From Cymbomonas tetramitiformis (lineage: Eukaryota > Chlorophyta > Pyramimonadophyceae > Pyramimonadales > Pyramimonadaceae), in the NCBI GenBank assembly GCA_001247695.2, contig LGRX02035512.1:1-64000 (forward strand): a DNA stretch of 64,000 nucleotides, in the 5' to 3' direction. Below, one piece after another: positions 1-64,000 of this stretch. How positions within the stretch are numbered: position 1 is the first letter of the stretch; every line of letters begins with the position of its first letter. The position numbers were made by a program, and so were the translations under genes. The notes under the pieces are model-generated. The model made no database searches. It was not told the origin of the DNA and worked only from the letters and a program-made list of their open reading frames with translations.

Positions 1-232
1 CGACAAATATTTGGTACAGATGTTCGGGGTTGATTGGCAACAAGTCTACACTCTCGAATATTTCGCTAGAGTCCATGTCCATTAGGGTGTAGCTTTGTTC
101 TTCGGAAACCTTGAACATTTTGCGAAGCACGGCACCAACCGCGTACGGTTCTCCTTTTGCGTAAGAAATAGGTACCTCGGTAATTGTTTGCTCCTCATTG
201 TTGTAGACTACTGAAAAATTTTGTTTCGACAT
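1..232 (-). CDS. Edge-truncated ORF of unknown function
   Basis: Read on the minus strand from ATG at 230-232, the frame stays open for 77 codons to the window edge, so the protein is partial. It begins MSKQNFSVVYNNEEQ and is fairly acidic, with no motif I recognise. It is transcribed away from the methyltransferase gene that starts at 671, leaving a divergent spacer of about 440 bp. Such a pair could belong to one mobile element, as in transposon T later in the window, but no terminal repeats are visible here. The open frame and unbiased composition favour a real gene. The product is unknown. Confidence 0.4.
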   Translation of the reverse strand, partial: MSKQNFSVVYNNEEQTITEVPISYAKGEPYAVGAVLRKMFKVSEEQSYTLMDMDSSEIFESVDLLPINPEHLYQIFV

Positions 233-670
233 TGTTTTCCTACATGCTAACGCTGAAAAAATGAGGTTTTTGTGAACTCACAGCGCTGCTACAGAATTAA
301 CTATAGCGAACTTGACGTAAAAATTTATCGGTGACACTGTCTCTCTCGATATTTTTTCCGTAAACGCGGTGTTAAACAGTTAACAGTCGCGTGACAGAGG
401 CAGTCGTGGCTGAAGCGGTGACAGAGACTGTGGGGGACTTAGAAGCAACAAGGTGACAGCCCGCGCGAAGAAACTGTCGACTCGACAATTTTTCCAAGAA
501 CGCGGTGTCAACCAGGTGACACGCTACTCGCGTGACAGAGTCGGCGGAGTCAATATTTATTCCACAGAAACTTTAAAAGCGAAGTCTTGAAACTGATTCC
601 GCGCGCGTTTTTGTCTTCCCTTGCTTTTGAAACTTCTTTCGTTTCTTAACCGCGTAAAATTCGTTGAAAG
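233..670. promoter_or_regulatory. Divergent spacer with imperfect direct repeats
   Basis: No gene is seen here. Two related segments (about 350-400 and 480-537) share the strings ACGCGGTGT and CGCGTGACAGAG, with extra GTGACA cores between them. The spacer separates two divergent ORFs, so it presumably holds both promoters. No TATA box was assigned. Confidence 0.35.
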
Positions 671-3600
671 ATGCCAAGAGGAAAGCCTAGAGGAAAGGCG
701 ACCGCAGCAGGAGCAGCAGAAAGGCCTGCCTTTCGCCACAATTACCAGGAGGTCTTTGAGACCCACTTCGTTGAATTGAAGCCGGAAGCTTTGCTTTCGG
801 AGTGCTGGTTCGGCGATAACCCGCGTGGGGACGAGAATGATGGTGAGGCTGTGAAAGCCTCTTACGCACAGCATGGGAAACTCCGTGACGAGCCGGCAAT
901 GTTGTGGGCAAAACTGCCCACAAAGCGACCATCGCACTACGAGCATGTTCCCAAACAGTAAGCGCTCTAGCTCCACGCAGCTTCAATTGAACTTGCTTTG
1001 TACTAAGAGATTGCAGGTAACTTTATTTCCTTGCTGCTGGTTTTCAATAGAAATTAGCTCGTTTCCTTCCGTTTTAACATTAATGTTAAAACGGCTCTCT
1101 TCTGCTTGTTTTCAATAGAACTTAGCTCGTTTCCTTCCGTTTTAACATTAATGTTAAAACGGCTCTCTTCTGCTGTTTTTCAATAGAAATTAGCTCGTTT
1201 CCTTCCGTTTTAACATTAATGTTAAAACGGCTCTCTTCTGCTGTTTTTCAATAGAAATTAGCCCGTTTCCTTCCGTTTTAACATTAATGTTAAAACGGCT
1301 CTCTTCTGCTTGATTTCAATAGAAATTAGCTCGTTTCCTTCCGTTTTAACATTAATGTTAAAACGGCTCTCTTCTGCTTGATTTCAATAGAAATTAGCTC
1401 GTTTCCTCCCGTTTTAACATTAATGTTAAAACGGCTCTCTTCTGCTTGATTTCAATAGAAATTAGCTCGTTTCCTTCCGTTTTAACTTTAATGTTAAAAC
1501 GGCTCTCATTTGCTTGATTTCAATAGAAATTAGCTCGTTTCCTTCCGTTTTAACATTAATGTTAAAACGGCTCTCCGTTGCTTTTTTTCCGTGCGAAAGT
1601 TGTCCGTTCTCTTTGTTTGCGCATTAATGTTAAAACGACCCACCGTTGCTGCTTCTCGATGTAACAGTGTTCGTCTCTTTCCCCTTTAGCCTCAAAGTTA
1701 AAACGGGTCTTCGTGGTTGTCTTTACCGCAGGTCTGCCAGTGTTGAGTCTACAACGGAACAAGGGTCGGATATTTCCTCTGATTGTGGTTCACGTGGTCT
1801 CCTTGTTGATCCGTCTTCAGCTTCAGAGAAAGAAGGATCTAGCGTTGTCGCGCTTTGCGGCTGGTACACATGTCCAGACTTAGCAGTAGCTAGGCGTCGC
1901 CGTAGAAACAAAGTTGCTTCACAACGTGCTGAAGCTAGTAGAAAAAAGCAAAAGCTTTATAGCAACGGAGTCCCCGATTGGATGTTAGATTCCCAGTGGT
2001 GAACTAGTAGGAAACGATTGAAGTGGAAACAGTTTAAAATGTAATAGTTATTTTGTTTCTTAGTGTATTTCTGATTGTGTATTTTTTATTGATGGTTGTT
2101 TGTACAGTTTCAAGTACACGTGCATCGACGGGCATGGGAGAGAGGCTTTTTATTCCAGCGCCCATCAGTTTGGGTGTGTTCTACGTCAGAAGGATGTGGC
2201 CCCTGGAGACCGCATGTTCCTAACACACAATGCGAACATCCTCGACGAGAACCTAAGTCTCGAGGAGATCACCACTCTGGCGGTGGCAAAGATCTCAGTA
2301 AACGATTCCGGATCAAAGACCCGGACTTGTTTTCAGGATTACTCGATGTTCAAGTGAGTTGTTCAATCGTAGTTCGTTTGGAACTTGTTCTTTACATGAA
2401 AAAGAATTGTACTCATTCATATTTTTTTCGGTGGGTATGTTTTGTTCAGGTGGAACATCCTCGCATTCCAGAAAGTCACCAAGAGGAAATTAAAGTCCAC
2501 AGACCTTCTAGCTCAGTACCAAAGTACTGAGTTTGATCAACGCTTTTTTACTCGACTTTTGAAAATAGTGGAGTACCTTCAAGACAAGACGAAGACGGAG
2601 GAAATCATTCGCAAGTGTTGCAACGTACTAGGCAAGGGCTGTTGTCTGAACTTCGATAGCTTGTACAGCAACAAAGAGCTGGAGAGGTTGTCTGTGGCGC
2701 AGCAGCTCCAAGTTTTCGAGGAGTGTCTCAAAAGCCTACCTTTCGTGGAGAACACGCAGGGAGGTGGTGTACGGAAAATCGTGGACACAAAGAAGCTGAA
2801 GCTTGCGGAGGGCGCCCCAAAGCCAACCCGCATAATTACTTCACCCAGATCCTTCACGGATTGCTGTACGGCTTTCTGGATGAGGTCCATCACCATGGCA
2901 CACATCCATTCCATGGGAGGCAAGGTCGTGGACTCGGAGAAGTCCACTCAGTGGCTGAACAGCCTGAATCAGGGAAAGCACGACAGCATCCTGTTGGGAG
3001 AGGTGCGTGTTGCTCCAAAAACTATTTCGTTTTGGAAAATACGATTGACCTGTATGTTGAAAAAACCCACCTATTTTGTTCAGGCGGACAACATAAAGGC
3101 ACCTACCGCGGTGAACACGGGCCGCCTTTGTGGAAAAGAAGACTTCTACATGAAAAAGGCGGTGAAGAAGTACATCGACCATTGTCGTTGGAAAGAGACA
3201 AGTGAAGTTGCGGACAAATCCGAGGACGAGGACCGTGAAAATTCTGAGGTGGAGAACAACGGTGAATCTGACATTGAGCAAGAGGAGATGGAGCAAGATG
3301 ACTTTGCTCTTACCGACGAGGAAGATGAAGTAAGGGACGCCAGACTCTTGAGGAAAGAACAACTGCGGGAAGTCCAGGCGTTTGAGGCTCGTGCCGCTGA
3401 ACTCACCATGGCTCAGAAGCGGAATCAGGAGTTCAAAGATGAACGGTGAGTAAACAGCTTTGCTTTTGGTGTGAACCTTTTCACACAAGGTGCTCACACA
3501 TTAACGGTTTCCCAGGGACAACATGGAGGCTATCGCTGCAGAACTCGAAAAGTCGAGAGCACAAGATTCAGAGGCGGAAGAAAAACTGAAGGCCAAAATG

Positions 3601-5273
3601 GAAGAGAAGGCTGCGGAGGTACTTGCGGAGAAGCTGGCTCGGGCTAAGGCTCGTGCGTCGGAGCCAGCAGTCTCAGAGGAAGACGAGGAAGTGCCTCAAC
3701 CACCGCTGGATCTTTCCAACGTCACGGCAGAACGGGTCTTTCCCACAGGTACCGTGTTACGTAATGGCAAAGAACCTGACTTTGACGAGGCCCAAATGGA
3801 GGAACTGTACGGTTTCATCGCGTTGAGGTATTCGTCATTGGAGTACGAGAAGGACTACGAGGTGTACGTCGAAGTCCGGTCGTCGGCTGACATCACGAAA
3901 GAGGCAAAAGGAGGCAAGAAGCAGAAGAAGGCGAGGCCGGATCCCAAGATCATGTTCCGCCTACGGAAGCACAAGCTGGCGGGAGCTGTCCAAGATCCGA
4001 TTGTGTTGACTTCCCGGGCGGTGCTTGGAGCAGGTAAGCACCTATTTTGGTGTGTGTAAACATTCCTTACTACCTTACTAGTGGTTGGATATTCCAGAGG
4101 CTAACCCAACCGTTTTGCATTACAGGCATTCCCTTGCTGACTCTCGTCCTCGGCACGTACGAGGAGATCGCAAAGGACTTGCATCCCACGTTACTGGAGG
4201 GAGTTGGGGTCGCGGCGATCATCACGGATGTGCCTTGGGGTGATGAGAAGGACACCGGGTACAACACAACCGTTGATTGGGGGGCTGCCCTGCGGGCAAT
4301 TAGCACGGTCTTCGACCTGAACGCGGCATTGCCGGACGAAAGCAAGAAGCAGGACCTGGGCAAGACGGACGGCGAGGGCATTGTGTTTGCCATGGGTGAC
4401 ATCACGGCTCTCAACACAATTAACCAAGAGGCGTTAAAGAATCGTTTTAAGGTACGCAGACTACTTTCTTGTGAGCATTTGCAATAGCATGCTAGACATG
4501 ACACATTCTGAGTATGTATGTTTTCACAGGTCTACAAGAACATGCCGGGGTTTGTGTTATTGGATGGTGTACGTCAATCTGAAGTACGGGGAAACACTCC
4601 GAGTGCTTCGGGCCATTTGTACACCACATTCACGCGGGCACTGAACAAACCCAAGCTGGATTACCGGAAGGCGGTCTTGTTGAAGTTCGGTCCGGAGCAC
4701 GAGAATATTTGTCAAGTGCAGACCCTGACAAATTTCTTTTGCGGCAATGTCCTCGGCCCATTGTCGATCACGGAGTTGGAAAACCTGGAGATGGTGCTCG
4801 AGAAGAACGTGAAAGAGTTTGGCGCCAAGGAACAATGGTCGAAAGATAAAATTAATGAAATGGTGCAGACTCTGTGTGAGAAGGCGAAGGTTCGTTTCTC
4901 AGAATATGGCGATTCGTTCCAGGCGTTGCACTCGTCAGGAACGTTCAAGCACAACTGCCAGGTGTCGGGATGCGCGGCATTGAAGGGAAAGTGCAACGAA
5001 AACGGGAAGACCTTGGTGGTGGGGCAGAAGAGTGTTGAACTCGGGGAATACCTCGTGGAAAGGTACACGTCCGCTGCGGGTCAGGTGGTGATGGACCCAT
5101 TCATGGGGTCGGGAAGTGGGGGGGTTGCGGCCCTGCGAAAGGGACGTTGTTTCATTGGGTACGAACAAAAGGAAACCAACTACTTTTCAGCGGTCTTTCA
5201 TCTCAGCTGCGCCCTCCAGAAGATGATTGAGGGGGACGAGGTTTACGTGGTGATGAAGTACCAGACCCCATAG
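671..5273 (+). CDS. Eight-exon gene: acidic coiled-coil protein with beta-class DNA amino-methyltransferase domain
   Basis: Exons inferred from GT-AG junctions that keep frame: 671-957, 1732-1998, 2108-2353, 2450-3002, 3084-3445, 3516-4033, 4126-4451, 4530-5273. They sum to 3,303 nt (1,100 aa plus stop). The middle (about residues 480-680) is very acidic and then Glu/Lys/Ala-rich, probably coiled coil. Near residue 773 is TDVPWG, resembling the catalytic (D/N/S)PP(Y/F/W) motif with the second position changed. Near residue 1041 is DPFMGSGSGG, a SAM-binding motif I. Catalytic motif before SAM motif is the order of beta-class N6-adenine/N4-cytosine methyltransferases. The spliced structure shows it is eukaryotic. 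Methylation of DNA is inferred; an RNA substrate is possible. Exons 1 and 2 are the least certain, because intron 1 is 774 bp and repeat-filled. Confidence 0.7.
1039..1640. repeat. Tandem array of a palindromic 64-70 bp unit inside intron 1
   Basis: Eight near-identical units and one degenerate one. Each has a perfect palindrome made of CCGTTTTAACATT followed directly by its reverse complement, then CTCTCTTCTGCT and TTTCAATAGAAATTAGC spacers. Conserved symmetric cores point to a dimeric protein-binding site or cruciform rather than chance. The array lies within the 774-bp first intron of the methyltransferase gene. Confidence 0.85.
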
Positions 5274-5817
5274 GCTCTTGTTAGCCGTTTGGCCAAGTGT
5301 AAGCGGGAAGGTCCCAAAGGATGAAGAGCTGTGCACTACAGTTTTTGCCGCAGCACCAGTTTGCCAACTGCCATTACAAATGTTGAATAGAGAATACAGC
5401 AGACCAATAGGAAGGTTTTTCGCGAGTCGAGAAGGGGCGGGACCACCGCGTTAGTATTGAGGTGTAAGAACTACCATCGGTAGACTGTCTATATTTTGTT
5501 TAACCCGGCCAGAACACCGACAGCCCTGACCAAGAGTCTTGGTGCAGGCCTCGGTTTCCCCCAAAACCTTTTGCATATCCACGGAGGGTTGACAAATTGC
5601 CGCACGCGACAATAAAATTAACAACCTAGTGCGGTGCGTAAAAAATCCTAAGAAAAAATGCACTTAAAAAGTAATGTTCTACATGAGTATCAGCTCGGTA
5701 TAATCATAGGTCCTTTGTAGTGGTGACACAATCTTTTCACATATCATTTTTACATAACTCGGGTCCTCGTTACCTCGTAACCTCGTTGTTTGTGTTTGGT
5801 GACTCCTTCAGACTCAA
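5274..5817. other. Intergenic DNA downstream of the methyltransferase gene
   Basis: No gene is seen. At about 5518-5550 it holds a segment (CCCTGACC, then GAGTC, then GGTGCAGGCC) that recurs at about 60,947-60,977, so a small dispersed repeat is likely. The stretch ends where homology to a Ty3/gypsy Pol begins abruptly. Confidence 0.5.
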
Positions 5818-8800
5818 ATCCGGTTCTTAGGACACGTTGTATCCCGCAAAGGCAGTCAACCGCAACATGACAAGTTGGCGGCTATCCGAGACTGGCCTGA
5901 CCTGGAGCACGCGACTCATGTACGACAGTTTCTAGGTCTCGCCGGATACTACCGCCGCTATGTCCTAGGGTTCTCGGAGATTGCTCATCCCCTGACCCAG
6001 CTGACAAAAGGGGATGCAACCTGGGAATGGGGAGCTACGCAAAAGTGGGCCTTCGAAGAGATCAAGGCTGCTCTGTGTGTCTCCCCTATCCTCGCCCTTC
6101 CAGACATGAAGGCAGCAGCTGACGGTATTCACCCGTTCGTGGTTCAGACAGACGCCAGTGGTGTAGCCCTCGGCGGAGTTCTGATGCAAGATGTGGGTGA
6201 AGGGCTTAAACCCATCGCCTTCGAGAGTCGACAGTTTTCAGGAGCCGAGCAGAACTACCACGCCGGCGAAAGGGAACTCTGTGCCCTGCACCACTGCACT
6301 ACCCAAACCTGGAGGCATTACCTCATCTTCACCGAATTCCAACTCCAGGGAGATCACAAGCCGCTGGTATGGCTCATGTCTCCCGGGCAGCCACTCAGTC
6401 GTCGACAGGCTCGCTGGTACATGGATCTCGTAGAAGTTGGAGTACCAGAAATGGAGTATATCCCTGGCGCCCTACTATGGGTACCTGACGCGCTATCTCG
6501 GCGGCCGGACTACAAGGATATCTCGGCCAGAGATGGACTCCTGGAAGCCGGTTTCGTGGATCCAGAAACGGGTCTTCCCAGCCGCCCCAATGCCAACCGA
6601 GCGTCGGCGGGAGGAAGGCCACCGTTTCGACCTGCCGCTGGGAAGGAATCCCGACAAGGCCGCACGCCTCTCGGGGTAGTAGACCCAAACCGAATCAAGA
6701 GTCGGAAGATCCCCGACTCTCAGGGAAAACCCGAGGCTACCGCAGCCCTGTCGGTTCAAGGAGCCCTTCGCTGGATGGACACGCCTGACCTTTGGCTCGA
6801 TGCCCTACACACGTTGAATACTCTCGACACGCTGGATGTGCCCAACCTTCACCAGTCGCCGGGAGACTCCAAGCTTGAGGTAGAACCGACTCCTGTAGGG
6901 GAACCCAGTGACCGACAAGATTGGAAGTTGCGAGCAGATATGTTCGATTACCTGAACCAGGAGTACGGTCCGTTTGACGTAGACGCCTGTTGCGACTTGG
7001 GCGGACAGAACCGGCAAGTTAACCGATTTTGGTCCGACTGCCTAAAGGAAGAATGGCGTGGGCTCAACGTCTGGTGCAACCCACCCTTCTCTTCCAGTCA
7101 CATCACTATTGAGGCGGTTCTCCGAAAATACGTCGAGGAATGGCGAAAAGATCCTGAGCACACTTCCGCCTTGTTCATTCTGCCCGATTTCCAGTCTCGG
7201 ATGCCGCAGTGGAGGCAACTGTTTCGGTCCGCTGGAATGAGGATCGAGTTCATCATTCCCACGCACGACTCGTATGGAGAAGCAGTGCAAATGTTCGAAT
7301 CCCCGGATGGAACTCGTCTCAATCTACCCTGGCCCATACTGGTGGTTTACGCTCCTGCGGCACACCAGAGGGTTAAGCGGGAGAGGAAGACCAGTCCCGC
7401 TCCGGAGATTATACTCAAGGGAGAGGCGGCTCGACTCAGGGATCTGTCGACAGAAGTTTCCAGTGGTCAGTTCCTCAAGGCGCTGCGAGCAGAGTACCTG
7501 CGACCAGGACCGCTGAAGGATCTCAAGGAGGAAATTTCGAATGCCCCGCATCAGCGGACGCGAGATTTCTGCATCACCGGCAACGTGCTGTGGCGCATTT
7601 GCGCCGGACGGTACCAACTGGTGCTAGGAGAAGATTCGCCCGTGCGAGAGATCGTCCTCCAGGACGCGCATGCCTCGGTGTCATCCGGTCACGCGGGACG
7701 GGACAAAACCCTGGAAAGGGTTCTGCGAAGATTCTGGTGGAAGCGCGCTACGGAGGATGTCGGACGCTGGGTAGCCTCCTGCAACACCTGCCAATCAGTT
7801 CGGCCAAGGAATTGTTACCCGGACGGTCTTCTGAACCCTCACACCATTCCCACCAGGTTATGGCAAGTGGTGAGCGTGGACTTCGTTACGGGGCTACCCG
7901 TCACTGCTCGAAATCATGACGCGTTCGCTACCTTCACCTGTAATAAGCTCAGCAAGATGGTGCATGTGGTACCTATGAACTTCCAGGACAGTTCCGCCGA
8001 AATGATCGCCCGCATGTACTTTGACCACATCTGGAAGTACCACGGCACGCCCATGAAGATAGTTTCCGATAGGGACCCTCGGTTTCAGGACGCCCTGTGG
8101 AAGGAGCTCATGCGACTAATGGGGGTTAAAGTAGCCTCAACGACCCCTTACAACCCTCGGTCTGATGGTCAAGCAGAGCATACTAACCGAGTGGTGGAAG
8201 ACATGCTGCGATCCTTCGTTGGAAGTCGGATTCGTTGGAATCCGGAGGACTGGGATCAGTGGTGCACGAATGTCGAGTTCGCCATCAATGACACCCGCAG
8301 TGACGTGACGGGATTCACGCCTTTCGAGTTGGTTTTTGGACATTCGCCCATGTCTCAGCTCGACCTGTTTCTGCAAGCTGCTAAGGGCGATTCTCCTCAG
8401 CGCAAAGGTGGAGAAGGGTCCGCTCATGCGATGGCCAGCCGATTTTCTGCCCAGTTAGCGGACGCTCGCGTTAAGCTGGAGCTGGCGCAGCAGCGGCAAC
8501 GCACCCAGTTTGATCAACGACATTCCCAACAGAGCTTTCGGGTCGGAGATCGTGTTTGGGTTGAGGCTAAGCACTTGACAGAGAACATCATGGACCGCGA
8601 ATCCTACCGCAAACTCAGTCCCCGCTGGCACGGACCTCTGGTAGTCGTTGAGCAATTCTTCAGTGACCAGCAGCGCGATCTCCCAGAATTGGACCGTGGT
8701 GCCCCAGTGGCGTATCGATTGAAGCTTCCTCCTAAATGGCGCATTCATGATGTGTTTGCCCAACACAGACTAAAGGCGTGCACCACCGCGGAGGAGGCCT

Positions 8801-9948
8801 TCGCTCGTCGCCGGGAAGTTCCCACACCTGCCAAAGTCATGGTGGATGGCCAGGCTCAGACCCACGTGGACCGAATCCTGGCACGACGAGTGCGAACTAC
8901 CAAAGCTGGAAAGAAGATCGAGGAATTTCAAGTACGCTGGACGGGGTACTCCAAAGCACATGACGAGTGGAAAACCCGCGCGGATCTTAACTTCGGGGGT
9001 CCCTTGGAGCAACTCTTAATCTTTGAGAATGAGCGACTCACCCAGGAAGGACGAGCAAAGGAGAAAGCTCTCCATGACGCGCGCAGTCAGCGGTTGGCCC
9101 GACGACAGCAGAAGGCCGCCCTGAACGCCATGGAAGTGGACGAGTCCAATCCGGACTATCTCCTCAGATCAGTTACGGAATCGCCTCCCTGTCTGCCCTG
9201 GGAAAGTTACTCTCAGGTCACCAACTCTTTCATCACTGTTCTCAAGACAGGACACGGGTCAACCGGAAATCAGCGACCTTTACGGATCTTAGTTCTCTTC
9301 AGTGGGACTGGGTCTGTAGAGAGAGAATTCCGAGCCTGTTATCCACAGGCGGAGGTAGTCACCGTGGATAGTGAAGATAAGTGGGATCCGACCTTCGTCT
9401 CTGACGTGCGCGACTGGGAATTCCGGAAGTTCCGACCAGGATTCTTCGATGTCATTTGGGCTAGTCCTCCATGCACCGAGTACAGTCAAGCGAAGACTAC
9501 TGGGGTGAGACAGTTGCGAGAGGCGGATGCCTGTGTGCGTCGCACTCTGCAAATCTTGGACTACCTGAAACCTAAACACTGGTTCTTGGAAAACCCTATG
9601 GGAAGGTTTCCCTTCGCTCTGCGTTTCAGACCTGTGGTCCGAAGTTTGGCTCCCCCTTTGGTCTGTTCGTATTGCATGTACGGTACTAGTTTCCGTAAGC
9701 CCACCTGTATTTGGACATCTTCACCGCCTCCTACTCCGCTTCGTCTGTGTTCCGCGGAGACGCCCTGTGTACACCGGCGAGTGTTGGGACAGCATCCGAC
9801 AACCGCGCAGCTGGGGCCTCATCCGGATCAATCTGGCGCTGGATCATCAGAGTCCGTGTACCCCATACCGACTGAACTACTTCGTCAACTATTTGGGCAT
9901 CTATTCACAAATCGCAGCTCCACCATTGCATGCGCTTATCACGAGTGA
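5818..9948 (+). CDS. pol: Pol polyprotein (partial): RNase H, Dam-like, integrase, chromodomain, C5-methyltransferase
   Basis: A single open frame that starts inside the RT. RNase H shows acidic residues in TDASG, GEREL and GDHKPL (about 6150-6360). At about 6960-7350 FDVDACCD and, 30-odd residues on, WCNPPF resemble phage-type Dam adenine methyltransferases. Integrase has an HHCC finger (about 7666-7800) and a DDE core (DFVTG, SDRDPRFQ, DGQAEH). A chromodomain (FQVRWTGYSKAHDEW) lies at about 8860-9010. The last 190 residues form a C5-methyltransferase-like domain: LFSGTGSVE (motif I), SPPCTEYS with the catalytic Cys (motif IV), WFLENP (motif VI), then a Cys-rich CMYG...RKPTCIW segment. Both methyltransferase motif sets are intact, although the element has lost its front half. 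Confidence 0.85.
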   Translation: MRFLGHVVSRKGSQPQHDKLAAIRDWPDLEHATHVRQFLGLAGYYRRYVLGFSEIAHPLTQLTKGDATWEWGATQKWAFEEIKAALCVSPILALPDMKAAADGIHPFVVQTDASGVALGGVLMQDVGEGLKPIAFESRQFSGAEQNYHAGERELCALHHCTTQTWRHYLIFTEFQLQGDHKPLVWLMSPGQPLSRRQARWYMDLVEVGVPEMEYIPGALLWVPDALSRRPDYKDISARDGLLEAGFVDPETGLPSRPNANRASAGGRPPFRPAAGKESRQGRTPLGVVDPNRIKSRKIPDSQGKPEATAALSVQGALRWMDTPDLWLDALHTLNTLDTLDVPNLHQSPGDSKLEVEPTPVGEPSDRQDWKLRADMFDYLNQEYGPFDVDACCDLGGQNRQVNRFWSDCLKEEWRGLNVWCNPPFSSSHITIEAVLRKYVEEWRKDPEHTSALFILPDFQSRMPQWRQLFRSAGMRIEFIIPTHDSYGEAVQMFESPDGTRLNLPWPILVVYAPAAHQRVKRERKTSPAPEIILKGEAARLRDLSTEVSSGQFLKALRAEYLRPGPLKDLKEEISNAPHQRTRDFCITGNVLWRICAGRYQLVLGEDSPVREIVLQDAHASVSSGHAGRDKTLERVLRRFWWKRATEDVGRWVASCNTCQSVRPRNCYPDGLLNPHTIPTRLWQVVSVDFVTGLPVTARNHDAFATFTCNKLSKMVHVVPMNFQDSSAEMIARMYFDHIWKYHGTPMKIVSDRDPRFQDALWKELMRLMGVKVASTTPYNPRSDGQAEHTNRVVEDMLRSFVGSRIRWNPEDWDQWCTNVEFAINDTRSDVTGFTPFELVFGHSPMSQLDLFLQAAKGDSPQRKGGEGSAHAMASRFSAQLADARVKLELAQQRQRTQFDQRHSQQSFRVGDRVWVEAKHLTENIMDRESYRKLSPRWHGPLVVVEQFFSDQQRDLPELDRGAPVAYRLKLPPKWRIHDVFAQHRLKACTTAEEAFARRREVPTPAKVMVDGQAQTHVDRILARRVRTTKAGKKIEEFQVRWTGYSKAHDEWKTRADLNFGGPLEQLLIFENERLTQEGRAKEKALHDARSQRLARRQQKAALNAMEVDESNPDYLLRSVTESPPCLPWESYSQVTNSFITVLKTGHGSTGNQRPLRILVLFSGTGSVEREFRACYPQAEVVTVDSEDKWDPTFVSDVRDWEFRKFRPGFFDVIWASPPCTEYSQAKTTGVRQLREADACVRRTLQILDYLKPKHWFLENPMGRFPFALRFRPVVRSLAPPLVCSYCMYGTSFRKPTCIWTSSPPPTPLRLCSAETPCVHRRVLGQHPTTAQLGPHPDQSGAGSSESVYPIPTELLRQLFGHLFTNRSSTIACAYHE

Positions 9949-10021
9949 ACCTGTGTTCTTAGCCTGTCGCCTAATGATCCTGAATAACCTGCGAGATGCT
10001 CAAGGCTAAGAGGGGAGGAGT
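5818..10021 (+). mobile_element. 5'-truncated Ty3/gypsy element (P2)
   Basis: Homology to element P begins abruptly inside the reverse transcriptase (the RFLGH region) and runs through RNase H, Dam-like domain, integrase, chromodomain and C5-methyltransferase to a polypurine tract (about 10,008-10,020). The purine tract is followed by TTGTGCCAGG, the same junction seen at the 3' LTR of P. LTR, gag, protease and most of the RT are missing on the left, so this copy cannot move on its own. The 3' LTR starts at 10,022; its end was not found. Confidence 0.85.
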
Positions 10022-10235
10022 TGTGCCAGGAGCCACTTCGGGGAAACTCCGCAGACAAATAGTTCTCAACGAGAATGGCTCGGTGCGATGGAAGATAGTG
10101 CCCGAGGGCACCCCGGAGGTTCCGGCAATGCACCAGAGTGACGTGCGCTGCACCCTGGGGTCCTGGCCCTACATCGTGGTGGGGCATGACATGGGGCTGA
10201 GGCGCTAGGTACGTAGGCGCCCAGGCGGATGGGCG
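9949..10235 (+). other. Polypurine tract and start of the P2 3' LTR
   Basis: The tract AAGAGGGGAGGAG (10,008-10,020) is followed by T and then TGTGCCAGGAG at 10,022, closely matching the PPT/LTR junction of P at 53,314-53,338. After this the sequence no longer matches the P LTR. An open stretch at about 10,023-10,208 looks protein-like but ends in TAG, and no function can be given. Confidence 0.65.
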
Positions 10236-10979
10236 TTGGAGGATGCCACGAAGCCGTTGGAGGTCCTCCCACCATTTGATCTGGAGGTGGACCGCCATTG
10301 GCCACGGCCCCTGTCTCCCTTCCGTGGGAACCGAGGTCCAAGGACCAAGGTCGTGGGCCGGTGTGGGCCACTGCTGAGGAGCTTTCGGAGGACCAGGAAG
10401 GTCGTGGACCGTACACTGGCATCGTGGCCATCCCCAGTGTTCTCTCCGGTGCCCTCTGACGATGAGAAAGCCAATGGCGAGCTGGGAGGATCCGAGGTGG
10501 CAGCCGTGGGGTGTAACCCAGCAACCGAGGCCAAGAAGGAGTGGGATGATATGGTGGGGGATGAGACGTGGTACGATCCAGAGTATTGCCCGACGTCTCC
10601 TCCGTGTTCCCCACAGTATTGCCCGACGTCTCCTCCGTGTTCTCCACAGACCAAGAAGGAGATCAGGGAGATTCTGCTGAACTACGACCGTACACTCCTT
10701 GTGGCCGACAGCCCGACGTCTCCTCCGTACAGCCCGACGTCTCCTCCGTACAGCCCGACGTCTCCTCCGTATGTGCCTGCTCTCACGTGTACGGTTAAGA
10801 ATTGTGTGAGGTGTGCTGCCGAAGGTACGAGCGCCGGTGAGCCGCAGCCGTCCGTTAAGGTGAAGTCGGAAGGATCGGATGGCTCTCAGGCGCCCGTGAC
10901 CTTTGTGGATCTTTCGTCATCAGAGGAGGACAAAGATCTGGCACCACGTAGACTGCCTAAAGATCGACGTATTGAATGA
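10236..10979 (+). CDS. ORF with RNA-polymerase-II-CTD-like heptads and a SUMO-interaction-like motif
   Basis: 247 aa. Residues about 115-138 hold two [10 protein letters not shown] units, and about 158-180 hold three perfect SPTSPPY heptads (21-bp tandem units at 10,709-10,771). The pattern mimics the YSPTSPS repeats of the Rpb1 C-terminal domain. Near the C-terminus [10 protein letters not shown] has the hydrophobic-then-acidic shape of a SUMO-interaction motif. Two Cys pairs (CTVKNCVRC) lie between. AATAAA at about 11,146 could be its poly(A) signal. It sits just after the start of the P2 LTR, so it is either carried by the element or a host gene that the element abuts. Binding of CTD partners is inference only. 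Confidence 0.5.
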
Positions 10980-11284
10980 AGGCAGATCGGGCAATAGAGA
11001 GCCCAGGGATGGTAATTGGCCGAGCAAACAAATATCGTGCAATGTGGTAGGAACGATAGATGTGCTGATCAATGATTGGCTAAGAATGACTTCTGTGTAG
11101 ATTGGTTCTAGAATCATTGATCCCTGACAGCCGAATTCGAGAATGAATAAAGGGCTGAACCGACAACGTAGTCGGCAGTTTATTTTAGAGTAAAATTACG
11201 AGGACCTGCTGTCCGCATTTTCGATAACTATTGGTAATCTTTTCCTGCCCTAAAAGATCACAGCACCTTTGTAATATTCGTCCG
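10980..11284. other. 3' flank of the CTD-like ORF
   Basis: No gene is seen. It contains AATAAA (about 11,143-11,148) followed by a short hairpin (CCGACAACG...CGTAGTCGG), consistent with a transcript end. It runs into the truncated third gypsy copy. Confidence 0.4.
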
Positions 11285-11633
11285 TAAGCAAAGTGTGCCC
11301 TTGTTCACGCTGCGACTGAGACCTTTCATGCAGCAGCTCCCAGCTCCCTTGGTATGCACCTACTGCATGTATGGTGAGAGGTATATGAAACCCACTTGTA
11401 TATGGACCAATAGCTCTCCTCCCACACCCATCCTGCGATGTACTGCGGCCACCCCTTGTGACTGCAGATGGGCTTCTGGCACACACCCAGACACAGCTCA
11501 ATCAGGTCCACATCCTGGTCAACCAGGTGCTGGAGCAGCGGCGACAGTGTACCCTATCCCCCGTTTGCTCCTCCGGCAGTTGTTTCAGCACCTGAAGTTC
11601 AATGGCAAGCAGCGACTGAAGACTGAAGACTGA
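11285..11633 (+). pseudogene. C-terminal fragment of a third retroelement C5-methyltransferase
   Basis: Reads through a stretch matching the last ~110 residues of the P2 and P methyltransferases: LRLRPF, VCTYCMYGERYMKPTCIW, then TPCDCRW, QSGPHPGQ and VYPIP. The SAM-binding and catalytic-Cys motifs lie upstream and are missing, so this is a 5'-truncated remnant. Position and order (tail, minisatellite, purine tract, LTR) match the 3' end of a P-type element. Its divergence from both other copies shows that several lineages carried the same domain. Confidence 0.8.
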
Positions 11634-11913
11634 AGACCCTGGTAAGCGGTTCCCTTGGGTTAGCGTCCTTGAGGCGGGACCTCGGGTTCCCTACCACAAC
11701 CGTCATGTTCATGGCGATGTACAGCAGATGGGAACCAGCAAACCCGAGAACTGGCGGGCACAGAGAACCCAAGAACTGGCGGGAACCAGAGAACCCAAAG
11801 ACTGGCGGGAACCAGGGAACCCAAGGACTGGCGGGAACCAGAGAACCCGAGGACTGGTTAGGTTACCTTAGATAGATAATCGCATCAGGAGATGGCTATA
11901 TCTAAGGGGGAGT
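11634..11913. repeat. 27-bp minisatellite and polypurine tract
   Basis: From about 11,735 to 11,860 a unit close to GAACCCAAGRACTGGCGG repeats about five times. A purine-rich tract (TAAGGGGGAG, about 11,903-11,912) then precedes the LTR start TGTGCCGG, as in the other P-type copies. Confidence 0.7.
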
Positions 11914-12480
11914 TGTGCCGGTGGGCGACGGCCGTGATATCTCGAGTGTGACGGGTCATGCGTATGGTGATAGTATGAACTGAGACGTGAGAGATGCAGA
12001 ATTATGACATGTATGACAGCATGACAGTATGACACGATGACAGTATGACGGTATGACATCGTGGCGGTATGACATCTGATATCATGTCAAGATTCGGCGA
12101 GAAATATAGAAGTTCCGAGAAAATGGCAAGTATGATAGTATGACAGTATGACACGATGACAGTATGACAGTATGACATCGTGTCATTATGACAGTCTGAC
12201 ATCGTGTCAGGTTTCGACAGAACAAACGTGATTCAAGATCGAGATTGGAATTGATGACGAATCGAGAGATGATGACAGATTCGGGTTTGTACATTTCGGG
12301 TCACAAAGTTGTGTTGTGACAATCGATAAAGGTGTAGACGGAAACGTCTTCGTCCTCATAAATCAGTTTACAGTTTGGACACAAAGCTTAACCTGACATT
12401 TCGTTCAGTGTACAGTATATAATAAAAAAGATCTCGTTTCGTTGGATCAACCAAAAAGACATAACTGCAACACCGGGACA
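11914..12480 (+). repeat. 3' LTR of the third P-type copy
   Basis: It starts TGTGCCGG directly after the polypurine tract and ends in CACCGGGACA, giving TG...CA ends over about 567 bp. Inside, at 12,000-12,210, units of TATGACAGTATGACACGATG repeat irregularly. The only sequence like AATAAA is near 12,421. Its partner LTR is not in the window, so the right end is inferred from the terminal dinucleotide. Confidence 0.55.
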
Positions 12481-13404
12481 TTTTGTGTCATCATTACTCC
12501 ACGTTGTGTTCTACTCCACGGATTTGTGTCATTGCTCCACGGATTTCGTGTCACTACTCCACACGTGACCTACATACGCGGAATGTCATCGCATGTCATG
12601 TCGCTTTTCTTGCCCTAAAATCATTCTCTGTACTCTCGATTCCGCCTCATGCCACGTAGGCCGAAAATGTCGAAAATCGACAGTACAGTACAGCCGAAAC
12701 GGGAGTACCGTCAGTGACACGAGGTAGTTGTCAGAGGGTATACTTTGTGACAAGGTGAAGAGTCGCGGATCTTCACCTTGTCACAGAGTATACCCTCTGA
12801 CAACTAACTTGCGATAACGACGTTGCGCTCACTCGTGCTCCTGCGCGTCTCGTGCATCTCGCTGTATGTGCGTGTCCCGGTGTGATCTGATCTCCTCTCC
12901 CGGTGTCCTCTGCGGTCCAATCCCTCATCTCCCGCCTGTACTCCCTCTCCCCTGTGGTAACCCACCTGTTTGCATGCATATGTTCAACATGTTTGTTGCA
13001 TCTGTTGCACGCACGCATTCTTAGGTTGTAGTTGACTGCTTAAGCCCTCACAGGCATAGGCAGTCAACGACACGAGGATGGTAGGGCTCTTGACATTGCC
13101 ACGTCGGCAATGTCAAGGGAGTGTGTCGTGGAAGATTCAATCTCCCCCACGACACACTCCCTTGACATTGCTGACCTGGAAATGTCAACAGCCACCCTCC
13201 TGTGACAACCATAAAGATGCGGTTTTGTCTCAGACCGAAGTAGCCAATGAAATCACTGGGTGAGTGGGGGTCTGAGACAATGGAAACTGATAGTAATAAG
13301 TAATAGTAAACCGAAAACCGACGATTCATGATGCTGGATGTAACCGCGCCGTTCGCAAAATTGACGGAGCTGCTCCCATAACATGATGCATCCTCGAAAG
13401 GGCA
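12481..13404. other. Non-genic DNA with short tandem repeats and two hairpins
   Basis: No gene is seen. About 12,490-12,565 repeats CTCCACG...TTGTGTCAT several times. A 34-bp stem with one mismatch and a 10-nt loop lies at 12,727-12,804. A second stem of about 26 bp (13,107-13,132 with 13,148-13,173) lies further on. The right end (13,206-13,404) is one half of a MITE-like repeat split by G1; its other half is at 58,242. Confidence 0.6.
12727..12804. repeat. Long perfect-type hairpin
   Basis: Arms 12,727-12,760 and 12,771-12,804 are reverse complements with one mismatch, around a 10-nt loop (AGTCGCGGAT). Transcribed, it would fold into a 34-bp duplex. It is probably a small foldback element. 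Confidence 0.85.
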
Positions 13405-13627
13405 TGTGAGTATATAGTGGGCAAGTGATATACTCGGATAAGTGATAAACCAGAATACGGATAACTCGAAAGTCCACTGAACCGCTAACGGCTGTCCAGA
13501 TATAGCCGTTAGGGTTTAGGGTTTAGGTCACGGAGCCAGATCTGAATCTGCTACGTGTGACACACGTAACTAGAGACAGTCTAACTACTAGGGGGTCTAA
13601 GCACTGCTAGGGTACCCCATACCAGCA
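13405..13627 (-). repeat. G1 3' LTR (223 bp)
   Basis: TG...CA direct repeat paired with 58,019-58,241, with three mismatches. It includes about three copies of the plant-type telomere motif TTTAGGG (GTTAGGGTTTAGGGTTTAGG), too short to be a telomere. Confidence 0.9.
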
Positions 13628-13811
13628 CACCACCACTGTCGAGAGAGCAGTGGTGTCACTACCTAAACGGTAACTAAATCAACAAATGCCAGAGGGCAGA
13701 AACAAGCTAAGCGGGAGGCCGGTGCATGATAAATCTGCCCGGACGGTCCCCTTCAGCAACACGAAGCTAATTTACGGTCTGAAACTAGCTAACGTAGCTG
13801 TACCCGTGGTA
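13628..13811 (-). other. G1 3' untranslated region
   Basis: The stretch between the gag stop and the 3' LTR. A 13-bp inverted repeat (CACCACTG...CAGTGGTG, about 13,629-13,656) adjoins the LTR. No clear polypurine tract is present. No gene is seen. Confidence 0.5.
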
Positions 13812-15425
13812 CTAGTCTACTACGTGCGGAAAGCGGTGGAGCATCTCAGATTCTATCTCCCCCCGTAGGGCTCGATAAGCGCGAATTCTGAAATACAAGT
13901 TCTCGTTGGTCTCAATCTCGCTGCGGCCAGGTCCCGGGTCCTCGTAGAAGTTCTCGGTGGCGACATCGAAGGCGACAATGTCGTGCTGTGACACCACCAA
14001 CCCCTGTGCGGGTGGTGTCGCAGAGTCGAAGTCAATCTCGTAGTGCAACGGTTGCGCGAATTGCGCGGCGACAACCGTTGCGTCGCACTCGTCGGTCAGG
14101 AACACGAAAGTGCAGAAGAAGAGAGTAGATAGGAGTGCTGTTTGCAGCAAACCAATCTTGCGACCACCACCAATCCTCTGACGAGGTGGTGGCGGCTGCG
14201 GCGGAGTCGCATCGCGCTCGAGGGAGTCGTAGAAGGCGTCGTACACTCCCTCTTCCGCGGCAGGATCCTGGAAGTAGCTGTAGCTTCCAAGAACGTCAGT
14301 GTCGCGGTACACGGCGGTCTTGTCTCGAGGGTTGCCGCCATGGATCTCGGCGTGCTCCTCCCACGCCCTCAGGCGTGCCGCCTTTGCGTCAGCTCGTGAC
14401 AGCGGAACAGACACCACCTCCGCTGTATCGTCTTCGTCCTCGATCTCGCAGGCATCCTCGTTCTCGGTCTCGTCGAACGGGTCCGTGGCGATGGTGAAGC
14501 TGCCGAAGTGTGCGCCCACCGTAGGCGTCATGTCCAACACGGGGCTCACGTAGTTCGCCCACCTGTCAAAGGTGCCAAGTGCGCGTTCGTCGTTGTGCAC
14601 AATCGTAGGCGTTGTCTTGACGGTGGGGATGATCTTCGCGGTCTTCTCGGCGGTGAAGGCAACGCGAGGAGGGTCGTCGGCGGGTTTCGAGTCCTCGAAC
14701 ACCACCGAACGTGCAGCCAGAGGCGGGTCTACGGTGAACTTCACCGCAGAAATCTCTCGTAGGCCAGAATATTGTGCTCGAAGGGAATGTCCATCAGAGC
14801 GGGTGTCGTCGTGCGAGGCGAAGGTGTTGGCGGTAGGTCCCTTGTGGACCTCCGCTCTGCCGTAGTAGTCGCAGAGCTTGGCGAAGGCCTCGTCGTCCTC
14901 GTCGTCGAATGCGCTCTGCATCTCGGTCGTCACGAGCTCGGCGAGGTGCGCGGCCTTGACGTTGTCGTCGTTGGCGTTGCACAAGTGCATCGAGAGCTCG
15001 GGGCAGTCGCTCGCGGGGTGATAGCAGCCGGCGCAGCCGGGCATCGTGCAAGCGGGTACGAATGTCTCGGTCGCCACGTGAAATGCGGAGTCCACGTTGG
15101 ACTTCGCCCCAACTCGATAGTAGGCGCCCTTGCCTTTGCCCTTCCCCTTTCCTCGTTGGCCTCGCCCACGATCATGTCGAGCGTCGACGAAGTTCTTCTC
15201 GAAGAAGGAGCGTCGGTCGTGCTCTCCTTGGCCTTGTCCGCGCCCGCCCTTGAGATCTTTAATCTCTTGGCGAACGGCGGAGAGCTCCTTGCGCATTTCG
15301 CGCACAAGGTCTAGCAACGCGGTGTTCCCGCAGTCGCTCTGGGCGTGTTGATCTCCTCGTCCACGGTCGTTGTCGTAGTAGGCGGCCGCGAGGGGAATCG
15401 TCTTGATAGAAGTCTTCTTTTTGTA

Positions 15426-15965
15426 TAGTAATCACTCAGTAATAAGAAAACCCGCCAATAAGAAAGTAGCCAGCTTTGCTGGGGGGTACGAGATTTGGTG
15501 AAATTTGCTGGCTGGCCTTCTTGAGCTATGAAATATGGCCAGAGGGATGGGGTTATAAGAAATATGGTGCTGGCTGACAAGCCCAAGAGGTCATCCCAGG
15601 ATTTCTTATATTTAAGAAAATTTTGCTGGTTTTCCACTCTCATTTCACATGATACCATATGCAATTTTGATGTTATTATTAGCCCCCAGCACGTTTTGCG
15701 TTTTTTTGCCCATTTTTCTTTTTCTTTTTTCTTGCAAAGTCCCCTATTTTTCGCACGAATTTCCTAAGAAACCTAAGAAACCGGCTGAGCTAGGTGTGTG
15801 TTCATGTGGACGACTAAGAAAATGTGCTGACTGGCCAAGAAATCGCCATTCGTTTTTCTTAACGATTTTCTTAGGACGCTGGCGCTGGCGGGGGAGGGTA
15901 CCGATTTGGTGAATATTACTGGCTGGCCCCGAATCTCCGGTTTTCTTAACACTGAGTGATTACTG
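15426..15965. mobile_element. Tc1/mariner-type MITE (TA target)
   Basis: The ends are inverted repeats: AGTAATCACTCAG then ATAAGAAAACC at the left, with the reverse complement at the right. TA dinucleotides at 15,424-15,425 and 15,966-15,967 flank the element. Deleting it with one TA rejoins the G1 gag frame (…LTKDY then KKKTS…). It has no transposase ORF. Internal GCTGGCTGGCC repeats form further inverted repeats. Confidence 0.8.
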
Positions 15966-16407
15966 TAGTCCTTCGTGAGGGACTTGAACTCCTCACGAAG
16001 GCGACTTTGCAAGTCCAAGATGTCGACGTAAAGGCGTTGGTCAACACGACGGTACTCGGCCCTCATGGCGGAGAAGAACTCGGAGTCGAGGGAGGCGAGA
16101 AAGTGCTTCTTCACGACGTCGGGCTTGAGCGGGACGCCCAATTGGTGAGCGGCGTCCGCAACGAACTCGTGCGTTGAACTTGCGGATACCGGCGTCGGGG
16201 TCCACGTTGGCCTCGAAGCGGTGGTCGATGAGGGACTTCAACGCGTCGAGGGGCTCGGTCTGGTCGTCGAGGCGCCGGGATATTTCCAGTAAGGCACGCT
16301 TGCCGTCACTGGGAAACTCCCGGCCAGAAGAATCAAGCCAAGCTCGGGCATCGGACCCGGGCTTGATGAGGTGCTCGAGGGTGACGTAGAGTAAATCGTT
16401 CGCGTCC

Positions 16408-16696
16408 CAGGGTAGAAGTCTTACCGTGGCGGGCCGGCCCGGGGCCGCAGAAGCTCGCTCCGGGCCGAAAGCGGGCCGAAGGGGCTTTCGTCCCCGGGCC
16501 GCACAAAAATATGAGCCGGCCAAACTTCGGCCAAAAATATAGGCATTTTATGCCACTTTTTATCAAACCCCCATACTTAATTTCAAAATTTCGCGCCTGC
16601 GGCGGGCATTTTTCTTCCTTGACCGTTTTGGCCGAAAGCGGGCCAACAGAAATATAGTTTACGGGCCGTAAAGAATTTTGGAAGACTTCTACCCTG
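16408..16696. mobile_element. hAT-type MITE, copy 1 (289 bp)
   Basis: Terminal inverted repeats CAGGGTAGAAGTCTT and AAGACTTCTACCCTG are flanked by an exact 8-bp duplication TCGCGTCC (16,400-16,407 and 16,697-16,704). The GGGCCGGCCCG-rich subterminal region is shared with copies at 47,908 and 58,652. An 8-bp target duplication with CA...TG ends is the hAT hallmark. It has no coding capacity. Confidence 0.9.
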
Positions 16697-17039
16697 TCGC
16701 GTCCCCGGAGCACTCGACGGTGGAGTCAGTGAGCCGAAACAAAGTCCACGAAGTAGTCGATTTCGTTCACGAAGTGCTTCTCGATAGCCTCCACCAAGTG
16801 AAGCCAAATCAGATCGGCGTGCTTCTCGCCAGCGGTGAAGCGCGCGTCCTTTGCGCCAAGGACTGAGGATAGAACGTTCTTCGCCACCGTTCCCTCGAAG
16901 CCTTCCTTGCGCAGCTGCCGGATAGCCTTCTTCGCAGCAGCGGTGATGACCAATCCAGGCGTCGCCGGGGTCTTCGCGTAGTGCGCCCCGGTTTCGACAG
17001 TGAAGATTGTGTCAAGTCGAATGCGCCCTGACACTGTGT

Positions 17040-17330
17040 GTCAGCGCTAACGTGCTGCGGCTGGCGCTGGTGGGAGTGTGGCGGTGTCGTTGAGTGCGTT
17101 GCCCATGCGGGGCGTGCGTGCTTGTCGGCTGCGGGGTGATGGCCTTGTTGGTAATGGTGGTAACCTCGTGCTGTTGGAGTAGTGGTATGCGTGTGGCGTG
17201 CCCGTTGCGTGGCCTGATGTCGGGTACTCGAGCGTGCGGCAGGGGCTTGTAGGTGAATAATTTAATTTCTTACCCCCCCCCCCCAGCTTTGGGTGCCTGT
17301 GGCTCCCAAGGTCTGGGTAACTGTTGTTGT
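17040..17330 (-). other. M 3' end region with long G-run
   Basis: A run of about 12 C (G on the coding strand) near 17,275 resembles a degenerate polypurine tract. The sequence beyond it is the presumed 3' LTR. No gene is seen. Confidence 0.35.
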
Positions 17331-17828
17331 CTAGTCGTGCGTGGCTGCGAAGGTCATGGTGCATGAGTCCTCGGTGGCTTTGATGCGTCGCTGCAAGGTG
17401 AGTGGGGAGTCGGAGATGATGACCCACACATTGCGGCGTCCCAGGGGTCCTTTGTCACGGCACAACAGGATGTGCAGACGGCCCTGCTTGGACAGTTTCC
17501 TGAGGAAGGCCCTCCGCGACGGGTGGGCGTCGAAGACGTAGTGGAGGGGCGTGTGGAAGCATGCTAGCTCCCTGGCTGCTAGCGGGATGGCGATGTCGAG
17601 CAGCTTGAAAATGGGGCTGGTGATTATTACATTGGCGGTGAAGCGACGGACTTCTGCTGGCTGTAGGGCGTCCACCGGCCCATGACGGTGGTCAGAAAAC
17701 GCGGGATGGATATCTGTGGCCGTGACTGTCTGTCCTTCAGAGCGCAGGACTGCTGATATGGAACCGAACCCTGAGTATGGGTCCCAGATGTTGTCACTCG
17801 GGAGCCAGCGCAGGATGCTAACCAGCAT
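17331..17828 (-). CDS. Rossmann methyltransferase-like ORF at the C-terminal end of M
   Basis: 165 residues. WDPYSGFGSISAVL followed by VTATDIHP reads as a SAM-binding motif I with an acidic strand-2 residue. About 40 residues on, NVIITSPIF resembles the SPPF/SPPY catalytic motif of amino-methyltransferases with one proline replaced. GRLHILLCRDKGPLGRR then WVII ends the domain. Motif I before the catalytic motif is gamma-class order. It overlaps the end of the PHD ORF by 11 nt in another frame, so it was probably the tail of one polyprotein. The altered motif suggests lost or changed activity. Assignment is by motif only. Confidence 0.45.
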   Translation of the reverse strand: MLVSILRWLPSDNIWDPYSGFGSISAVLRSEGQTVTATDIHPAFSDHRHGPVDALQPAEVRRFTANVIITSPIFKLLDIAIPLAARELACFHTPLHYVFDAHPSRRAFLRKLSKQGRLHILLCRDKGPLGRRNVWVIISDSPLTLQRRIKATEDSCTMTFAATHD

Positions 17829-18700
17829 GCTGCCGTGTCTCGTTGGGAGTGGTGGCCACTATCTGGGTGCCCCACTGCTGTGCGCTGAGCCTGGCGCTGA
17901 TGGTTGGCGTGAACGGGTGCTGTGGCATTGTGTCCGCGCCTGGGCATCCGGCTTGCACGTACTCCTCGAGGGTGTTCTGCTGTCGGCTGACGTAGTGGGC
18001 TAGCTTAGTGATGTGCTGGGGTGTCCATGGCCCCGGCATGAGTGTGGCTGTTGCGGTGCGCACACCTTCGTATGTGGCGAGGTTCCAGTGTTCTGGGGTT
18101 GCGTTGTCCACATGAGTGTTGGTGGTGTTGTTGTTGGTGTGGTGCGACCATGTGGCGCACATGGTGAGGTGCTCCTGCTGTGCGTTAGCCTGGCGGGCTG
18201 CGGCTTCGCGCTTCTGGACTTCGGAGGCCCCTTCAGGGAGCAGAAGCTGTTGGAGCTCAGCTAGCGTGAAGGTTTCGCGGTCTCCGTCGTCGTACATGAG
18301 GCGGAATGCGTATGGTCGTTCTGCGGCACCGAGCCATTCTACTGTTCCCTCGTAGGTGCTGCCTTCGATCACCTTCAGTGCGCGGCGCCCGTCGAGCTGC
18401 TTGCCTCGCTCCTCGTACGCGGTGAGGTACTCGGGTGTGAGGTCGTCGTCGGGCAGTTGGCCTAGGCATCGTGGGCAATACCAAAACTCTTCTTTGGGAA
18501 CTCGCGTGAGCTTTGGTTGCAGGCATGCTAGGTGATATCCCTGGTTGCAGTCGTCGCAGAGTAGCATACTGGCGGGTCTGGCCACGCTGTGGCACACTTG
18601 ACAGCGTGCGTCCTCGTTGTCGTCCAGGTTGAAGGTGATGGTGGGGTCGATGTCGGGGTAGTGGCATATGGCTATGTCTGTGCAGTGCTGCTTGCACGTG
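17829..18700 (-). CDS. PHD finger and Tudor-like segment following the M integrase
   Basis: After a frameshift from the integrase C-terminus (about 18,700-18,720) the frame encodes a full C4HC3 PHD finger: CQVC, then CDDC, H-x2-C, and YCPRC (about 18,470-18,610). Next comes a stretch (YEGTVEWLG, then FRLMYDDGDRE, then LAELQ) resembling the Tudor-like folds that often accompany PHD fingers. PHD fingers usually read histone H3 tails. Here the pair occupies the position of the chromodomain in the other elements, which suggests chromatin-targeted integration. The remaining 140 residues are Gln/Thr-rich and unrecognised. Confidence 0.7.
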
Positions 18701-21700
18701 CTGCCGCAGCGTCCCCTCACTCAACGTGACCTGTCCGTTCGTGTCGATGTTGGTGATTTGCAGAATGACAGGCCGTGCTCTGAGTTGGAGGCCGTGGCTG
18801 GTTGTGCGCTTCAGGAACACAAAGTCGTGTACTTTGAAGTTAAGCTGCTTTGGCTGGTACTTGCCTGATCGGACTTGGGCGTAGCGCTCTGTCTGGCGGT
18901 GCTGTGCGATCTGTAGGTTGCTGCCAGCCATGACCGCGGCGCGCTTGACAAACTCTGCGCGCATCCAGTATTCGGCGGCTAGCGCATCGGGGTTCTGCGC
19001 GGTGTCAAGCGGGGTACTAATGCGCTGTTTGATGGAAGGGGGCAGTGTGGGACGCTGTGCGTAGACGAGTTCGTAGGGTGACATGTTGGTGGACTCGTGC
19101 GGGGACGCGTTGTAGCCCAGCATGATCCAGGGCAGATAGTCGTACCATCGGTCTAGGGACCCAGCCTGCTCACATGCCTTTGTGAGCGCGGCTTTGGTCA
19201 CCTGGACAATGCGCTCACTCAGGCCGTTGGTCTGTGGGTGCCCTGGTGCCGTCGTGCGGTGGTCGATCATGTTGTCCTGGAGGAGTTTGGCGAACTCGGT
19301 TCCCCACTCTCCGCCGTTGTCGGTAAGGACTTCGGCGGGGCACCCAAACCGGGCGATGACGTGTAGCGCGAACGCTGCGGATGTTTCCTCGGGAGTTTTG
19401 GAATACAGCGGGATGAGGCAGACATACTTGGTGAAGTGCTCCACGACCACCATGACGTATTTGTGCTCTGACTTGGCCTTTCTGGGCATTTTGGCGAGAT
19501 CGGCCGAGAAGCGGTAGTACATGCCCTTGATTTCAAGGGGGTTCAGTGTGGGGTTGACTTTGTCGAAGTTGGCTTTGTAGCGTGCGCATGCTTCACACAT
19601 GCGGACTGCGTCGTCACACGTCTTGCGCATCTGTGGCCAGTAGAAAGCATCCTGCACCATTGCGCGTGTGCGCCGCTGCCCGAAGTGGCCGTTGCGCTCA
19701 TGCATGTGCTTCGCGATGTCGTTGCGTGCAGCAACTTCGGGGACTGGTCTCTTCTGGCCGTTGGGTAGCAGCCTGTATAGGACGTCGTTTTCGATGAGGT
19801 AGTGGCGTCCTCTGGTGGCGGCGGCGGCGTGTGCGTCGGGGTCCTCCAGGTGTCCACCGGCGAGCACGGTCAGCATGTCTGTGTCGGTGGTGGGTTCACT
19901 AGTGTCTTGTGAACTGATTGCGGCCACCAGTGAGCGTGCATTGGCGTTCGCGTGCGGGTTAGCTGCGTAGCCTTCCTCAAGAGGAGGTTCCCGGGGTTGC
20001 TTGTGGATGAAGTTTTGCAGACCCCCCCCCGCCTGTGGGTTCCGAGCTGCTACAGTGGTGTGGCTCGGTGGGGGCTGCGGTGCCACATGTGGTGGCCTGC
20101 GGTGTGCTTTCGTATCCCAGGCCCTGGGGTGGCGCCACGGGGGCTCGACTGGAGGTTGTGTCACCGCCAACTGTACCAGTGGGTCGTCATGCTCTCGTCC
20201 GTAATGCCTGGCGATCTCCTGTGCGCGAGATGTTGACAGTGAGAGGAGTGTCTGAAGGCTGTCGCGCAAGTGATCGGTGGCTTTCCAGCAGGTGTCGTGG
20301 GCTCCGTCTGCGTCGTACGTGCTGTGGTCATGAGGGTCCATGGACTCGGCGTGGGTCAGTGCGTATGATGCGTGGGTTGATGAGTCTGTGGAGGGGTGTT
20401 GGTTTGATCCTGTCTGAAATGTGTTGACCAGGTTCGTTACGGCGAGGAGTCTGGAGACTGCCCGTACGTCGAATGCTCTACCGATCATAGCCATGCGCTG
20501 CGCCTGGCTCACTCCTGGTGCGGCGGTGGTGTCGGTCTCGAAGCCCATGGCTCTTTCGCGCTCGTTCACTGTAGGTGCTGTCCACGTGTCTGTCGCAACG
20601 TCCAGTACCTCTCCTTGATTTCCGTCACGGAAGCGGTAGGAGTTCGGAAATGACATGATGGTGGGCCATGCCCTCATAGGTTCCCCCGGATGGTTGCATT
20701 TGAACTGGCCGGAGCTGAGGCCATTTCCTGCGGGGCGCTCTCGTCGTCCTGCATCGAGTATGTCTCCTACTGTGCGCGCCGGGTCTCTGGGCACCAGGTC
20801 AAGCACGTGTTGTGTGGCGTGTGTGGGAGCGAGGTTGTGCCAATAGTTGCGGAGTCGGCGGGCGCGTGCTCCAAGCTGTGCGGCGTCGCAGGTGACGGGG
20901 TTGCCAATCATGGCGCACATGAGGGGGTGCATGGTCTCTCTGACTTCTCGGCTGGCGAAGTTGTGCTGTGCTGCCACACACTCGATCATGTACATGAGTC
21001 TGGTGGGGGCGGCTTCTTGCAGTGTGCCAATTAGGTTCACCACGTCGTACAGGATTGCTGAGTGGCGGCCTTGCAGGCCTTGTAGCGATCCTGCAGCGGA
21101 GAGGTCTTGACACTCAGTGCCTGCCATGACCATGATAGGCATGCCTGCCTGGGCTATGGTCTGCAGCTCGTGAGGCGTCACGGCTTTGATGTCCTGGGAG
21201 ATGGTGCAGAAGGCGTTCGTGCAGGCGTGCTCGGGCAGCAGCTCTGGGAAGCGTAGCTGGAGTTGCTGCAGGCGATAGGCAGCCGTGGCGCGACTGACTG
21301 GGTCCTTGTCACAGTAAACGTATTTGTTCACTTTGGCGCCGGTCTTCAATAGTGCTTCGAGTCCGGCGCAGATGCCTCCGCACAGTTCCACGAGTAGCAG
21401 GCCTTTCGCACAGGCGTCTTGCATGGCGCCTCTGGGGATGGTGCTCGTGTTGATGCTGCAGAAGCGGCCTGCGTGCTTGGTGGCGTTCAGGTGGGGGAGC
21501 TCGGCGGCGGGAGCGGGCGACTCGGGCTGGAATGCTTCGCGTACCCATCGCGCCACGGCTGCCCACAGCCGTCGTGAGCGGCCCTCTTCGTGATCCTCTA
21601 GGTCTGTGTGATAGGACCAGGCTTCGCCGAGGTTTGCGGTTGCCAGGTCCGCAGCGGTGCAAGGGTCGTCGAGTCGGTGAGCTGCTCTTTGCTCCATTTG

Positions 21701-23493
21701 CAGTGTGGCCAGGGCGAGGCTGCCGTCGGGCTGTTCCACTATCGAGGGTGATGGGTAACGGGCGCAGAGGCAGGCAAAAGTAGTTGCTCCTGAAAAGGGG
21801 AGTGCGCGGTCGACGGGGTCCATGCTGGCGCCTGTGGGGTCGAGGTCAGTTTCGCGTGGGTATCGTGAGAGCGCGTCAGCGTTCTGATGTGCTGCTCCAC
21901 TGCGGTGCTCCACATCGTAGTCGAACTCCTGTAGCGAGACTTGCCAGCGGATGTGCATTCCCGTCAGTGTGTTGGAGTTCTTGAGCCAGGTGAGGGGTTG
22001 GTGGTCCGTGATGATGGTGAAGTGCACCCCGTGTAGGTAATGCCGGAATGATCTTACACCGTACACTACAGCTAGCGCTTCACCGTAGAAGCTGCTGTAA
22101 CGTCTCTCGGAGCTGGTCAGCGTGCGGCTGGTCGCTGCGACGATTACCTCGTGGCCCTCCTCCGTGCGCTGTCCCAGGATTGCTGACACTCCCATGCCTG
22201 ACCAGTCTGTCATCAGGTATAGCGGCCGCGTGGGGTCGTAGGCGTGGATCACGGCGCCAGGCTCGGTGAGGCGGAGTTTGAGCGCGGATAGGGCGTCGTC
22301 GTGTTCTTTGCCCCATACTTTGGCGACGTTTATGGCGTCACCGTTGTCGTCTTTGCGTAGCAGGGCGTTGAGTGGGTAGGCCAGCGTGGAGTAGTCGAGC
22401 TTGCCGACTCGTGCCGCCATAACTCTGTAGAAGTTCATGAAACCAAGCACTGCTCGGACTCCTTTGACGTCTTTAGTAGTGGGCAACGACTTTATTGCGG
22501 CAACCTTGGCGCTGTGAGGCTCCATGCGTCCTGGCCTGAGCAGGAAGCCCAGGAACTCCACCCCGACGGCGGCGAAGACACTCTTGCCAGGGTGCCCTCG
22601 TAGCCCTGCGGCCTTGAGGCGCTGGAGGACTTCTTGCACGTCGGTGATGTGTTGGGCTGCGGTCGGGCTTGTGATTGAGATGTCGTCACAGTATACCTTC
22701 ACACATTTCAGTCCCTGCAATTCGTGCTCCAGGACGCGTCCGAATTTCGCTGTGCTGTTCGTGCTACCGAAGGGCATTCGGGTGTAGACGTACTGCTCAG
22801 GGGCGGCCCCCTCCCTGGCCCACCAGAAGCATGTCTTGTTCATGGCGTCCTCGGTGAGGGGTATTTGGTGAAATCCTTGGCGCAGGTCGAGCTTGGTGAT
22901 GTACTGGTCTTTGCCCATGTCGTGAAAAAGGTCCTCGGGGAGTCGTGGCGGCGTGCGGTCTCGCTTGGACAGGAGGACAGCTCATTCACTCCTCGGAGGT
23001 CTAGCGCGACGCGCTTGTCTGTCCAGGTGCCATCCAGCGCCTTTTTCATGGCGACCACCACGTTGCATGTGTTCTTGCAGTAGTGTGGGGCCTTGGTTAT
23101 GATGCCCGCGGCCAGCAGCTTGTTGAAGTGTTCGTCGATGAGCTCCCGCTCTGCGGGCGAGTACCGTCTGGGCTTCTGAAAGCTGGACTTGGTTTCGTCG
23201 AGGAATGGGATTTCGAAGGGTCCGACTGCGCCCGTGTAACCTGGCAGATCGGTGGCGGTGGTGCTCATGAAGTCCTTCTCCTCGCGCAGCATGGCCAAGA
23301 AGGCCTCCCACTCGTCATCTGTCCAGGAACCTTCCCCTTGGGAGCCTTCTCGTGGACCCATTATGAGGCCGAGCTCCTCGTTGAGTACGTGGCTGGCCTC
23401 TACGTCATCTTCGCGTCCCAGTGGAATAGCGGTGTCCAACTCACTCAGGGTTGATTGAGGTTTGGGTGTTGAAGGACTTGATGGCGTAGTCAT
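18701..23493 (-). pseudogene. pol: M Pol: RT, RNase H, DNMT3-like C5-methyltransferase, integrase
   Basis: The RT begins at about 23,250 and includes KRVALDLRGVNEL, KLDLRQGFHQIPL, MPFGSTNS and the catalytic VYCDD (about 22,690). RNase H shows TDWSG, YGEAL and TDHQPL. A C5-methyltransferase resembling DNMT3 (about 21,400-20,430) follows: ELCGGICAG (motif I), AGTECQDLSAAG (catalytic Cys, but Glu replaces the usual Pro), MIECV (for ENV), QLGARARRLRNYW (as DNMT3 AAHRARYFWGN), and ERERAMGF...MIGRAFDV (motifs IX-X). Integrase has an HHCC finger (about 19,570-19,700) and D, D, E in SADLAK, TDNGGEW and LSERIV. An 8-nt duplication near 22,975 shifts the frame within the RT, so this copy is inactive. 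Confidence 0.85.
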
Positions 23494-24079
23494 TCACCGG
23501 GGTGTGATCCATGGCCATGCAGATGATCATGGATGTTAGGCACACCAGGGCGACTGGCCCCAGCCAAAATGCGAGTAGCACTCCGGTTGTCATCAATAGA
23601 TGGCGGCAGGCTCGGGCCCAAGATGGTGTGCTCTTGGGCTCGGGGGTTGGTGTTGGGTTGCTGGCCCTTCGGGGGCGTCGTTTGCGGCGAGTGACGCGTC
23701 GGCCTCTGATCCTCCTCCGGACTGCCCGCGTGTTGGCGGCTCGTCGTGGGTCAGCGTGCTGGGCGTTGTCTCGGCGTGGTGGCTTTCGAGGAGCTTGGCG
23801 GGGGCCAAAGCGTGATGTTCTCATAGAGACGCGCTTAGCGATCACCCATCGCATTACGGCGACTGAGTTGATCGTTCTGAACCTCCACCAGGTCCAGGAG
23901 GCGAGTGAGGCCACGATGATTGCCCCCCCCCAGCCGTGGGGAGCTGTCTTGCTGCTGCCGTTGCTGCCATTTTCGCCAGTTCCCCGGCGGCTGCATGTAA
24001 GCTGCCGGATGGGGCGATGACGAAGGTTGCTGCGCACTGCGTGATTGTTGCAGCGGCGTGTGTGGCTGCGGCGCACCAC
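23441..24079 (-). CDS. Arg-rich membrane ORF just upstream of M pol
   Basis: The frame overlaps the start of pol by about 50 nt. It has a strongly basic middle (RRRIRGRRVTRRKRRPRR) and a hydrophobic segment of about 25 residues (GVLLAFWLGPVALVCLTSMI) near the C-terminus. It is probably the shifted continuation of the membrane protein that precedes it rather than a separate gene. No family was recognised. Confidence 0.35.
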   Translation of the reverse strand: MVRRSHTRRCNNHAVRSNLRHRPIRQLTCSRRGTGENGSNGSSKTAPHGWGGAIIVASLASWTWWRFRTINSVAVMRWVIAKRVSMRTSRFGPRQAPRKPPRRDNAQHADPRRAANTRAVRRRIRGRRVTRRKRRPRRASNPTPTPEPKSTPSWARACRHLLMTTGVLLAFWLGPVALVCLTSMIICMAMDHTPVNDYAIKSFNTQTSINPE

Positions 24080-24216
24080 AAGCGGGCTATATGCGCCTGT
24101 ACGGCGCTTGACCTGGCGTAGGCTCGCAGGCGTCTCCTGCCAGCCGATTTAGGCACTCTTCCCCAGGCGTGGAAGAGCCCCTGTCGTGCGCGCCCCCATA
24201 GGGAGCGGCGCACTAG

Positions 24217-26680
24217 TCAATGGAGTGCTTGCGCGAGCTGGCCGCCGAGGCGGTCCAGCCCTCTGCTCGTGCTCCTGAGCAATGCGTACGCGGCTGTGAT
24301 GAAGACACATGTGGTGAGTGAGAAGGCAGTGGCGGCGACGAGGGCAGTGATCGGCATTGTGGCTCGAGTGTCCTTGGGGTTGACGACTGTGGCTGTGACT
24401 GCTGTGGTCCATAGGAGTGCTTCCAGGTGTCCCATGCTGTGGTTGCTGCTGTTCGTGGTCAAGGTGGCTATTGCTGATGCCATGGCCATCCATGCCGTGG
24501 ATTCCACACCCCCCCAGCGTGCTGCCACACTCGCGATTGCAGTGAGGTGAGTTGCTGTGTGGCGGGACGGAAGCCATGAATCCACGGATGTTGGGGTGGT
24601 ATGGTTGTATGTCGGATGATTTACGGTTGGTAGCGATGTGCCATGGAACATAGCGTTCGGCGTATGGGTGAAGGAGGTGGTGGCGATAGTTCCATGTTTG
24701 TGACCGGTGGCAGCTGGCCTGCTAGCGGGGGATCGCAGATGCTGGATGTCGATCTTGGGAGTGGCAGAGGTGGGGCAGGTGTGGAGGAGGGAGGAGGAGA
24801 TGTTGTTGGGGACGGTGACGGTGGATGTGGGGGGAGGTTTGGGGATGGGCGAGCGGGACTGGGTGGTGGGGGTGGGCGAGGAGGTTGTGGTGGAGGCGGC
24901 GGTGACGGAGATGGTGTTGGAGGAGGTCGTGACGGTGGCTACGATGTTGGCGGTGGTGAAGGTGGTGGGGGGTGGAGGGTGGCGGGGGTGGGAAATGGGG
25001 TTGTGGTGACGGTGGTGACGGAGGTGGAGATGCGGGAGTACACGGCGATGGTGGAGGTGGGCGGGGAGGGGGCAGGGGTGGGGAGGGTATTTGTTGGCGG
25101 TATTGGGGATGGAGACGGTGGCGAAGGTGGTGGTGATTGAGGGTGTTGAGGCGCCCGGTGGTGACGAGATCTTATTTGAGCAGGTCAGGACGGGGGTGGG
25201 GAAGGTGTGGGAGGCGAAGGTAGTGGGGGCCGAAAAAGGGGTGGTGGGGACGGAGGTGAAGGCGGCTGTGGTTGAGGTGGGGATGGAGGAGGTGATGAAC
25301 GTGGTGGCGTATGGTTCGACATTCGGCGGGAAAAAGGAGGTGGGAATGGTGGTGGGGTGCAAGGATGTTAGTTGAGTTAGGGCGAGTACGTTGGCGGGGT
25401 TGGTCGCGACTGTCAATGTGTATGTTGTAGAATTTGAGTGCGGGCATTGCATAGCATCTTGGCCTTGGATGTGGATGGGGAGGCTGGTGGTGTTGGGTGC
25501 AGATACGGCGGCGCTGTAGGGGAATGTGGGTGTGTGGAGGTGTTTGTCGGTCGTGGCGCCGGTGGCGTGGGCGCCGTCCGTGAACAGCAGCAAGACCACC
25601 ATGGCGATTGCCCACGCTCCGTGCCCCACCACGTATCTGTGAGGAGGAAGGGTAGGCGACCGTCTCCCGTAGAACATGGCTGTGCTGGTCGTGTTGGTTA
25701 CTTGTGTGTTTACCAACAACGTGGCGCCGTCGGGGATGAAGCTTGCGGCGCTGCGGCCGGCCATGCCGTGGTGGTAGGGAGCGAGTCTGTGCTTGTCGAC
25801 CCATGTAAGGTTGGTTGCTCCTGGGAACCGTGCACGTGCCCAGGTGCTGCTGTTGCGGGGTGCCTGCTCTACGGAACAAACGGTGTAGACACCGTCCATC
25901 TGCAGGTACAGACGTCGGGTGTCCTGTGACGGATGCATTTCTGTGCCATTGCCCGTGTATTGTTGTTGTTGGTGGGCAAGGCTCGTTGCGCTGTCCGATC
26001 TCGCGAGCGTTGGTGTAGTAGAACGCGACGAGCGGCAGGCGAAGATGACGGCGATTAGTATGGCGGTCAATGTTGCCGCCATAGCAACTGCGGTGGCGAG
26101 TGCGGTGTGGAAGGTCACGGCCGTTTCCATGAGGGGCGATACGATGAACGTTTCCACCGGGCTGTTGGTGTCGTGGTTCGTGACTTGAGCTGCTGATGGG
26201 CAGGCGATGCAGGCCAGGCACAACACCGCGAGGGACCATGTGGGCAGTGGGGGGGAGCGTCCGTGTCTTCGTGATTGGTGACGGTGGCCTGCCGACTGTG
26301 CCACTGGGATTCCGGTGTTTGCGCGCGCGTCGTTGTAGGTGCGGGCGCGGGTGGCGGTGGGTACGTGGCTGGGCGCGGCGTGGTCGATGCGGAAGCGGGG
26401 CGTGTGAACCATGCGCTGGCGTTGGGAGATGAAGAGGTCCCACGTCATGGGCATGAAACCCTGTGCCACTTTGATGGTGTTGATCAGCATCAGCGTGGTA
26501 ACCTGCTGTTGGATAGTTTGTGGGAGGTGGGCGGCTGGGCGGTAGCAGTTGGCGACCATGACGATCTTGGTGCCGGATACTGCGCACTGGTGTGATCTGA
26601 ACCTGTGGTGGGTGCTGCCAACTTCCACGTTGCAGAACCTGCAGTGTCCGCGGTTTGGTGATGATGAAGGGGGGTGTTGA
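24217..26680 (-). CDS. M membrane and mucin-like ORF between protease and RT (envelope-like organisation)
   Basis: In frame from a C-run at about 26,680, where it takes over from the gag-protease frame. HCRFCNVEVG...SHQC opens it. Then come a signal-like segment (LAVLCLACIACPSAAQ, about 26,195-26,245), a transmembrane stretch (about 26,030-26,110), NXS/T sites (RNSSTW, TNLTW, NTTS), a second hydrophobic stretch (AIAMVVLLLF), a Ser/Thr/Pro-rich region of about 200 residues (about 24,650-25,250), and C-terminal hydrophobic segments. The layout is that of a glycosylated surface protein, but no fusion peptide or cleavage site was identified. Its place before the RT differs from true envelopes, which follow integrase. 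Function is unknown. Confidence 0.5.
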
Positions 26681-29600
26681 TCGAGTGTGGGTAGGAGGTG
26701 GGAGGAGCGTGGGGGGATCGTCGATATAGGTGCGATTGGCCAGGGTTTGAAAAACGTCGTGCACTGCCTGCGGCACCGTAGCGGGGTCGAAGGGTGTGGG
26801 TTCTTGCTGTGGCTGGCTGTTATTCGGTGTGTTATCGAGTGGCTCACCGAACATTAGCAGGTCGTGCTGTCTTGACACCGCATGGGTGTCCTCATTCGCG
26901 GCGACTGAATGCCTGACAGTGCCTGCTGATGGTGGGGTGCTGTTGGTTGCGGCGCTTGCGTACCGGGGGTTGATGATCTGCCTCCACGCGTCCTGGCCTG
27001 AGTAGGAGGCCCAGGCATTCCATGAGGCTGGCGTGGCGTCGTTGGCGGTTGCGTCTGCGTGATTGGGATTGATGCGCCTTGTCCATGAATGCGCTGTGAA
27101 CAGGGAGCACAGTGCTGCGATGCTGCACAGGCACATCATCGCCATAGTCATCGGAGTTGCGTGGTAGGTGCCTGTCTTGGAGTCTTGCTGATGGTCCAGG
27201 AGGGCGCCTGATGCAGAGGTGAAGAATGAGGCGAGGAGGACGCACAGCAGTGCCATGACGTAGAGTGGTTTGTTGTTGGGCTGGCGCGGCTGCTGGACGT
27301 CGTGGATGATGGTGTTGTTTACTTCATTGTCGGCGCACGTGTGCGCGCTGAAGTATGAGTCGTCCACCTCGTTGCTGGGCTTCAGGGTGCGTAGCGGGAG
27401 GTAGGCCTTACTGGTGAAGTCCCCACTGCCGTTGTGGGGATGGTATACCAGCGCTGCGCCTCGGCCGGGGACGGCGGGCAGGATGCCTGCCGACATGGCG
27501 TGCATGACCTGTACTGACAGGAGCACGTCGAACTTGACGTCGGCGTCGGGGGAAATGCCTGGGACGTCCACGACCACGATCTCGTGGGAGGTGCCAGGGC
27601 TGGCGACGATCATAAGCTCGCCACTGTTCCACGACTGGTGTGTCTGGGTGCCGGCACTGCCAAGACTGGTGTCCACGATTGTGGAGCCAGGGCGAGTGCG
27701 GAGTCCAAGGCTCTGCACGTGGCGGCGGTTCATGACGAGCACCATGGAGCCTGTGTCGACGATGATGCACCGGTGTTGTTGGAATACCCCGCTGCGCTGA
27801 TTGAAGAACAGCATGCCCCTCTTGGCGTCGTTGTTGAAGATCGTGTAGCAGATGGCTGTGCGCTCGAAGAAGCGCGCGTGCTCAGTCGACTTGCTGGCTG
27901 CGCCCTTGGTGGTAAGTCTGACGACTTCCTCCTTAGGCACGCGTTGCGTGTCGGATATCGAGGCGCTAGCCGAGAGGCAGGACTCGAGTGCTTCCTCCGT
28001 GTATGATGCCTCCATGAGCATTTGCGCGGCGTCATGCTCCTGGTGCGGTACAACGTGGGCCGCCTGTGTAGGAGCGGCATCTTGCGCGGGAGGGCGAGAG
28101 CGCATTGCCACGGGCGCTGTCAGCTCACCGCTGTGACCCCCTGGAGAGCCTGTGCGGGTGAAGGAGGCGGGCATTGGCTGATTGCCCATCCGTGTGCGGG
28201 CCATGCATGACACCGTGGTGTTGGCGACCTCGGTGTTGCTGGCGGCGCCGGCGTTGTCATCCTCGTCGTTGCTGGTGTCGGCGTCGGTGTTCACGGAGGT
28301 AGTGGAGATGCCTTTCCAGATTTTGTCGGCCACCTGGATGATGACTTGGGCCTCCATGCGTCGGTGGACGATGCAGCACCTGGCATAACCGTCGGCGTCA
28401 GGCTCCACACGTCTGACCTCTCGGCCGGTGCATCTGAGGGGCATTCCGTTGTATGTGATGCGATGGGAGCCATCGGTGGGCGGCTCAGTGGTGTGGATGA
28501 GGTGGTCGATCTCATTGTACTCCTGCTTCACCTGGAGTACATGCTCCTGTGCGTGCAGGTACTTGTCGTAGTCACCCTGGTTGAAGATTATGCCCGCAGG
28601 TGCGGGCCACTTCGAGCTTTGGAAGTCGAAGGCATCTGCTTCCTCGTAGTTCTTGATAGCAGGAGGGGTGGAGAGCGGGAGGTGTTGCAGATACCACGGT
28701 ACAGAACGAGCGGGTTGTTCCACCTCCATCTCCACGTCGTCATCAGAGTCGTGGACGGAGTCGTCAACCGACTTGGACCTGTTGGTGTCCGAGTCGAGAG
28801 ATGACGTGATTACGAAAGTGGGCGCTCCCTCGATGCTAGTGTAATCGGTGTGCGCGTATCCAGGGTTGTTATACCCTGGCCACCGTGGGTTGGGGGCTGG
28901 TATGGTGCCTGGTGGAAATGGTGCGAGGGGGCGATGGCTACCAAAAGGCTGTTGCAGGTCCTGCTGAAGGCGGAGCATGAGTTGCTCCACCCATGGGGCC
29001 ACTGGGGTGAGGAGGGACACCATGGTTATGTCCCGAAGGCCGATGTCGTCGTCGGAGCGTCGGGGGTACTTCAGCGCAGCGACGTCGTCTTGGGGGAGGA
29101 GGCGCACTCCCACGAACATGGCGTGGGGGGGCTCCTCGGTGCAGTATGCCAGCAGGGTCGGTTCCTGGTCCTGTATTTTGTGGTACAGGGCCTGGAAGAG
29201 GTCCACGCGGTCGTCCAGCTTCTCGATTGCCTTGGACAGCGTGTGAAGGCGGTTGGGGTGGTCAGGTGCTGGGGTTCCCTCCAGCATCGTGCGTCGACCA
29301 TCCCTGGCGCAGTTGTGCTTGGCGTGTAGGGTGTCGTTGCTGTCGGTGATTGGGGTGGGCCAATCAGTGATCTGCTTGCGTGCGATGGTGACGCCTGTGT
29401 TGCGTTGGTCGTAAGCGACCAGCGAGACAGCCGGCGGGGCGCCTTGGGCAATGTCGTCGATCCAGTACTGGTAGTAGAACATGGTGCATGGCTGCTCTAG
29501 CAGCTTCTCAGCGAGATCCTCGGGGGGGATGTTTCTGAGGGATGCGTGTGCGAGATGAGGCAGGTGGCCACTGGCGTCGAAGTAGCCAGGCCGGGGCCAC

Positions 29601-30287
29601 TCCGGGATTACGGGATCGAGTGTGCGGGGTTCTGTGGCAGGGGGATCGTGCGCGGGTTGCTGGACTGAGTCTGCGCTGTAGGTGTCTGTGGTAGGGGGAT
29701 GTGGTGGTGAAGCAGGGTCCGAGGCGTCAGCGCTGGCGAAGTCCTCGTACGTGGGGTAGTCCTCGTTGGTGGTGGCGTACGAGTGGAAATGCACGACGGT
29801 TTCCGGGGCAGCGTTCGGTGGGGCGACGGCGTGGTAGCTGCCAGAGGGTTGCGCGTCTGTGGGGTGCGCTTGGGGTTGAGTGGGCTCCGCGGGCTCGCAG
29901 TACAGCCGTTCGAACTCGGCAAAGGACAGCGGTGTCTGACGGTTGGTTACCCTGCCGATGTTGACCAGCAGCAGGGGATGGCCAATCTTTGCCCAGCTTT
30001 AACTCGGCCATCAGCGCGTATGCCTGGCTGGAGGAGGGGCCGGCGAAGCGGATGCGCAGGCGATGGATCAACACCCTCCATGCGGCGTCGAAGCAGATCG
30101 TGGGCGTAGGCGGGTTCGTGATGCTGTCGAGTACCCGGAACGGCGTCGTGCGAACTGTAGTAAGCGGGTGATTGACGAACCCCGTGTCGGGGTGGTGGAT
30201 GGACTCGTCGCGTAGAACGTCCTCGACCAGCGGCTGGGGAGGGTCGCCATGGGGGGCTTCGAACAGGAAGATGAATACCTCATGGCA
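26681..30287 (-). pseudogene. M gag-position polyprotein with aspartic protease (main part)
   Basis: Continues the ORF that starts at 54,418, now separated by X. Near 27,745-27,765 IIVDTGS marks a retropepsin-type protease, with a C-terminal hydrophobic block at about 27,430-27,550. Two hydrophobic segments follow (YVMALLCVLLASFF, then MAMMCLCSIAALCSLF, about 27,060-27,265). No zinc knuckle was found. A run of three T (plus strand 29,988-29,990) marks a single-base shift that breaks the frame. A second shift occurs at a C-run near 26,680. The N-terminal 500 residues match nothing I recognise; calling them Gag is by position only. Confidence 0.55.
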
Positions 30288-30291
30288 TTCA

Positions 30292-30915
30292 TGGCTACTG
30301 CCCGACGGTCCTTGTCATATATAGGACCGGAAATCGCGTCCGGTCCTATCACAAGGACCGGAGTTTCGGGAATTTTTTGGGGCGTCATCTTGACGGTCGG
30401 AGACCCTATCTTCCGTATCGTAGTACCCTTAGGACCTAAACTTAGTGCCTATATGCGCCACGTACCTTATGTCGTCATATAACGCATATATCCAATGCAT
30501 TTGTACCAGGCACCCTATCATTTTTGGGTTGCAACTCTTGGAGGACGGTGATAAATACCTCTTATCCTTCCATAATTTTAATCCAATCGAATTTGGAGTC
30601 TGACAAGCTTGTCAATCTACCAATTTGAACCCTAACATCATATCCAATCATGCGCACAAGATTGTGCACGTTTCCGATACATATTGGTTCATACATACAC
30701 CTTGCGAGTTTGGGTTTGGGTCTGAAACCCTATCTTTTTGCTAAATTTGACACCTTATTTCTGGGAAGGGAATCTGCCCTTGATGTGCAAATACGAGTGA
30801 GGATATACTACCAATTTCATCCTGCACGTAGAAGTCTTATTCCATATATATATAATGATTTTTTGAACGCTTTACATAACTGAAAGACGGGTTAATATGA
30901 CTTGTATGCATCGGC
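30292..30915. other. Left arm of X
   Basis: Non-coding and AT-rich after the first 80 bp. It carries the GGTCCT palindromes and ends with the P target duplication TCGGC (30,911-30,915). No gene is seen. Confidence 0.7.
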
Positions 30916-31322
30916 TGTGCCAGGAGGTATTTATAGATCCTGCATGACATGATGACGAACCGATTCGAATGTACATTAGGCGGGAATATACAGACGAATC
31001 GAATATCGATGTCTGCCGAAGCAACGATAAAAGGGAAGCCAACGTCTGTTGGCTTAGCCAGTTTACAGTTTGATACAGTCCTAACTTCGTTCTAACACAA
31101 CAGTCGATAATCGTACATTTGCCGATGTATACATTTTCATGCAATGCTTATTCCACAACGTTATGCTCCTAATCATCTTAGACACCATTTCATCACTCTC
31201 GTAATCTGATCGTCGTAACGTATCGTCATCAGTGTCCACCCGGATAAGCTAATACGTCACTTGTACATTAATAGTTTCCGATATGCATCCCGTAGCATAT
31301 GCCTTGTACCGTGCCCGGTGCA
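30916..31322 (+). repeat. P 5' LTR (407 bp)
   Basis: TGTGCCAGG...CCCGGTGCA. Identical by eye to 53,328-53,734. Confidence 0.95.
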
Positions 31323-31325
31323 ATT

Positions 31326-31337
31326 TGGTATCAGATG
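31326..31337 (+). promoter_or_regulatory. P primer-binding site (initiator tRNA-Met type)
   Basis: TGGTATCAGA lies three bases after the LTR end and matches the complement of the 3' end of plant initiator tRNA-Met (usual form TGGTATCAGAGC). The last two bases differ here. Confidence 0.85.
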
Positions 31338-32399
31338 TGATTACGATCACGGGCGATGTCAATTAGGTTGTATCAATACATATAGTTAAGTAGAATAGTA
31401 AATATGGCGATCATCGATCACTCTGCGACAGCATGCGATGCGATGATAACGTTTGTGCAGGTGGTGACGAAAAGCGTTACGGCAGTATTTTTTTTTGTCG
31501 TTTTCGTTCACTTCCAGTTGATCGTGCTTTACTGTTAATCTTCGTGTTGCGGAGACCTGCCGGAATTTCTGTTCTGTCGTATACTTGCGCATTATGCTCG
31601 TCGGCAGTATGCTACAATTGACGGTTTACGACGGCACTCTCTACGTTGCGACAATGGTTTTTCTGTTTTCATTCACTTCGGCTTGATCGTACATAGCTGT
31701 CAAAATTCGTGTTGCGGAGCCCTGCAAAAATTTTCGCTTTCCCATATCCGTACACGATGTTTTCGAATAAGTGATGATGATGAGCAGCGCCTACTTCATT
31801 CACTTCGGCTTGATCGTACGTAGCTGTTAAAATTCGTGTTGCGGAGCCCTGCAAAAAGTTTTGCTTTCCCGTATCCGTTCGCGATGGTTCAAATATGATG
31901 ATGAGCAGCTCATGCGTCTTCATATCGATGCATAAATAGCGACTTCGTTACAGCGAAACATCTTCCGTGCAGCACGAATATATGGCGTCTTCATTTGCGT
32001 CGGCTCGACCTTTGCTGGGGATATACACCGTTTGCTGTGCGTCGACATAATCGTTCGTCTTCTGCTGGAGAATGGGCAAGGACTGGACGACGTATTCACA
32101 CACGGTCTACGGTCGTCGGTGGTATACGAGTGCGCCCCGCGTTCATATGATGTATTGCGTGATGCTGTTGGTAGCATATTAATACCGTAGTTATATGTAC
32201 TCGTTTTTCGGCGGGATGCTTGTTTTTATTTATGCTCGGTGATTATTTGACGTGCATCATAAACCTGTATATTCGCCGGAGACGATATGTATAGTATAAT
32301 ATGTTGCTGCAGTTGATCGTAGTGCTTACATAACGTATTTGGGGGGAAGACATCGTATATTAAAAACGTATATACGCACCTACGACAACGACGATAGAT
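31338..32399 (+). other. P leader with about 130-bp imperfect repeats
   Basis: No gene is seen. The motif TTCGTGTTGCGGAG with CTTTCCCRTATCCGT-like tails recurs at about 31,540, 31,705 and 31,835. The repeats lie between the primer site and the first ORF, where packaging and translation signals would be. Confidence 0.6.
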
Positions 32400-34259
32400 A
32401 TGCAGTACTACCCTACATCGGTATCACGGATGAGTGCACACACATCTGCGGTCGGCGAGATGACGGGTGAATCGTATACACACCCGCATTCGGATATGGG
32501 CACATCGGTGGCGCAGGTTGCATATTCCCCATATGGCTATTTAACAGCGCTTCCACCGGCATATTCACCGCTGCCAACAGCTGCGCAGGCCATGCCACCG
32601 GTATATTTGCCGTCATCGAATAGTGCGCCGCCCATGCCACCGGTGTATTTGCAGTCATCTACTGCTGCGCAGCCCATGCCACCGGTGTATTTGCAGTCAC
32701 CGACTGCTGCGCAAATTATGCCGCCCACATATTCGCAGTCATCGACCGTTGCGCAGCCCATGCCACCGGTGTATTTTCCGTCACCAACTGCTGCGCATCA
32801 CATGCCGGCCACATATTCGCAGTCATCGACCGTTGCGCAGCCCATGCCACCGGTGTATTTTCCGTCACCAACTGCTGCGCATCACATGCCGGCCACATAT
32901 ATGCCGTCACCGGATAGTGCGCAGCACATGCCCCCGGTATATTCGCCGTCATCAACTACTGCGCATCCCATGCCGGCCGTATACATGCCAGTTGCGCAAG
33001 CCGGCTCGCCAGCACATATGGTGGCGACGGGGAATGTGACAGAAGAGGGTGCGCCTGCTCTAGCACACACTATGGATGTGAGTGCTCCAGCCCAGGGAGG
33101 TGTGCGCGCCCCTTCACGCACAGCTGCGCTCCCCAATCCACCAGCATATATGGATCTGAGGTACACATCATCGTCCCCGGTAATGTATACCGGGTATCCA
33201 CCGTCTCCCGCTGTATATGCTGGATTATCGGCGGCAACAGTGCCTATGGCGGCAAACCTGGGTTCGGAGAGTCATGCGGGCGATCACCGGCACACGTCGG
33301 GCCTGGACACACTGAATACCTGGCAGGCTCAGCATCATTATGGGCAGCCGGCGGCGATGGAACGGGAGGAGTCAGACACCAGCGTGTATAGCGAAGGCTC
33401 GGTGGGTGGTAGTGCGTCGGAGAATACCCGGCGACGGCGAGCTAGAAGGAGGGAACTCGCCAAACATCGTGCAAGATGCAAGGCAGAATTTGCACACGCA
33501 CCACCTTCCGTATCGACGCACGCGGAAATTCCGGCGGAACACGCACACACATCACCTTCCGTATCGACGCACGCGGGAATTCCGGCGGAACACGCACCAC
33601 CTTCCGTATCGGCGGAATTTGCATACACATCACCTTCCGTATCGACGCACGCGGGAATTCCGGCGGAACACGCACCACCTCCCGTATCGGCGGAATTTGC
33701 ACACACATCACCTTCCGTATCGACGCACGCGGGAATTCCGGCGGAACTGTATACTCGCACAATTCCGATCACCCACACTCACACGGTTCCGGCGGCGACA
33801 CGCACACCTACCACTACATCAATGCACGAGGTGGGGTCCGTGATGATACACACACCGGCGGTCGAGTCCATGCAGACAGTCCACACCTCAACTTCTGCGC
33901 CAACACGAGGGCTTTCGGCGGTTGAAGAGGAAAGGGGGCGTGTATACACGGTAGACACGCGGACTCGGAGTGAGGAGACGAATATTCGTGCTCCGGAGGC
34001 ATCGTGTCGAAACGTCGGGGAGAAGGGGGAATGGATACTGGATAAGGAACGTCGGTCCAGCCGGGGATCCGAGTCCATGATAGATGTATCTAGGGCCTCC
34101 ACGCCTACTGCGCGGACCCTATGGGGCACACGGAACACGGACCCTCTTGATCACCCTGGCCGGAATTGGGTCAGCACCATTTCTGGTCAGGCTTGTTCCA
34201 GCGGTCCGTCTCCTTCCAATGATCCGACACCACGCACCTGGCGGTCCATCCCCTCCTGA
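32400..34259 (+). CDS. P first ORF: tandem PPxY-type repeats
   Basis: 619 codons from ATG at 32,400. Residues about 50-200 repeat a 15-17-residue unit built on MPPVYLQSSTAAQ, giving many PPxY motifs (PPAY, PPVY, PPTY), the ligand of WW domains and of retroviral late domains. A second array (PAEHAHTSPSVSTHAGI type) occupies about residues 365-460. The segment at 33,034-33,126 recurs, in frame, at the Pol C-terminus (52,926-53,018). Its 3' end overlaps, in another frame, the ORF that continues into Gag, so the two may be joined by a frameshift. Cellular role unknown; a budding-like or ubiquitin-ligase-recruiting role is inference. Confidence 0.6.
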   Translation: MQYYPTSVSRMSAHTSAVGEMTGESYTHPHSDMGTSVAQVAYSPYGYLTALPPAYSPLPTAAQAMPPVYLPSSNSAPPMPPVYLQSSTAAQPMPPVYLQSPTAAQIMPPTYSQSSTVAQPMPPVYFPSPTAAHHMPATYSQSSTVAQPMPPVYFPSPTAAHHMPATYMPSPDSAQHMPPVYSPSSTTAHPMPAVYMPVAQAGSPAHMVATGNVTEEGAPALAHTMDVSAPAQGGVRAPSRTAALPNPPAYMDLRYTSSSPVMYTGYPPSPAVYAGLSAATVPMAANLGSESHAGDHRHTSGLDTLNTWQAQHHYGQPAAMEREESDTSVYSEGSVGGSASENTRRRRARRRELAKHRARCKAEFAHAPPSVSTHAEIPAEHAHTSPSVSTHAGIPAEHAPPSVSAEFAYTSPSVSTHAGIPAEHAPPPVSAEFAHTSPSVSTHAGIPAELYTRTIPITHTHTVPAATRTPTTTSMHEVGSVMIHTPAVESMQTVHTSTSAPTRGLSAVEEERGRVYTVDTRTRSEETNIRAPEASCRNVGEKGEWILDKERRSSRGSESMIDVSRASTPTARTLWGTRNTDPLDHPGRNWVSTISGQACSSGPSPSNDPTPRTWRSIPS

Positions 34260-34536
34260 CAACCCGCAACCTCCCAGCGATTCATCTCCTCCCAGCAATC
34301 AGTCACCACCCGGAGATCCATCCGATGATCCTGATAAGCCACCCGACTATCCGAGTGGGGGATCTACATGGACATCTGTCCGAGTGATAGTGGTTACCGT
34401 AGGCGGTGACACCTTGTGGGTGCCCGGTTCGCAACCTCCATTGGGGTATACACTTCCCGAGTTATCTTCCCCACACAACACCCATCAGACTGCCATGCGA
34501 GTCATCGACAGGGTAGGGTTAAGTCCCGGCATCTAT
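34260..34536 (+). CDS. gag: P Gag, 5' segment (split by T)
   Basis: An open frame (already open from 34,084) with SPPSNQSPPGD and a PPDY motif. It ends at the T insertion. When T (34,537-43,543) and one CTAT copy are removed, …LSPGIY runs straight into LDSGALAF… of the downstream Gag frame. No stop lies at the joint, so both pieces were one protein. Confidence 0.7.
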
Positions 34537-35130
34537 AAGCGGTCGCAAAAAGTTAAATGTCACAAGTATGGTCACATGCATAATGCAAATATTTCATGTT
34601 TTGACTTTCGCCGCACCTTGCCGCGACTATTCTAAGGTTCACCGCGCATTTGGTTTTTGGAAAAAATTTTCTGGAGCTCGCAATTGAGAAAAAACTGCTG
34701 TTTTGGGCATGTTTTGGTGGTTTTATAGTGCGGGGGGTATATTGCGGGATGAAATAAGCTAGTTTTGAAGTTCGCCGCACCTTGCCGCGACAATTCTAAG
34801 GTTCACCGCGTTTTTGGATCATAGAAAAAATCTTTTCCAAGCTTGTAATTGCGAAAAAAACGTTATTTTGGCCCTTTTTCGCCCATTTTGAGTGCGCGTG
34901 AGTGTGTTGGGTGAGTTGGGCGATGTAATAAGGGAGTTTAGAAGTTCGCCGCACCTTGCCGCGACAATTCTAAGATTCACCGCGTTTTTGGATTATGGAA
35001 AACATCTTTTTCCAGCTTGGAATTGCGAAAAAATCGTTCTTTCGGCCCTTTTCCGCCCGTTTTGAGTGCGCGCGAGTGTGTGGGTTGACTTGGGGGAAGT
35101 AATATGCGAGTTTTGAAGTTATTTAGCAGA
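34537..35130 (+). repeat. Left TIR of T
   Basis: Inverted relative to about 43,085-43,543. It contains three spaced 18-bp GCCGCACCTTGCCGCGAC motifs about 165-175 bp apart, each followed by a TCTAAG(G/A)TTCACCGCG block. These are likely transposase binding sites. Confidence 0.85.
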
Positions 35131-35391
35131 GTGTTTTAAGTCTATTTGTGAATATCTTGAATATTACGTGCTGCAACAAGCTGTGCAATGCCAATCGAAC
35201 TTAAAAATAAGGAATCATATGTGTAATAATGCAGCAATCTAGAAACCATATGTCTAATGCGTGCAACAGAAAGACGACGCAATGGAAAACAATGAAGGCA
35301 ACTAAAAACATCAAAGTATAAGTAAACAGCAGTCAAAACAAAGCAAAGCATATTAATGGTGATATATCTGCATTTTTAAATTTCGGTACTA

Positions 35392-35859
35392 CTAACGCCT
35401 CCACTGCCACTGGGCAAACTCCTCCAGACTCAGGTTGCGAGGTGCTGCGTGTCCCGGAGTCTGCCCATATCCCCCAAAAGCAGCACTTAACATCCTTGCT
35501 TGTTGCAATGACATCGTGACCTGGGGCTCTGCCTGCAGCTGAGGCGCTACCAAGGCCCCTGCATGCATCGGCAGGCTGGGCATAAATTGCCCCGCGTTGC
35601 TGAAATGCCCCCCCGCCACGGCGCAGTTTCCAAGGAGCGGCACAGGCTCGAGGGGGGTGCTCGCAGCCGCGGGTGCGGAAGGAATGGCTGCGGGGGGCAC
35701 TTCCGCAGCAGTGCGCGCCTTCAGCTGACCCTCCAACTCCTTGATCTGTAGCTCCACCTGCAGATCAGCTAGGCGTTGCATGAGTTGGGCGTTGGCTTGC
35801 GGTTGGTCTTGCTGCTGCTCCGGCCGATGAGGCTGCTGAGCTTGCTGCTCCTGCTGATG

Positions 35860-35907
<48 letters not shown>

Positions 35908-38900
35908 AAGAGGCTGCTGCTCCAGAGTCTGTTGCTGCAGAGGCTGATGCTGGTGCGGCGGTGGCAGCTGCTGTGGCTGCTGCTGTGGCTGCTGCTGCTG
36001 AGGCTGATGCTGCTGCGGAGGCGGCTGCTGCTGACGTTGCTGCTGCTGCGGAGGCGGCTGCTGCTCTGGCTGCTGCTGCTGCTCCACATAAATCTGGGAG
36101 GCAGGCTGCATTTCTTCATCTGACCACAAGTCCAGAGTTGCCAGTGTCGACAGTGCCTCATCTCCCATGTCGATGTTCGAGTTTGCTGCCGGCTCCAACG
36201 ACTGCGCCCCTGGCTCTGTCCTAGCCGCAGCCACCGCCATGCTCGTTGTCCTCCCGCGCTTAGATCCCCTAGACCCCGGCGGGGGCTCAGAAATGGTCGT
36301 CCTTGGCCGCTTGGGAGGCTTCGTAGAATTTCCCTTCCTCGCCCCCTTTCCCTTGCTAGCAGCTCCCCCCGCCGCCGGCTGCGATGCTATCCGCGGGGGG
36401 CGTTTTGGTGGACATCTCGAAGCAGGCTTGAACACTGCCTTTGAGGCATTCCTGGCTACAGCCCCACCCGCTGCAACCTTACCAGCCTTCTTCGTGGGTG
36501 CTGCTCCCCCAGCTGCTGCCCCTCCAGCTGCTGTTCTCCCCGTAGCTCCCCCCCCCGTTCCTGCCGTGTTCTGAGCAATCGCTGGGAGGTCATCGTAGTG
36601 CACAGGGGTGAGTTCACCTTCATACATCCACGTGTCTTCTTTCCGCTTGTGATGGTTGAAGTGGCGGACGGGTCTCCATTTCCACCTTAAGACCAACTCC
36701 TTGAAGGACTCCACTGCCTCCAACAGCTTGACGTCAATGCTGCTCCTTGCCTCCACCTTCTCGGCTTGTAACAGCAGAGCAGCAGAAGCGTTGAGGTTGC
36801 TGTGGCGAAAACACACCGTCCTCCGGCCGCCGCCGCGTATCGAAGCCGAGAATGGCACCGCCGGATTCTCCTCCAACAGCCAGGGGCCATACACACAGAC
36901 GCCCAGTGCATTCTGGGCTGTCTTTCCCCTGGCCGGCGCGAAGGCAATCCAGAAAAGATCGAGGTGCTTCTGATGCACCACAACCCTCCCGAAAGCCATA
37001 TCACCCCTCAGGGTGTTGCGCAGCTTCAGGCTGTCCTGCAACGTGTTCCCAAGCGCCAAACAGTCCAATGAGGGGCTAGCTGTCACGAATTGCAACTCGG
37101 CTTTGAGAGCCCGCATCGCAAAGCTCGGAAGTGGACGTTGTGATGAGGGGAGGAGATCAGTGGTGTCCACCGCAATGAAGTCCTTGTCCGGACCATACTT
37201 CCGGAACACGGGGAACGTGGTGTTCTCTGGCAGGATCACGCCCTTCTTGTCCACGTAAAAATGCGCTGACCATCGAGGCACCCCGGAGTAGTCGAACTCC
37301 ACCGCCGAGTGCACCAGCGCCCCCGAAAAGATCACAACGCTCTTCGCATCGAGGTGCAACGTGAGCGAAGTCAGGGTCTCCTTGTCAAGCATTTCCCTGG
37401 GCACCAAGTGGGATCCAGGGTATACCCGAAACTGATACTGGTCGGAGATGATCAGCATCACCCCAACCTCCCCCGCGTCGTAATGGTTGTCCTGACGAGC
37501 CGCACCACCGTGTGTCATCAGCAACGTGCGCCCCATCTTCCCCGACCGCATCACCAACTCCACCTCAGTCCCAGAGGTAAGTGTGGATATGACGTCCGCC
37601 CCAACCCCCTCCAACCGCTTCATGAACCCCGTGCCATCCTCCACGTCCACGATACACCTCTTGCTATCTGGAACGGACGTGGTGTGCACCCCATCAGTTT
37701 TGAACGACATGAAATTCTGCCGGACGTTCTTCACGAGGTACCCCTCGTGAATTTGTTTCGCGAGGACTTCGACAGGCGACGGGTCCTCCAGCCTGCACAC
37801 GCAATAGCCGTCCTCCTCAATCTGCTTGCGCCAGTTAGAAGGCCACACCAGCCCAGCCTTCTCCACTGCTTCTGGCTGCCCCTGCTCCTGCGCCTCCCCA
37901 GTCTGCACCCCCGGCTGCTGCTGCTGGGATCCACCCGCGGATTCGCCGACCCCCTGCCCCGCCTGCTTCTCCTGCTGCCCTCCCCAGCCTGCTCCGCCGC
38001 CGCCTCCTTCTCCGCTGCCGGGCTGCGCTGCTGGGATCCACCTGCAGCTCGCCAGCAGACCCCCCCCCGCCTGCTTCTCCTGCTGCCCCTCCCCAGCCTG
38101 CTCCGCCGCCGCCTCCTTCTCCGCGCCGGCTGCTGCTGGCTGATCCACCCGCGGATTCGCCGCCAGACCCGCCCCGCACTTCTCCCCGCTGCCCCTCCCC
38201 AGCTGCTCCGCCGCCGCCTCCTTCTCCGCCCGGCTGTGCTGCGGGATCCACCACAGACTCGCCAGAGACCCCTGCCCCGCCTGCTTCTCCTGCTGCCCCT
38301 CCCCAGCCTGCTCCGCCGCCGCCTCCTTCTCCGCTGCCGGCTGCTGCTGCTGGGATCCACCCGCAGACTCGCCGCGACCCCTGCCCCGCCTGCTTCTCCT
38401 GCTGCCCCTCCCCAGCCTGCACCGCCGCCCCCTGTTGCTCCTCCGATACCACAGGGGCTTCACCAGAAGACTCCTCAAGCGCGGGGAAGTCTAGGGGCTG
38501 TATCGACATGGGGCCGGGCTGGAGGCCCAATGCAGCCGGCCATCGCAGGGGAAGGCCTGCTCTGCCACTTTTACCGCAAAAATTGCGACCGCATGTGGTC
38601 GCGTCCTCAACCTCACCAGGCCTGCATATCCCATGGAAGGAGCGATGGCAGGCAGTGCAGCCGTGCCCTGGAGTACGATCGTCGTCCTTGCCCAACCCGC
38701 AAAATAGACACCAGTCCTGGGCGTATTTCCCGCAACGCCCGCACTCTCCAGGGTAGGAGTCCCCAGCAGCGCAAACCCCATGGTAGTGCCCATCGCACAT
38801 CGAACATGGCTGTGGTAGCACCCCCACTCGAGCAGCTTCGCCGTGTGGGCAGTTGGGCACCACGCAGAACTTGCGCGTTGGAAAAAGATCTTTTTTCATT

Positions 38901-39174
38901 AGTCGTCTTTTTGGTTCTTCTGTCCCGCTGAAGGCTTCTGACATCGCAAGCCCCCGCTTTCCTGCCATGTCTTCCCGATCTAAAACAAAAGTACCCAAAG
39001 TACTTCTTTTAGCTCGTCCAGGTGCTCTTGGCCAATAAATATACTGCTCGCGCAAGGCAGGCACGCGAAGCCGTCGTGATGGTCTGTTATTTCCCACAAC
39101 TCACAATCTTCACCAAAGGAGATGTATACTCTTGCTTCGCGTGTGCAATAATCACACGGCTGCCTGGCAGGCAT
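35392..39174 (-). CDS. T accessory gene: PHD-like zinc fingers, repeats, 2OG-Fe(II)-dioxygenase-like domain, polyQ tail
   Basis: Exon 1 is 39,174-39,045; a 65-nt GT-AG intron (39,044-38,980) leads into exon 2. The N-terminus has CDYC...CLPC. At about 38,590-38,860 two Cys/His clusters (CSMC...H-x3-C...CGRC; CLFC...CTAC...H-x2-C...C) resemble PHD fingers. A Gln/Gly/Glu-rich repeat array (about 37,880-38,450) is open in two frames, and the frame must change within it (intron or frameshift). At about 37,260-37,840 lies a double-stranded-beta-helix pattern: HYD as the HxD iron ligands, VYPGSHLV, distal His in VHSAVEFDY, and the Arg of RWSAHFYV. The C-terminus is Lys/Pro-rich, then polyGln (35,866-35,907). 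Oxidation of modified bases, TET/JBP-like, is an attractive inference; a PhyH-like or protein substrate is possible. Confidence 0.65.
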
Positions 39175-39662
39175 TTTGGGAGGTGATGTTTTTTAGTGTC
39201 GTGCATGTTTTCAATCACATGCCTTTCACCGCACGTAGGATCAACACCCCACTGTGACTGGGACGATCGTGCGTGCGGTGAAGTGGTTCCTCAGTAACGA
39301 CAGAATCTGGGATATAAGTCGATGGGCATTTCACCGCACGCAGGATCAAAACACCACTGTGACTGGGACGATCGTGCGTGCGGTGAAGTGGTTCCTCAAT
39401 AAGGACAGAATCTGGTAAAAAGTCGATGGACATTTCACCGCACGCACGATCGAAACACCACTGTGACTGGGACGATCGTGCGTGCGGTAAAGTGGGTGCT
39501 CGCAAGAAAACATTTTAGCAACATGCTATGCACCCATATTTTTAAACTTAAACGCGTTGTTGCTTTAATAATTCACAAGTCGATAGTTGTATATTGTGCC
39601 GTTATGCCAGGTTAATAGCATGGGATTCACCGCTTGTGAGCGGTATATATCGTGCGAGAAAT
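39175..39662. promoter_or_regulatory. Divergent promoter of T with palindromic tandem repeats
   Basis: Three units of about 110 bp (39,225-39,495) each hold TTCACCGCACG and, about 40 bp on, CGATCGTGCGTGCGGTGAA. These arms form an inverted repeat within each unit. Located between the two divergent genes, they may bind the transposase or a regulator. Confidence 0.7.
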
Positions 39663-42600
39663 ATGGCTTCTCTGGGGTTCCTTGTGGATATGCTGCCATG
39701 GCTACACGACCTGAGTGCAGCAGCGCGCGATTTTCCGTTGAGTTTGCCAGTTGCTGTAGGGAACCAGGATCGAGGAACAAACCTAGTCCGAGAAATAGGC
39801 GAGTTTGTTGCTCATTGGAACCACCTCGCTCCTTCAAAAGATGTTACGCCAGTAGCGACTGCTGTCGCGAATGCGGGCACGCCATCTTCACCTGCTGTCC
39901 AGCGGCGTGCAGACGCTACGCCAGTCACCACAGATGGCGCACCTGCGCTCACCTCATCATCCCCTCCTGTCCAACAGCGCGTTGATGGTACCCCAGTTAC
40001 CACAGGTGGCGCGCATGCGACCACACCTTCTTCCACTGCTATTAAACGGCGTAAAAATGCAAAGAAAAGGAAAAGTGACGAAAGAGGGAGAAAGCGTTTG
40101 AGGGAGGAAAATGCTGAAGCGCCACGGTCAGAAGGAACCCAACCCGAAGCTAGCAATGCAGAAGATTCTGGAGGAGTGCCGCGGGGAAGCAAAACGTACT
40201 GGAACACGAAGTTGGCGACAGTTTTTTCAAAGGCCTCCAAGCTCATTCCAGGCGCGCTTGGGAACTATGTCGCTTCCTTGTCGTCGGAGGAGCAATGCGC
40301 GGTACGCGAAAAGATTTTGCGCAGGCCAGAGGACCGCGTTGGGAACATACTGGTCAGGAGCTTACGAGCGTCATTTCAGGCTGTCTCCACCAGCAGATGC
40401 AAAGAGATTCTCGACATTCGGATGGCAGGTGCAGCTATGGCGTTTGGGGGACCCGAGGAGAGCGTGGGCGAGATCGCCTCGGTTTTAGGCATACGATCAC
40501 CTGTTGTGAATACAGGGATGATTGGACACAGTAACTTGCTTGCTGGAGCTGGCTTCGGGATGGAACATAGGCGACGAAGCGGGCTACTGGTTGGCTTGGT
40601 GAGGACCAACATTAATCTGCCTAACCAGGTAGTGAGCGCGGAGATCGAGAAGAAAATCCGGGCTTTCTGGCTCAGTGATGGGATCACTCGAGTGTCCACG
40701 AGCAAACGGGATGTTCTTACGCTCCGGCATGCAGATGGGACAGTGGAGAAGGCTCCGAAGCAGTGGTTAGAAATGACGCAGCTTGAGGTGTATCGCAAGT
40801 TCATGAAGAAGGAACCTGGTTTGAAGATTGGGCTTAGGACGTTCGAGCAAAAGAAACCAAAGCAAGTCCGAAGACTCACTCGACATGACACAATTTCTTG
40901 TTGCTGCAGATACCATGAGGAGATGCGGCTGGCGGTTACTGGGTATCACAGGGCACACGAAGTACTGCACTCGAATTGTGATTGCGGGGACAGGGTTTGC
41001 TGCCCACTGGTGGGGGGGCAGCGGGCCGTGATGTCCAACCGCAAACCTACTCTTGCGTTTCCGGACAAAGTATGCGGACGTGTTGAGGTGGGTTGCTCTA
41101 CGTCCAGTTTTACAGCGGCCCAGATTTGTCCGAAGCCAACTCTGGATAACGGGGGGCCGGCTGAGTTCCACGATCTCGCCTGTCTAGATGGTTCGTGTGG
41201 GAACTGTTCGGGGCTGCAGAACATGACTTTGTGTGCCTCGGAGATTTCGCAGCAGCTGCCTTTGGTGGAGTGGAGCACGTATGAAAATGCGTTGCTTGGG
41301 CAGGACGCAAACGGGAAGAATAAGTATCGGGTGCAGTATGTTCAAAAAAGGACCCCTGTGGGGGAGCTAGTGGCAAAGCTGCAGGCCGTGCTCCTTGGGC
41401 ACGTTCCAGGGGACTCCGCGAACTGCACGTGCTCTGGCAGTTTTGCGCAGAAGACGGAGCAGGGAAGCTGGGAGTTGATGCAATTAGACGGCGTGGGGGG
41501 ACGGGCGTGTCCTTTTTTGAAGCCATATGCCTACCACTGCTTCATGGCTCAGCACTCAATGAAGATGTTTAACATGTGCAAAGCTAACTTGCCCTTGGGA
41601 CATGTTTGCCTTCTTTTTGACTACAGCGAGAACCATTCGCTGAACATCCCACGGGCTATCCAGTCGTTGCATTGGGTATGTAAACAAGCGACACTTCTGT
41701 GTTGTGTGCTATGGCGGCATGCAACTCTGGAGGTGGACGGCGTGGAGTCCACGGAGGCGAACCCTGTCATTGTGAAGGACCTCATCTACCTCATCAGCGA
41801 CGACATGCCACATAGTCACCGAGGAATTCAACATATGCGCAAGCTTATCGTGAGTGAGTATTTCGTGAAGAGAGGTATCCCGCTGCCAATATTCATCCAC
41901 GAGTGGGCTGATGGATGCGGGGGTCAAAACAAGTGCGCAACTGCCTTTGCGGACGTGGTGGAGAGCGGACGGACAACGGAGTGGGTCAGAGGGCTCGGCA
42001 TCCCGTGCCAGCGCAACTTTTTTGAAACATCGCACGCACGAGGCGAGCAAGACGCTATGGGAGTGGCAGTCAAGCATGAGGCGAGCCTGGCGGTGATGTC
42101 CACCACTGATAAGTGGCATGGGAGGATTCTAACCGCGAGAGACTTGTACGAGTTTTGCATGGAGAGGCTTCAATTCGCCAAGGACCAAGGCTCTAATCGG
42201 CGTTCCGCGTTTGGACAGCGTTTCTTTTTCCTGGTGGAAGGAGACGACGTGGATACCTCGGGGCCTGAGTTCGACACGGTGGACGGCACTTTGGCGTTGC
42301 ACTCCATCCGTGCGGGAGTGGGGTTGTTGGTGGGCCTGAAGCGGGAGCGCCAATGCTACTGCGAGTATTGCTATGAGCAATGCACGCGCGCGGAGCCGGA
42401 TTGTGAAGGGTGCCACTACGCGAGCCACGTGGACAGTTGGGTGCCCTTCACCCTGAAGGCCAAAACACAAGCGCAAGCCCGGCAAACAAGAATGGCGGCT
42501 GCAGAACTAGCACACGACACGGGCGTGCTAGTTGCGCGAGGTAATATTTTTGCCCGGCCTTCTGGGGGGGGTGAGTTGCACCCCTACTATTTGGTGAAGG

Positions 42601-42899
42601 CACTTAGTGGAGTGCAAGAGGTGCGGGACGAGGGCGGGTGGCGAGATGACTACTACACACCAAGCGGGAGTGGTGTGCTTGCTGCTTTTGGAGATCAAGT
42701 ACTCGAAGGCCGTTTCTTGGAATGGCTTGATGAAGGAACGTGCACCGAATACTACATAGATAGCGCAAAGAAGCGTTTGACATATTCCCACCATGTAGTG
42801 TGCGCGGAGGTGTCCGTGACCAAACGCAGAATTAAGGGCCAAGACATCTTCCGCGTATCAGATGAGGAGCACGAGCGTATCCTATCATTATTATATTAG
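39663..42899 (+). CDS. T transposase (DDE/D-like)
   Basis: 1,078 aa from ATG at 39,663. The N-terminus is basic and low-complexity. Cys-rich clusters (SCCCRYHE, CDCGDRVCC, CLDGSCGNC) lie at about residues 415-520, probably zinc-binding. The core has three conserved acidic blocks: LLFDYSENH (about residue 654), ADGCGGQNK (about 750) and NFFETSHARGEQDAMG (about 791). This D, D, D/E set with SEN, DG-x3-Q and SH-x2-G-x2-D recalls a large family of uncharacterised transposase-like proteins in cnidarians and insects, from memory. Its ORF is uninterrupted, so it may be functional. It is read divergently from the dioxygenase-like gene. Confidence 0.75.
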   Translation: MASLGFLVDMLPWLHDLSAAARDFPLSLPVAVGNQDRGTNLVREIGEFVAHWNHLAPSKDVTPVATAVANAGTPSSPAVQRRADATPVTTDGAPALTSSSPPVQQRVDGTPVTTGGAHATTPSSTAIKRRKNAKKRKSDERGRKRLREENAEAPRSEGTQPEASNAEDSGGVPRGSKTYWNTKLATVFSKASKLIPGALGNYVASLSSEEQCAVREKILRRPEDRVGNILVRSLRASFQAVSTSRCKEILDIRMAGAAMAFGGPEESVGEIASVLGIRSPVVNTGMIGHSNLLAGAGFGMEHRRRSGLLVGLVRTNINLPNQVVSAEIEKKIRAFWLSDGITRVSTSKRDVLTLRHADGTVEKAPKQWLEMTQLEVYRKFMKKEPGLKIGLRTFEQKKPKQVRRLTRHDTISCCCRYHEEMRLAVTGYHRAHEVLHSNCDCGDRVCCPLVGGQRAVMSNRKPTLAFPDKVCGRVEVGCSTSSFTAAQICPKPTLDNGGPAEFHDLACLDGSCGNCSGLQNMTLCASEISQQLPLVEWSTYENALLGQDANGKNKYRVQYVQKRTPVGELVAKLQAVLLGHVPGDSANCTCSGSFAQKTEQGSWELMQLDGVGGRACPFLKPYAYHCFMAQHSMKMFNMCKANLPLGHVCLLFDYSENHSLNIPRAIQSLHWVCKQATLLCCVLWRHATLEVDGVESTEANPVIVKDLIYLISDDMPHSHRGIQHMRKLIVSEYFVKRGIPLPIFIHEWADGCGGQNKCATAFADVVESGRTTEWVRGLGIPCQRNFFETSHARGEQDAMGVAVKHEASLAVMSTTDKWHGRILTARDLYEFCMERLQFAKDQGSNRRSAFGQRFFFLVEGDDVDTSGPEFDTVDGTLALHSIRAGVGLLVGLKRERQCYCEYCYEQCTRAEPDCEGCHYASHVDSWVPFTLKAKTQAQARQTRMAAAELAHDTGVLVARGNIFARPSGGGELHPYYLVKALSGVQEVRDEGGWRDDYYTPSGSGVLAAFGDQVLEGRFLEWLDEGTCTEYYIDSAKKRLTYSHHVVCAEVSVTKRRIKGQDIFRVSDEEHERILSLLY

Positions 42900-43543
42900 A
42901 ATTTGGACCGCCTTGTTTTATTGATAGTTTGTGCAAATGAAATGACATGAAATAATGCGGGCTTTAAAATTCATGTTTTGCAACCCACTTATCACCCCAC
43001 GGGCGCGTACGCACCAAAACCCTAAATAAACAGTTCTGAAACAGTCATTTTAACCCATTTCAACCTGAAAATTTTAATTTGCCAAAATTCAAATGCGCGG
43101 TGAAGCTTAGAATTGTCGCGGCAAGGTGCGGCGAACTTCTAAACTCCCTTATTACATCGCCCAACTCACCCAACACACTCACGCGCACTCAAAATGGGCG
43201 AAAAAGGGCCAAAATAACGATTTTTTCGCAATTACAAGCTTGGAAAAGATTTTTTCTATGATCCAAAAACGCGGCGAACCTTAGAATTGTCGCGGCAAGG
43301 TGCGGCGAACTTCAAAACTAGCTTATTTCATCCCGCAATATACCCCCCGCACTATAAAACCACCAAAACAGGCCCAAAACAGCAGTTTTTTCTCAATTGC
43401 GAGCTCCAGATTTTTTTTTTCAAAAACCAAATGCGCGGTGAACCTTAGAATAGTTGCGGCAAGGTGCGGCGAAAGTTTTTGAAACAAAAATCATTATTTA
43501 TCTTCCATTATGCATTTGCCGCACGAACTTTTTGCGACCGCTC
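42900..43543. repeat. Right TIR of T and short spacer
   Basis: About 43,085-43,543 is the inverted partner of the left TIR, with three GTCGCGGCAAGGTGCGGC motifs. 42,900-43,084 is AT-rich non-coding sequence, presumably the transposase 3' UTR. Confidence 0.85.
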
Positions 43544-43547
43544 CTAT

Positions 43548-45161
43548 CTCGACAGCGGGGCTCTGGCATTTCCGGCTCCAACTCTCTTAGCCACCACCAC
43601 CCATGTCACATGTGCCTTGTTGGTAGAGCGTCCGGCAGCCGACGAATCAATCAGGAGGTGCCGAGGGCAGAGCCAGCTTATTCCCACGAGCTGGAGACGA
43701 TGCCCCAACAGACCGGTGGTCGGAGCGTACACGGAGACAGACATAGAGCAAAATGATCTGGATGGCTTGCGGGCATGGTTAGAAATTCGCTCCAGTATAT
43801 GGTTCCGGCAGGCGGTGGAAGCAGCAGGTTTGCAGGCAACACCACCATCGGTAACTCCACCACCAGCTCCACCATCACCATCAGTGACATCACCGCCGTC
43901 TCAGACACCACCATCGAGATTTCCGGCGCCGACTGGGGACCAGGCAGCTGCGACAGCTGGTATTTTGCGGGGACCTGAGGACCTCAACGCCATGTATACT
44001 ACCGACCTCCGTGCCCTCAAGAATGAAGGCTATCTTCTCCGAGATATAGAGAAAATGGTGGGGAAGCTTCCCACCTTTCCGAGTAGCGAGATGAAGAAGG
44101 GCAACGAGATGGAGGAGCTGGAGGTCCTGCGTACAGCCGTTGTCAAACTCACGGAGCATGCGTACGTGAAGACGGCGCTGCGCACGGCCACGTGCAGAGA
44201 GGAAGTACTAGGGAGGATGATACTGGATATGCCGACGCTGCTCTGGATGGTGATGGACAAGAGCTTGGCCAAGCCACAGAAGTTGTATCTGGAGGAGCTG
44301 GCGCCCGGGGGCAGCGAGGGCGAGGAATGGCAGCGGCGTTTCGTTTCGGTAAATCAGTTCATGGGGGACCTTGCGTTTTCTTGCGGGATCAGCCTGGATG
44401 CGCTGAAGCGGCTTAAGACGGAGTTGCTGGCCGCGGTGCAGGGAACTTCGGAGACGGCGTCTGCATATTATACGCGTATGTCTGTGGGGTGGGAGACTGT
44501 TAACTTTGTGGCCGATGTGGTCGAACAGTGCACCAAGATGTCTCGGCTGGAGCTGCTGGGAACCTTTTGGGCCGGGCTGACTCACAGCACGCTGGTGGGA
44601 ACCCGACTACAGAGTCTTGACTTGGACACCAGCTATCCGGAGACGTGGGAGCAGAAGCAGAAGCAGTTACAGCGTAGGGATACTTCAGCGATTCTGAAAG
44701 TGCGGGACGTAGCAACCATGATCGAGGAGGAGAAGATCAAGGAGGAGGCGGCGCTAGCAGCACTGATATCCCGAAAAATGACACAGCACATATCTACACA
44801 GTCCAGTCCTCGTATACGTCCGACGGGAGCACGGCCATTTGCATCTGGGCAGGCTCCGGTATGGAAACCTCGTCCTTTTACACCGCGGCGACCTGAGATA
44901 GCGGCTATTAAATGGAAAGAGGAGGATGATAAGGACTCTCAGGTGGCCCTGGCCAACACCCAGCCTGCATCGAAGCAAGTACGCTTCTCCCCTCGCCCCG
45001 CGAACACACCATCATCATATACGCCGAGAGAAAGACCTTGCTTTGCGTGCGGGAAGCTGGATCACATGATCGCCGACTGCAAGGATGAGGCGGCTGTGGC
45101 AAAATGGAGGGCTGATGCTCCGGCGAGACTGGCACGACGGCAAGCACCGAAGCACGGGTAG
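43548..45161 (+). CDS. gag: P Gag, main part, with CCHC zinc knuckle
   Basis: Continues the frame from 34,536 once T is removed. A Pro-rich stretch (about 43,840-43,930) precedes a helical Gag-like domain (about 43,990-44,700). It ends with a basic region and one zinc knuckle, CFACGKLDHMIADC, an exact C-x2-C-x4-H-x4-C at about 45,042-45,083. The stop is TAG at 45,159-45,161. It should form the particle and bind RNA. The downstream protease-RT frame is different, so a frameshift or separate initiation is needed. Confidence 0.8.
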   Translation, partial: LDSGALAFPAPTLLATTTHVTCALLVERPAADESIRRCRGQSQLIPTSWRRCPNRPVVGAYTETDIEQNDLDGLRAWLEIRSSIWFRQAVEAAGLQATPPSVTPPPAPPSPSVTSPPSQTPPSRFPAPTGDQAAATAGILRGPEDLNAMYTTDLRALKNEGYLLRDIEKMVGKLPTFPSSEMKKGNEMEELEVLRTAVVKLTEHAYVKTALRTATCREEVLGRMILDMPTLLWMVMDKSLAKPQKLYLEELAPGGSEGEEWQRRFVSVNQFMGDLAFSCGISLDALKRLKTELLAAVQGTSETASAYYTRMSVGWETVNFVADVVEQCTKMSRLELLGTFWAGLTHSTLVGTRLQSLDLDTSYPETWEQKQKQLQRRDTSAILKVRDVATMIEEEKIKEEAALAALISRKMTQHISTQSSPRIRPTGARPFASGQAPVWKPRPFTPRRPEIAAIKWKEEDDKDSQVALANTQPASKQVRFSPRPANTPSSYTPRERPCFACGKLDHMIADCKDEAAVAKWRADAPARLARRQAPKHG

Positions 45162-45382
45162 CGGCGTGTGTGGCGGTACTCGGGGGTGAGATCGAGGAGA
45201 ATGTCCTGGACGAGTCGGAATTCGAGATGCTGGATGAGGTTTCATCGCTGGCCGCCATGGAACCGGAAGGATTCGCACACCTGTGTGGATTGTGCGATTT
45301 GGGGTTGCCGGAGGGGGCTTTTCGGGACGGGGGACGATCGGAGGATGTCCCCGAGGCCCGGGAGTGATTCCCCAGGGGAAGG

Positions 45383-47907
45383 GTGAACTGCGGCTGCCCC
45401 CGTCTGGTAGTGAGGCGGCCCGTTCACCATTGTCTCAGCCCGTCTTGTCCCCAAAGACTGTGGCTGAACCGGGGTATGCAGCATCCTTGGGAAAGGACAG
45501 CCCTGGAGGGAAACAGGGGGGGGGAAATAATTGGCGGTTTCCGTCCAGCGGGAACTTTCGGCCACGATCGGCGCATATATGTTTCAGTGGTAGGAAGTCC
45601 AGGAGGCAGGCGGCAGTACAGACTGGCTTGCGGGAGTTGTTGCCGGGGAGGGGTTCTTCGGGACAGTCGGCTGGTGGTGGACTACCGCCAGCTGAATCAG
45701 TATTTCCTTCAGCCCACAGACTATCGAGACTTGGAGCTGTCACCACCCGGGTCATCCCGGATATATCAGGACTCACTAGCCGACCAGCAGAATCGGTTGA
45801 AGGCCTGGCAGTGGAGCAGTCCGAAGGGTGCGAGAACGGTGGAGACCGTATTCCACAGGATACGCAGACTGACGCGCGGAACAATAACGAAGCCCGTTCG
45901 GGCCAAGCTGGTCAAACTGGCTGAGGAGTCACGTCGAGTACACGAAGGAAGGATACACCAGACAAAGCATCGACAGCAGCGACGGTATGACCTGGATCAG
46001 GCCAAGGTAGAAGGGTACGCTAATCACCTGGAGACCGAGGCGGCAGAGGCGTGGGCAGAACTATCTCCGAAGGAACAGCTGCGGGCGGTACGCCGAGAGA
46101 GTGGACCCAATGCGAGGGTGTCGAGGGGATCCTGGAGGGCAGTGGGGATGCAGCGAGTGCGTGCTCGGCAGCAGCGAGCGGCATCCGTTATCCAAGCGGC
46201 ATATAGGCGATGGAAGCAGCCCCCGATTCCTCCTACCCCAGTAGCTGTTCCCCCACGTTCGATATGGGCGCGAGCTCTGGCCACGGTGCGACAGGCAGGG
46301 AAGGCAGTGTACGCGGCCACGGTGGGGCGCCGGACAGCAGCGGTCAGCCCGGTGGAAATAGAGGGCGTTACGCCACCCTGCAAAATGGCGGCACTGACAG
46401 CAGTCCAGCCCTTGGAGGCAACGGAGCCGCTAGGAACTCCCTCAGTAGCATCATCTGAGCCAGCGACAGGGAGTGACAGTGCAAGTCCATCTGTAGATGC
46501 AGTGGCGGATAGAGTACTGAAGTGTGAGCACCTGAGCGTGAAGGGTCACGTACAGTGGGAACTGCGGTCGCTCGGCTCCCAGCTGACCAGCACCCTGGCA
46601 GCAGCCAGTGACGAGGAGGGCCCTCTGCTCTTGGTATTCTATGCGTATTTGGGAAAACATCTGGTCAAGGTGTTGGTGGATTCCGGGGCCTCGGACAACT
46701 TCATATCGGAGAAGAGTGCCCGGAAGTTTCAGTTGACGACGCGGGCAAGTTCTCCAATGAGGGTCACCCTGGCTGACGGTTCAGTCAAGACAGCGGGAGC
46801 AGTGGCGTACACGAAGTTCAAGGCCCACACCCGAGCAGGAAAGGACTACGTGGAGAACAAGATGGAGCTGCGGGTCCTGCCCTTGGGTATACAGGTGGAT
46901 GTGGTGCTCGGAGGCAAGTGGTTACGCAGCCTGTCGCCGGTGACATTGGACTATGCTGGAAACGGGGCCATCTCCTTCTGTACCAGTAGGAAAGGTGGAG
47001 GGTCCCAGTCAGTCACCCTGGAAGGCTGCACCCCAGGGGTACGCACGTCGGGGAAGAAGGGGCAGAGCGCGGCACTGATCGACGAGGTGTTCCTGACTGC
47101 GGTACAGCTGAAACAGCATTTGGTACATGCGGAAACGCGGCGACAAGCGGGAGAAGAGGACTGCGACCCTGCGTGGCTTATGATGGCAGTACGAGGCAGT
47201 ATACCCGAACCTGAGTCCGCATTTGCATGTGTGGCCTTTGGAGATGCGGCAGAGGGAGAGTCCGCGGTTGTATGTGGGGCCACTGGAGATGTGGCAGAGG
47301 GAAAGGTCATCAGCGAGAACCAGGATTCACGAGATGCGAAGGTGTCGCAGGCCTGGAAGCAGCGATTTGACGCCTTCTTCACAGACTTCCCCCAGCAGTT
47401 GACTACCGCGCTACCAGGGATAGCTGAGCTACGACATGACAAATGTGACGAGGCACAGGTGAATCTTAAGCCAGATGCCTCGGGACCTCCCTGCAAACGT
47501 CCATACAAGCAGTCATCTGAGGCAGCAAGGCAACTTCGGGATCGCCTCGAGGTGCTCGTGGAGAAAGGATATATACGTCCATCGAGCAGCCCATATGCAG
47601 CCCCATGTCTGATGGTACCCAAACCAGGGGATCCTAAGACGCTGCGGCTAGTGGTGGACTACCGCCAGCTGAATCAGCAGACTGTGCGGGATAGATACCC
47701 TTTACCCGACATACAGCTTATGTTCGACGAGATGCAGGGAGCAGCCTACTTCTCCTCCTTCGACGCAGTGGACGGTTTCTGGCAGGTGCCAATGGCGGAG
47801 AAAGACATAGAGAAGACGGCGTTCACGACACAGATGGGTGCGTATGAGTGGCTAGTCATGCCACAAGGGCTCCAGAACTCCCCGGCGCAGTATCAGCGAC
47901 GTATGCA
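45383..47907 (+). CDS. pol: P Pol, first part: protease and RT (split by a MITE)
   Basis: An open frame containing a retropepsin (VLVDSGASDNFIS at about 46,670-46,710, with VDVVLGGKWL later) and the front of a Ty3/gypsy RT (PYAAPCLMVPKP, LRLVVDYRQLNQ, FSSFDAVDGFWQVPM, MPQGLQNSPAQYQR). A hAT-type MITE enters directly after QRRM and brings a stop. Upstream of the protease, 45,674-45,700 repeats exactly, over 27 bp, the DNA of the RT motif at 47,651-47,677 in the same frame. The N-terminal 400 residues are Arg/Ala-rich and unrecognised. Confidence 0.85.
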
Positions 47908-48741
47908 CAGTGTGTAAGACACGGCGTGATTGGCCGGCCCGGGACCGGTCGAAATCTCCAAAACAGGGTGTGGGCCGCTCGTGGGCCGATCGATTTTTTG
48001 TCTGTGGGCCGATGCTTCTGAACGCACGGTTTGCGGGTTTCCAGCCAGATCGGCCTCGGGCCGGTGTGGGGCCGGTTAAAATCGTTGGATCGGGTGGATT
48101 TCTGAGTTGGAGCTCCAAAACCCCAAAAATTATATATTGAGCACTGCTGACGCATTGCCACCGACACGCAACGAACGAAGTTTGTACAGATTACGAGAGC
48201 GGTGATCTACGGCGACTGCAGACATACCGACCGGTATGCATAATTATGTACATCATGGAGGGACGAATTGCTCAAGTTGTTACGCTGTTGTTATTGCTTG
48301 CGTCTACGCAGTTTTTTCAAGTTTCGCAAGCGGTTCAGATACAAGTGCCAGCTTTTCAGTGCGAAGATGCGTGTGAAGGAAACGCGACAACCTCTGCCTG
48401 ATTCGGTTTTTGCAAAGTTGGTCATTCAATTAAGCAGATGTCTTATGTTTTAGATGACTCAAATAGTAGTGATTTTCGATTTTCGTGGCTAGAAGTATTC
48501 ATTAGCACATTTATTTTATGATTTGGTATTTTGTTTTCAGATTTCGATCAATTTTGTTTCATGTCATTCATTCAGGTTCAGGTCATTATCGGTTTAATAA
48601 AAAATATATGTAAATCAGCTTATGGCCCTGGGCCGGTGGCGGGCCGGTGATCATTTTGCCCCGGGCCGCTCGGGCCGCTAGCGGGCCGGTGCTATAAGCC
48701 ATGTGCGGGCCGGTGAGCAAAACCTGGTGTCTTACACACTG
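47908..48741. mobile_element. hAT-type MITE, copy 2 (834 bp) within P RT
   Basis: Ends CAGTGTGTAAGACAC and GTGTCTTACACACTG, flanked by an exact 8-bp duplication CGTATGCA (47,900-47,907 and 48,742-48,749). Deleting it rejoins the RT (…QRRM then QRALGHLPF…). GGGCCGG-rich subterminal blocks match the other two copies. The AT-rich middle has no convincing ORF. Confidence 0.95.
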
Positions 48742-51700
48742 CGTATGCAACGAGCACTGGGCCACTTGCCGTTCGTGAGGATCTTCATCGACGACGTGAT
48801 TATCTTCAGCAAAACCGTCGAGGAACACTACGCAAATGTGAAGCGCTTTCTGGAAACGTGTAAGGAGAAGGGAGTCTACCTTAAGGCCTCCAAGGCTCAG
48901 ATAGGACCGAAGGAAAGCCTGCGATTTCTTGGCCACACCCTCTCTTCCAAGGGTTGTCAGCCGCAGCATGACAAGGTGGCATCCATCAGGACCTGGCCTC
49001 AGTTGCAGTCGGTGACCCAGGTGCGTCAGTTCTTGGGACTGGCAGGGTATTATCGTCGGTTCGTACATCACTTCTCGGAGATCGCCAAGCCGCTGACGGC
49101 ACTCACGAAGACGGACGAGCCGTGGCAGTGGGGAGAGCAGCAGCAGTGGGCTTTTGACGAGCTCAAGGAGGCCCTATCTTCGGCACCGGTGTTGGCACTA
49201 CCTGATATAAAGAAGGCAGCCGATGGGTCAGCACCATTTCTGGTACAGGCGGACGCGAGCGGTGTAGCCTTGGGGGGTGTACTTATGCAGGACACGGGCG
49301 ACGGCATGCAGGTGATAGCCTACGACAGTCGGCAGTTCTCGGCGGCCGAGCAGAACTATCACACCGGAGAAAGGGAACTGTGTGCACTACATCATTGCAC
49401 CACAGTAACCTGGCGGCACTATCTCTGTTTTTCTGAGTTTCGACTGCAAGGCGATCACCGACCGCTGGAGTGGCTGATGTCTCCCGGGAGAGAGCTGAGC
49501 AGACGGCAGGCGAGGTGGTATATGGACCTGGTAGAGGTAGGAGTACCACGCATGGAGTACGTGAAGGGTGCATTATTGCTGGTACCCGATGCCCTTTCCC
49601 GCCGACCGGATTATGTGACCTTATCACCACGAGCAGGCTTGGTAGAGGCAGGGGTAGTAGATGGGAACACGGATCGGCCAGCGGGCTTGGTACTAAACGC
49701 GGCGGAGGCAGTTGGTGACTTTGGCGATGAGCCACCTGTGCCAGTGCCGGCATGGCTAGCAACGGTGGAAACCTGGGTTGACGGAGTCTTGACGCTGCAG
49801 ATGGCAGAACGGGCTCAGGACAGGGCGTCCCAGCATCGGAGCAAGGGTACCGAGGGAGCCATAGCCCCCATACAGCAGCAGCAGAAGTCATCACAGCAGC
49901 AGCAGGGTTTGAGGGTACGCCGCGAGGTGTTCGAGCGCTTGCAACGTCAGTTCGGTGAATTTGATGTCGATGCAAATTGTGAACGGGGGGGGGGCAATCG
50001 TTTGGCGGAACAGTACTGGACGGATTGTCTCAATGAGAAGTGGCGCGGAAAACATGTATGGTGCAGTCTATCCAGCTCAGGGGATCATCCCAGTGTGGAG
50101 GCAGTACTGCGCAAATATGTTGATGAGTGGCGTACGGACCCATCACCTACATCGGCGGTATTCCTGTTGCCGGATGTGCAGGCTCGGCTTCCGCAATGGC
50201 GCAGACTTTTTCGGATGACAGGCATGCGTCTAGTAGAGGTGATACCCACGACGGATGATAGTGGGGTGGCCAACCAGCTGTATGAGAACACCGGGGGGGT
50301 CCTGCAAAACCTATCCGGACCAATGTTGGTGGTATACGCACCGCCCTCTCGTCAACAGGTGCCCCGCAACCGCTACCCACGGGTCCTGCCACCAGTAATA
50401 CGGCAGGGAGAGGCGGCAAGGGTGCGGGATGCAGCGGAGCCGCCCACGGACTCCAAGTTTTTGGAGGCTCTGCACGACGAGTATGCGCGGGAAGGGCCAC
50501 TGCGGCAGCTGCGTGAACAAGTTTTGGCGGCACCACACCGGACCACCAAGGACTTCCGCGTCATTGGAGAGGTGCTTTGGAGGGTGGCGGCAGGGCGCTA
50601 CCAGCTGGTGCTGGGGGAGGATTCGCCACTGCGGGAGGTAATTTTCTGGGAAGCACACGACTCAGCGGCAGCAGGTCACACGGGGCGAGAAAAGACGCTT
50701 GAGCGGGTGCTGCGCAGGTTCTGGTGGGAAAACGCGGCGGAAGACGTTGCTGGGTGGGTCACTTCCTGCCCAACCTGTCAGGCGGTGCGACCACGGGCGG
50801 CGTTCCCGGATGGGTTGCTCAACCCGCACTCCATACCCCTCAGGAATTGGCAGGAGGTGAGAGTCGACTTCGTTACAGGTCTACCCCTTACACAACAGGG
50901 GAATGATGCCTTCATCGCCTTCACCTGCAAACTGAGCAAAATGGTGCACGTGGTGCCCATGAACTTCGGCGACAGCTCGGCGCAGACAGTGGCACGAATC
51001 TACTTCGACGTGATCTGGAGACAGCATGGGGCCCCCATGAAGATCGTGTGCGACCGGGACCCGAGATTTCAGGATGCATTCTGGAAGGAACTCATGCGGC
51101 TAATGGGAATGCGGGTGGCTTCTACAACTCCCTACAATCCGCGATCGGATGGGCAGGCGGAGCACACCAACCGAGTAAATGAAGACATGTTACGTTCTTT
51201 CGTGGGGGCGAATCCAGGGGATTGGGACCTGTACGCGACCAACGTGGAGTTCGCCATTAATGACTCCCGTAGTGATGTCACTGGTTTCACCCCGTTTGAG
51301 CTATGTTACGGTGTGTCGCCGATGTCTCAGTTGGATATGTTCCTGGAGGCCGCAGCACACCCCAGCTCCGCGCGACGGAAAGGGGGGGTAGGTACGGCCC
51401 ATGAGATGGCCTCTCGATTTTCGTCGCAGTTGCGGGACGCACGGAGCAGGCTGGAGCTGGCACAGCAACGGCAGCGGGAGCAGTTCGACAAACGCCATAC
51501 AGATCGAGAGTACGCAGTAGGTGATTTGGTGTGGGTCGACGCCCGACATCTGACGGAGAAGCTGATGGACCGACAGCTGTGTCGCAAGCTGGCGAAACGG
51601 TGGCATGGACCCCTGGCGGTAACAGAGCGGTTCCACAGTGATCTGCAGGCGGCACTACCAGAGGCAGATCGCGGCGCACCAGTGGCATACAGGTTGGCAC

Positions 51701-52605
51701 TTCCCGCACATTGGCGGGTGCATGACGTGTTTGCACAGCATCGTCTTAAGCCCTTCGTGCATGGTGCCAAGGCATTTGCATCCAGGCAACAGGTGCACAT
51801 ACCCGACCCTGTGGTGGTAGATGGTCAGGCAGAGGCTCATGTAGAGAAGATTCTGGCTCACCGCCGGGTACGGCGGGTACGAGGGAAGGCAGTAGAGGAA
51901 TGGAAGGTGCGCTGGACAGGGTATTCGGCGGCGCATGATCAGTGGCGAACACGGGACAAGATGGACAGGGGTGCAGAGAATCAACAGCTGAAGGAGTTCG
52001 AGACGCGAAGGCTGAGACAGCAGGCTGAGGTAATGGATGCGGCTAGACACGGGATTCAGAGGCGCGAGCGCAGAGACCCTACACCGGCTGAGTTGCAGGC
52101 ATTAAAAGGCGTTACTCTAGCACAGCTGATGGAACACCCTTGTGACGCCCCGGAACCGGAGACCCCGGAAATGTGCTGTCTGCCATGGGAACGCTTGGAG
52201 CTAATGGAGGATGGAAGCCTAGCGATAGTCACGCAGTTGCAGGATGACAAGGAGGGGCGACCTGTGAGGATGTTGGTTCTGTTCAACGGCACTGGATCAG
52301 TGGAGGGAGGATTTACACAATGCTTCCCGGAGGCGTCAGTAGTGACTCTAGATCTTGATCCACGGTGGCAACCTACACACCTGACTGCTATAGAGGACTG
52401 GGATCCCACACAGTATCCACCAGGGTTTTTCGACGTCATATGGGCCAGCCCTCCATGCACCCAGTACAGTCAGGCGCGAACCACAGGAGGACCGCCGGAT
52501 TTGGCGGCTAGCTGCCGATCGGTGTGTACAGCGAACGCTCGACATCATAGAGTACCTGAAGCCGGAACACTGGTTCCTGGAAAACCCCGCAGGACGCTAC
52601 CCTAA
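48742..52605 (+). pseudogene. pol: P Pol, second part: RT catalytic motif to C5-methyltransferase, ended by a frameshift
   Basis: Starts with the rest of the RT (catalytic FIDDV, about 48,786). RNase H (QADASG, GEREL, GDHRPL, about 49,250-49,470) follows. A Dam-like region (FDVDANCERGG) has a catalytic site decayed to WCSLSS where P2 has WCNPPF (about 49,960-50,340). Integrase has its HHCC finger (about 50,655-50,795) and DDE core (DFVTG, CDRDPRF, DGQAEH), then a chromodomain (WKVRWTGYSAAHDQW, about 51,900). The C5-methyltransferase shows LFNGTGSVE and SPPCTQYS. A one-base shift near 52,513 then ends the frame; the other frame continues DRCVQRTLDIIEYLKP. Apart from MITE and frameshift the polyprotein is intact. 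Confidence 0.9.
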
Positions 52606-53047
52606 CGCCTTGCGCATGCGACCCCTGATGAGTGAATTGCCACCACCCTTGTTCTGTACCTATTGCAAGTACGGGAAACAGTATAGGAAGCCTACCTGTA
52701 TTTGGACCAGTTCCCCACCGGAGCAACCCCTCTTGCAATGTACCTCAGAAACTCCCTGCATCTGTAAATGGGCTACTGACGGGCATCCTGATACTGCTCA
52801 GATAGGGCCCCATCCCGGACAGGAGGGTGCGAGCAATGCGCAGGCAGTATACCCAATACCAACCCCCTTGCTACATCATCTGTTCCATCATCTGACTTTC
52901 GCTACTCCGATGATAGCGGCACAGGATGTGACGGAAGAGGGTGCGCCTGCTCTAGCACACACTATGGATGTGAGTGCTCCAGCCAAGGGAGGTGTGCGCG
53001 CCCCTTCACGCACAGCTGTACCGACGACCAATAATGAACCGCAGTAG
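52510..53047 (+). pseudogene. P C5-methyltransferase C-terminus in the shifted frame
   Basis: Contains HWFLENPAGRYPNAL (motif VI), CTYCKYG...RKPTCIW and VYPIP, matching the P2 domain, but one base out of frame with the upstream catalytic part. The tail encodes a 31-residue segment almost identical to one in the P first ORF (DNA 52,926-53,018 against 33,034-33,126, two mismatches). Ends at a TAG at 53,045-53,047. Confidence 0.8.
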
Positions 53048-53327
53048 CGGAAAGGGACCGACCCGAGGACGAAGGGGCGCCGAACCCGAGAACCGCGCAC
53101 CATGAAATAACTCTGTCACGATTGTGCTCCAGGCGAGACGCAGCCTGCCGCAGAGCAATAGGCAGCTGCGGAGCAGAAACGAAAAGAAGACCCGCGAATG
53201 CGGAAGGGGACCGACCCGAGGACGAAGGGGCGCCGAACCCGAGAACCGCGCATCATAAACTGCATACAATAGAATCATATGTAACTCGGTGGATCAGGCG
53301 ATAGCCACCGCTTAAGGGGGGAGGAGT
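53048..53327 (+). other. P 3' untranslated region and polypurine tract
   Basis: A segment of about 45 bp (GGGACCGACCCGAGGACGAAG onwards; 53,054 and 53,207) occurs twice. The tract AAGGGGGGAGGAG (53,314-53,326) primes plus-strand synthesis just before the LTR. Confidence 0.8.
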
Positions 53328-53734
53328 TGTGCCAGGAGGTATTTATAGATCCTGCATGACATGATGACGAACCGATTCGAATGTACATTAGGCGGGAATA
53401 TACAGACGAATCGAATATCGATGTCTGCCGAAGCAACGATAAAAGGGAAGCCAACGTCTGTTGGCTTAGCCAGTTTACAGTTTGATACAGTCCTAACTTC
53501 GTTCTAACACAACAGTCGATAATCGTACATTTGCCGATGTATACATTTTCATGCAATGCTTATTCCACAACGTTATGCTCCTAATCATCTTAGACACCAT
53601 TTCATCACTCTCGTAATCTGATCGTCGTAACGTATCGTCATCAGTGTCCACCCGGATAAGCTAATACGTCACTTGTACATTAATAGTTTCCGATATGCAT
53701 CCCGTAGCATATGCCTTGTACCGTGCCCGGTGCA
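53328..53734 (+). repeat. P 3' LTR (407 bp)
   Basis: No difference from the 5' LTR was seen by eye. Followed by TCGGC (53,735-53,739). Confidence 0.95.
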
Positions 53735-54193
53735 TCGGCAAAGTTAAAAAGGGATGCGGTTTTTTATCACCGATTTTCAGGAATTCTCATATTTCGTCTA
53801 CGTGTGGACTTAGTGAGCTATATTTGTGGGCATATTATGGGTTTCCAAGGTAACGCACATGATAGATATCATGAATAGGTCCCAAATATGTTAAGTTTGG
53901 GCGCTATAGGCATTGTAAAGCCATTTGATGAGTGAACGAAGCTCCGCCCTTTCCGGTCCTTGTGATAGGACCGGTCATTTTAATTAATTGTAAGCGATGC
54001 TACCCCCACTAGTTCCACCATCCCCCAATATGCCCAAATCGAGTGTACCGCCCAAACCACGTTCAAGATAAATTCTTTGACACCCATAAATGATGCCCGA
54101 GCACTCATATATCAAGTATATCTAAAAAACGCACTTGCTAGCCCCAATTCGTTACGGTCCTTGTCATAGGACCGGACCGTCGGGCAGTAGCCA
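53735..54193. other. Right arm of X
   Basis: Non-coding. It carries GGTCCTTGTGATAGGACC and GGTCCTTGTCATAGGACC palindromes and the right TIR. No gene is seen. Confidence 0.75.
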
Positions 54194-54197
54194 TTCA

Positions 54198-54418
54198 CCG
54201 TCCGGGTTGCGTGTCATATTCGGCAGCGCGTAGCGATAAAGCTGTTTCTTCATCACGTGGATGGCTTCATCGTCCACGTCGGTGCCAGTCTTCACGCTTT
54301 TGGCCATAACCGTGGCCAGGAGCATGCTGTTGACGCCGAGGAGGAAGGGTCCGAAGTCCCCATGGTCGCAGCTTTCCGTGCACAGGATTGGTGTGCGCGA
54401 GCGTTCGGTGGTGGACAT
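54198..54418 (-). CDS. M gag-position ORF, N-terminal segment
   Basis: Starts MSTTERSRTP at 54,418 and reaches NPDGE at the X insertion site. With X and one TTCA removed, it runs on without a stop into the frame at 30,287. An upstream Ser/Asp-rich stretch (SDSESEATDNS) is open in the same frame for another ~40 codons without ATG. No domain was recognised. Confidence 0.6.
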
Positions 54419-56403
54419 GCTGGCGCAGTCGTCGTCGTCAGAGGTGTACGAGTTGTCGGTGGCTTCCGATTCAGAATCGGAACTGGAGGGTGATGGGCTC
54501 CGCGTTCGTGGGGAACGGAGCAGAGACTGGCTGCGTGTGGCTACCGTGGTTTCAGGTGGCTAGCAGTGACCTGTTCCCAACCGTCCATGCCCTTTTCTGG
54601 TTAGTCGATATTCAGGAGTTTTCAGACATACCGGTCTTGTGATTCGAGCGTGGTGCTCTAAGTGCAGTGAAGTATGAGATGGAATGCGCCTAGTCGTAAG
54701 TCCGGCAACATTCCTGCAGGGACCACACCCAGGTGGTGGTCTTTGCGCTCGGGGGGAATGCGGCAACATTCCTGTCGGAACCACACTCAGGTGGTGGTCT
54801 TCGGGCGGGGACTACACTCAGGTGGTAGTCTTTGCGCTCGGGGTGAATGCGGCAACATTCCTGCCGGAACCACACGCAGGTGGTGGTCTTCGGGCGGGAC
54901 TACACGCGTGGTAGTCTTTGCGCTCGGGGGGAATGCGGCAACCATTCTGGCGGGGACTACACGCAGGTGGTAGTCTTGCGCTCGGGGAATGCGGCAACAT
55001 TCGCCGGAACCACACGCGTGTGGTGGTCTTCGGGCGGGGACTACACGCAGGTGGTAGTCTTTGCGCTCGGGGGGAATGCGGCAACATTCTCGCCGGAACC
55101 ACACGCGTGGTGGTCTTCGGGCGGGGACTACACGCGGTGGTAGTCTTTGCGCTCGGGGGAATGCGGCAACATTCCTGGCCGGAACCACACTCGTGTGGTG
55201 GTCTTTCGGGCGGGGACTACACGCAGGTGGTAGTCTTTGCGCTCGGGGGGAATGCGGCAACATTCCTGTCGGAACCACACTCAGGTGGTGGTCTTCGGGC
55301 GGGGACTACACTCAGGTGGTAGTCTTTGGTCGATTGCAGAAGCGTGGAGGAGGCAGTGGGCGGGTGCCAGGTTGCAGACATAAGCCCGAAAGGAGAGCTG
55401 TCGGGGTTGAATTTCGAGGCAGTTGCCGTCGTTGCAAAAGCCGTGTCAATTTGCTGTCAAGAGAAAAGGATGTTCCAAGGGCAATCGGCAGGAAGGCAGC
55501 ATTCAGTTCAGTGAGAGAAACGAGACAGGAAAGGACCCAGGATTCAACTGTTCTGGGAAACAATCGTAGCTTGACGAGAGGGGACGAAGAACTTAGCAAA
55601 GTCGAGGCACTGCCGAAGCTGAATTTGGTCGAAACGGTTGCCGTTTTCACGGACTCCACCTTGGTCTGTTCGTCGTTTTACGGGATTCACTTCACTGCCG
55701 GTCAGGTCGACAGTTGAACAGGAGGTTGACTTGCCGAGGGCAAAGCAAGGGTACGGCATTCAGAACAGTGAGGAGCAACGTGGCAGCACAGGACGCCGAA
55801 TTCAGTTCGGCTGTGGTTCAGTGTTGCTGGATTTGGCCGGTATGGTTGTTGTCTGCCAATATTCGACTTTGGCTCGCTTGCTGCGCTCGAGGACCGTTTT
55901 TGTAGAGGGACGTACTCGTGCGCAACAACCAGGGACCAGCTCTTGGCAGGGAAGCAAGCACCAGAGACGGAAAAGAGAACCAGGAGTTTTCTGCATTCAG
56001 TCGAGCTACGGAGCTTGGTGTGGCTCGTTTTTTTGTGAATTTGCCCAGGCTTGGTGTGAATTCAAAAGCTAGACGGGGCACGAGTCGACTGGTTAGTTCG
56101 AAAAGGAAAGACTCTCTGCACGGGGGGCAAGCAGAAAAGACGGAACAGGACGCCAAGAGCTTCCTGCATTCAGCCGAGACAAGGAGTTTGGTGAAGCTCG
56201 TTTCTCCTGAATTCGCCCCCGTAGGTGTGAATTCTCAAGGCCGCTGAGGCACAGGTAAGAGGGTCAGTTCGAAAAGGCAAGGTCGTACAGGAAAGCAGCA
56301 AGCTTCAGCCCAACCAGGGAAACAAGTTTGAAACGAGGGAGCTTCTCGTGTCAGACGAGCCGAACGAGACTGGATCTACGTCGTCCGCCTCAGCTCGAGG
56401 TGT
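54419..56403 (-). other. M 5' region: minisatellite and imperfect long repeats
   Basis: About 54,700-55,330 is a minisatellite of six to seven units of about 85-115 bp built on TAGTCTTTGCGCTCGGGGG, AATGCGGCAACATTC and GGAACCACAC. About 55,330-56,300 contains diverged longer repeats marked by CATTCAG(T/C)..GAG and GAATTC blocks. No supported gene. Confidence 0.6.
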
Positions 56404-56688
56404 TCAAAAGTCGTCTACTGCAAAAAGGAGCCAGAATTCAGGTATGGTGGATTGTCGCCACCTGGATTTACGCCTACACAGGGGGCAGCAGCTCTGAATC
56501 GAGAGCCACCTCTCGACGCACGAAAGGTGTGCTGTGTTTGAGTCGGGAAGGATCCAGCACTGGCACCGGAATAGTCGCTCCCAGTTCACCGCAGCCGGGT
56601 GAATCGCATCGAAACAAAGGCAGCAGAGGGGTCGACGTGGTCTTTCAGCTCGTTCCGGTATGCAGGTCGTGAATTCGCCCGTAGGCAT
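56404..56688 (-). CDS. Small RING-CH-like ORF upstream of M gag
   Basis: 94 residues from ATG at 56,688. CCLC, then CQC about 15 residues on, HLSCVERWL, and CPLC give a C4HC3 spacing like RING-CH (MARCH-type) ubiquitin ligases, including the H-x2-C-x3-W signature. No transmembrane segment follows. It is on the coding strand of M, in its long 5' region, so it may be an accessory gene or a captured exon. Spacing this regular is unlikely by chance, but the ORF is short and no start context supports it. Confidence 0.4.
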   Translation of the reverse strand: MPTGEFTTCIPERAERPRRPLCCLCFDAIHPAAVNWERLFRCQCWILPDSNTAHLSCVERWLSIQSCCPLCRRKSRWRQSTIPEFWLLFAVDDF

Positions 56689-57541
56689 GAATTCGGCAGT
56701 CGTTCGTCAAAACAAGGGGGCTTACAAACTGCTGAGGGGACTTTAGAAAACAATTGATAGGTTCAGAATCCAGACAAGGGAAGTGAGCGCAGCGACGTGT
56801 CGTGCGCCATGCGGGAAGCTTCCCCCGTACGAACGACGGACCGCGTTACATGATAGTGCTTACCGCGAGTGCGGGTTGACTTGCTGAATCTTGGCCGTTT
56901 ACTCGGTTCGCGCGCTTCTGGACAGTTAGCCGTACGCCTTTATGTGCTTGTGGAACTGAATCTAACTAGCAAGAGATGTCCGCTACTTCAAGGTTGCAAG
57001 TGAGAAGACAGATTTAAGTTAGATTACTCGGGTTCCAGAGTTACAGCAATGAGGTGTTTTCTAAAGGTTCAGAATGAGTTCAAACCTAGAAGCCCTAGGT
57101 AATATAGCTACGTTCGCAAAGCGCGCGGGCGACGATTGGTTGCCACACAGTTCGCGGTATCTCGTTACGGATCAGTGTCCGTTCGGTCTTTAGTGACCGT
57201 TAGTATTCTATTGTTCGCGATCCTTCAGAGGTCGCGTCCGTTGGTTGGGCTCGCGCAGCGGTCGATCTTGGAGCGCTGGTCCTGCGAGTGGCAAGTTATC
57301 GTTGATTCGTTGAAGTCGTTTCGTCGTGCGTGGGCAGCGTGATAGTCGGGCGCTGCCAGCGGGGGCGTGAGGTGGTGGCGTCGTGGTGATGTAGTGGCGT
57401 CGGTACTGTGGGTGTCATGGGTGGTTGTTCTGTGTGGCGTGTGACCCCTGGGGGTTCGTACTGGGGGTGCCTATGGGGTTTTTGTGATGCGATCTTATGG
57501 TGGTGGCGCTGGTCTCGTGCGGTTATTGTGCTGCGGCACAC
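56689..57541 (-). other. M 5' end, presumed 5' LTR
   Basis: No gene is seen. The right limit, TGTGCCGCAGC on the minus strand, resembles the LTR starts of P and of the third copy (TGTGCC). No matching 3' LTR could be aligned, so the LTR length is unknown. Confidence 0.35.
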
Positions 57542-58018
57542 AGTGTCAACTGGAGGTGGTGCTGAAGGCGCCACCGGTTGCGAACCGGAAGGGTTCGGCG
57601 TAGTTGAAATAGGAGTAGGTGTATGTACTCATATCTGATGATCCCTCGTGGAGCGCCCGCCAGGGTGCCCGGCGAGCTCTGATAAATCAAACGGAGCGAA
57701 AAGCAAATAACGAAATGTGGCGTCAGGGTTCTGGTCGAAGATGTCGGACTCAACGTGGTCGCTCTGGCGCGCATGCTACTGGGGGAGGGAGCACAGCAGT
57801 ACCAGTCCCTTTTCACGTCCAGAAGTGCGGTGTCGATCGTCGTCGTCCAAGTCGTAGCGCTCTGATCCAACAAGAAACGTCCCTCGCCTCAAAACGCGAA
57901 ACCGCTCAATTCATCAGAGCGTCTAGCGCCGGGCACCGGCGTTGGCGCCCCAACCTGCGGGTGTTTAGCCAATCATGGCTAAAACAATCAGTGGAAAGTG
58001 TGGATGCGGTCCACTACC
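57542..58018 (-). other. G1 leader and probable gag start
   Basis: Lies between M and the G1 5' LTR. ATG at 57,632 (minus) opens MSTYTYSYFNYAEPF and runs 28 codons to a TGA next to the M junction, where gag homology resumes at 17,034. No recognised primer-binding site abuts the LTR. Confidence 0.45.
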
Positions 58019-58241
58019 TGTGAGTATATAGTGGGCAAGTGATATACTCGGATAAGTGATAAACCAGAATACGGATAACTCGAAAGTCCACTGAACCGCT
58101 AACGGCTGTCCAGATATAGCCGTTAGGGTTTAGGGTTTAGGTCACGGAGCCAGTTCTGAATCTGCTACGTGTGACACACGTAACTAGAGACAGTCAGACT
58201 ACTAGGGGGTCTAAGCACTGCTAGGGTACCCCATACCAGCA
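58019..58241 (-). repeat. G1 5' LTR (223 bp)
   Basis: Partner of 13,405-13,627, with three mismatches. Followed by the target duplication GGGCA (58,242-58,246). Confidence 0.9.
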
Positions 58242-58651
58242 GGGCATAAGTACAATGCTCTCCGCGCGTGGTACGAGGTGGCGAGGAGGAGGGGGGGACA
58301 CCACATTCCTACGTCAGATTTTGAAACACCAACGACGGAGGTATTTATCCAATGAGAACGCGACATGTGCAATGTCAACTGTGTATACTCTGTGACAACC
58401 ATAAAGATGCGGTTTGTGAGTGGGCGGTCTGCGACAAAGTACCTCTAGAGGTACAAGCGCATTTTCCTCGGTAAAAGGGGGGGTAACCCGTAATTGTAGA
58501 CCAATTAATGCACTTGTACTATCTCTGTACTACGTCTGTACTACGTCTGTACTGTCTCGCGTTCTGTCCTACGTGGCAGGGGTAGTACAGAAATGAATTT
58601 AAGCGATTAAATGCATTGTACTTTACAGTGACACTGTGTCTTTAACGCGAT
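58242..58651. other. Right half of the MITE split by G1, and flank
   Basis: CTCCGCGCGTGGTACGAGG and the following CACCA(C/A) block match 60,489-60,530. CAACCATAAAGATGCGG matches 13,207-13,223. The string TTGTACTATCTCTGTACTAC (about 58,514) recurs near 59,808. No gene is seen. Confidence 0.6.
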
Positions 58652-58933
58652 CAGGGTGTATTGCTTCTTTTTTTCTTTACGGCCCGCAACCGGCAATTCC
58701 ACTGGCCCGCTTTCGGCCAATACGGCCAATCTCCAAAATTGCCCGCCACAGGCGCGAAATTTTAATTTTAAGTATGGTGATAATGCAAAAATCGCACAAT
58801 TTTGCATAAATTTTGCTATTTTCGTATTAAACGTCACGGCCCGCACCCATACATCCCATCGGCCCGCATTCGGCCCGGAGTGGTGAGCTACTACGGCCCC
58901 GGGCCGGCCCGCCACGGTAAGCAATATACCCTG
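58652..58933. mobile_element. hAT-type MITE, copy 3 (282 bp)
   Basis: Ends CAGGGTGTATTGCTT and AAGCAATATACCCTG (one base unpaired), with an exact 8-bp target duplication AACGCGAT (58,644-58,651 and 58,934-58,941). Shares the CGGGCCGGCCCG core with the copies at 16,408 and 47,908. Confidence 0.9.
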
Positions 58934-61040
58934 AACGCGATCAAACGATTGTACAATCGGACATCTGAAATTATGACGGAAAAAGGGGCCTTTCTATGCA
59001 ACGGAGGCCGAAATCGAGGAACGGTTCAGAAACGCGGAAAATCGCAGATCGCAAATCTCAGTCGTTCGATTTTTCTGATTTTCCCGTTCAGGTTTTTCTT
59101 CGCAGCGTTAGCGTTTATCGCTTTCTGGCAGAACTTACGGGAGGAGTCTCACTGCCTGTTTGACCGTATATATTGCACAAAAAAACATGATACTAAGCAT
59201 GTGCATGCATAGAATCATGTTCATAAGACTGTTGATACCAAGTAGGTACCAACAATTTGAGGATCCGCTCACGCATTCTTCGCATTTTAAGATTCCACTC
59301 AAGTGGGGAACTTGCGCCCGGTTGCGGGATATGCGTTTTTACGCAAAAGCTGATTCGCAAAGTGATTCGCAAGAATAACTTTAGCCTCGCTAACCGCACG
59401 AATAAAGTAAGTACAGTTTCGGGATGCTGAGACTCTTACGCGTCGAATGCACTCATCCGATATACCTCCGGCGCGGGCGGGGTATAGCGGATGCTCGATT
59501 GAGCGTTCGGGGGTGCGAGCGAGCCAAATCTCACCCGATATGAGGGATTGGCTCAGTTCTTATATGTAAACAACAACTGAGCAGCATGGACCTAACAGTA
59601 TGCTTCCTTAGAAGCATATCAGTAGGTCTGAAAAGACCCCGGGCGCAAATTTTGATTTTTGCGGCCACGAAAATTAATACCCTGAGGCCGAAACCCTGAA
59701 TTTTCGATCCCGCGGCTCCTTCGCAATTTCATACGCATTTTTTTCAGATGTGCGATTGTACCAACGGAGTGCAAGCCGAAGGATTTATTAATTTATAATT
59801 ATTTCTTGTACTATCTCTGTACTACGTCTGTAGCTCTTGGAACACCACCAACCTTACGTCGCATTTTTTGCGAGGCCTTCGACCATGCGCTCAAACTATC
59901 GAAATAGCCAATCAGAACGCGCCAACTCAAAGATTCACTCTTGACATGAAAGATTCACTCTTGACAATACCCCTTGTCAGCAGACGTGTCATCCGAGTTG
60001 GACCAACCAAAAATTAGCATTTTAGGCAACGCCAGACAACGACATTCCGGCTATACGAGTTAGTTATAGATCACACGTCAGATGGATAAGCTAGTTGTAG
60101 CCAAGAATATTCCCTCGTGAGTCGCTACGCTCCTCACGAGGGAATATTCTTGGCTACAACTAGCTTATCGCTCCTCACGAGGGAATATTCTTGGCTACAA
60201 CTAGCTTATCCAACTGACGTGTGATCTATAACTAACTTGTCGCTCTCACGTCATCGACTCATCCTACGGTCAGATGACGTTCAGAGCCCGAATGCGATTT
60301 TCTTGCCACGTCACAGTTTTCACTTTTTGGAAACATATTTCCAAAATTCCAAAGCTGTCGCTCATTTCGTATGAAGATGGGAAGGATTATGACATGGAGG
60401 TCATCAACTTTCATTCTGAGAGCTTTGCGAGAGTTTGGCTGCTCCCATAATGTGATGATTCACAATGGTAGGATAAACACGTTGAGTTCCGCGCGTGGTA
60501 AGTGATGGGGAGGTGGAGGGAACACCACCAACCTACCGTCGCATTTTTTGGCGAGGCCTTCGACCATGTGCTCAAACTATCGAAATAGCCAATCAGAACG
60601 CGCCAACTCAAAGATGCCCCTGAGACAAGCTAGTTATCGGTTGTCACGTGACGCGTACCCATTGGATGTCGATGACGTGTGAGCGACTATTATTTTTATT
60701 ATCCCGGATAGCCCAAATCGGCCCCCGGCAACCAAAATATTTACGGTGTCTCCTACCCCTAAACTCAACGTCCAAATCAACAAACAAGGCTTGTAGACTA
60801 GGCTGCAAATCACAACAAGACATCCGCTACTATCCCCACGGATGAGTAATGACTAAAGCTAGCAACTAATAATCTCCGCGCACTATACATGACCGACCAT
60901 GTCCTTCTCCTCCGCACATCCGTGCTGAGATTTGCTAGTTTCGGGGCAGCCCTGACCGGGAGTCCCGGTGCAGGCCCCCCCCTAGATATCTCGATTTGTC
61001 AGTTCAGACTGTGATGACCGCTAGACAACGACAGCGTGCC
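58934..61040. other. Non-genic MITE-rich stretch
   Basis: No supported gene. It holds a 97-bp direct repeat (59,839-59,935 and 60,519-60,615, nearly identical), a foldback element (60,061-60,234), a short inverted repeat near 59,456-59,485, and a copy of the repeat seen at 5,518 (about 60,947). Confidence 0.6.
60061..60234. repeat. Foldback element with duplicated right arm
   Basis: The left arm 60,061-60,121 (TAGTTATAGATCACACGTCA to CCCTCGTGAG) is complemented by 60,132-60,168, by a second copy of that arm (60,170-60,210), and by the outer part 60,211-60,234. The loop is about 10 nt. Deletion or slippage at a cruciform would explain the doubled arm. Confidence 0.85.
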
Positions 61041-61552
61041 ACGTGGGCAGTGTCGTTGGCCCGAGCCTATATAGCTCGGGTTTAGGGGTTTGACTTTTCG
61101 GCTTTGATATTATTGATATATTCTATCTGCATATATCGAGTGCTTCCGTTTAGGATATTTCCCCATAAGGAAATTCCAGTAGGTCGTGGGACCACCACTT
61201 AGCTGAAGCATCGAGCGACATGATGTTTCTTGGCTAAACTCGCCGCAGTGGGCGAGCGCGATTATGGGGGCATGAGATTGTAAGCTGGCGGCTTGAGATT
61301 ATGTAACGCGCTTGGGTGGGGCGAGGGGCTGAGGCGACTACGAGGTCTTCGGGTGAGATCAATGTTAAGTTAAGCGCCGTTGCGGTACAGAAGGCCCTTA
61401 TTTGGAGTCACGCTCGAGTACTGTGGGTTATCACATTTCGCTCGCCTTTCAGTTCGCTCCCTTCGCTAGCCCTCACGGCACGTTTCATCTTGAGTCGCTC
61501 CGCTCGCATTCTCCTTTGTGCTCCCTAGCGTTCGCTCGAGGTTCACATCATC
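61041..61552 (+). promoter_or_regulatory. Upstream region of the second Gag-like gene
   Basis: CCTATATAGCTCGG (61,066-61,079) is a plausible TATA box, followed by GGGTTTAGGGG. It could be part of an LTR, but the second LTR would lie beyond the window. No primer-binding site was recognised. Confidence 0.35.
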
Positions 61553-63841
61553 ATGGTATACACTACTAGACAGAGAGCAGGCGCATCGCGCCAACTATTT
61601 TCGGTCGACAAGTCTGTGCGACTTGACGACAACATTCGTGGCAAGCCTACGGATCCGACGACGCCGGTGGCAGTGCCAGCAGTGGCGCATTCTTCTGACA
61701 CCGCGGGTCAGAAGGCAGCTCGAGAGCGGTACGAGGCGACGGCGAAGCTCGTGCAGATCATCTACGACGAGCGGCGCGATAAGTCTATCGCGAAAGACAT
61801 TCGCTCCGATGTGCTTGGAGCGAAAGATGTTCGGTTTAAGGCATCGGACAAGGACAAGGCGCGCTTGGGGCCGTTGGTGAGGCGCCTTACGACGGAGTTC
61901 GACACGGCGCGCTTGGGGGTCGACGTATTCGACTTCAACGACGAAACAATAGAGGTTCACCCGAAAGTGAACGCTCTATTGTACCACATCCTCACGTTAG
62001 TCATCGAGCCCGACTCCTTGGCGTCGACGGTGCTTGGAGGCAGCAGCGCGGAGGACCGGGACGGCAGACGCTCGCTGGTGGACTTGATTAAGTTCACTGT
62101 GAGGCAGGCACGTTCAGTTGATTGCCAGGGGCTGTATCGGCAGTTGGAGTACCCCGCACGCGAGGACCCGAGGCCGATATTGGAGGAGGAGCAGCGCCTG
62201 GTGCTGGAGAACGAGGAGGAGGACTGGAGGCCGACGGAGGCTTCTCGTCGTACCCGCATGTTCAAAATGCTCGACAAGAGATTCTATCGGCAACTACGGG
62301 AGAAGTACGCGGTGCCCGCGGACTTGGCCAAGGTGTCCTTGATTGGACTCTCCTTCGAGATCGTCGAGGTATATTTATCTTGGTGCGAGGAGGAGGAGGA
62401 GGAGGGCCTTGGCTCTGCGGCGTACTCTGGTGGTGCGCGCGACGCATCTCGCTCAGATGGTGTTGAGCGTGACCGTGGGGGCGAGCATGGCTCGGCGTCG
62501 ATTCTACAACGCATTGCGGAGTGCGAGGTCAGGCTTCAGGAGGCGGAGGCGAGGCGCGTATCGCAGGCGAAGAAGATCGCGGACCTAGAGTACTTGCTCC
62601 GCAACGGCAGCGGTGAGCTATCGCAGCCTACGTCGAGGAGGCCTGGGGGATTTCGACCCGGGGGCGGACCGCTGAAGAATGCGAAGGTGGCCTTCGACCG
62701 CACAACCCGGACCGCGAAAATGGAATGCCCGCGGTGCCCGGGACAGCACCACAACTGGTACCAGTGCCAGAACAAGAACAAGGGCGCCGAGCACCAGCCG
62801 ACGAACCGGGAGGTGAAGACCATGGCCCTGGTGCAAATCTTCAACGACGCGGCGCAAGAGGGCGCTGGTGCTATGCGTGCGTGCATCGCACAGCACGGGG
62901 ATCCAGTGGTGCTCGAGGACGGTGTGGTGCTGCCGAGGCAGCGGCGTGACTTGTCCTATCTGGGATTCACCGTGGAGCGGGGCGGCAGCGGTGGCGAGGA
63001 CACGGACAGCGACTTCGGCGACGATGATGCGCCTGCGTCGTTCGTGCATGTTTCGCTCTGCCAGACGGTGGTGCCTGGTGCGAATGCGCTACTTGCGGGT
63101 GCTGCTGCGCCGCAGAGGAGCGTGCAGCCGTACATTGGCGGAAACGCCGGTCCAAATGCGCACGAGAACAAGTGCCCGGGTGTGATGGAGAACACTGCGG
63201 CGAACTACTACGCTGACCAGGAGCGTATGGACGAGGAGCGGATGCTCGCGGCGCACGAGGCTATCAGGCGGCAGGGTGTTCGGGCCAGACAGCAGGATGC
63301 TCTTGGTCAGCTGCCGGCTGAGTACGATGACTTCTTCGGTGGCTTCACTGTGGAGCCGGCTGCGGAGCAGGGCGTTGGCGGGCAGCTGGTTGTGCAGGGA
63401 GGCGGCGAGATTGGCTGCGAGCCCTGCGAGCAGGGACCTGAGCCGGTGCGGGAGATCTCGGCGGCACCCACTCGCCCTATGGGCTGTGGGAAACCGCCAC
63501 TCGGTGCGAGCCAGCGGCTCATCTGGACTGTGTGCATGCTCTGCTTATGCGTTGGCACGGTGGGCGCATTCGCACACCTTGCCTACGAGCACCCGGCGGC
63601 AGATGTGACGGTGCACAGCCACGGAGTATGGCGGTGCACTGCCGGCGGTTGCATGCTAGACGTGCAGGCTTTACCGCCTGAAGTGTACGAGAGCGTCCTA
63701 TCAGCACTGCGACATCTGGGTTTTCGATTGGGCGATTTATTCGAGTTCAAATCGGGCGGTGTTATTAATCGCCCCGCGACCGATCGTGACACGACGTGGA
63801 ATTATATTGTAACATTTGAATACAGTGTCGCGTGGTCGTGA
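61553..63841 (+). CDS. Intact Gag-like protein with CCHC zinc knuckle and transmembrane segment
   Basis: 762 aa from ATG at 61,553. A conserved N-terminal block (SDVLGAKDVRF, about residues 82-95) and a helical region (about 130-290) match the broken G1 gag. A Glu-rich stretch and probable coiled coil (ECEVRLQEAEARR, about 320-350) follow. CPRCPGQHHNWYQC (about 392-405) is an exact C-x2-C-x4-H-x4-C knuckle, the nucleic-acid-binding finger of retroelement Gag. A hydrophobic segment (LIWTVCMLCLCVGTVGAFAHL, about 656-676) and about 85 further residues end the protein. A membrane anchor in a Gag-like protein is unusual. No protease or RT is present before the window edge. An alternative is a domesticated gag gene. 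Confidence 0.7.
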   Translation: MVYTTRQRAGASRQLFSVDKSVRLDDNIRGKPTDPTTPVAVPAVAHSSDTAGQKAARERYEATAKLVQIIYDERRDKSIAKDIRSDVLGAKDVRFKASDKDKARLGPLVRRLTTEFDTARLGVDVFDFNDETIEVHPKVNALLYHILTLVIEPDSLASTVLGGSSAEDRDGRRSLVDLIKFTVRQARSVDCQGLYRQLEYPAREDPRPILEEEQRLVLENEEEDWRPTEASRRTRMFKMLDKRFYRQLREKYAVPADLAKVSLIGLSFEIVEVYLSWCEEEEEEGLGSAAYSGGARDASRSDGVERDRGGEHGSASILQRIAECEVRLQEAEARRVSQAKKIADLEYLLRNGSGELSQPTSRRPGGFRPGGGPLKNAKVAFDRTTRTAKMECPRCPGQHHNWYQCQNKNKGAEHQPTNREVKTMALVQIFNDAAQEGAGAMRACIAQHGDPVVLEDGVVLPRQRRDLSYLGFTVERGGSGGEDTDSDFGDDDAPASFVHVSLCQTVVPGANALLAGAAAPQRSVQPYIGGNAGPNAHENKCPGVMENTAANYYADQERMDEERMLAAHEAIRRQGVRARQQDALGQLPAEYDDFFGGFTVEPAAEQGVGGQLVVQGGGEIGCEPCEQGPEPVREISAAPTRPMGCGKPPLGASQRLIWTVCMLCLCVGTVGAFAHLAYEHPAADVTVHSHGVWRCTAGGCMLDVQALPPEVYESVLSALRHLGFRLGDLFEFKSGGVINRPATDRDTTWNYIVTFEYSVAWS

Positions 63842-64000
63842 AAAACTTGGGTGTGGGCAATATTGATATAATGCTGTCCACGTCATGATATGCGATCATT
63901 TTGCGATGCCACGTCCCATGGAACTTTTGGAACGGTGACATTCATCGACCGCGGCCAGTTGCGATTCCATTCGTAATTTTTGAAATACTGTAATTCTGTA
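63842..64000. other. 3' flank of the second Gag-like gene
   Basis: Short AT-rich non-coding end of the window. Nothing was recognised. Confidence 0.4.

Follow-up and report, generated by a model that had tools for sequence, protein, structure and literature searches.

Why does a DNA transposon of a green alga carry, beside its transposase, a gene that joins zinc fingers to the residue pattern of an oxidising enzyme, and could that enzyme act on the chromatin or DNA of the element itself? The locus lies in the first 64,000 nt of contig LGRX02035512.1 (here, the window) of the prasinophyte Cymbomonas tetramitiformis. Element T is a DNA transposon of 9,007 bp (34537-43543) with exact borders, CTAT directly followed by AAGCGGTCGC on the left and GCGACCGCTC directly followed by CTAT on the right (Table 1). 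Its terminal inverted repeats (TIRs) align, apart from small indels, along about 490 nt, of which 429 nt are ungapped at 94%, and the clear TIRs and CTAT duplication described in a sequence-only reading of this DNA are confirmed. TTCACCG follows each sub-repeat of the left TIR (34638, 34802 and 34976), and CGGTGAA is found in the right TIR at 43098 and 43436. A second copy of T on contig C23306 (98.97% identity over 9,035 nt) is flanked by CACA, and an element on C17475, whose transposase is 76% identical to that of T, by CTGG, both duplications being identified by eye in the flanking sequence; because these insertions have other 4-mers, the 4-bp duplication of T is beyond chance. The duplication is 4 bp long in all three elements with resolved ends, and a fourth element (C1255) shows TIR-like repeats. 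With TIRs, duplications at independent insertions and an open transposase, T is a cut-and-paste DNA transposon. We also considered a polinton-like virus, a type that in Cymbomonas can carry DDE transposases according to excerpts from PMC10675990, and set it aside; two genes alone were read between the termini of T.

Table 1. Positions of the features of element T within the window.
Feature	Position	Strand	Details
Target-site duplication CTAT	left 34533..34536, right 43544-43547	none	
Left TIR, three sub-repeats	34537..35023	+	GCCGCACCTTGCCGCGAC at 34610, 34774, 34948
Partner gene	35392..38968	-	two overlapping open frames in T
Second conserved domain	36580..37128	-	LRNxLRGDMAFGRVVxHxK...W...VYGPW...RRxVxFR
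2OG/Fe(II) dioxygenase-like domain	37129..37863	-	H127xD129, P149GSH152, H185, R197 (numbered from 37863)
Motif positions	HxD 37477-37485, distal H 37309-37311, R 37273-37275	-	
Repeat array	about 37881..38441	-	units of about 105-109 nt, giving ~35-aa repeats (ESAGGSQQQQPAAEKEAAAEQAGEGQQEKQAGQGS)
N-terminal Cys/His-rich double finger	38501..38968	-	three families aligned
Three palindromes	39225-39282, 39330-39387, 39434-39491	none	shared divergent promoter region
Putative DDE transposase, 1,078 aa	39663..42899	+	ATG at 39663; Cys-rich segments
Candidate acidic transposase residues	D653 (41619), D750 (41910), E795/D797 (42045/42051)	+	chosen by conservation
Right TIR, three sub-repeats	43057..43543	-	sub-repeats at 43453, 43289, 43115

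The transposase frame is open and intact, as first read, and conservation of its acidic residues points to a putative catalytic role and DDE mechanism. Across the genome, 39 of the 43 long transposase copies are free of stops across the matched part. Pfam, which includes models for the KDZ transposase and the associated Cys cluster, matched no KDZ or other transposase family; the protein was searched whole at E up to 1 and as three pieces from 40800 on at E up to 10, and within those limits neither kind of KDZ model was hit. The transposase apparently lies outside KDZ, in agreement with the earlier impression that KDZ motifs are absent. Sola transposons make 4-bp target-site duplications, with which those of the T-type elements (CTAT, CACA, CTGG) are compatible, this length being common to other superfamilies as well. 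For Zisupton, a KDZ element, an 8-bp duplication is given in excerpts from PMC12730594, as against 4 bp in 3/3 resolved T-type elements. In the protein database, where about 7,990 candidates were scored in each search, the transposase has 14 relatives, seven named as Cymbomonas and seven without an organism name, and no sequence relatives were found in viral_contigs and GTDB genome_contigs. An AlphaFold2 model from a 15-row alignment reached a mean pLDDT of 46, and Foldseek with this low-confidence model returned no match at E≤0.001.

The divergent partner gene encodes, in order, fingers, a repeat array, a 2OG dioxygenase-like domain, a second conserved domain and a Gln/Pro-rich tail, which by eye contains a coiled coil and ends in residues that are similar between families. 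The repeat array and the HxD...H...R pattern are present where they were first noticed. The fingers had been called PHD-like: their Cys/His spacing (CVVPxCPH..CxxCxGxxHxxC..ECxRCG..CLFC..GHxCxxCxRxFHGxC) is indeed kept between three families, but the region matched no Pfam model, PHD included. The second conserved domain likewise had no above-threshold Pfam match. The frame change of the partner falls inside the repeat array, at a different repeat unit in T than in its 99% copy. We weighed a spliced intron at this place and decided against it; since one relative (L022) has the partner in a single open frame of 1,502 aa, the frame change in T is best read as an indel in the array.

At least 22 of the 43 long transposase copies (T included), in four families, share a contig with a listed dioxygenase, and in each of these 22 pairs the two genes diverge and lie 1.8-4.2 kb apart; the other 21 copies are without a listed dioxygenase. 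The finger region lies upstream in 18/20 loci, and the three further elements that were read have the gene order of T. These counts contradict the possibility, raised against the first proposal, that T copies elsewhere consistently lack the gene, and support a pairing of transposon and dioxygenase that is consistent across copies. Between families, dN/dS was below 1 for both genes (dioxygenase 0.25-0.41, transposase 0.10-0.23), omega being rough because dS exceeded 1 in most of these pairs. Exchange of modules between families was sought with L046, which belongs to the family of C1255, and none was seen there.

We then asked what kind of enzyme the partner may be. Its domain has the HxD...H facial triad and the arginine of the 2OG/Fe(II) superfamily, and across 22 aligned rows the conserved columns include H, D, PGSH, distal H and R in the right order. 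HxD is kept in every one of the 21 distinct places that were aligned, which sample the 161 listed. Distal H and R are both intact in 20; the L026 copy has lost them through frame shifts. HxD, distal H and 2OG-binding R are common to most 2OG families and so are not specific to TET/JBP, and PhyH and Tet_JBP have the same residue order, HxD ... distal H ... R. Profile searches gave no family assignment above cut-off: PhyH (PF05721) matched families B and D at E 0.015-0.15 (best, the L022 core, 16.0 bits against a curated cut-off of 22), Tet_JBP (PF12851) matched family C at E 0.03-0.05 (best, the L038 core, 14.0 bits against 34.9), and the domain of T itself matched neither. No other 2OG family appeared in a set of 24,736 Pfam models, and both matches cover the end of the model that contains the distal His. 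In the PDB, chain DhiD was matched at E 0.0073 at PGSH...VH and was outranked by a PCNA chain (E 0.0027); NCBIfam dut matched the domain of T at E 0.013, and the other unrelated Pfam matches were DUF3297 (E 0.042-0.061) and p25-alpha (E 0.063). Several searches, by profile or by single member, found no dioxygenase, and Pfam, NCBIfam and PDB gave none above threshold. In the protein database the dioxygenase has one relative, a Cymbomonas protein, to which a 4-row profile added none, and its AlphaFold2 model, built from a 2-sequence alignment only, had a mean pLDDT of 31. Of the proposed union of a transposon with a base- or histone-oxidising enzyme, the pairing with a probable 2OG/Fe(II) dioxygenase stands, while the TET/JBP type and an action on bases are not established.

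The partner could be a PhyH-like enzyme whose substrate is a metabolite or a protein side chain, carried as cargo without a role in the chromatin of T, a reading that we consider unlikely. The PGSH motif, which is associated with PhyH, could point to that side, and the PhyH match at E 0.015 and the DhiD match could favour it, but clear membership of a metabolic PhyH family was not found, the PhyH matches staying sub-threshold, and members of family C match Tet_JBP instead. The gene is moreover retained together with the transposase through four families and many copies, and the domain is in one frame with the Cys/His fingers and with a tail whose ends look alike; a captured metabolic gene should also have host relatives, and its sole database relative is the Cymbomonas protein.

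The promoter region between the two genes bears on a different reading. In T its palindromes sit in a ~105-nt tandem repeat and have arms of the form TTCACCG...GATC, and each shared promoter holds 3-4 of them. With one element compared per family, 11/11 units are self-complementary at 16-19 of 18-20 positions, while pairing an arm of family A or B with one of family C gives 13/18; the arms have changed together between families. The palindromes resemble sites to which a dimeric protein binds, the partner or the transposase being candidates, and their TTCACCG core is common to the terminal sub-repeats. The partner may be seen as a second transposition factor, a DNA-binding accessory whose role is to bind the palindromes and terminal sub-repeats and whose dioxygenase fold is a relic or has a structural part. 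The divergent layout, the palindromes between the genes and the core in the termini fit this idea, as does the L026 copy without distal H and R; we nevertheless find it doubtful, as 20/21 aligned places retain HxD, H and R, beyond structural need. That the motif is a chance resemblance in a domain of another fold is very improbable, for although no above-threshold dioxygenase match was obtained in Pfam, NCBIfam or PDB, unrelated families match at similar strength and the model has a mean pLDDT of 31, the H, D, distal H and R of the 22 aligned rows are correctly ordered with PGSH between them, and two 2OG families emerged from the full set of Pfam models, each matched over the end with the distal His.

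The reading that we prefer, and to which we give an even chance, is that T is an autonomous transposon relying on a DDE-type transposase and on a 2OG/Fe(II) dioxygenase that acts on chromatin or DNA as a self-directed eraser of silencing marks. The catalysis, substrate and anti-silencing role of the partner are predictions, as is the DDE mechanism. The partner protein would be brought to T by its fingers, or by the transposase, with the shared-promoter palindromes and the TTCACCG-containing sub-repeats of the termini as docking sites, and would oxidatively remove a silencing mark, either a methylated base or a histone methyl-lysine. Removal of the mark would keep the promoter and ends of T open, permitting expression and excision; an enzyme of this type could erase host silencing marks on mobile DNA. 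A decay signature of cytosine methylation was suggestive in a first, smaller set of C-to-T sites and was not upheld in the larger one (CG 26/1252, CHG 29/1142, CHH 49/3143; CG versus CHH p=0.25, CHG versus CHH p=0.04), in which no clear 5mC decay signature was found. The observed/expected ratio of CpG was 0.84 for T and 0.95 for the whole window. The Cymbomonas genome has C5-methyltransferase matches, its Gypsy elements carry methyltransferase-like domains, and a search of it for canonical TET/JBP gave no match, the control queries being silent too.

More speculatively, and with rather low confidence, the green-algal transposon 2OG dioxygenases may be a new family, neither TET/JBP nor metabolic PhyH, that evolved alongside a transposase of no known class, works as a self-targeting eraser at the palindromes of its own promoter and removes a base or histone mark. 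GATC stands at both inner arm ends of each promoter palindrome, and adenine methylation at GATC would be one concrete candidate for the mark. If the preferred reading is true, transposons outside fungi have acquired oxidative erasers independently, and carrying an eraser would be a recurrent transposon strategy and not a fungal TET/JBP speciality; writers, in the form of the Gypsy methyltransferase-like domains, and a candidate eraser would be found in one mobilome. One genome offers many near-identical copies with defined promoter palindromes, and the T system might uncover a dioxygenase whose nucleic-acid or histone substrate is new.

Among known systems, T-type enzymes share with PhyH and Tet_JBP a weak profile similarity in the distal half, the matches being below the curated cut-offs. 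Fungal DNA transposons with TET/JBP dioxygenases have been described (Kojima 2025, PMC12730594), the elements, in excerpts from that paper, being Dileera, Kyakuja, Zisupton, hAT, Harbinger, IS3EU, EnSpm, ESTA, Plavaka and Helitron; its main text does not mention Sola or chlorophytes and names Chlamydomonas twice, for the CMD1 reference structure and its activity. As in T, the fungal dioxygenase gene adjoins the transposase and is kept across families, whereas T has a green alga as host, an enzyme not placed in TET/JBP and a transposase without any Pfam family match. Ectocarpus Sola1-1_Ec32, according to excerpts from PMC12477816, carries on the opposite strand a gene combining a ParB-like domain and a DNA methyltransferase; like T, it is a large DNA transposon of an alga, with an accessory protein encoded on the opposite strand that links a domain of DNA-binding type to an enzyme predicted to modify DNA. 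This enzyme is a writer in Sola1-1_Ec32 and a dioxygenase-like, eraser-type one in T. Orchid Ty3/Gypsy elements encode an AlkB m6A RNA demethylase active in vitro, as excerpts from PMC9289625 report, and like T are mobile elements with a 2OG/Fe(II) dioxygenase of the HxD...H pattern; unlike T, the orchid element is a retrotransposon with a clear AlkBH5 homologue and an RNA substrate shown in vitro. T is best read as a variation, in a new host lineage, on the fungal theme of TET/JBP-carrying transposons.

A transposon paired with a dioxygenase-like gene in a green alga is a real, repeated and conserved arrangement. The extent that the sequence-only reading had given to the DNA transposon T, 34537-43543, proved exact, with CTAT on both flanks, and the clear terminal inverted repeats it had described are present at both termini, where they measure ~490 nt and comprise three sub-repeats at each end. 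A copy on contig C23306 (L021) is 98.97% identical to T over 9,035 nt, reaches the same termini and carries CACA at either flank. Another element, on contig C17475 (~59134-69816), whose transposase is 76% identical to that of T, has the termini AGGTGTCGCAAAAACTC and the target-site duplication CTGG, a by-eye reading of the flanks that lies one base inside the automatic boundary. Duplications of 4 bp were therefore present in all three elements with resolved ends; a fourth element, on contig C1255, also has terminal repeats. The assembly used here (G000) holds 851,713,466 bases in 25,745 contigs; a published nanopore and Illumina assembly of Cymbomonas is reported at 914.3 Mb with 68% interspersed repeats (PMC10675990).

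Features of T and of its surroundings in the window
Feature	Position	Strand	Remarks
N6_N4_Mtase domain, 251-aa frame	4518-5270	+	E 1.6e-11
Gypsy-type polyprotein	5875-9945	+	Dam E 6.5e-11; weak C5 DNA_methylase E 0.0022, below cut-off
PHD finger	17821-18720	-	E 2.3e-11; sub-threshold Tudor-like match; overlaps Gypsy polyprotein frame end
Gypsy-type polyprotein	18260-22918	-	weak C5 match E 0.0081
Partner gene	35392-38968	-	left-hand of two divergent genes in T
Three tandem units, one palindrome each	39225-39491		between T's two genes
Putative transposase, 1,078 aa	39663-42899	+	right-hand of two divergent genes in T
Gypsy-type polyprotein	48703-52602	+	weak Dam match E 0.0077

The genome contains at least 43 long transposase copies (43 scored among 2,843 first-look candidates), in 39 of which the matched part is stop-free. 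Three dioxygenase queries, with 98 of 1,027, 100 of 1,043 and 100 of 1,050 candidates scored, gave at least 161 places in the genome after selection among the matches listed. At least 22 of the 43 copies (T among them) share their contig with a listed dioxygenase, contradicting the possibility that copies of T elsewhere consistently lack the gene; all 22 pairs are divergent, with 1.8-4.2 kb separating the matches. The first search alone linked 18 of the 43, and 92 of its 98 matches were free of internal stops. For seven of the 21 transposase copies with no listed dioxygenase, the contig extends less than 3 kb upstream; for others the dioxygenase may lie outside the scored candidates, and real losses may also be included. 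Of the 20 transposase loci fetched, T among them, 18 have all or part of the finger region within 1.5 kb upstream, the exceptions being L008, where the contig ends ~0.5 kb upstream, and L014, which has none. In all three further elements fetched, fingers and dioxygenase adjoin the transposase divergently, at identities to T of 98-99% (L021), 50-54% (L022) and 40-44% (L023).

The partner begins with a Cys/His finger region and an array of ~35-aa repeats. The domain after these bears HxD, PGSH, a distal His and an Arg, and a second conserved domain separates it from the Gln/Pro-rich tail. The 22 aligned dioxygenase rows represent 21 distinct places out of the at least 161 listed; every row has both the H and the D of HxD, together with G and H in PGSH, and the distal His and Arg are present in every row except L026, which is frame-shifted at that point. 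This conserved motif, mainly, makes it probable that the domain belongs to the 2OG/Fe(II) dioxygenase superfamily. Against 24,736 Pfam models, PhyH gave matches below cut-off for family B (E 0.015-0.079) and family D (E 0.12-0.15) of these elements, and Tet_JBP for family C (E 0.03-0.05); T's own domain, of family A, matched no dioxygenase family. These two were the only dioxygenase families to surface in Pfam, every alignment falling at the model's distal-His end, and unrelated families appeared at similar strength (DUF3297, E 0.042-0.061; p25-alpha, E 0.063). NCBIfam dut matched T's own domain at E 0.013, and Rubella_E2 the second conserved domain at E 0.016. Against PDB, a seven-copy profile matched chain 8zyb (DhiD) over PGSH...VH at E 0.0073, outranked by a spurious-looking PCNA chain at E 0.0027; DhiD fell at E 0.092 with a four-row profile, likewise with L023 alone, and searches with T, a two-row profile or L022 returned no recognised dioxygenase. 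The HxD-to-distal-His spacing in T is 56 residues, which we take to be closer to JBP, NgTet and AlkB than to PhyH. A search of the genome for canonical TET/JBP genes found none, a result of little weight since the control genomes were also silent.

In T, the fingers and the dioxygenase are encoded in two different frames, which overlap within the array. This GC-rich tandem repeat, built of ~105-109-nt units in T, has more than one open frame, the change falls in different repeat units in T and its 99% copy L021, and in L022 the partner runs from fingers to tail as a single open frame of 1,502 aa. An array indel, real or assembly-derived, is thus the best reading of the frame change. A shift of frame near the repeats is seen in L023 as well. 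The sole dioxygenase relative found in the protein database, P0015, is from C. tetramitiformis; it is 90.5% identical to L026 over 591 columns, including repeat-array gaps, and both carry an identical odd frame-shifted stretch after HxD. L026 (G000:C17997:13186-14475) is a 73%-identical dioxygenase copy whose frame shifts removed the distal His and Arg, with PRWSAHFYVD still readable in the neighbouring frame.

The 1,078-aa protein of T matched no Pfam family above threshold, and all seven of its 14 protein-database relatives with an organism name are from C. tetramitiformis. In comparisons between families, Nei-Gojobori dN/dS ranged over 0.25-0.41 in the dioxygenase region and 0.10-0.23 in the transposase, rough values with dS above 1 in most pairs; both genes appear to have been constrained during family divergence. 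Among near-identical dioxygenase copies, with few changes, dN/dS scatters around 1 (0.56-3.0 where defined), as expected after insertion; two family D pairs gave 0.19 and 0, and T versus L026 gave 0.63, raised by the frame-shifted stretch of L026. Synonymous divergence between L022 and T is unequal (dS 0.62 for the transposase, 1.69 for the dioxygenase), possibly reflecting gene exchange or local rate differences. In family C (L006, L007, L009-L020, L046), 14 copies share 99.1-99.9% identity with L046 in the transposase, suggesting a recent burst.

The palindromes between the two genes, for example TTCACCGCACGCACGATC - 22 nt - GATCGTGCGTGCGGTGAA in T, number three in T and four each in one family B and one family C element. 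The two arms of a palindrome match each other at 16-19 of 18-20 positions in all 11 units. In family C, CCGGCCGCGAG replaces the arm core on both sides; an A or B arm paired with a C arm matches at only 13/18 positions, A versus B arms at 17/18. Across families the inner GATC is fully conserved and the outer TTCACC mostly so, with at least two GATC in every unit. Each of the three sub-repeats of T's left terminus also contains one TTCACCG, and the right terminus has two CGGTGAA. The palindromes look like candidate binding sites for a dimeric element-encoded protein, which may be either of the two gene products.

T appears nested within a young Gypsy element: Gypsy gag/pol frames lie between the two copies of a 100% identical 407-nt direct repeat (30916-31322 and 53328-53734), 22 kb apart. 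Genome-wide, C5-methyltransferase (PF00145) has at least 124 matches (123 of 6,837 candidates scored); nine span nearly the whole model and four more over half, the rest being mostly short pieces, many inside large open frames that are probably retroelements. Substitutions among copies showed no clear cytosine-methylation decay. Given these matches and the absence of clear decay, 5mC, some other base or a histone are all candidate substrates of the partner.

In the titles and abstract openings of the literature searched on Cymbomonas, algal and Sola transposons, T is not described, and the word "dioxygenase" is absent from the Cymbomonas genome paper (PMC10675990). Retrotransposon capture of DNMT genes is described in dinoflagellates and charophytes (PMC5890265), and an orchid Gypsy is reported to carry an AlkB with in vitro activity (PMC9289625). 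We infer the function of the transposon-dioxygenase pairing. Eleven transposon lineages with TET/JBP genes are reported from fungi, with escape from silencing proposed, and for one group the TET/JBP link was drawn from structure alone (Kojima 2025, PMC12730594).
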